A stretch of 30,292 bases of DNA, taken from the IMG/VR virus record IMGVR_UViG_3300025168_000416, positions 1-30,292 of that record. The stretch is one strand, 5' to 3'. Position 1 is the stretch's first letter. Each line of letters starts with the position of its first letter. Below are positions 1 to 30,292 of this stretch, in pieces. Source of the DNA: a virus. The notes under the pieces are model-generated. The model made no database searches and was not told the DNA's origin. It saw only the letters and a list, made by a program, of their open reading frames with translations. A program made the translations under genes and the position numbers.

Positions 1-155
1 TAAAGAACGCCGCAGCTACTAAAAAACTAGCAATATTTGACGCATTCGAAATACTTAACAGAATCCAAGAAGAAGAAAACTTGCTTGAGGGCAAAACACC
101 TGAAGAGGCAGAGAAAAAAGTCTTTAAAGGATTCGCAGAAGGTAGATCTAAGTAA
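1..155 (+). CDS. 3' end of an unidentified protein upstream of the terminase
   Basis: The window opens inside a reading frame whose first complete codon is at position 3 and whose TAA stop is at 153-155. The visible 50 residues are charged and probably helical, with a Glu-rich stretch (RIQEEENLLEG) and the C-terminus KGFAEGRSK. The stop overlaps the terminase start by one base (TAATG), which suggests translational coupling. Its place directly before the large terminase makes a small terminase subunit or other packaging protein possible, but nothing in the visible part proves it. The true start lies outside the window. Confidence 0.7.
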   Translation, partial: KNAAATKKLAIFDAFEILNRIQEEENLLEGKTPEEAEKKVFKGFAEGRSK

Positions 156-2368
156 TGTACAGTCAAAGTTTAGTTAGTACAGTTGAACCGATAAAAAGGA
201 CTACTATTACCAGAATGAACAGAGGTAAGAAGTGGAAGTACGGTTACAATAAAGAACACGATTTAATTGTGTTATCTCACAATGGAGTTATAGGTGAGAT
301 CATAGAAATACAAGATTTAGTTATAGCGCTACCAAAACCACCTAAAGATATATATAAGCATCCGAAAAACAAATGGGTTAAACAGGAGTATCCTAAAGAG
401 CTCGAAAGGATCAAGAACATATTCGATTGGAGGAGTTATCCGGAAAACAACAAAGAAAAATGGTACGATTACATAGACGAAGAGTTCAATCGAAGAGATA
501 AAGGATTCTGGTTCACGAATAATGGTAAGCCAACCTGGATAACTGGTACGCACTATATGTACTTACAGTGGAGTAAGATCGACGTTGGAGCACCAGACTA
601 TAGAGAAGCAAATAGATTGTTTTATATATTTTGGGAAGCTTGCAAGGCAGATAAAAGATGTTACGGAATATGCTACCTTAAAAACCGTAGATCTGGATTT
701 TCTTTCATGTCATCAGCAGAAACAGTTAACTTAGCCACTATATCGAGTGATAGTAGATATGGTATACTATCAAAATCAGGATCAGATGCAAAGAAAATGT
801 TTACAGATAAAGTTGTTCCTATATCAATTAACTATCCGTTTTTTTTTAAACCTGTACAAGACGGTATGGATCGTCCAAAATCCGAGCTTGCTTATCGTGT
901 ACCCGCTAGTAAGTTTACGAGAAAGAAGATCACAGCGAATGAACAACTTGAAGAAATAAAAGGTCTAGATACAACTATAGATTGGAAAAACACAGGAGAC
1001 AATAGTTATGATGGTGAAAAACTAAACTTACTTGTTCATGATGAAAGTGGTAAGTGGGAAAGACCAGATAATATATTAAACAACTGGAGAGTTACAAAAA
1101 CTTGTTTAAGACTAGGTAGTAGAATAGTAGGAAAGTGTATGATGGGATCGACTTCAAACGCCTTAGACAAAGGAGGAAGTAACTTTAAAAAACTATACAA
1201 TGCTTCAGACGTTACCTCAAGAAATAAGAATGGACAAACAAAATCTGGTTTATATTCTCTTTTTATCCCAATGGAATGGAACTATGAAGGATTTATTGAT
1301 GAGTACGGATATCCAGTCTTCGATAGTCCAGATAATGATGTACTCGGACCAGACGGTGAATTAATAGATGTAGGTATAATAGAACATTGGAACAATGAAG
1401 CTGAAGGTTTAAAATCTGATAGTGATGGTTTAAATGAGTTTTACAGACAGTTTCCAAGAACAACAGAACACGCTTTTAGAGATGAGGCTAAGAATTCAAT
1501 ATTTAACTTAGTTAAGTTATACGAGCAAATAGATTACAACGAAGGCATAGGAAGCTCATCAGTAGTATCTATTGGTAATTTTCAATGGGTTAACGGAATA
1601 AAAGATACACAAGTTATATTTTATCCAGATCCTAAAGGAAGATTCAAAGTAAGTTGGTTTCCACCTTCACATATACAGAACAAGATAGTTGTAAAAAACG
1701 GTATTAAGTACCCTGCTAATGAACACATGGGGGCTTTTGGTTGTGATAGTTACGACATATCAGGAACAGTAGACGGAAAAGGATCTAACGGAGCTTTACA
1801 CGGGTTAACTAAGTTTTCGATGGAAGATTGCCCACCTAACCATATGTTTTTAGAATATATATCTAGACCGCCAACAGCGGACATATTCTTTGAAGATGTT
1901 TTAATGGCTTTGGTGTTTTATGGTATGCCGCTACTTTGTGAGAATAACAAACCTAGATTACTGTACTACTTAAGAAGAAGAGGTTATAGAGGTTACTCTA
2001 TGAATAGACCGGACAAAACTTGGAACAAGTTATCTGTAACAGAGAAAGAAATAGGTGGAATACCAAATTCAAGTGAAGACATAAAGCAAGCTCACGCAGC
2101 TGCTATTGAGATGTATATACAAAACCACGTTGGTCATTTAGGTAGTGGGAGTTATGGAAACATATACTTTAACGAAACGTTAAATGACTGGGCTAGATTT
2201 GATATAAACAAAAGAACAAAGTTTGATGCATCTATAAGTTCTGGATTAGCTATAATGGCTTGTAATAGGCACTTGTACGCACCGAACGCTAAGATAGAGA
2301 AACAAAAGTTAAATATGAACATTGCGAGGTATACTAATACTGGAAACGCATCTAAAATAATAAAATAA
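155..2368 (+). CDS. terL: Terminase large subunit (packaging ATPase-nuclease)
   Basis: This 737-residue protein is the probable motor that pumps DNA through the portal and cuts the concatemer. The N-terminal ATPase half has a deviant Walker A at residues 176-183, KNRRSGFS, with its lysine at the front of the loop as in lambda gpA (KSARVGYS) instead of the usual GK[ST]. The Walker B is hydrophobic residues ending in HDE, with D296 and E297. The C-terminal half holds acidic residues compatible with an RNase H-like nuclease: GCDSYD with D531, and KFDAS with D691. The length is at the upper end for terminases. The start at 155 is supported by the TAATG overlap with the preceding gene and the absence of a competing upstream start. 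The portal gene follows after three bases, as is usual for packaging operons. The role is assigned from motifs and position; the exact nuclease triad is inference. Confidence 0.9.
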   Translation: MYSQSLVSTVEPIKRTTITRMNRGKKWKYGYNKEHDLIVLSHNGVIGEIIEIQDLVIALPKPPKDIYKHPKNKWVKQEYPKELERIKNIFDWRSYPENNKEKWYDYIDEEFNRRDKGFWFTNNGKPTWITGTHYMYLQWSKIDVGAPDYREANRLFYIFWEACKADKRCYGICYLKNRRSGFSFMSSAETVNLATISSDSRYGILSKSGSDAKKMFTDKVVPISINYPFFFKPVQDGMDRPKSELAYRVPASKFTRKKITANEQLEEIKGLDTTIDWKNTGDNSYDGEKLNLLVHDESGKWERPDNILNNWRVTKTCLRLGSRIVGKCMMGSTSNALDKGGSNFKKLYNASDVTSRNKNGQTKSGLYSLFIPMEWNYEGFIDEYGYPVFDSPDNDVLGPDGELIDVGIIEHWNNEAEGLKSDSDGLNEFYRQFPRTTEHAFRDEAKNSIFNLVKLYEQIDYNEGIGSSSVVSIGNFQWVNGIKDTQVIFYPDPKGRFKVSWFPPSHIQNKIVVKNGIKYPANEHMGAFGCDSYDISGTVDGKGSNGALHGLTKFSMEDCPPNHMFLEYISRPPTADIFFEDVLMALVFYGMPLLCENNKPRLLYYLRRRGYRGYSMNRPDKTWNKLSVTEKEIGGIPNSSEDIKQAHAAAIEMYIQNHVGHLGSGSYGNIYFNETLNDWARFDINKRTKFDASISSGLAIMACNRHLYAPNAKIEKQKLNMNIARYTNTGNASKIIK

Positions 2369-2371
2369 AAT

Positions 2372-4798
2372 ATGGCAGAGTCTGTTATAAATAATTATTT
2401 TCCTAGTCAAGTTGTAAGTGATGCTGAGAAGCTAAGTTATGACTATGGGTTAAAGGTAGGTAAAGCTATTGAAACTGAATGGTTCAACAAGGACCGTGGT
2501 TACAATAGATACTCAACTAATCAAAACAATTTTCACAACTTAAGATTATACGCTAGTGGAAACCAATCAATTCAAAAATATAAAGATGAGTTATCTATAA
2601 ACGGTGACTTAAGCTACTTAAACCTAGATTGGACACCAGTCCCTATTATACCTAAGTTTGTGGATATTGTTGTTAACGGTATTGCAGAAAGAATGTACGA
2701 TATTAAAGCTTACTCTCAAGATCCTTATGGTGTAGCTAAAAGAACTGAGTATATGGATTCTATACTTGGTGATATGCAAACAAAAGAAATGAACGATTTT
2801 GCTGCTGAAGCTTTTGGTATGAATCTTTACGAAAACGATCCAGAAACTTTACCAGAATCACAAGAAGAGTTAGATCTTCACATGCAGTTAACTTATAAGC
2901 AATCTGTTGAGATAGCTGAAGAACAAGCTTTAAACGTTTTGATGGATGGTAATAACTACGAGTTAATTAAGAAAAGATTTTATAGAGATTTAACAGTATT
3001 AGGTATTGGAGCTGTAAAAACAGGGTTTAACACTTCAGAAGGAGTTGTTATAGATTATGTTGATCCAGCTGATTTAGTTTACTCTTACACTGAGTCTCCA
3101 TATTTTGATGATATATACTATGTTGGAGAAGTAAAGACAATTCCTGTAAACGAACTAGCTAAACAGTTTCCACACTTATCACAAAGTGACTTAGAAGAAA
3201 TTGTTAAAAACAAAGCTGCACACTCAAACAACCATCACGGAGTTTCTTCATCTAGAGAAGTAGACAACAACTCAGTTCAAATACTTTATTTCAACTTTAA
3301 GAGTTACATGAACGAAGTTTACAAAATGAAAGAAACTGGATCTGGCGCTGAAAAAGCAATAGAAAAAGATGACACGTTTAATCCTCCAGAGGAAAAAGAA
3401 GGTGGATATGAAAGACTACAAAGATCTATAGAGTGTCTCTACGAAGGAGCTATGGTGTTAGGTTCTGAAAAGTTGCTTAAATGGGAAATGGCAAAAAACA
3501 TGATGCGTCCTAAGAGTGATTTTACAAAAGTTAAAATGAACTACTCTATTGTAGCACCTAGAATGTACAAGGGTCAAATTGATTCACTAGTAAAACGTAT
3601 AACAGGTTTTGCTGATATGATACAGTTAACACATCTAAAGCTACAGCAAATAATGTCTAGAATGGTTCCAGATGGAGTTTATTTAGATGCCGATGGTTTA
3701 GCTGAGGTTGATTTAGGTAACGGTACAAACTACAGTCCACAAGAAGCTTTAAACATGTTCTTCCAAACAGGTTCTGTTATCGGTAGATCGTTTACTTCTG
3801 AAGGTGATATGAATCCTGGTAAAGTACCTATTCAAGAAATAACATCTGGTAGTGGTGGTAACAAAATGCAAGCACTGATAGGTAACTACAATTACTACCT
3901 ACAAATGATAAGAGATGTGACTGGGTTAAACGAAGCTAGAGATGGATCTACTCCAGATGCTAAAGCTTTAGTTGGCGTTCAAAAAATGGCAGCGGCAAAC
4001 TCTAACACAGCTACAAGACATATATTAAACGCTGGTTTGTTTTTAACATCTAGTGTTGCTGAATGTTTGTCACTTAGAATATCTGATATTATAGAGTATT
4101 CTCCAACTAAAGACGCTTTTATACAAGCTATAGGGGTACATAATGTAGCTACGTTAGAGGAAATGTCTGAACTGCACTTATATGACTTTGGTATATTTAT
4201 AGAGCTAATGCCAGATGAAGAAGAGAAAGCTATGCTTGAAAACAACATCCAAATGTCGTTACAACAACAAGGTATCAACTTAGAAGACGCTATTGATGTT
4301 AGGCAAATAAACAACGTTAAGTTAGCAAACCAAGTGTTAAAGTTACGTAGAAAACAAAAGGCGGAGCAAGATCAAGCGGCTCAACAACAAAACATGCAGA
4401 TGCAAGCGCAGACTAATATGCAGACACAACAAGCTGCTGCTCAAATGGAAGTTCAAAAACAGCAAGCTTTATCGCAGGCTAACGCTCAGTTAGAACAGTT
4501 AAAGGCGCAACTTGAATTACAAAAAATGCAGCAAGAAGTACAAGCAAAACAACAGCTTATGGCTTTAGAGTTTCAGTACAACATGCAGTTAAAAGGTGTG
4601 GAAGTAGAAACTACTAAAGGAAAAGAAAAACAAAAAGAAGATCGTAAAGACGAAAGAACTAGAATACAAGCTAGTCAACAGTCCGAATTAATAGAACAAA
4701 GAAAAGGCAACCAACCAGCTAAAAAGTTTGAATCATCAGGTAATGATATACTAGGTGGTAGAGGTCCTGCTGATATGTCTATGTTTGGACCGCAGTAA
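2372..4798 (+). CDS. Portal protein (P22/crAss-like, with Gln-rich C-terminus)
   Basis: This 808-residue protein probably forms the dodecameric ring at the capsid vertex through which DNA passes. The N-terminal part contains a stretch typical of podoviral portals (residues around 85-110, VPIIPKFVDIVVNGIAERM), then a long alpha/beta body with the segment RDVTGLNEARDGSTPDAKAL around residue 510-530, a pattern I associate with the large portals of crAss-like and marine phages. Residues about 655-745 are almost entirely Gln, Met, Ala, Glu and Lys, a long helical or coiled-coil segment that could form the inner barrel. The last 60 residues are charged and Gly-rich. The position between terminase and scaffold/capsid genes strongly supports the call. 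The start at 2372 follows an all A/T leader. Family placement is from memory of sequence patterns, not a search. Confidence 0.85.
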   Translation: MAESVINNYFPSQVVSDAEKLSYDYGLKVGKAIETEWFNKDRGYNRYSTNQNNFHNLRLYASGNQSIQKYKDELSINGDLSYLNLDWTPVPIIPKFVDIVVNGIAERMYDIKAYSQDPYGVAKRTEYMDSILGDMQTKEMNDFAAEAFGMNLYENDPETLPESQEELDLHMQLTYKQSVEIAEEQALNVLMDGNNYELIKKRFYRDLTVLGIGAVKTGFNTSEGVVIDYVDPADLVYSYTESPYFDDIYYVGEVKTIPVNELAKQFPHLSQSDLEEIVKNKAAHSNNHHGVSSSREVDNNSVQILYFNFKSYMNEVYKMKETGSGAEKAIEKDDTFNPPEEKEGGYERLQRSIECLYEGAMVLGSEKLLKWEMAKNMMRPKSDFTKVKMNYSIVAPRMYKGQIDSLVKRITGFADMIQLTHLKLQQIMSRMVPDGVYLDADGLAEVDLGNGTNYSPQEALNMFFQTGSVIGRSFTSEGDMNPGKVPIQEITSGSGGNKMQALIGNYNYYLQMIRDVTGLNEARDGSTPDAKALVGVQKMAAANSNTATRHILNAGLFLTSSVAECLSLRISDIIEYSPTKDAFIQAIGVHNVATLEEMSELHLYDFGIFIELMPDEEEKAMLENNIQMSLQQQGINLEDAIDVRQINNVKLANQVLKLRRKQKAEQDQAAQQQNMQMQAQTNMQTQQAAAQMEVQKQQALSQANAQLEQLKAQLELQKMQQEVQAKQQLMALEFQYNMQLKGVEVETTKGKEKQKEDRKDERTRIQASQQSELIEQRKGNQPAKKFESSGNDILGGRGPADMSMFGPQ

Positions 4799-4825
4799 AA
4801 TTATTAATTATTATTATATTATATT
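4799..4825 (+). promoter_or_regulatory. A/T-only leader before the scaffold candidate gene
   Basis: All 27 bases between the portal stop and the next ATG are A or T. The last 11 bases, TATATTATATT, are identical to those directly before the gene at 7526, and both leaders also contain TATTAATT about 20 bases upstream of the start. There is no Shine-Dalgarno sequence. The conserved block may be a translation initiation signal of the Bacteroidota type, or a promoter element (TATATTAT) very close to the start; sequence alone cannot decide. Confidence 0.4.
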
Positions 4826-5962
4826 ATGGAAGAAAACAAAGAAGATGTAGTTGAAGAGACTGCACAAGATCAAACTGTAGAAACGGTTGATGAAAGTAAA
4901 TTTGAATCTGCTGGTGACGACAGTGTTATCAAAGTAGATTTAAGTAAAGTACCTACAGAAGAAAAAGCTACAGAAGAAGTAGTTGCAGAAGAAGCACCTG
5001 TAGAAGAAGTTGTTGAAGAAGAACAACTAGAAGCAGAGGTTGAAACTCCAGTTGTTGAAGAGATTACTGAAGAAGTAGAAGAACTTGCGGAGCAGGTTGA
5101 AGAAGCGGTTACAGAAGCTGAAGCTACTGGTAAGCCAATTCCAGAAAACATACAGAAGTTAATGGAGTTTATGGAGGAAACTGGAGGTGATTTACAAGAT
5201 TATGTTAAGTTAAATCAAGACTACTCTGAACTAGACAACCACACTTTATTAAAAGAATACTACAAACAAACAAAACCTCATTTAGAAAACGAAGAGATAG
5301 ACTTTATGATGGAAGACTATTTTTCTTACGACGAGGAAATAGATGATGATGTAGATATTAGAAGAAAAAAAATAGCCATGAAGGAGCAAGTTGCTCAGGC
5401 AAGGCAACACCTGGACGGTGCAAAGTCCAAATATTACGAAGATATCAAATATGGTTCTAAGCTCACGGGTGAGCAACAGAAAGCAGTTGATTTTTTCAAC
5501 AGATACACAACGGAATCAAAAGAGCAGGAAAAAGTAGCAGACAAGCAACACAAGACGTTTTTAAATAAAACTAACAATCTTTTCAACAAAGAGTTCAAAG
5601 GTTTTGAATATAAAGTTGGGGAAAAGAAATTTAGGTTTAACGTTAAAGACTCTGACACCGTAAAGAATACTCAAAGCGACATTAACAATTTTGTCAAGAA
5701 GTTCTTGAACAAAAACAATGAAATGGAAGATGCTAAGGGTTACCACAAATCGATGTATACCGCTATGAATCCTGATAAAATTGCTAGTCACTTTTACGAA
5801 CAAGGTAAGGCTGACGCTTTGAAAAATAGCGTAGCTAAATCTAAAAACATTAGTATGAATCCACGACAGCAACATAGTGGTGAGATTAATACAGGTGGAA
5901 TAAAAGTAAGGGTGCTTGGCGATAGTTCAAACGATTTCAAATTCAAAATTAAAAATAAATAA
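4826..5962 (+). CDS. Probable capsid scaffolding protein
   Basis: This 378-residue protein sits exactly where tailed phages encode the scaffold, between portal and major capsid protein. Residues 1-115 are extremely acidic and repetitive, built from Glu-Glu-Val/Ala units (for example VEEVVEEEQLEAEVE). The middle (about 115-215) is helical and charged. The C-terminal third is Lys-rich and ends in DFKFKIKNK, a basic tail like those with which scaffolds bind the inner capsid surface. This acidic-to-basic helical build is common in scaffolds, which show little sequence conservation. No catalytic motif is visible, so a fused maturation protease looks unlikely. It could instead be an internal head protein that remains in the virion. 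The function is inferred from position and composition. Confidence 0.65.
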   Translation: MEENKEDVVEETAQDQTVETVDESKFESAGDDSVIKVDLSKVPTEEKATEEVVAEEAPVEEVVEEEQLEAEVETPVVEEITEEVEELAEQVEEAVTEAEATGKPIPENIQKLMEFMEETGGDLQDYVKLNQDYSELDNHTLLKEYYKQTKPHLENEEIDFMMEDYFSYDEEIDDDVDIRRKKIAMKEQVAQARQHLDGAKSKYYEDIKYGSKLTGEQQKAVDFFNRYTTESKEQEKVADKQHKTFLNKTNNLFNKEFKGFEYKVGEKKFRFNVKDSDTVKNTQSDINNFVKKFLNKNNEMEDAKGYHKSMYTAMNPDKIASHFYEQGKADALKNSVAKSKNISMNPRQQHSGEINTGGIKVRVLGDSSNDFKFKIKNK

Positions 5963-5982
5963 CAATTTAAAATTACAAAATT

Positions 5983-7449
5983 ATGGCAATTACAAGTGCA
6001 AGTCAAACTAGAGGAGCTGCAACGCAAGCGACTTTAGCTGACAATTATTTAGACATCCAAAACAATGGATGGGCGCAGCAATATCTTCCAGATCTAATGG
6101 AGAAAGAAGCTGAGGTGTTTGGTAAAAGAACAATCTCTGGTTTTTTAGCTCAAGTTGGAGCTGAAGAGGCTATGGCTGCAGACCAAGTTGTTTGGTCAGA
6201 ACAAGGTAGATTACATCTATCATACAAAGGTACTATAGGTACTGCAAACATTAGTACTATTCAAATCGACACTAACATTGATAATGTTGACGCTGGTACT
6301 TCTCACGGTATACGTGTTGGAGATACTGTTTTAGTAGCTTCACCAGCTTTAACTGCAAAATGTTACGTTTCAGTGGTTGACGCTGATGCTGCTGGTACGG
6401 CAACTTCTTCAGGTGGTGTAACTGATTTTATTACTGTTCAACCTTATTCTCACGAGCATTTAGATAACGTTGGTTTTGGTGATGCAGATGCTTTAACTAT
6501 TATGGTTTATGGTTCTGAGTACGCAAAAGGAACAGCTGGTCTTAACACAATGACTAATAGAGACGGTTACAACGAGCCTTCGTTCACTTCATTTACTAAC
6601 AAACCAATTATAATGAAAGACATGTATCAAGTTTCAGGATCTGATGCTTCTCAAATTGGTTGGGTTGAAGTTTCTGGTGAAGACGGGCAAAACGGTTACA
6701 TGTGGTACCTGAAAGCTGAAGGTGATACTAGATCAAGATTTGCTGACTATACTGAAATGAGTCTTATTGAATCTGAGAAAGCTGCAGATGCTTCTTTAGT
6801 TTTAGGAGGTGCAAACGATGTTATTGGTACTGAAGGTTTATTCTCCGCTATAGAATCAAGAGGTCACCAAACTTCTGGTGTAACTGGTGTTAACGCTGCA
6901 ACTGATTTAGCTGAGTTTGACGCTATATTAGCTGAGTTTGATAAAAACGGTGCTATTGAAGAAAACATGATGTTTGTTAATAGAGCAACTGCCTTAGCTA
7001 TGGATGACATGTTAGCTTCTATGAATTCTTATGGAGCTGGTGGTACTTCTTATGGAGTATTTAACAACTCTGAAGATATGGCGTTGAACTTAGGTTTCTC
7101 TGGATTCAGAAGAGGTTCTTATGACTTCTACAAGTCCGACTGGAAATACTTAAATGATTTAGCTACAAGAGGTAGTATCAATGATAGAAACACTGCAGGT
7201 GCTGTTCGTGGTGTTATTATTCCAGCTGGTACATCTTCTGTTTATGATGAGTCTTTAGGTAAAAACCTTACTCGTCCTTTCTTGCACGTTAGATACAGAG
7301 CTTCTGCTACTGAGTCTAGAAAAATGAAATCTTGGATTACTGGTTCTGTAGGGGCTGTTACTTCTGATTTAGATGCAATGACTGTAAACTTCTTAACTGA
7401 AAGATGTTTAGTTACACAAGGTGCTAATAACTTCATGTTAATGAACTAA
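5983..7449 (+). CDS. Major capsid protein (probable HK97 fold)
   Basis: This 488-residue protein is the best candidate for the capsid shell subunit. It follows portal and scaffold, has a normal length for a podoviral major capsid protein, and is followed directly by a strong terminator, as highly expressed capsid genes often are. The N-terminus (MAITSASQTRG) is followed by helix-rich sequence (LADNYLDIQNNGWAQQYLPD). Codon choice stands out from the neighbours, with dominant GCT, GGT, TCT and GTT codons, consistent with high expression. Segments such as YTEMSLIESEKAADAS and the Gly/Ala-rich stretch near residues 345-360 fit a spine helix and flexible loops, but I cannot demonstrate the HK97 fold from sequence alone. 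No Cys-based or protease-cleavage signal is obvious. The leader is the A/T-rich AATTTAAAATTACAAAATT. Confidence 0.85.
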   Translation: MAITSASQTRGAATQATLADNYLDIQNNGWAQQYLPDLMEKEAEVFGKRTISGFLAQVGAEEAMAADQVVWSEQGRLHLSYKGTIGTANISTIQIDTNIDNVDAGTSHGIRVGDTVLVASPALTAKCYVSVVDADAAGTATSSGGVTDFITVQPYSHEHLDNVGFGDADALTIMVYGSEYAKGTAGLNTMTNRDGYNEPSFTSFTNKPIIMKDMYQVSGSDASQIGWVEVSGEDGQNGYMWYLKAEGDTRSRFADYTEMSLIESEKAADASLVLGGANDVIGTEGLFSAIESRGHQTSGVTGVNAATDLAEFDAILAEFDKNGAIEENMMFVNRATALAMDDMLASMNSYGAGGTSYGVFNNSEDMALNLGFSGFRRGSYDFYKSDWKYLNDLATRGSINDRNTAGAVRGVIIPAGTSSVYDESLGKNLTRPFLHVRYRASATESRKMKSWITGSVGAVTSDLDAMTVNFLTERCLVTQGANNFMLMN

Positions 7450-7463
7450 GCATTTATTATATT

Positions 7464-7500
7464 AAAAGAACCGAGGTTTCGACCTCGGTCCTTTTTATTT
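7464..7500 (+). terminator. Intrinsic terminator after the capsid gene
   Basis: A 7-bp perfect stem, CCGAGGT (7471-7477) with ACCTCGG (7482-7488), closes a TTCG loop and is followed by TCCTTTTTATTTT. Upstream AAAAG (7464-7468) can pair with CTTTT past one A-C mismatch, so the hairpin extends into the T-run and could also work on the opposite strand. It starts 15 bases after the capsid stop, so it should end a fraction of late transcripts there and lower expression of the genes that follow relative to capsid. Confidence 0.85.
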
Positions 7501-7525
7501 TATTAATTTTATTATATATTATATT
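7501..7525 (+). promoter_or_regulatory. A/T-only leader before the gene at 7526
   Basis: These 25 bases are all A or T and end in TATATTATATT directly before the ATG, the same 11 bases as before the gene at 4826. Because the block lies just after a terminator, it could hold a new promoter for the downstream operon as well as the translation start region. No clear second promoter element can be assigned. Confidence 0.35.
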
Positions 7526-8377
7526 ATGACAAAGAAAAAAGAAACAAAAAAACAAATGGAGGTAGTAAACGAATTTAAAGAAGTTAAAACTCCAGAGGTT
7601 GTAGAACAACCTAAAAAAGAAACAATGGTTATGGAAACTCCAAAACCTAAAAAAAATAAATGGGAGATAAAAGATAGAGTTTATCACTTAAAAGGCAAAA
7701 CACCTATTTCTAAACTAATAAAAGGTAGTGGTATATATTGGTTTGATGAAGAAAAAGGTTACGAAAGAGAATTAAAACACACCTCTAACCAAGTGACTTG
7801 TTTTGTTGACGAAATGAAGGGTGATCAAAGGCTAGAGCACATTATATTTAGAAACGGAACTTTATCAGTACCAAGAAATAAAGTTGTGTTGCAAAAACTA
7901 CTTTCTTTATATCATCCATTAAAAAACGTTATTTATCAAGAGCATAAACCCGCCGCTATAGCAGAAGATCAAGTTGGAGTTATTGAATTAGAAATAGAGG
8001 CTTTAAACGCGGCTATAAACTTAGATATTGATATGGCAGAAGCGGTTATGCGTGTTGAAATAGGATCTAAAGTGTCTAAGATGAGTTCTAAAGAACTTAA
8101 AAGAGATTTATTGTTATACGCAAAGAAAAATCCAGGATTGTTCTTAGAATTAGTTAACGATGAAAACGTTGTGCTTAGAAATTTTGGTATTAGAGCAACA
8201 GAAATGGGAATAATAAAACTATCAGGAGACCAAAGAAACTTTATGTGGGGATCTAACGATAGAAAACTATGTACAGTTCCATTTGATGAACACCCATATT
8301 CAGCTTTAGCCGCTTGGTTTAAAACTGATGAAGGAATGGAGATTTACTCCAATATAGAAAAAAGATTAAATAATTAA
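7526..8377 (+). CDS. Head-region protein of unknown function
   Basis: This 283-residue protein follows the capsid gene and its terminator. The first 50 residues are Lys/Glu/Pro-rich and probably disordered (MTKKKETKKQME, then PKPKKNK). The rest looks globular: a beta-rich part at about 50-120 (IKDRVYHLKGKTPISKL and FRNGTLSVPRNKVVL) and a helical part at about 145-283 with alternating acidic and basic helices (SSKELKRDLLLYAKKNPGLFLELV), ending in KTDEGMEIYSNIEKRL. No enzyme motif or signal peptide is visible. From its place between capsid and adaptor genes it could be a head completion, decoration or internal head protein. I do not recognise a characterised family with certainty. Confidence 0.75.
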   Translation: MTKKKETKKQMEVVNEFKEVKTPEVVEQPKKETMVMETPKPKKNKWEIKDRVYHLKGKTPISKLIKGSGIYWFDEEKGYERELKHTSNQVTCFVDEMKGDQRLEHIIFRNGTLSVPRNKVVLQKLLSLYHPLKNVIYQEHKPAAIAEDQVGVIELEIEALNAAINLDIDMAEAVMRVEIGSKVSKMSSKELKRDLLLYAKKNPGLFLELVNDENVVLRNFGIRATEMGIIKLSGDQRNFMWGSNDRKLCTVPFDEHPYSALAAWFKTDEGMEIYSNIEKRLNN

Positions 8378-8383
8378 TCAAAC

Positions 8384-8422
8384 TGTAGATGCGGTCGCTC
8401 TACGGAGCGATCGTAAACTACA
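8384..8422 (+). other. Strong RNA hairpin in the gene spacer, without a T-run
   Basis: Bases 8390-8400 pair with 8405-8415 in an 11-bp stem containing two G-U wobbles and closing a C(TACG)G loop, a member of the stable UNCG tetraloop class. After a small internal loop, TGTAG (8384-8388) pairs with CTACA (8418-8422). Only A-rich sequence (AATAAAAAG) follows, so a normal + strand terminator is unlikely. It begins 7 bases after one stop and ends 14 bases before the next ATG. A processing site, a 3'-end stabiliser for the upstream message, or a weak translational control element are all possible. Confidence 0.7.
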
Positions 8423-8435
8423 ATAAAAAGAAATT

Positions 8436-9152
8436 ATGGTAAATATAGATACAGTATATCAAAGAGTTTTAGCTTTAGCTAACAAAGAGCAGAGAGGGTA
8501 TATAACGCCCCAGGAGTTTAACTTATTTGCCAACCAAGCTCAGATGGATATATTTGAGCAATATTTTTACGATATAAATCAATTTTTAAGAGTACCAGGT
8601 AACAACACTATGTATGCGGACCCAGTAGATATACTTGAAGAGAAAATAGAGATATTTCACAAAAGCGCGACTATCCCTGGAAGTAGCGGTGTTTTTGGCC
8701 TAGCCACCGCCTCTAACGCGCAGGGATTATATAGGTTAAAACAAGTAAGATACAACAACCCAACACTTGGACATGGCGTTAAGGTTGAAAAGCTAACTCA
8801 CGACAAATTCACAATGGCGGCAAACTCCCCTTTAACCGCGCCTACTTTAAAAAGACCAGCTTACTATTTAAAAGGTGACAAGATCATAGTCAAACCTAAT
8901 AGTATAAACTCTATAGATGTTAATTACATTGTAAAACCAGCAAAAGTAAATTGGACTTACGTGGTTGTTGGTGAAAAACCATTACTAAACGTTAATGCCA
9001 ATGACTACCAGTCTTTCGAACTACATCCATCAGAAGAAACAAAATTAGTTATAAAAATACTAGCATTAGCTGGAATCGCTATAAAAGATCCTAGCTTGTA
9101 CCAAGTAGCTGGAGCAGAAGATAATAAGAATATTCAACAAGAAAAACAATAA
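8436..9152 (+). CDS. Probable head-to-tail adaptor / neck ring protein
   Basis: This 238-residue protein begins MVNIDTVYQRVLALANKEQRG and continues with YITPQEFNLFANQAQMDIFE, a helical N-terminus of a kind I recall from many uncultured marine phages, where it lies in the neck and tail block. The helical N-terminal part (residues 1-60), a beta-rich middle (about 90-190, with YYLKGDKIIVKP) and a helical C-terminus fit an adaptor of the T7 gp11 or P22 gp4 class, which bridges portal and nozzle. Position supports this: it lies between the head genes and the giant nozzle gene. The next gene starts four bases after its stop, so the two are probably cotranslated. The assignment is inference from position and rough architecture, with no diagnostic residue. 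Confidence 0.55.
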   Translation: MVNIDTVYQRVLALANKEQRGYITPQEFNLFANQAQMDIFEQYFYDINQFLRVPGNNTMYADPVDILEEKIEIFHKSATIPGSSGVFGLATASNAQGLYRLKQVRYNNPTLGHGVKVEKLTHDKFTMAANSPLTAPTLKRPAYYLKGDKIIVKPNSINSIDVNYIVKPAKVNWTYVVVGEKPLLNVNANDYQSFELHPSEETKLVIKILALAGIAIKDPSLYQVAGAEDNKNIQQEKQ

Positions 9153-9155
9153 TAA

Positions 9156-10742
9156 ATGGGATTATTAGACGACACAACGCAAAATGCTTATTATCAAGGT
9201 GGTGAAAAAGGTAGCTATCAATTTACTTCACTTGAAGATATTGTAAACTACTTTATGGTGATTTACGTAGGCGAGGGCAAGACTATAAGTAAAGTTAGTA
9301 AAACTGATGTTGCTTTTCACGCACAAAGAGCAATGCAAGAGTTATCATTTGATACTTTTAAATCCGTTAAATCTCAAGAGATACTTTTACCGCCATCAAA
9401 CACAATGGTATTACCACACGACTATGTGAACTACACTAAAATATCGTGGAGTGATGCTGCTGGTATAAAACATCCTTTATATCCAACTTCTAACACTTCA
9501 AATCCATTTAAAGTATTACAAGAAGCAGACGGTTCCTATGACTTTGTGCTAAGCGCTACTGGTGTTTTTTTAAACGGGAGTTTTGATGACGATATAGTAG
9601 GACCACCTAACGGTACGGTTAACGAACTAGCTTGGAAACAATCAAAAGACTATGGTGACTTTTATTCTTCTACTGGCACAACTAGAGGGGTTGTATCAAA
9701 CCGCTACGAATGGAGACACGTTGCGCAAGATTTTAACGGCGCGAACAGTGGAAGGCACTTGGCTTTATGGCAAGAAGTAGATGTAACAGAAATAGACTTT
9801 ATAACTTTATCAGCCAAGGGACTATCATCTTCTATAGCAACGGGTAACCCAGGGGTTGGGATTGTTAGAATAGGTTTTTCTACTCAAGTTGATTTAACCG
9901 CTCAAACTAATAGCAATCAAGGAGGTTATAATCCTAGAGATAAAACAAATCCTATTTTGCAAGGCGGTGGAGCAACGTGGAAACAAAGTAGAAATATGGA
10001 TACTACTATATACGATGTTCCTACCTTGAGTGGTGGTCTTAATTATATTCAGTTTGACGCTGGAGATAATACCTTGTCCGCTGCTACAGAGTTAGTTGAT
10101 ATTGATGTTAGTAATTTAACTGGAACGGTATATTTATTAGCTGTTAGTAGTGGTGGAGATTTTGATTCTAACGCTGTCACTGGTACTCGAAGTGCTTCTA
10201 ACGCTGGAAACAACACCGAAGCATTAAACGCTATAGACGATGTTGTTTTATCATTTGAGGCTGACGGTGCAAACATACAATCAGGAGGAGAGTCTACAAC
10301 TTGGTCAAGTTATAAATCACATACGCCAAATGACAATGTTGATAAGTATGACGACGGTACTTACGATTTAGTTAGAGGTGAAAGATATGGAATAGAACCT
10401 CAACACGCTCAGGTTAATGGATCATATTACATAGATAACTTGCGAGGATTAATCAATTTTAGTTCTAACGTTTCAGGAAAAACTGTGATCTTAGATTATA
10501 TAAGCGATAGTTTAGGTACAGATGGGGAGATGCAAGTTCATAAATTTGCAGAAGAAGCTATGTATAAATGGATTATGTACGCGGTATTATCCACAAGAGC
10601 AAACACTCCAGAGTATATAGTGCGTAGGTATCAAAAAGAAAAATTTGCAGCAACTAGAACAGCTAAACTAAGGTTATCAAATATTAAATTAGAAGAGTTA
10701 ACTCAGATATTAAGAGGTAAATCTAAATGGATTAAACACTAA
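9156..10742 (+). CDS. Probable neck ring protein with a large inserted beta domain
   Basis: This 528-residue protein has two parts that resemble a widespread marine-phage neck/tail protein. They are residues 1-128 (with DVAFHAQRAMQELSFDTFKS and VLPHDYVNYTKISW) and residues about 405-528 (with HAQVNGSYYIDNLRGLINFS, GEMQVHKFAEEAMYKWIMYA and a C-terminus ending ILRGKSKWIKH). Together these make a core of about 250 residues, close to the length of the preceding gene product. Between them lie about 270 residues rich in Gly, Ser, Thr and Asn, with alternating hydrophobic beta-strand patterns (DFITLSAKGLSSS, GIVRIGFSTQ, TGTVYLLAVSSGG), probably an inserted beta-sandwich exposed on the neck. Three bases separate it from the nozzle-like gene. 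The ring role is inferred from order: adaptor, this protein, nozzle. The insertion boundary is approximate. Confidence 0.6.
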   Translation: MGLLDDTTQNAYYQGGEKGSYQFTSLEDIVNYFMVIYVGEGKTISKVSKTDVAFHAQRAMQELSFDTFKSVKSQEILLPPSNTMVLPHDYVNYTKISWSDAAGIKHPLYPTSNTSNPFKVLQEADGSYDFVLSATGVFLNGSFDDDIVGPPNGTVNELAWKQSKDYGDFYSSTGTTRGVVSNRYEWRHVAQDFNGANSGRHLALWQEVDVTEIDFITLSAKGLSSSIATGNPGVGIVRIGFSTQVDLTAQTNSNQGGYNPRDKTNPILQGGGATWKQSRNMDTTIYDVPTLSGGLNYIQFDAGDNTLSAATELVDIDVSNLTGTVYLLAVSSGGDFDSNAVTGTRSASNAGNNTEALNAIDDVVLSFEADGANIQSGGESTTWSSYKSHTPNDNVDKYDDGTYDLVRGERYGIEPQHAQVNGSYYIDNLRGLINFSSNVSGKTVILDYISDSLGTDGEMQVHKFAEEAMYKWIMYAVLSTRANTPEYIVRRYQKEKFAATRTAKLRLSNIKLEELTQILRGKSKWIKH

Positions 10743-10745
10743 TAT

Positions 10746-13700
10746 ATGCCAGAAATTAAAAACACTTTCACTCAAGGTAAAATGAACAAAGACCTTGATG
10801 AAAGACTAGTTCCAAATGGACAATACAGAGATGCAATGAACGTACAGCTTTCAACGTCTGATGGATCAGATATTGGAACAGTGCAGAATATATTAGGAAA
10901 CAAAAGTATTGAAAACGTAGTTGATATAAATGATGCTAAGTGTGTTGGTAGTGTTTCTGATGAAGGTAAAAATAGATTGTTTTGGTTTATTAAAAGCAAC
11001 TATGTAGACGCTATTATAGAATACTCTGTTGATATGGGTGTTAGTGCTGTGTTAGTAGACACTAAAGCAAATACATCTGAATCTGTTTTAAAGTTTCCTA
11101 ACAATATCATAACTGGTATAAACGTGTTTGACAACTTGTTGTTGTGGACAGATAACACCAACGAGCCTAGAAGAATAAATATAGACAGGTGTAAGAAAGG
11201 AAATCCAGCTATAACTTCATTGCAAACCGCTCCGCACACTAAATTAATAGTACAGGATGTAGACGAGGGTGATATTAAAGAAGATCACATAACCGTTATA
11301 AAGAAAAGCCCGTTAAAGCCTTTATCATACACTATACTACCTTCTAGTTTAGACAACAAAAAACCTTTATTTGAAAAAATATTCCCTAGATTTTCTTATA
11401 GATACAAGTATATAGACGGAGAGTACTCTACTTTCGCTCCGTTTACAGACGCGGTGTTTAACTCTTTGTATAGTGAAGATTTAGAAGGTGATCCTTATAA
11501 CCAAAACAACGCGTACGGTACAGAGGACCCTTATAACAACGGTATGCGTAATATGATTAACAGTGTAACACTGTATAATTTTATTGCTGGAGACATGCCT
11601 AAGGATGTTGTAGAAGTAGATTTGTTGTATAAGCAAGAAAATTCTACTGTTATTTATATATTAGAAAACATAAAAAATGATAGTAGCTATTGGAATAACG
11701 ATGGGTCAAACGCTAGTTCTAGTTATAAAGGATCTTTTGAAGTAAAAACAGAAAACATATACGCGGCAGTTCCAGAAAATCAATCTTTAAGAATATGGGA
11801 TAATTCACCTAAATCTGCCTTAGCGCAAGAGGTGACTGGCAATAGAGTTGTTTACGCTAATTACAAGCAAGGTTACGATCTATTAGACCAGAACAATAAT
11901 AGTTTAACACCTGTCTCTAGAGCAAGTTATGTAAATAGAAATATACTAGAAGATTCTTATGATTTTGAAAAAGGTGGTATACCTTCTTTAAAGTCACAAA
12001 GAGATTACCAGGTTGGAGTTGTTTATGGGGATAAATATGGTAGAGAAACTCCGGTGTTTACAAACGAAGATTCATCATTTAAAACTATTTGGGAAGACGC
12101 TAGTTCTTCTAATCAAATAGAGGCTAGTCTCTCTACTACTCATCCAAAATGGGCAGATTATTATAAGTTTTTTGTAAAAGAAACTTCTGGAGAGTACTAC
12201 AATTTAATAATGGACGCTGTCTACACTCCTACAGTAGAAGATCTAGATGAAATAAACGAAAAGCATGTTTGGCTTTCTTTTCCTTCATCTGATAGAAATA
12301 AAATCTCTACAGAAGACTATATGTCAGTAAAAAGGTTTTTAGACCCAACCGTTACTAGCGCTGTAAGTACGGAGAACAAGTATAAAGTTTTAGATGTTCA
12401 AAACGAAGCTCCAGAAGCTATTAAATACAAATATTTAAGGTATGGTAATATATCAAACGACAATGATGATTTAAACAGCTTGTTCTTTACAGACGCAACA
12501 TTACGTCCAGTAGCTGGTTCAGATTACATAATGATAAGTAAAACCGCTTACTTAAACCATGTTCAGGGTAAAGGTATGAACTTAACCTTAAACGAGCCTA
12601 CTGGAGCAAGTGAAAATATAGGTGATTTATATATAAAATTTACAAGAACATCTGGAGATGGTGAAGACCAAACTGATAGGTATAAAGTAAATAACGTTAG
12701 AGTCAGTGGTACTACTTATTTGATAAAACTAGAAAAGGGAATATCTACTACAGATGCAGCTATAATTATTGACGAGGCCGATCCTGCTAACCCCGACTTT
12801 AAGTCAGATGTCAACATGGTTATAGATAGAAAAGTGGTGAAGAACTTAGAGGCTTTTTCTGGTAGATTTTTTGTTAAAATAAGTAGAAGAGGTGTTGTAG
12901 GTGATCTTCAAGATGCTGAAGAAACAGAGTTGATAAACCGTGTGACTGAAGAAAAAAATATATACTGGCACGCGGATGTTCGTAATACCACAGATTACAA
13001 CCCCACTACCGGTATTATAAATTCTGATTCTGAACATACTAATGTAAGTAACAGTACTTTAACAACAAAAACTGTAGCTAATATTAGTAGTAATATAACT
13101 AACACGGAAACAGGGTGGGATACCATATTGACCGCGGTAGAACCGGCAAGTAAATTCTTTATAGATAACATGTATTTTGCTGCTAGTCAACCTAACCTAA
13201 CAGACGAAGCTTACGCTAGATACTCTGGACATGGTTGGAAAGGCGGGACGCCTAGCCCTATTGGTGATATAAGATACCCTACATGGCAAGGATTGAACAT
13301 TTTGGGTGATAACACGGCAGATTTTGCACCTCCCCTTCCATCTCATTACGAACAACAAGGGTTCGGAACTAGTAACCAAGATAGGCGTAGTGTAGGACAT
13401 CCTAATATAAACGTTGTGAAGCCAAACGATCCAGGTGATAACGGAGAGAATATGATTAATGGTATGGATGGTATCATTAAGACAGATGTAAACCAAATAG
13501 ATGGTAATGGTATAAAAAAATGGAAAAAGAACGTTGCTGTTGGTTATACAGGTAATTCAACTTATTATCAAAATGATTATGGAAACGTATCAGGTAAGCA
13601 GGTTATACATTTATCTTTTTTAGGCCCAGGAGCTGATTTGCACAATGGTAATTTTATTTCTGCATCGACCTTAAGTGGTCGCGGAGCTAATGGTTTGGCT

Positions 13701-16700
13701 AGGCAGTTACAAGGTATATTTGGAGGTGGAGTTTTTACAAATGAAAACGGATTTAATATTAGAGGAGAAAACTCTATATTGTGCGAGCAAGTTAAAAACG
13801 GGTTGGTAACTAAAACAAACAACCCTGGAACAACTACTGGTTCTCACGGTAAGGAAGGTTACGGCACAACTACCACTCATTTAAACAATCATCTTAGACA
13901 ATGGCTTCCAGAGTGGTCAGGTGGTAATTATAACGCAGACGTAAAGCGTGTTATAGATAGACTTCAAGGTGGTGTGAAGTTTAGATTTGAGGGTGATACA
14001 GATAGGGTTTTTACTATAGAGTCAGTGAAAGTAAAAAGATTATACAACCACACCTCTTGGAGAAAAATATTTAAGTGGGACGGCGTCGCTAATAGTGGAA
14101 ACGTAGTTACAAGAGGCGATAGTGTTGAAGACGCCGCTGTAGCTTGGGGTAACACAGCTCCAGGTGCTACGGCAACCGGTCTAGCAGGGGATTTATATAC
14201 TAAAATTAAAGATTTTGGAAAACGAAACAATAGAAGAGTTTGTTATATAATAACGTTAACTGATGATAGCCCAGATATAATTAACGGTGCTTTTAATCCT
14301 GTTGATGGTAACGAAAATAGTGGGCACGCTTTAAACTCGGTTGATTTTGAAAAAATACAATTTATAGATCCAGGCTTTAACTTACTGTCAGGTAATATAT
14401 CTCAAAATCCAGCTATATGGGAGACAGAACCTAAAGAAAACGTTGATTTAGATATATATTACGAAGCTGGGCAAGCATGTCCAATAACATTAACAGACGA
14501 AAATAGAGAGCTGTTTGCACCAGTGGGCTGTAGAGTTGAAATATCTGGAACGCCAAGTTTAGCAACAGGTGATCCTAACGTAATAGGATCCCCTTATTCT
14601 GTAACCTTTCCTTCAGAAAACAATTTATCCTCTTGGGCAGATGGAAATGTTATAGTATTAGACCTAGGTGTTGATTCGGAAGACGGTTCAGCAACTAATC
14701 TAATATACAATGGTATAAAAGTTAAATTTATAAGAGAAGATGGTAGTTATACCACTGGTGCAATAGTAGACGGTGATCCTGCTACCGCGCCAACATACGC
14801 TCTTAATAATAGAAAAGAGTTTGAAATTAGACCTCTTACTGAAACAGGATTAGGTTGGTATAATTGTTTTTCATTTGGTAATGGTATAGAGTCAAACAGA
14901 ATTAGAGATGACTTTAATGCTATGAAGATTTCTAACGGTGTTATAGCAAACTCTACTTTAGATAGGCTGTACGCGGAAGAGCATAGAAAAAATGGCTTAG
15001 TATATTCTGGAATATATAATTCAACAAATAGTATTAATAACCTTAACCAGTTTATTGCGGCTGAAAAGATTACAAAAGATTTAAACCCTACGTACGGTAG
15101 TATACAGAAACTTTTTTCAAGAAGAATAAGTTTAATAGCTTTTTGTGAGGATAGGGTAGTTGGTATTACGGCTAATAAAAACGCTTTGTATAATGCTGAT
15201 GGAAATCCACAGATAGTCGCTTCCAATGCTGTGTTAGGTGATGCTAATCCTTTCGTTGGAGACTACGGTATATCTAAAAACCCGGAGTCGTTTGCTAAGG
15301 ACTCATATAGAGCATATTTCACTGACAAACAAAGAGGTGCTGTACTTAGATTATCTATGGATGGTTTAACTCCTATATCAGACGCTGGAATGCACGATTA
15401 CTTTAGAGATAACTTAAAAACTGCCGGAAAGTTAATTGGTGTATATGACGATCACAAAGAAGACTATAACTTAACGTTAACAGATTTTTTACCAGAAAAC
15501 GTTATTGTTAATGGATTAATAGAAGAAGGTGAGGGAGGTTCTACGGAGTCATTTAATACAGCTGAAATTGTTATAGACGGAGGTTTTTCAAACGGTACAA
15601 ACGTAACTTTACCATCTACACCTGCAAATATTGCTAATAACTCAGATTTAGATAGTGATACTATTATAACTAACTATCCAGAAATAACTCAAGGAAGTTT
15701 ACAGGCTGAACAAGAAGAAAAAGTAGCTTACAATTGGAGTTTTGATCAACCTACTACGCCTCACACAATAATATACCATACTATAGAAGACACTAATTAT
15801 GGAGATTTTTTCTCTGTACCAGTAGGAGAAAACACAGATAAAGCTAGTGAGGCAATGTGGGACTTTCAAAATTATGGCCAAGGGTTTAATGCAACAAACT
15901 CTGGACATCACCCGTACTTAAAGAATGCTAATGGTAGCGGAACCGGTCAATCTAGTATTTGGGCTAAAACACAAAACTTAAATAGTGATTTAGTTGACCC
16001 AGAAGTATCAGGTGTAAATAACACAAATCCTACTACTAGTTCTAACCCAAATTATTTTGCTAACGCTATTGATTCAACTATTTTTCACAAAGAAGAATAC
16101 AAAGTTACTTTTACAGTACAGAATTACTTAAATCCTAATGATACAACTCACCACAGCCAAACAGGAGGAAGCCCGACGGACAACTATATAGATTTACAAG
16201 TATTGCTGTGGTCAAATCAGATTTTAAATTATGGGAATTATACTACAAGTACAATGCTGAACTTTCACTCAGATGGCACAACTCCTTATTTTGCCGATGG
16301 AATAGAGACTGTTAGTACTGCGGAGGATTATAATGCTGGATGGTTAACAAGTAACACCCACACGTTTAACGACGTGCCTTTAACCAATTCTAAAACCTTT
16401 AGCTTTCACTTCATGTTAGAGGGAGAAGAAGGTGTGGAAATAGATACTTTAACAGATCCTAGTAACAACATGTTGCTAAGTCCAATAGCTAACTACTTTA
16501 ATATACGCTTCTACAATGATAAAAGTAATTTATCTAGAAACTCAGTTATTATTAGAGAGCTTAAAATAGAAAAAACAAGAAAAGTAACAAGTCCAGGTAA
16601 TAACTTTTCACAACCTTATATACCAGCTGAACCACCAGCAGATGTATTAGCTTGGGCAGAGGTTGAGCACGTTGCCGTTAACGACTGGTCCGCTAATGCA

Positions 16701-19046
16701 AATATCATTTTAAACGATTTTGCGATAGATAAATATGGTCCTGATACAGGGTCTGGTACAACCGTTACTTACGATACCTATGATTACTCTACTGGAGTTA
16801 TAAACGGAACAGATACTTATATAGATGGAACACCAAATAACGACACTACATATAACGAATATGCTGATGGTAATTATCCTGAGGATGGTTACTTAGAAGC
16901 GACTACTAACGGTGCGGGTGGTGCCACCGCGTTTTTGACACAAGACATATCTGCTAATCCATTAGTAATAGATAACTGGTATGAAGTTAGGTTGGTAGGA
17001 GTTAACACAACTGGAAACGACGGCGTACTTGTATCCAACGCTTTAGATCCAAACAGCTTTCCAACAGGATGGGCGATAGGAGGTACGTTGCCTGGTCATT
17101 TAGGTACGATTAGTGCTGGTTCAAGCAAATCAATTAAGTTTAGTGACGAAGGTAGTGGTGAGTGGATAGCTAGATGGCAACAGAAAGATACTAGTGGAGA
17201 CTTGAACGAGTTAAAAATACATTTCTATGATTTCTCTGCTACAGTAGATAGAATAGAGTTTGCAGAAATATACGACACAGTAAACAGTGTAGGAAAAGTT
17301 ACTGGAGGAACTGTTGATGATTGGACTATAAACAACCCCAATGCTAGCGCAACGGGTAATTATATTACTTACCATTACTACAGTCCTAGAAAAAAAGTGT
17401 ACTACCATGGCAACGCTATTAGATGGGGTTACGATTCAACCTGGAGGGATGCTACCCCAACAGGGTTTGTGGATGTTGGTGGAGAAGATAATAACTACGC
17501 TTTACAAGCTGTTTCTATACCAGTTACAAATGACGGTTACGAACTTAGATTTCAAACATCAGTTTTTGATGCTGGGCAAGGCCCCGGAGTAAATACAGGT
17601 AGTTTACAAGGTTATGTTACAGGTGGATTTGAAGACGTTGACACTGGGCATACTTATGGCTTTGAGTTTGATGGAATAGAACAAGGTGGTTACTACAAAG
17701 TTACTGGAAACCTTGATGGCGCAACTAATCCTACTATAGAAAGAGTGCTTTCCGATTATATAACGCCAGCAGGTTCAACCGGAAGTTTAACCGTAGGTAT
17801 AAAAGACTTTTCAGGACCAGGTCACGCAGATAAGGTTTTATTCACACCTACAACCGGATCGTTTTTTAAAGGAAGGTTAGTAAACGTTTCTTTGAAAGAC
17901 GCTACTAATTACTTTACTACAACAAATGCGGAATCATGGTTGTTTGACGGTTTTGATCCAAATTTTGAAGACTATATTGTTTTTGATGACGTTAATGAAA
18001 ACATATTGTTTACAGATGCCCCTAATACGGTTTCTTTACAACAAAACATTGCGCATAATTTTACTACTGGATCTACTGTTCAGTTAAAGTTTGATGCTAT
18101 TGGTATAACTAGTGGTTCTATTAGTGGATATTTTTATAACAACGAGGGAGAAGGGTTTACGTTTGGACCAATTAACGCTGATACGAACTTTGATAGCGAA
18201 GATAACCCCAATAATAGAATTACAATTGGAGACTCTACGGTTACAGGTGGGGAACTATTAAACACCTTTGTTGCGTATGTAGACACTGAATATTTCAGTG
18301 GTACGTTAGATAACTTCGAGTTATATAGAATATACCCTGAGTTTATGCCAAGCACCATCACTTACAGTGAAGACGTTAAGGGTTGGGTGAGCTTTAAATC
18401 GTTTATGCCGGAATCTGGAGTTAGTTTATCAAAAGAACACTACACTATGAAAGAAGGTAAGTTATGGGTTCATCATATTCCGCAGTTTGATTCTTATGAC
18501 AAGGAGATTAATAGAAATACATTTTATGACCAGTTTATAGAGTCTTCTATTACAACGGTTTTAAACGCAGAGCCATCTACAATAAAAATATACAACACAT
18601 TAAACTACGAAGGAACTCAATCTAAAATAAACCTACACACTACTAAAGACGTTTTAGACGCTGGTGGTAACACTGTAACTCTGTCTAACGTTGAAATGTA
18701 CAACTTAAAAGCTAAAGATGGTTGGTACGTAGGTAGCATAACAACTGACAAGCAGAGTGGTAGCATAAAAGAATTTGTAGAAAAAGAAGGTAAGTGGTTT
18801 AATTACATTAAAGGAACTGGAATAACAGACACTACATTGCCGTCCACAGCTGATTTAAGCTTTCAAGGATTAGGAATGGTAGATAATGTAATTTCTAACG
18901 TGTCAAATAGTGGAGCAGGTAGCGCAGCGGCTAGCGGGGCGGCTTCAAGTGGAACAGCTGCGTCAGGTGGAGCAAGCGGGTCGTCAAGTGGATCGTCTAG
19001 TAGTGGATCAAGTGGATCAAGTGGTGGATCAAGTGGCGGATATTAA
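10746..19046 (+). CDS. Giant tail nozzle/hub-like protein with beta-sandwich modules
   Basis: This 2766-residue protein is by far the longest complete gene here. The N-terminus (NTFTQGKMNKDLDERLVPNG) and the segments around residues 420-560 and 1370-1580 (GDYGISKNPESFAKDSYRAY, then YFTDKQRGAVLRLSMDGLTP) look like a tail-tip beta-propeller protein of the T7 gp12/P22 gp10/crAss muzzle type, broken up by long insertions. From about residue 1630 to 2531 I see four successive beta-rich segments of roughly 140-320 residues that look like carbohydrate-binding or jelly-roll modules (about 1631-1950, 2019-2177, 2241-2385, 2397-2531). Residues 2534-2715 are a more conserved-looking C-terminal domain (DVKGWVSFKSFMPESGVSLS). 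The last 47 residues are almost only Gly, Ser and Ala. It follows the ring gene by three bases. It probably forms the tail tube exit and contacts the cell surface. The family call is from memory; module borders are approximate. Confidence 0.7.
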   Translation: MPEIKNTFTQGKMNKDLDERLVPNGQYRDAMNVQLSTSDGSDIGTVQNILGNKSIENVVDINDAKCVGSVSDEGKNRLFWFIKSNYVDAIIEYSVDMGVSAVLVDTKANTSESVLKFPNNIITGINVFDNLLLWTDNTNEPRRINIDRCKKGNPAITSLQTAPHTKLIVQDVDEGDIKEDHITVIKKSPLKPLSYTILPSSLDNKKPLFEKIFPRFSYRYKYIDGEYSTFAPFTDAVFNSLYSEDLEGDPYNQNNAYGTEDPYNNGMRNMINSVTLYNFIAGDMPKDVVEVDLLYKQENSTVIYILENIKNDSSYWNNDGSNASSSYKGSFEVKTENIYAAVPENQSLRIWDNSPKSALAQEVTGNRVVYANYKQGYDLLDQNNNSLTPVSRASYVNRNILEDSYDFEKGGIPSLKSQRDYQVGVVYGDKYGRETPVFTNEDSSFKTIWEDASSSNQIEASLSTTHPKWADYYKFFVKETSGEYYNLIMDAVYTPTVEDLDEINEKHVWLSFPSSDRNKISTEDYMSVKRFLDPTVTSAVSTENKYKVLDVQNEAPEAIKYKYLRYGNISNDNDDLNSLFFTDATLRPVAGSDYIMISKTAYLNHVQGKGMNLTLNEPTGASENIGDLYIKFTRTSGDGEDQTDRYKVNNVRVSGTTYLIKLEKGISTTDAAIIIDEADPANPDFKSDVNMVIDRKVVKNLEAFSGRFFVKISRRGVVGDLQDAEETELINRVTEEKNIYWHADVRNTTDYNPTTGIINSDSEHTNVSNSTLTTKTVANISSNITNTETGWDTILTAVEPASKFFIDNMYFAASQPNLTDEAYARYSGHGWKGGTPSPIGDIRYPTWQGLNILGDNTADFAPPLPSHYEQQGFGTSNQDRRSVGHPNINVVKPNDPGDNGENMINGMDGIIKTDVNQIDGNGIKKWKKNVAVGYTGNSTYYQNDYGNVSGKQVIHLSFLGPGADLHNGNFISASTLSGRGANGLARQLQGIFGGGVFTNENGFNIRGENSILCEQVKNGLVTKTNNPGTTTGSHGKEGYGTTTTHLNNHLRQWLPEWSGGNYNADVKRVIDRLQGGVKFRFEGDTDRVFTIESVKVKRLYNHTSWRKIFKWDGVANSGNVVTRGDSVEDAAVAWGNTAPGATATGLAGDLYTKIKDFGKRNNRRVCYIITLTDDSPDIINGAFNPVDGNENSGHALNSVDFEKIQFIDPGFNLLSGNISQNPAIWETEPKENVDLDIYYEAGQACPITLTDENRELFAPVGCRVEISGTPSLATGDPNVIGSPYSVTFPSENNLSSWADGNVIVLDLGVDSEDGSATNLIYNGIKVKFIREDGSYTTGAIVDGDPATAPTYALNNRKEFEIRPLTETGLGWYNCFSFGNGIESNRIRDDFNAMKISNGVIANSTLDRLYAEEHRKNGLVYSGIYNSTNSINNLNQFIAAEKITKDLNPTYGSIQKLFSRRISLIAFCEDRVVGITANKNALYNADGNPQIVASNAVLGDANPFVGDYGISKNPESFAKDSYRAYFTDKQRGAVLRLSMDGLTPISDAGMHDYFRDNLKTAGKLIGVYDDHKEDYNLTLTDFLPENVIVNGLIEEGEGGSTESFNTAEIVIDGGFSNGTNVTLPSTPANIANNSDLDSDTIITNYPEITQGSLQAEQEEKVAYNWSFDQPTTPHTIIYHTIEDTNYGDFFSVPVGENTDKASEAMWDFQNYGQGFNATNSGHHPYLKNANGSGTGQSSIWAKTQNLNSDLVDPEVSGVNNTNPTTSSNPNYFANAIDSTIFHKEEYKVTFTVQNYLNPNDTTHHSQTGGSPTDNYIDLQVLLWSNQILNYGNYTTSTMLNFHSDGTTPYFADGIETVSTAEDYNAGWLTSNTHTFNDVPLTNSKTFSFHFMLEGEEGVEIDTLTDPSNNMLLSPIANYFNIRFYNDKSNLSRNSVIIRELKIEKTRKVTSPGNNFSQPYIPAEPPADVLAWAEVEHVAVNDWSANANIILNDFAIDKYGPDTGSGTTVTYDTYDYSTGVINGTDTYIDGTPNNDTTYNEYADGNYPEDGYLEATTNGAGGATAFLTQDISANPLVIDNWYEVRLVGVNTTGNDGVLVSNALDPNSFPTGWAIGGTLPGHLGTISAGSSKSIKFSDEGSGEWIARWQQKDTSGDLNELKIHFYDFSATVDRIEFAEIYDTVNSVGKVTGGTVDDWTINNPNASATGNYITYHYYSPRKKVYYHGNAIRWGYDSTWRDATPTGFVDVGGEDNNYALQAVSIPVTNDGYELRFQTSVFDAGQGPGVNTGSLQGYVTGGFEDVDTGHTYGFEFDGIEQGGYYKVTGNLDGATNPTIERVLSDYITPAGSTGSLTVGIKDFSGPGHADKVLFTPTTGSFFKGRLVNVSLKDATNYFTTTNAESWLFDGFDPNFEDYIVFDDVNENILFTDAPNTVSLQQNIAHNFTTGSTVQLKFDAIGITSGSISGYFYNNEGEGFTFGPINADTNFDSEDNPNNRITIGDSTVTGGELLNTFVAYVDTEYFSGTLDNFELYRIYPEFMPSTITYSEDVKGWVSFKSFMPESGVSLSKEHYTMKEGKLWVHHIPQFDSYDKEINRNTFYDQFIESSITTVLNAEPSTIKIYNTLNYEGTQSKINLHTTKDVLDAGGNTVTLSNVEMYNLKAKDGWYVGSITTDKQSGSIKEFVEKEGKWFNYIKGTGITDTTLPSTADLSFQGLGMVDNVISNVSNSGAGSAAASGAASSGTAASGGASGSSSGSSSSGSSGSSGGSSGGY
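18908..19046 (+). repeat. Low-complexity Gly/Ser-coding repeat at the tail protein C-terminus
   Basis: The end of the 2766-residue gene encodes a tail of about 47 residues made almost only of Gly, Ser and Ala, closing with SSGGSSGGY. The DNA uses short degenerate repeats such as AGTGGATCA, repeated at the extreme end. It likely forms a flexible, disordered tail, and the repeats could change length by replication slippage. Confidence 0.85.
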
Positions 19047-19058
19047 AAATAAAATAAC

Positions 19059-20267
19059 ATGAAATTAATAACTAGTTTTAACATAGATCAATCAGACTTA
19101 CCAGCGTTATCTACTAATAGACAGTTTTCTATTGAAGGAGATCAAGGCGCGGAGCTGATGCTGCAAGTTGTAAATTCTTCACAACAGTTTTACAACTTTA
19201 CAACAAGATCTTTTACCACTGTTTTTAACTCGGAAAACAATTTAAGCGTTGCGTTAAACGGTGGTACTTACAATGATTCTATTACTTTTCCAGCCGCAAG
19301 TGGAGTTACGTACACTATGTTGTTGTTAACAGGTTCTAACGAAGATACTGAAATAAACATTGGGTATATAAAAAACTCTCACAGTGTAACGATAAATCAA
19401 GTAGGAGATAGCACGCTGACTTTTACACCACTATCTGCTACAAGTAGCAATTATGGTGATATGCCGACTAGCGTAACCTCTGTAGGATCTCCAGGTATTT
19501 TTAATATTACAAAATCACTTAGTTGGGATCTTCCAGGTGCGCAAAATGATGCTCGCGGGTTTGGGCTTAGACTGATAAGACAACCTATAGATACTGATTG
19601 GTATTTTCAAACAACAGAAGCTATACTTTCAAATCCAATAGGAGACACTGTTAGTAACAACCAAGTTATAGTAAGCGATTTAACCGATATAGGAACTGGT
19701 ATGGAGTTAATTTTCCACAAAGGTACAACAGCACCAGCAGCAACAACTGTAATAACAGCTATTGATTTAACTACAAAAACAATTACATTTTCAACAAGCA
19801 CGGCTTTTGAAGATGGAGAGACAATGACATTAAGAGCGAAAGGTTCTAATGTTATACAGAAAGCTATTGGAGCTAACATAGACTTCTCTAATTTCAACGC
19901 TAGCACAACCTCGGCAACCTCTGCAGAATTAACTAAAATAGTTCGCACAACAGCGTCAGGTGATAATAACATTGCTTTAGTAGGTACGTATGGTATATCT
20001 GGTGGTGGTTTTGTAACAATGTCTGGTGTTGGGATTAAAAATACTGCTGCAAACACAGTTCAAACGGTGACAGCTGGAAATACAGATGGAAGTATAGAAA
20101 CGGAAGAAACACAACTTATTAAAATAGGTACTGTAATATACTTTACAGGTTCAACACTAACAGTTTCCGTTGCAAACACTTTTACAATAAACTCTCACCC
20201 ATCTGCAAATAAAACAATATATTTAAACTTAGATAATTTTATAACACCAGGAGTGGCTGGATCATAA
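19059..20267 (+). CDS. Beta-rich virion protein of unknown function
   Basis: This 402-residue protein starts MKLITSFNIDQSDLPALSTN. It is rich in Ser, Thr, Asn and Gly and shows alternating beta-strand patterns throughout. There is no membrane segment or catalytic motif. Residues about 205-270 (MELIFHKGTTAPAATTVITA and TKTITFSTSTAFEDGETMTL) resemble the short beta-repeat found in many phage structural and fibre proteins, in which an unstructured turn alternates with an 'IT-I-D-T-T-TITFST' strand pair. The C-terminal 100 residues continue this character. It lies 12 bases after the giant tail gene and 8 bases before a small protein, so it probably belongs to the tail or decorates the virion. A fibre or receptor-contact role is possible. 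I do not recognise a characterised family. Confidence 0.7.
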   Translation: MKLITSFNIDQSDLPALSTNRQFSIEGDQGAELMLQVVNSSQQFYNFTTRSFTTVFNSENNLSVALNGGTYNDSITFPAASGVTYTMLLLTGSNEDTEINIGYIKNSHSVTINQVGDSTLTFTPLSATSSNYGDMPTSVTSVGSPGIFNITKSLSWDLPGAQNDARGFGLRLIRQPIDTDWYFQTTEAILSNPIGDTVSNNQVIVSDLTDIGTGMELIFHKGTTAPAATTVITAIDLTTKTITFSTSTAFEDGETMTLRAKGSNVIQKAIGANIDFSNFNASTTSATSAELTKIVRTTASGDNNIALVGTYGISGGGFVTMSGVGIKNTAANTVQTVTAGNTDGSIETEETQLIKIGTVIYFTGSTLTVSVANTFTINSHPSANKTIYLNLDNFITPGVAGS

Positions 20268-20275
20268 TATAAAAC

Positions 20276-20617
20276 ATGGCAATAAGAATAAACTTAAAAA
20301 ACGATATTGACAACGTTTCCTTACAAATAGGAGACGTTGCTTACTATGTTAAAGATGATGACACTAGCACTTCTGTAACTAGTTTTACTGATAGCGTTGA
20401 AAAAATAGGTGTGATAACTAGTATAGGAACTTCATATATAGTTGTTGACTCAACGGTCGAACCTCCTGCCGGTGCTTTTTTAATGTTTTCTAAAGACAAA
20501 GTAGCAAACAACACTAGTTTACTAGGTTATTTTGCTGAGGTTAAATTAATTAATAACTCTACAGAAAAAGCGGAGCTGTTCGCGTTAAGCTCAGAAATTG
20601 GGTTAAGTAGTAAATAA
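20276..20617 (+). CDS. Small conserved-looking structural protein, unknown function
   Basis: This 113-residue protein begins MAIRINLKNDIDNVSLQIGD. It has regular beta-strand patterns (DVAYYVKDD, KIGVITSIGTSYIVVDS, GAFLMFSKDK) and ends with LLGYFAEVKLINNSTEKAEL followed by a Ser-rich helix. The pattern suggests a small beta-barrel or SH3-like fold of the kind used in tail and neck parts. I recall similar small proteins beside tail genes in uncultured marine phages, but no function is known to me. It sits 8 bases after the 402-residue gene and 41 bases before the first ejection-type gene. There is no signal peptide and no membrane segment. Confidence 0.75.
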   Translation: MAIRINLKNDIDNVSLQIGDVAYYVKDDDTSTSVTSFTDSVEKIGVITSIGTSYIVVDSTVEPPAGAFLMFSKDKVANNTSLLGYFAEVKLINNSTEKAELFALSSEIGLSSK

Positions 20618-20658
20618 AGTACAAAAACTGTAACTATAAATACATAAAACACAACAAT

Positions 20659-21495
20659 ATGGCAAGATTACCAGTGGGATATAGATCTCCTTTTAGTAAA
20701 ATTTCTTCAGTAAAACCTTCACCAATGAAAATTGCTTGGGCTCCAATAATAGCAGCGGCGGCTCCAGGTATAATCGCTGGTATAGGTAGTTTATTCGGTA
20801 GAAAGAAAAGGAAAGCAGAACAAAGAGCTGCTAGAGAAGAGATGGCGCAAGCTAAACAGGCTTTTATGGATATAGAGTATAAAAACCCGTATGCAGATTT
20901 AACAAACCCATACGCTGAAAACGTTTACGAAGACATGACCGTAGACACACAGGCGGCAGATTACTTAAAAGAACAACAACAACAATCACAAGCTAATATA
21001 ATGCAAGGATTAAAAGGAGTTGCAGGTAGTTCTGGCGTAGCTGGTTTAGCACAATCAATGTCTAATGTAGCTACTGGTCAAGCAAGACAAGCATCAGCTG
21101 GAATAGCACAACAAGAAAGAGCTAATCAACAAGCTAGATTAAAAGGCGAGCAACTTAAACAAAAAGGTCAATTTGGAGTTGAAAAAATGCAAGCACAAGG
21201 TGAGCTTTATAAAAGGCAACAAGAAAACACTAGAACAGCATCCATGTACGGTTTAGGTATAGAAAGAGCTAACGCCGCTGACACAGCTAGGTCAACTGCT
21301 AGATCACAATTTATTGGTGGTTTAGGTTCAGCTGCGGCTGGAGTTGCCGGATTATATGCTCCAGGTGGAAGTTTGTATGACACGCTTGGTGGAGATGGTG
21401 CAAGCGCTCCAACTGGAGATATGTATAGTTATCCCACGAATCAATATGCTGATATAGACGACATTCCTGGATTACCTGATTACTTAGCGCGTTAA
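20659..21495 (+). CDS. Internal virion / ejection protein (T7 gp14-like position)
   Basis: This 278-residue protein has one strong hydrophobic segment at residues 25-46 (IAWAPIIAAAAPGIIAGIGS) followed directly by the basic cluster RKKRK (48-52). A long Gln/Ala-rich helical region follows (about 52-215, for example QARQASAGIAQQERANQQAR), then a second Gly/Ala-rich hydrophobic segment near 218-238 (FIGGLGSAAAGVAGLYAPGG). Two short membrane-active segments joined by an amphipathic helical rod are the usual build of small podoviral ejection proteins such as T7 gp14 and P22 gp7, which insert into the outer membrane at the start of infection. It is the first of three genes whose sizes (278, 878, more than 2046 residues) parallel the T7 gp14-gp15-gp16 order. 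No sequence homology to T7 is claimed. Confidence 0.6.
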   Translation: MARLPVGYRSPFSKISSVKPSPMKIAWAPIIAAAAPGIIAGIGSLFGRKKRKAEQRAAREEMAQAKQAFMDIEYKNPYADLTNPYAENVYEDMTVDTQAADYLKEQQQQSQANIMQGLKGVAGSSGVAGLAQSMSNVATGQARQASAGIAQQERANQQARLKGEQLKQKGQFGVEKMQAQGELYKRQQENTRTASMYGLGIERANAADTARSTARSQFIGGLGSAAAGVAGLYAPGGSLYDTLGGDGASAPTGDMYSYPTNQYADIDDIPGLPDYLAR

Positions 21496-21505
21496 AAATT
21501 AAATT

Positions 21506-24142
21506 ATGGCAGAAGAAAAAACAACAGATAAAGACGGTTTACTAGACGATTTAGACACTAGCTTTGACACTCAGTTTAAGGGTGATAAAATGTTAGGTCT
21601 TGGAATGAACGCTATCCAACCTAAAGGCGTGGATAACACAGCGATAGATACTCAAATATCTCAGATAGAAAAACCTGCTAGTGGAAGCGTGTACGATAAA
21701 ATGGCGGCTAGATATAGATCGCAAGGTGAAGGAAAAGTGCTACGTACACAGAAAAACTTAAATAACTTATTTGGACCTACAATAAACTTAATAAAAGAAA
21801 GAGAGGCAGCTGCAGAAGCTAGATTTACTTTATTAAAGGATAAGATGCCTGAGTTTGATGATTCAACTATATTTGGTAATCAGAGTGGCAATGAAATGCC
21901 TATTAAAGATTATGTTATGGGTATTAGTAAGTCAGTAAAAGAAGACTTACGCATGTTATCTCGTTTAAACATTAATGACGAGAGGTATGATGAGGTAAAA
22001 AAGAGGGTTGAAAAAAACCAAGAAGCTATAGTTAATTTTGATGAAATTAACAAGAAGTTGTTAGAGATAAGAAACTCCCAAGACGGTCGTGAAGACCATA
22101 CTCAATGGAGTAAGGGTATGGATCAAACTACTATCGACATGTGGACAGATATATATTCTAGTAAAGGTGAAAACATAAAAATAGTAGATGGTAAGTTAGT
22201 ATGGACAGATACTAGAGGTGAGAGTAGTTATGATTTTGGGAGCGGCGATCCTAGGTTAGGCGCTAAATTCGAAGCACTTGGAGGTACAGAGAATCATCTA
22301 GGTCTTTTGGTAAGACACACTACAGATAGCAAGGGAAAACAAATGGAATTTAAAAACGGAGATACACATAAAGCTGGACCAGATGGTTATTTAGTATCAC
22401 AAGTTCAAACAAATTTAAAAGCAGGTGGATTTACTGATGGAGATGGTAACGAGCTTGAAGTAGATAATGAGTGGGGTCCTAAGTCCCAAGCCGCTTATGA
22501 TAAGTATTTAAGTGAAAAAGACGGATTAGAAAAAGCTTACTTAGATGAAAACTTACCTGAAGATTCAGAGTATAGAAAAACTTCTGGTACTGGTGGTACT
22601 AAAACCATAGACTTAAGTCAGATAGGTGAAGGTCCAACTTTGATAGATAACAAAGGTACTAACATGGACATTGCTTTACGAGGTGAAACTCAAAAGTTTA
22701 TTGAGATGGGTGGAAAAGTAGATGATCCTATGTATAATCAAATGATCAAGTCTAAGCTTTTTGAATTAAACAAAATAGGTCCTCAAGGATTTAAGTCTTT
22801 AATATTTGATGGTATTGGTCTTGAAGATACAGACATGTTTACTGGTTCAAACACTGATTCATTTATTGAAAAAGTTATAGCAGACACTTACGCTGGTGGT
22901 GATATAAGTAAATTATCAGAAAAAGAAATAGAAGGGCACATACAAGAAATGAAATCTGGAGACGTAACGTTGTCTTATAATACAGGAGAAATAGATCCCG
23001 AAACTGGAGAACCAGTTACATCTAGTTTACAATCGTTATTCATGAAGTGGTACAAAGGTGAAATTGATGACGCTATTACAGAAGGTGTGAAATCAAAAGT
23101 AGTAGCTTCGTCAAACCAATCAAACAATAACAACAACAATAACAATAATAGAAGAAAGAAAACTACTACTACTACTACTACTACTACTCCTACCGACACT
23201 AACACAAACGAAAACGATGATTTTAGCGCTCCTTTTATAGAACGTTTTGGAGGTGATTCAAACTCGATGTTTAGTGAACTTACAGAAAAAGGTGCTTTTG
23301 GTATAGATAAAGATAATATTCTTTTTAATTACGACGATAGTGATTATGCTGGTTATAACGAGGGTGGGTTAACAGTAGCTGGTAAACTAAACGAATCTTA
23401 TGGTGTTGATTTAAACACAATTGGAGACCTAGAAGGAACGGACGTGGGCAGTGATGGGCAAAGAATGTCGTTTTATTTTGAAGAAGTTGGTAGCATGGAT
23501 GATGTGATTAGGGTTCATTATAGAAGAGAGGATGGATCGTTAGTTGTTAAGGATTACGAGATAGATACCCTTGACAAGTCAGACGCTGCGTCAGCTACAA
23601 AAATGCAGAAAGATATGAGGCTATGGGTAAATCAAGATTTGAATAAAGTGAAAGCAAGTAAGGGTGCAGATGAGGTATACGTAGGTGAAGAGGGTGGTGA
23701 TTACAATGCAGAAACAGAAACAGAAACAGAAATAGAGGAGAAAAAAGTAACCCCACCTAAAGTTAAAAGTGAAATAATAAAAGATTTAGAAAATATAAAA
23801 GTGGACAAAGGCTTACTAGAGTTTCAGAGTAATTCTAGTGATCACACTGATATTGATGGGAGTAAAGTTTCGTTTTTTGTTCAGATTGGAGTATTTGAAA
23901 ATGATGTAAACGCTGAAACACTAGAGAGAATTAACTCAATTGGTGGAGCTGCAAAAATCCTTGATAAAGGTAATTTATACAAATATATCGCAGGAGCGTA
24001 CGGTTCTTTAACTGAAGCTGAATTTAGAGAGCAGGAGATTAGTCAAAACAGTTCTTCTCATCTTTTTCGTCCATTTATTTATGCTGTTATTGATGGTAAA
24101 CGAGTAGAAGTAGAAGATGCGATTACTTTCTTAAAAAAATAA
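21506..24142 (+). CDS. Ejection-type virion protein with SPOR-like and peptidoglycan-binding-like segments
   Basis: This 878-residue protein starts 10 bases after the preceding gene. Residues about 40-200 are charged and helical. Residues about 293-336 read LVSQVQTNLKAGGF, then VDNEWGPKSQAAY, the pattern of a peptidoglycan-binding_1-type domain ('V-x-x-Q-x-x-L-x-x-x-G' followed by 'VD-x-x-x-GP-x-(S/T)-x-x-A'). Residues 545-561 hold nine Asn, RRKK and nine Thr, a disordered hinge. Residues 788-850 match a SPOR domain: SFFVQIGVF, then NAETLERINSIGGAAKI, then GNLYKYIAGAYGSLTEAEF. SPOR domains bind glycan strands stripped of stem peptides, as at bacterial septa. The neighbours suggest a T7 gp15-like ejection protein, so it may anchor the ejection channel in the cell wall. 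No lysozyme or transglycosylase catalytic pattern was found. The SPOR match is by eye but good. Confidence 0.65.
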   Translation: MAEEKTTDKDGLLDDLDTSFDTQFKGDKMLGLGMNAIQPKGVDNTAIDTQISQIEKPASGSVYDKMAARYRSQGEGKVLRTQKNLNNLFGPTINLIKEREAAAEARFTLLKDKMPEFDDSTIFGNQSGNEMPIKDYVMGISKSVKEDLRMLSRLNINDERYDEVKKRVEKNQEAIVNFDEINKKLLEIRNSQDGREDHTQWSKGMDQTTIDMWTDIYSSKGENIKIVDGKLVWTDTRGESSYDFGSGDPRLGAKFEALGGTENHLGLLVRHTTDSKGKQMEFKNGDTHKAGPDGYLVSQVQTNLKAGGFTDGDGNELEVDNEWGPKSQAAYDKYLSEKDGLEKAYLDENLPEDSEYRKTSGTGGTKTIDLSQIGEGPTLIDNKGTNMDIALRGETQKFIEMGGKVDDPMYNQMIKSKLFELNKIGPQGFKSLIFDGIGLEDTDMFTGSNTDSFIEKVIADTYAGGDISKLSEKEIEGHIQEMKSGDVTLSYNTGEIDPETGEPVTSSLQSLFMKWYKGEIDDAITEGVKSKVVASSNQSNNNNNNNNNRRKKTTTTTTTTTPTDTNTNENDDFSAPFIERFGGDSNSMFSELTEKGAFGIDKDNILFNYDDSDYAGYNEGGLTVAGKLNESYGVDLNTIGDLEGTDVGSDGQRMSFYFEEVGSMDDVIRVHYRREDGSLVVKDYEIDTLDKSDAASATKMQKDMRLWVNQDLNKVKASKGADEVYVGEEGGDYNAETETETEIEEKKVTPPKVKSEIIKDLENIKVDKGLLEFQSNSSDHTDIDGSKVSFFVQIGVFENDVNAETLERINSIGGAAKILDKGNLYKYIAGAYGSLTEAEFREQEISQNSSSHLFRPFIYAVIDGKRVEVEDAITFLKK
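23123..23188 (+). repeat. Asn9 - RRKK - Thr9 coding microsatellite
   Basis: Positions 23123-23149 encode nine Asn with mixed AAC and AAT codons. After AGA AGA AAG AAA, positions 23162-23188 are nine perfect ACT triplets encoding Thr. The tract separates the N-terminal and C-terminal halves of the 878-residue protein. The perfect ACT run could expand or contract in frame by slippage. Confidence 0.95.
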
Positions 24143-24152
24143 AATTATATAA

Positions 24153-27100
24153 ATGCCAAATAGATACGAACTTCCCAACGGTAAAATAGTAGATGTAGAA
24201 GCTAAGTACTTAAACGACTTTACTAGAAGAAATCCTTACGCAAAGATTTTAGTACAGGGTATTAGTACGTGGAGAGATGTTGACGGCAACTTAATAAATG
24301 TTGAAGGTCAATATTTAGAAAGCTTTGTACAATCAAATCAAGGCGCCACGCTTTACCGTGGTAACAAAGAGTTAAAGGAGTGGTACAAAAAATCTGCTAC
24401 TCCTTATGCTGGCGATGAATTTACCATGAGTAGTTGGGATGGTTTTATGGATTGGTTTAACATTGATGAAGACGAAACTCAAGAAGAGAACAGTTGGTCA
24501 GAAACACTTTTAGGTAAAAATCAAGTTACAGATTTTTTTGCTGACATGACAAGAGGAATAGAATTAGGTGCTGATCAAGCCGCTGACGTTGATGATTTAG
24601 CTTTAATGTTTAATGTAAAAAAAGGTGAAAAGCTTACAGAAGAACAAGAAAAAAAATTATTTGAAGCCATAGAAAGACAGTCTAAGCTTCCTGTTAGCGA
24701 TGAGATGTTGACGTATATGAACACTCTTCAAATGAGTGAAAACGGTACTTTCAACATGATGAATGCTGTATCTGGATTTTCTACTAGTTTAATGTTTGAA
24801 ACCTTTGCTAGTTCAATGAGTGGTATGATTAGAGCCATAGGAACAAAAGAGGGGTTTGCGTGGGGATCTGCTGGCTCTGGTTTAGGAGCTGTTGGAGGTG
24901 CGGCAACAGGCGCTGCACTTAGTCCTTATATTGCTGGAGCTGGAGCTATACCAGGCGCTGTCATTGGTGCAACTTCTGGTTTTGCTGGTGGGTTAGGTGG
25001 TGTTTTAGAAGCTACTGGAAAAGTTGGGGAGTTGGTACGTGAAGAAATGGATGCGTTAGGTTTAGAGTTTAACTACGAAAACTTCCAAAAATTTGCTGAA
25101 GAAAATCCAGAGATAATGTTAGATATTAAATCAAAAGCAGTAACTAAAGGTGTTACGGTTGGCGCTATTGAAGGTTTGTTTGGCGCTATAGTGCCTGTGA
25201 AAGGATTAGGTAAAATTGGATCTAAGTTTGGTAAAGTATTCTCTAAACCTTTAGTTAGAACTGGAACAAGTTTTGTAGTGGAAGGTATTGGTGGTGCTCT
25301 TGGTGAAGGGGTTAGTCAATTAGCTATTGGTCAAGATGTTGATGTGAAAGAGCTTGTGCTAGAAGCTACAGGTGGAGGACCTATTAGTGCAGTTTCGGGT
25401 ATAAACCAGATAATTAACCCTGGAAAATACACGTTAAATGGTAAGCCTACTAATAGAAGTGAAGTTTGGAATGTTTTGTCAAATAAAAAGCTTACTGATA
25501 AGGAAATAGTAGAAATGGATCTTAGTGTAGAGAATGATCCAGTTTTAAAAGCAGAAATAAAAGCTAGAACAAAAGCGTATGAAAAGTTAGCTGCCTTACC
25601 AAAAGATAAAGACGGTAATGATATAATATCTTTTGAAGATAGAGAGAATATACTTAAATTAGAAAACGCGTTAGAAGATGGTAGAGGTAAAAACGCTACG
25701 TTAGTTGAGATCGATGGGATGTTGATTAACATAACGGATGTAAAACAACAAATAAAGGACATATACGGTAAATACGAAGGGAAAACAAAAGAAGAACTTA
25801 AAGTTGGAGACGTTAAAACAGCAAAAGATGTACAAGACGTTTTAACAAAAACACAAGTAGACTTTGCTGCTGGTAAACAAAAAGGTAAGGGATTAAATTT
25901 CGCATCTTTTGATTTTAGTAATCAGTTTGCGGACGCTATATCTGCAAAGGCAAAAGAACTTGGTGTTACAATTGACATGACTAATCTTGGTGAAGCTATT
26001 AAGTTTCAAGACGGTACTATATTTATAGACAAACAAAAAGCTGTGGAAACAAAAACGTACAACTCAGTAGGTTCTCATGAGGTGCTACATAATATTGTGG
26101 ATAACAAGTTTGACGCTCTTACAGATGACAAGAAGAAGACTTTAATAAAAGACTTTAAAGGAATATTAAAATCTAAATTAGACAGACAGACTTATAATAA
26201 AATAGTAAAACGTTTAAAAGCTAATTACGATAACTTAGACACCAACGTAGAGTGGTTTAACGTTTTTTCAGACGCTGTATCTAACGACAAAACATTTAGT
26301 GAGAAAAAAGGTTTGTTTAATTCTTTGCTTAAGTTTTTTAACAAAAATGTAAACGAACATACTGACTATAAAAACTTAGACTTTGGTAATGTAGATAACA
26401 TGTATGAGTGGCTTAAAACCTATTCTAAAGATGTTAAAGCGGGGAAAGATGTAGACGTTCAATTAGACGTTGGGGGAGCAACACAAGCTTCAAGATCAAA
26501 AGCTGTTGACGCTGTTAACGAGATGGAACAAGGTGCTACAACGCAAGAGGAGTTTTTAGCTAAAGAAAAAGTAGAAGGTGCTGATGGAAAAACTAAAGTT
26601 TTAAATTCACCATTTGAAAACGTGTATGACTCTATTGTTAAGAAAAATGGAGCTATCAATAACTATGTTAAGAGTTTAGGATTAAGTAAAGAAAAGTTCC
26701 AAGAAACTATTGATGCTGTTTCTGATAGATTAATAAATTACAATCCAGCTGCTAAAAGAAAAGTTAAAGATAAGAAAACTGGTAAAATAAGTGAAGAACC
26801 AATAACAATCGGTGAATTTTTAATGTCTAACGTTGGATTTGCGAAACTAGACGCTGCTAAAAAACTAGCTATAGAAGGTAAAAGAAAATCACAAGAACAA
26901 AGTACAGATATTGGAGCTACAACTAAAGAAGGTGATGTTAAGATGCAAGTCGAAGACACTGACACATCGGCACAAGAAGCTTTAGACGAGCAAGACATGT
27001 CTGTAGAGGGAATAGCTAAAACAAAACAAGACAAAGCTAAAGCAAAAGAAAAACAATACTCTAAGTTTAGAAAACAGCTAGGTATAGAAACAGGTAGTGA

Positions 27101-30100
27101 TTTATATAACAAAGTAATAGAAACAGCTAAGAAGGCTTTATTAAGAGCTTACGAGGTAGGTACGTCAGTAAGAAACATACAAAGAAAACTAAGAGACGAG
27201 GCTTCTGTTTATTTGTTTAAAGATATTAAAAACTTTTTAGGCACTAAAGATTATATTAAAAATATAACAGAGTATAGAGAGTTTATAGTAAACGCTATAT
27301 TCACTGCTGATTTAGTTCAGTTAGAGAAAATGGTTCCAGATGGTGAAAGAATATTTACTGTTTTTGATAGAGAGTTAACTTCAAAAGCTGATGTAGAAGC
27401 CGCTGTTGAACAAAACTTATTACCAAAAGAAGCTTTAAAAGTTATAGACAAAGGAAACTCTGTAAGACTTTACAGAAAAACAATGCCTACTAGTGCTCGG
27501 TTTATTAAGTTTTTTGATCAACCCGCTATCAACCCTGATACAGGTCAAAGATCTGGATTAAAAGGTACTAGAAAAGACGCTCTAGCTAAAGCTATGGCTG
27601 GATCTTTATCTTTTGACGCTATAATGGAAGTTGCTCAAGATCCTGAAGTAGCTCAGTTAAGACAAGATATTGCGGAGATTAAAGGAGAATCTTTAGCGCA
27701 AGATGATATACAGCAATTAGCTTCAGCTATAGGTAGAAATCCAAATGTTAAGTTTTCAATGAGTAATGTTGAAAAGAATATACTAGACCATATCTATGAG
27801 TTAGTACAAGACATAGGTAATGGAAAACGAGAACTTTTAAGTGTTGTTGGTAGCAAAGATGGTAAAGACTTTTTAAAGATAGATATAAAAAGAAAAAAAG
27901 CTTACAAAGCGCAAAACAGAAAAATAGCTATTGAAGACAAGAACTTTATAGCTAAAACTGTTAAAGATATAATAATCTCTAATCAGTACGGTAAGTTAAA
28001 AGATCAAAAACTTGAGAAGCAATACATTGAAGATATAATTACCGCAAGAAAAAAAGGTAAGTCACCAAAAATGGGTGATATCCATGAAAATACTTTTAGG
28101 GATCGATTCGTTGGATTGTTAAAAAAAATAAACACTAAAATACAGTCAGTTAAAGCTAAAGGTGATATTTATTTTAGTAACGGAATAACTATACTTGGAA
28201 TAGAAATAAAGCTAAATTTAGCCAGAGGGATATCTCAAACAATTAACTTTGTAAAAGGAAAAGCTGTTTTTTCAAATAAAAACGAAACCGTAAGCCATAG
28301 AGACAAAAGCATAACTTACGATGATGAGATAGGTGCTTTAACAGAAGAGCAGTATGGACTTGTGGAAAGCTTGTTTGTTTCTAATGGGCTTGGTAAAATA
28401 GCAGATAGTCAAATACTAACACCTAGACAAGCTGAGATTTTAAAAGGTGTTAAATCATTGTTTACATCAAGAATAACAATGAACAATGCTGATTATATTA
28501 GTTGGGGTTACGCTAATGGTAAGTATGCTTCAGCGGTACAGGGAATGATTGAAATAGGTCAATCAATGTTTAACCTAAATAACAGTGAAATAAGCAATAA
28601 CGTAGTTAATGATTACAACGCTAAAAATCCTAATGATCAAATAAAAGGTTTAAAACTAAAAGATGGTAAGGAAATAACTATGATTTCTTACGTTCAGATT
28701 GGTAAAAACAATAAGCTAACTTTTAGAATGGCACCTTTGTTGAATGATACTGATTTTGTATCTTCGTCAAACGTAAGAACTAAAGATAATAGTAAAATAC
28801 TAGCAAACTCTATTAACAACTCTTTAACGAAGGCTAGCAAGTCTCAAGCGATGAGTAGTATAGACAACGTTAATAGATTCTCTAGATCTACTAAAAACCC
28901 TACAAAAGGTATTACTATATTAGATTTTGATGACACACTTGCTACAAGTAGTTCTTTAATTAAGTTTACTAGACCAGATGATACAAAAGGTACGTTAACT
29001 CCAGAGCAATATGCTAGTACGTACGAAGATCTATTAGGATTAGATTATAAGTTTGACTTTTCTGAATTTAACAAAGTTGTAGATGGTAAACCAGCACCGT
29101 TACTAAACAAAGCTAAAAAGCTTGCGGGTAAGTTTGGTACTAATAACATGTTTATCTTAACAGCTAGACCAGCTGAATCTGCAGTTGCAATACAAAAGTT
29201 TTTAAAAGAAAATGGTTTAAATATACCATTGAAGAATATTACTGGATTAGGTAACTCTACAGCAGACGCTAAAGCATTGTGGGTATTAAATAAAGCAGCA
29301 GAAGGTTATAATGACTTTTACTTTGCAGATGACGCGATACAAAATGTAGAAGCCGTACAAAACATGTTAGATCAAATAGATGTTAAATCTAAGGTGCAAC
29401 AAGCTAGAGTTAAGTTTAGTAAGTCTGACATTAAAACACTAAAAGAATCAAAGGTTTATAAAAAGTTCTCAAACGGATTAAAAGGTAAAAAACTATATCA
29501 CGGAGGTAACAAGATTGTTGATAAAATACCTGGCGTAAAGAACGAAGAGTACTTAACTTGGTTTTGGAATAACGATCAACAAGGAGCAGAAATGCATATT
29601 GACGCTATGAGTGAAAGTGAAAATCCTATATATGCAAACCTACCTATATACGAAGTAGATTTTAACAGTATTAACGAAAGTCACGTAATATTTCCAGATT
29701 TTGAATACATACCTTATATGGTTATCAAAGAAGCTGTTGATAAGGTATATCCAGAGGGAAGAGCAGCAACAAAAACAAAGAAAAAGTACGCGGATAAAAG
29801 AGAACAAAAACTAAGAGACAAGCGACTTGAAGAGTCAAAGACTTGGAAAGGCAGTGACTACGGTGCCGCTGAAATTATGAGCGATCCTAAAGCAATGGAA
29901 ATACTAGAATATTTTTTAGAATGGTCGTTTAAAAACCCTGAGTTATATGAAGATTACACTGGATTACCTTTTTATGAAAATGGTGAAATTTCAAGAGGTT
30001 TACCTATGATAGTGTTAGGAGCAATACCAAGTAATAAACGTAGTCTAGTTGACCCTAAAGACTACAAGATGACTCCAAAGGTTTATACAGTAAGTTTTTC

Positions 30101-30292
30101 TAAAAGCTCTTTACGTGGTAATAAAGCTGTTAACAATCTACTTAGCCAAATAGACGTTAAGTCTAAGGTACAACAAGCTAGAGTTAAGTTTAGCAAGTCT
30201 ATGAACGAAGACTTTAATAATATACTAGAAGATGTGTCTGGTATTGATTCTATCAAAAGATTTTCTGAAGCTAAAGGTAAAAGACGTGGTAA
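24153..30292 (+). CDS. Giant modular 'polyvalent' ejection protein, incomplete at the window end
   Basis: The frame is open from ATG 24153 for 2046 codons and runs off the end; I read it through without a stop. In order: a 35-residue-spaced repeat at residues 9-23 and 44-58; Gly/Ala-rich hydrophobic segments at about 236-295 and 331-396, fitting membrane insertion; a zincin-like motif HEVLH at 642-646 with a possible third ligand E700 (VEWFNVFSDA); a PD-(D/E)xK-like set D1338, E1351, K1353; a HAD phosphatase module at about 1586-1735 with all four motifs (D1591/D1593, T1670, K1707, D1726/D1727); and an ADP-ribosyltransferase-like start LYHGG at 1781-1785. F-S-x-S linkers separate the later modules. 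It is the third of three ejection-type genes, the position of T7 gp16. I infer a virion protein that enters the host and carries several enzymes. Each catalytic activity is unproven. Confidence 0.75.
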   Translation, partial: MPNRYELPNGKIVDVEAKYLNDFTRRNPYAKILVQGISTWRDVDGNLINVEGQYLESFVQSNQGATLYRGNKELKEWYKKSATPYAGDEFTMSSWDGFMDWFNIDEDETQEENSWSETLLGKNQVTDFFADMTRGIELGADQAADVDDLALMFNVKKGEKLTEEQEKKLFEAIERQSKLPVSDEMLTYMNTLQMSENGTFNMMNAVSGFSTSLMFETFASSMSGMIRAIGTKEGFAWGSAGSGLGAVGGAATGAALSPYIAGAGAIPGAVIGATSGFAGGLGGVLEATGKVGELVREEMDALGLEFNYENFQKFAEENPEIMLDIKSKAVTKGVTVGAIEGLFGAIVPVKGLGKIGSKFGKVFSKPLVRTGTSFVVEGIGGALGEGVSQLAIGQDVDVKELVLEATGGGPISAVSGINQIINPGKYTLNGKPTNRSEVWNVLSNKKLTDKEIVEMDLSVENDPVLKAEIKARTKAYEKLAALPKDKDGNDIISFEDRENILKLENALEDGRGKNATLVEIDGMLINITDVKQQIKDIYGKYEGKTKEELKVGDVKTAKDVQDVLTKTQVDFAAGKQKGKGLNFASFDFSNQFADAISAKAKELGVTIDMTNLGEAIKFQDGTIFIDKQKAVETKTYNSVGSHEVLHNIVDNKFDALTDDKKKTLIKDFKGILKSKLDRQTYNKIVKRLKANYDNLDTNVEWFNVFSDAVSNDKTFSEKKGLFNSLLKFFNKNVNEHTDYKNLDFGNVDNMYEWLKTYSKDVKAGKDVDVQLDVGGATQASRSKAVDAVNEMEQGATTQEEFLAKEKVEGADGKTKVLNSPFENVYDSIVKKNGAINNYVKSLGLSKEKFQETIDAVSDRLINYNPAAKRKVKDKKTGKISEEPITIGEFLMSNVGFAKLDAAKKLAIEGKRKSQEQSTDIGATTKEGDVKMQVEDTDTSAQEALDEQDMSVEGIAKTKQDKAKAKEKQYSKFRKQLGIETGSDLYNKVIETAKKALLRAYEVGTSVRNIQRKLRDEASVYLFKDIKNFLGTKDYIKNITEYREFIVNAIFTADLVQLEKMVPDGERIFTVFDRELTSKADVEAAVEQNLLPKEALKVIDKGNSVRLYRKTMPTSARFIKFFDQPAINPDTGQRSGLKGTRKDALAKAMAGSLSFDAIMEVAQDPEVAQLRQDIAEIKGESLAQDDIQQLASAIGRNPNVKFSMSNVEKNILDHIYELVQDIGNGKRELLSVVGSKDGKDFLKIDIKRKKAYKAQNRKIAIEDKNFIAKTVKDIIISNQYGKLKDQKLEKQYIEDIITARKKGKSPKMGDIHENTFRDRFVGLLKKINTKIQSVKAKGDIYFSNGITILGIEIKLNLARGISQTINFVKGKAVFSNKNETVSHRDKSITYDDEIGALTEEQYGLVESLFVSNGLGKIADSQILTPRQAEILKGVKSLFTSRITMNNADYISWGYANGKYASAVQGMIEIGQSMFNLNNSEISNNVVNDYNAKNPNDQIKGLKLKDGKEITMISYVQIGKNNKLTFRMAPLLNDTDFVSSSNVRTKDNSKILANSINNSLTKASKSQAMSSIDNVNRFSRSTKNPTKGITILDFDDTLATSSSLIKFTRPDDTKGTLTPEQYASTYEDLLGLDYKFDFSEFNKVVDGKPAPLLNKAKKLAGKFGTNNMFILTARPAESAVAIQKFLKENGLNIPLKNITGLGNSTADAKALWVLNKAAEGYNDFYFADDAIQNVEAVQNMLDQIDVKSKVQQARVKFSKSDIKTLKESKVYKKFSNGLKGKKLYHGGNKIVDKIPGVKNEEYLTWFWNNDQQGAEMHIDAMSESENPIYANLPIYEVDFNSINESHVIFPDFEYIPYMVIKEAVDKVYPEGRAATKTKKKYADKREQKLRDKRLEESKTWKGSDYGAAEIMSDPKAMEILEYFLEWSFKNPELYEDYTGLPFYENGEISRGLPMIVLGAIPSNKRSLVDPKDYKMTPKVYTVSFSKSSLRGNKAVNNLLSQIDVKSKVQQARVKFSKSMNEDFNNILEDVSGIDSIKRFSEAKGKRRG
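29373..29426 (+). repeat. Linker repeat copy 1 in the giant protein
   Basis: These 54 bases encode residues 1741-1758, QIDVKSKVQQARVKFSKS, between the HAD module and the ADP-ribosyltransferase-like segment. They are identical in protein sequence to copy 2 at 30147-30200, with four base differences, all synonymous third-position transitions. Confidence 0.95.
30147..30200 (+). repeat. Linker repeat copy 2 in the giant protein
   Basis: These 54 bases encode residues 1999-2016, the same 18 residues as copy 1 at 29373-29426. The repeat follows the ADP-ribosyltransferase-like segment and is followed by a short Asp/Glu-rich stretch and another linker-like KRFSEAKGK at residues 2035-2043. Confidence 0.95.

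Follow-up and report, generated by a model that had tools for sequence, protein, structure and literature searches.

A giant polyvalent-type protein with exchangeable, end-tagged modules in the virion gene block of a marine phage

The giant gene and its neighbours

The stretch of DNA analysed here (the window) is the whole of virus record IMGVR_UViG_3300025168_000416, a 30,292-bp fragment from IMG/VR. By its sequence, the phage is a marine, short-tailed phage related to flavophages, with a terminase that is 63% identical to that of an uncultured podovirus and 45% identical to those of elemoviruses. The last gene of the fragment encodes a giant protein (Table 1). An initial annotation of this DNA had described a single open frame, and the frame is indeed free of stops from the ATG at 24153 to 30290 (2046 codons), where it runs off the end of the record. 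Because the contig ends here, the protein as represented in the window lacks a large conserved C-terminal domain; some 630-700 residues are expected to be missing.

The surroundings of the giant gene consist of late genes, including those for terminase, portal, capsid and muzzle. The muzzle gene is followed by two small genes, the 278-aa gene, the 878-aa gene and then the giant gene, an order that is matched in relatives and agrees with the place in an ejection-protein gene order originally assigned to the giant gene. As the muzzle is of the crAss type, the giant gene occupies the position of the virion-cargo genes of crAss001. A giant gene also lies at the equivalent place in phi38:1, an elemovirus and MW202828. 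In phi38:1 and the elemovirus the counterpart was deposited as 'structural protein', a label that for phi38:1 gp101 was itself assigned by similarity. Gene position, in these counterparts and in the crAss001 cargo, suggests that the giant protein is probably located in the virion. The same reliance on gene position for virion carriage of the family would also accommodate a late enzyme that works inside the cell and has virion genes as neighbours, but the gene follows muzzle and cargo-type genes, for which crAss001 offers a precedent, and we regard an intracellular enzyme as very improbable.

Table 1. Positions of the giant gene, its neighbours and the modules of its product
Feature	Position	Strand	Basis
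Muzzle-type giant tail protein, 2766 aa	10746..19046	+	crAss_MUZ_C E = 4.6e-9 (above cut-off); phrog_14478 E = 1e-127
278-aa gene, Ala/Gly-rich hydrophobic stretch, possible ejection protein	20659..21495	+	Sequence; neighbour kept in L061, L023, L052
878-aa cargo-type gene	21506..24142	+	Weak peptidoglycan-binding (phrog_2649) and SPOR matches; adjoins giant gene also in L061, L022
Giant open frame, 2046 codons, 3′ end cut by contig end	24153..30290	+	Frame read; comparison with relatives
N-terminal region A, residues 110-561	24480..25835	+	phrog_32588 E = 1.4e-38; two Gly/Ala-rich hydrophobic stretches
Zincin-like metallopeptidase module B, residues 561-765	25833..26447	+	H642, E643, H646, E700
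Module C, residues 784-956	26502..27020	+	Kept in 12 related ORFs
Module D, residues 961-1203	27033..27761	+	Kept in 8 related ORFs; closes with tag VKFSMS at residue 1200
PD-(D/E)XK-like nuclease module E, residues 1200-1577	27750..28883	+	E1312, D1338, E1351, K1353; closes with tag NRFSRS
HAD phosphatase module F, residues 1578-1758	28884..29426	+	D1591, D1593, T1595, T1670, K1707, D1726, D1727; closes with tag VKFSKS
HAD tail and tag, copy 1 (EAVQNMLDQIDVKSKVQQARVKFSKS)	29349..29426	+	Repeat comparison with copy 2
Inserted module G, residues 1759-1990	29427..30122	+	Not in relatives listed; ART-like by YHGG motif alone
HAD tail and tag, copy 2 (KAVNNLLSQIDVKSKVQQARVKFSKS), closing module G	30123..30200	+	Repeat comparison
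Start of conserved helical C-terminal domain H, about 34 residues	30189..30290	+	Alignment to relatives; remainder off contig

Predicted enzyme modules and their conserved residues

Searches of the window protein against Pfam detected no LPD, ART-PolyVal, MuF-C or other described polyvalent-protein domain, and neither Pfam nor PHROG gave an RNA-polymerase match in this truncated protein. Region A is common to L002, L022, L023, L037, L045, L046, L061 and MW202828. Membrane segments had been proposed for the protein, and region A does hold two Gly/Ala-rich stretches (about residues 238-290 and 329-352), but their best 19-residue hydropathy is 1.5, which is marginal for a transmembrane helix. Homology of this region to phi38:1 gp101 was not supported: hhalign found no similarity at the profile level.

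Three of the four enzyme modules named in the initial annotation hold on conserved catalytic residues, and there is good support for its broader description, a polyvalent-type giant with several enzymes, encoded within a block of virion genes. In the zincin-like module B, no column is invariant across 19 divergent sequences (15-33% identical to the window) other than the H, E and H of the HExxH motif and the downstream Glu, and HExxH is present in 64 of the 72 long relatives, compared with 0.6 in shuffles. The catalytic residues of the nuclease-like module E (E, D and ExK) are at least 90% conserved in 11 sequences from two subfamilies, which hhalign joins (P = 2e-5). An AlphaFold2 model of this module (pLDDT 76) has a helix and then strands in the order expected for a PD-(D/E)XK core. 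A fold search against the PDB gave no significant match; Hjc (Z 4.2) and FokI headed the list, from which the absence of other families is uninformative.

HAD motifs I (DxDxT), II (T), III (K) and IV (DD) are all invariant in 44 sequences, and PHROG 415 (phrog_415, 'polynucleotide kinase') matches residues 1578-1747 (E = 2.4e-6). Among the matches listed, relatives carry inserts in the HAD cap: at least 11 P-loop kinases, which also resemble zeta-toxin families, at least three ART-like domains, at least one permuted domain and at least eight short inserts. Judging from sequence similarity, a phosphatase of the polynucleotide-kinase type, accompanied by a P-loop kinase in at least 11 relatives, could repair nucleic-acid ends of the phage or the host instead of attacking the host.

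A mainly structural role for the giant, as an ejection or channel protein whose enzyme-like modules have decayed or take part in assembly, would fit the conserved helical C-terminal domain, the Gly/Ala-rich N-terminus and the several modules without an assigned function. It is nevertheless an improbable reading: the catalytic residues rank with the most conserved columns even though their surroundings diverge, every HAD motif is invariant, and relatives have intact P-loop kinases inserted. The named catalytic residues of the zincin, nuclease and HAD modules are available for testing in the family.

A family with module exchange and a module-end tag

Scanning for a degenerate version of the linker's DNA revealed the family; two main pattern scans gave at least 182 related ORFs with a HAD domain, located in viral contigs and a few genome contigs. 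A whole-protein search for related loci gave no match, and tblastn searches of 50,697 phage records with the whole protein, the HAD domain and the C-terminal domain found no cultured relative. By these sequence comparisons the giant protein is a member of a large uncharacterised marine phage family that is nearly invisible to Pfam. Its members, by the same comparisons, exchange modules at fixed slots, a point that goes beyond the initial annotation. In L061, the nearest relative among the matches listed (91% identical in the HAD domain, 48% in the upstream modules), an unrelated 369-residue module replaces nuclease module E between the same two tags.

In all 132 of the listed relatives with an intact end, the protein extends beyond the HAD domain by 661-1,138 residues, a C-terminal region that forms one conserved helical domain (domain H). 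A model of domain H from one relative, L062 (pLDDT 82), had 57 matches in BFVD at E <= 1e-3 (down to 1e-11, at 11-15% identity), which come from the C-terminal parts of numerous polyvalent proteins of phages; a fold search against the PDB gave no match. Identity with the LPD38-type C-terminus was rejected, since no profile similarity was detectable. Domain H most likely handles loading and ejection.

In the window, sequence comparison indicates that the 232-residue module G was added after the HAD domain, accompanied by another HAD tail and tag. The two tail copies are identical at 22 of 26 residues and 61 of 78 bases, and in their core at 18 of 18 residues and 50 of 54 bases. At least six post-HAD inserts with a copied tail are present, counting that of the window; the others are in L097, L125, L129, L133 and L134. 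The ADP-ribosyltransferase initially proposed for module G was not confirmed. A YHGG-type motif was its sole basis, Pfam gave no family match (best E = 0.05, unrelated), and no homologue was found among PDB sequences, cultured phages, IMG/VR contigs or the 182 related ORFs listed; we keep the assignment as a tentative one. Weak ART-PolyVal matches occur in relatives, L023 (E = 0.0019, below the curated cut-off) and L162, in a neighbouring slot.

The short, repeated tag at module ends reads [V/A/I]-K-F-S-[K/R]-[S/T]. It was observed 84 times against 18.7 +/- 4.4 expected, while other letter orders gave 7-33. Homologous segments end at tags in 312 cases versus 58 expected, a number reached by 0 of 300 random placements, whereas segments starting at tags are rarer than expected (29 versus 70). 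The tag stays attached to a module's C-terminus when the module moves, which allows new modules to be gained or swapped in frame. For tags away from the HAD end, serine codons of the TCN and AGY types are mixed at 63:50, near background, which indicates that selection acts on residues rather than DNA; a DNA-level recombination seam is not favoured for this reason.

One explanation gives the tag a passive structural role, as a module end formed by a last strand and a flexible linker, or sees in it a recombination seam kept because exchange happens there. Exchange falls exactly at tags, and a VKS segment precedes the HAD tag. LPD38-type giants have a comparable end, D[IV][RK][FY]S, often after NP, which closes their modules (14 versus 0.8 expected), so the tag may be a common domain-end design. 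Against this explanation, to which we give a little less than an even chance, one and the same short tag comes after domains that are unrelated to each other, and the mixed serine codons speak against the seam at the DNA level.

Alternatively, the tag could be a processing site, at or after which modules of a polyprotein would be cut free, either ahead of packaging or once injected, by the protein's own zincin or a different protease. Residue-level selection on the serine is consistent with this, as is the restriction of tags to C-terminal module ends. Both tag copies are also kept after two differing domains, namely the HAD domain and then module G or, in the five relatives with a copied tail, an unrelated domain. 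Processing of polyvalent proteins into separate enzymes, by zincins, has been proposed since 2017 (Iyer et al., PMC5512222), and carriers of B-type zincins have more tags (0.95 versus 0.37, p = 0.009). That last link may come from shared ancestry, however, and within the family any HExxH shows no link to tag number (p = 0.60), nor does it in 69 LPD38-type giants, for which a broader motif was used (p = 0.91). Because these correlations are mixed in the family and absent in the LPD38-type giants, cutting at the tag by the zincin is not taken as the main explanation. Moreover, tags are absent from 43 of the 72 long upstream regions, and the N4 virion RNA polymerase, according to PMC5512222, is packaged intact although it contains a metallopeptidase domain. 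Processing at the tag is a tentative reading, and on balance an unlikely one.

A further step, which we put forward as speculation and hold slightly more doubtful still, is that the tag is the missing release signal of polyvalent proteins. Recognised by a protease (the zincin or another), it would free the enzymes after injection and make modules exchangeable, and these giants would then be genuine phage polyproteins assembled from plug-in cassettes. The papers searched described no release signal. The tag is a concrete candidate for one: it marks module ends, survives exchange, and offers natural duplications.

Proposed role and comparison with known systems

We consider it likely that the giant is a phage polyvalent protein, stored in the virion and ejected through the muzzle, that provides several enzymes for an infected flavobacterium from swappable tagged modules. 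Its expression would be late, alongside that of the tail and cargo genes; the particle would then carry the protein until it passes through the muzzle, either together with the DNA or shortly ahead of it. A flavobacterium that has just been infected would thereby receive several enzymes ready for use, with presumed activities and targets. The N-terminal region (in this sub-lineage) would be fixed, as would the HAD phosphatase, which serves as a hub, and helical domain H at the C-terminus; the zincin, C, D, nuclease and G modules would be interchangeable here, several closing with [VAI]KFS[KR][ST]. Clean exchange of enzyme modules at an end-tag suggests how phages keep rebuilding their injected toolkits.

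Like the N4-type virion RNA polymerase, which is injected, the window protein is a multi-domain giant with a metallopeptidase domain. T4 Alt is a precedent for a virion-borne ADP-ribosyltransferase, whereas the window giant has no confirmed ART. The T4-type polynucleotide kinase-phosphatase (phrog_415) is similar in its HAD match and in the pairing of HAD and P-loop kinase that the relatives show; it differs in that the HAD here forms part of a giant, and any kinase that accompanies it lies inside the HAD cap. LPD38-type prophage giants (L196-L201, L202-L346) are also modular proteins of 2,000-3,700 aa, some with D[IV]R[FY]S module ends, but their C-termini are unrelated to the family at the profile level.

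In crAss001, gp45-gp47, gp49 and gp50 are carried as cargo and encoded beside the muzzle gp44 (PMC10172136). These proteins resemble the window giant in being large and encoded after the muzzle, and they are carried in head and tail and ejected (PMC10172136). Three of them, gp47, gp49 and gp50, are related to RNA polymerase (PMC10172136), while no polymerase domain was found in the window giant. The HAD hub with its cap and post-HAD slots, and the KFS tag, were not found among the polyvalent proteins described in the parts of PMC5512222 consulted. The giant shares with those proteins (Iyer et al. 2017, PMC5512222) several unrelated enzyme domains, a place among late virion genes and a zincin-like peptidase, the commonest polyvalent domain, represented in the window by HExxH and a downstream Glu; the predicted fold of the relatives' C-terminal domain is similar to that of annotated polyvalent proteins.

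Gene context of the giant protein

The window is the complete IMG/VR record of 30,292 bp, which is classed as a linear fragment. Its last gene, encoding the giant protein, runs past the contig end as a single open frame, as the initial annotation had stated, and because the window is the entire record, the giant protein is truncated. Sequence comparison groups the phage with short-tailed flavophages: its large terminase is 63% identical to that of the uncultured podovirus MW202828 and 45% identical to those of Flavobacterium elemoviruses, with further matches among Cellulophaga, Tenacibaculum and Maribacter phages. The gene order previously proposed around the giant gene was also borne out, while the membrane segments proposed within the protein are weak. 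The giant gene occupies an equivalent position in elemovirus, phi38:1 and MW202828, and the window's upstream genes adjoin it in four relatives.

Genes of the block, in order, and modules of the giant protein
Feature	Position	Remarks
Terminase, portal, acidic unassigned gene, major capsid, ring-type genes		
Muzzle-type protein (crAss_MUZ_C)	10746-19046	2766 aa; followed by small genes
Gene matching phrog_18548	20276-20617	
278-aa gene		Hydrophobic Ala/Gly stretch
878-aa gene		Directly before giant; weak peptidoglycan-binding and SPOR matches
Giant gene	24153-30290 (+)	2046 codons without stop
Zincin	H642, E643, H646, E700	
Nuclease (module E)	E1312, D1338, E1351, K1353	
HAD (module F)		
Module G	residues 1759-1990	Post-HAD module

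Counterparts of the muzzle-type protein are about half as long: 1324 aa in phi38:1, 1493 aa in elemovirus and 1551 aa in MW202828. Segment 1381-1578 of the window's protein is found again near the giants of four related contigs (L037, L041, L045 and L060). The C-terminus of this protein and the small gene at 20276-20617 match different ends of the phrog_18548 profile, which suggests that the two genes share a fibre or docking domain or each carry a part of it.

Family and C-terminal region

Sequence searches with the whole giant protein found no relatives. Back-translating the repeated linker DVKSKVQQAR gave a pattern that retrieved 64 viral contigs; a pattern somewhat shorter than this retrieved five genome contigs. 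Every linker match falls within a long open frame. Another pattern, built on the active site of the HAD, brought the set to at least 182 HAD-bearing ORFs. Among the matches listed, 132 ORFs are intact at their 3′ end, and every one of them runs 661-1,138 residues beyond the HAD; 70 of these ends align into one conserved region, of which the window contains just the first 34 residues. Family members also occur in five MAG contigs (L066-L070; Aliivibrio, Woesearchaeota, Ilumatobacteraceae, Bacteroidetes), most of them short, which are probably phage contigs mis-binned with the host.

An AlphaFold2 model of the C-terminal region (from relative L062, with the 70-sequence alignment) is all-helical (pLDDT 82). 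It had no match in the PDB; in BFVD it matched 57 viral proteins at E <= 1e-3, the first four being close marine relatives and the rest mostly later pieces of giant proteins from podo-, sipho- and myoviruses. Several are annotated as PolyVal ART, large polyvalent-protein-associated domain, MuF-C, nuclease or methylase. Architecture, gene context and the predicted fold of the relatives' C-terminus thus identify the giant as a phage polyvalent protein.

Enzyme modules and exchange slots

Three of the four enzyme modules initially proposed stand, with conserved catalytic residues; the fourth, a possible ADP-ribosyltransferase (ART) in module G, is a weak candidate, and this module had no match in Pfam, PDB sequences, phages, IMG/VR or the related ORFs. 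The zincin residues are the sole invariant columns among 19 relatives (15-33% identity to the window). All four HAD motifs are invariant in 44 sequences, and the domain matches the PHROG polynucleotide kinase family (2.4e-6). For the nuclease, profile comparison (P = 2e-5) connected an initial group of four relatives with another subfamily; in the joint alignment the tabulated residues and one upstream lysine are conserved at >= 90%. Its model (pLDDT 76) has the expected order of helices and strands, and Hjc and FokI are the top structure hits, neither of them significant.

Inserts occur at two slots of the HAD domain. The first, which follows the nucleophile motif at the cap position, is occupied in at least 23 ORFs among the matches listed, by 11 P-loop kinases, three ART-like domains, one domain in L173 and eight short inserts. 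Two kinases scanned match Pfam AAA_33 or zeta toxin (E 1e-11 to 5e-16), and the ART-like insert of L023 weakly matches ART-PolyVal (E = 0.0019). A kinase inside a phosphatase is an unusual arrangement (L024, L036, L066, L068, L087, L114, L123, L139, L151, L172, L175).

The second slot, behind the HAD, holds an extra module in the window and, among the matches listed, in L097, L125, L129, L133 and L134. The latter five share a domain that is unrelated to module G and GNAT-like by eye; the L173 cap insert (696-1157) resembles, again by eye, a circularly permuted relative of it. At the end of each post-HAD module the HAD tail and a short tag appear again. The window's two tail copies agree at every residue of an 18-residue core (50/54 bases) and at 22/26 residues over a longer stretch. 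In the nearest relative, L061 (HAD 91%), the entire nuclease module gives way to an unrelated one of 369 residues, flanked by the same pair of tags.

A tag at module ends

The tag has the consensus [NG][VAI]KFS[KR][ST]. In 119 non-redundant upstream regions, [VIAL][KR]FS occurs 84 times, where shuffled sequences give 18.7 +/- 4.4 (maximum 31); followed by K/R it occurs 49 times versus 2.6. Each of the 23 remaining orders of these four letter classes is seen 7-33 times. Homologous segments have their end within 15 residues of a tag in 312 cases versus 58 at random positions (0/300 reach this), and their start in 29 versus 70. Segments thus end near tags and do not start there, so the tag closes modules. 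All of these counts come from related proteins and do not represent independent events. Outside the HAD end, its serines use mixed codons near background (63 TCN versus 50 AGY), which points to selection on residues.

The tag might also be a cleavage site releasing modules, which we regard as rather unlikely. Tag number correlates with one zincin type (p = 0.009), but not with HExxH motifs in general (p = 0.60), and the zincin correlation is absent in LPD38-type prophage giants (p = 0.91). No such tag was found described in the accessible text of the 2017 polyvalent-protein paper (Iyer et al., PMC5512222) or in titles and abstracts of the papers searched.

The proteins encoded beside the muzzle gene of crAss001 are virion cargo by mass spectrometry (PMC10172136). 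The giant is probably likewise packaged in the virion and passed through the muzzle for early delivery, and its enzymes would then work on nucleic acids and proteins within the first minutes. The exchange slots and the tag are what add interest to it; together they make the earlier proposal of polyprotein processing directly testable.

Among 69 LPD38-type giants, a related end, D[IV][RK][FY]S, is over-represented (14 versus 0.8) and mostly takes the form NPDIR[FY]S. In L206-L211, L249-L252, L260, L262 and L267 a module is often closed by KSATGN.G.FDP.NPDIR[FY]S, and this end is possibly a wider version of the tag.
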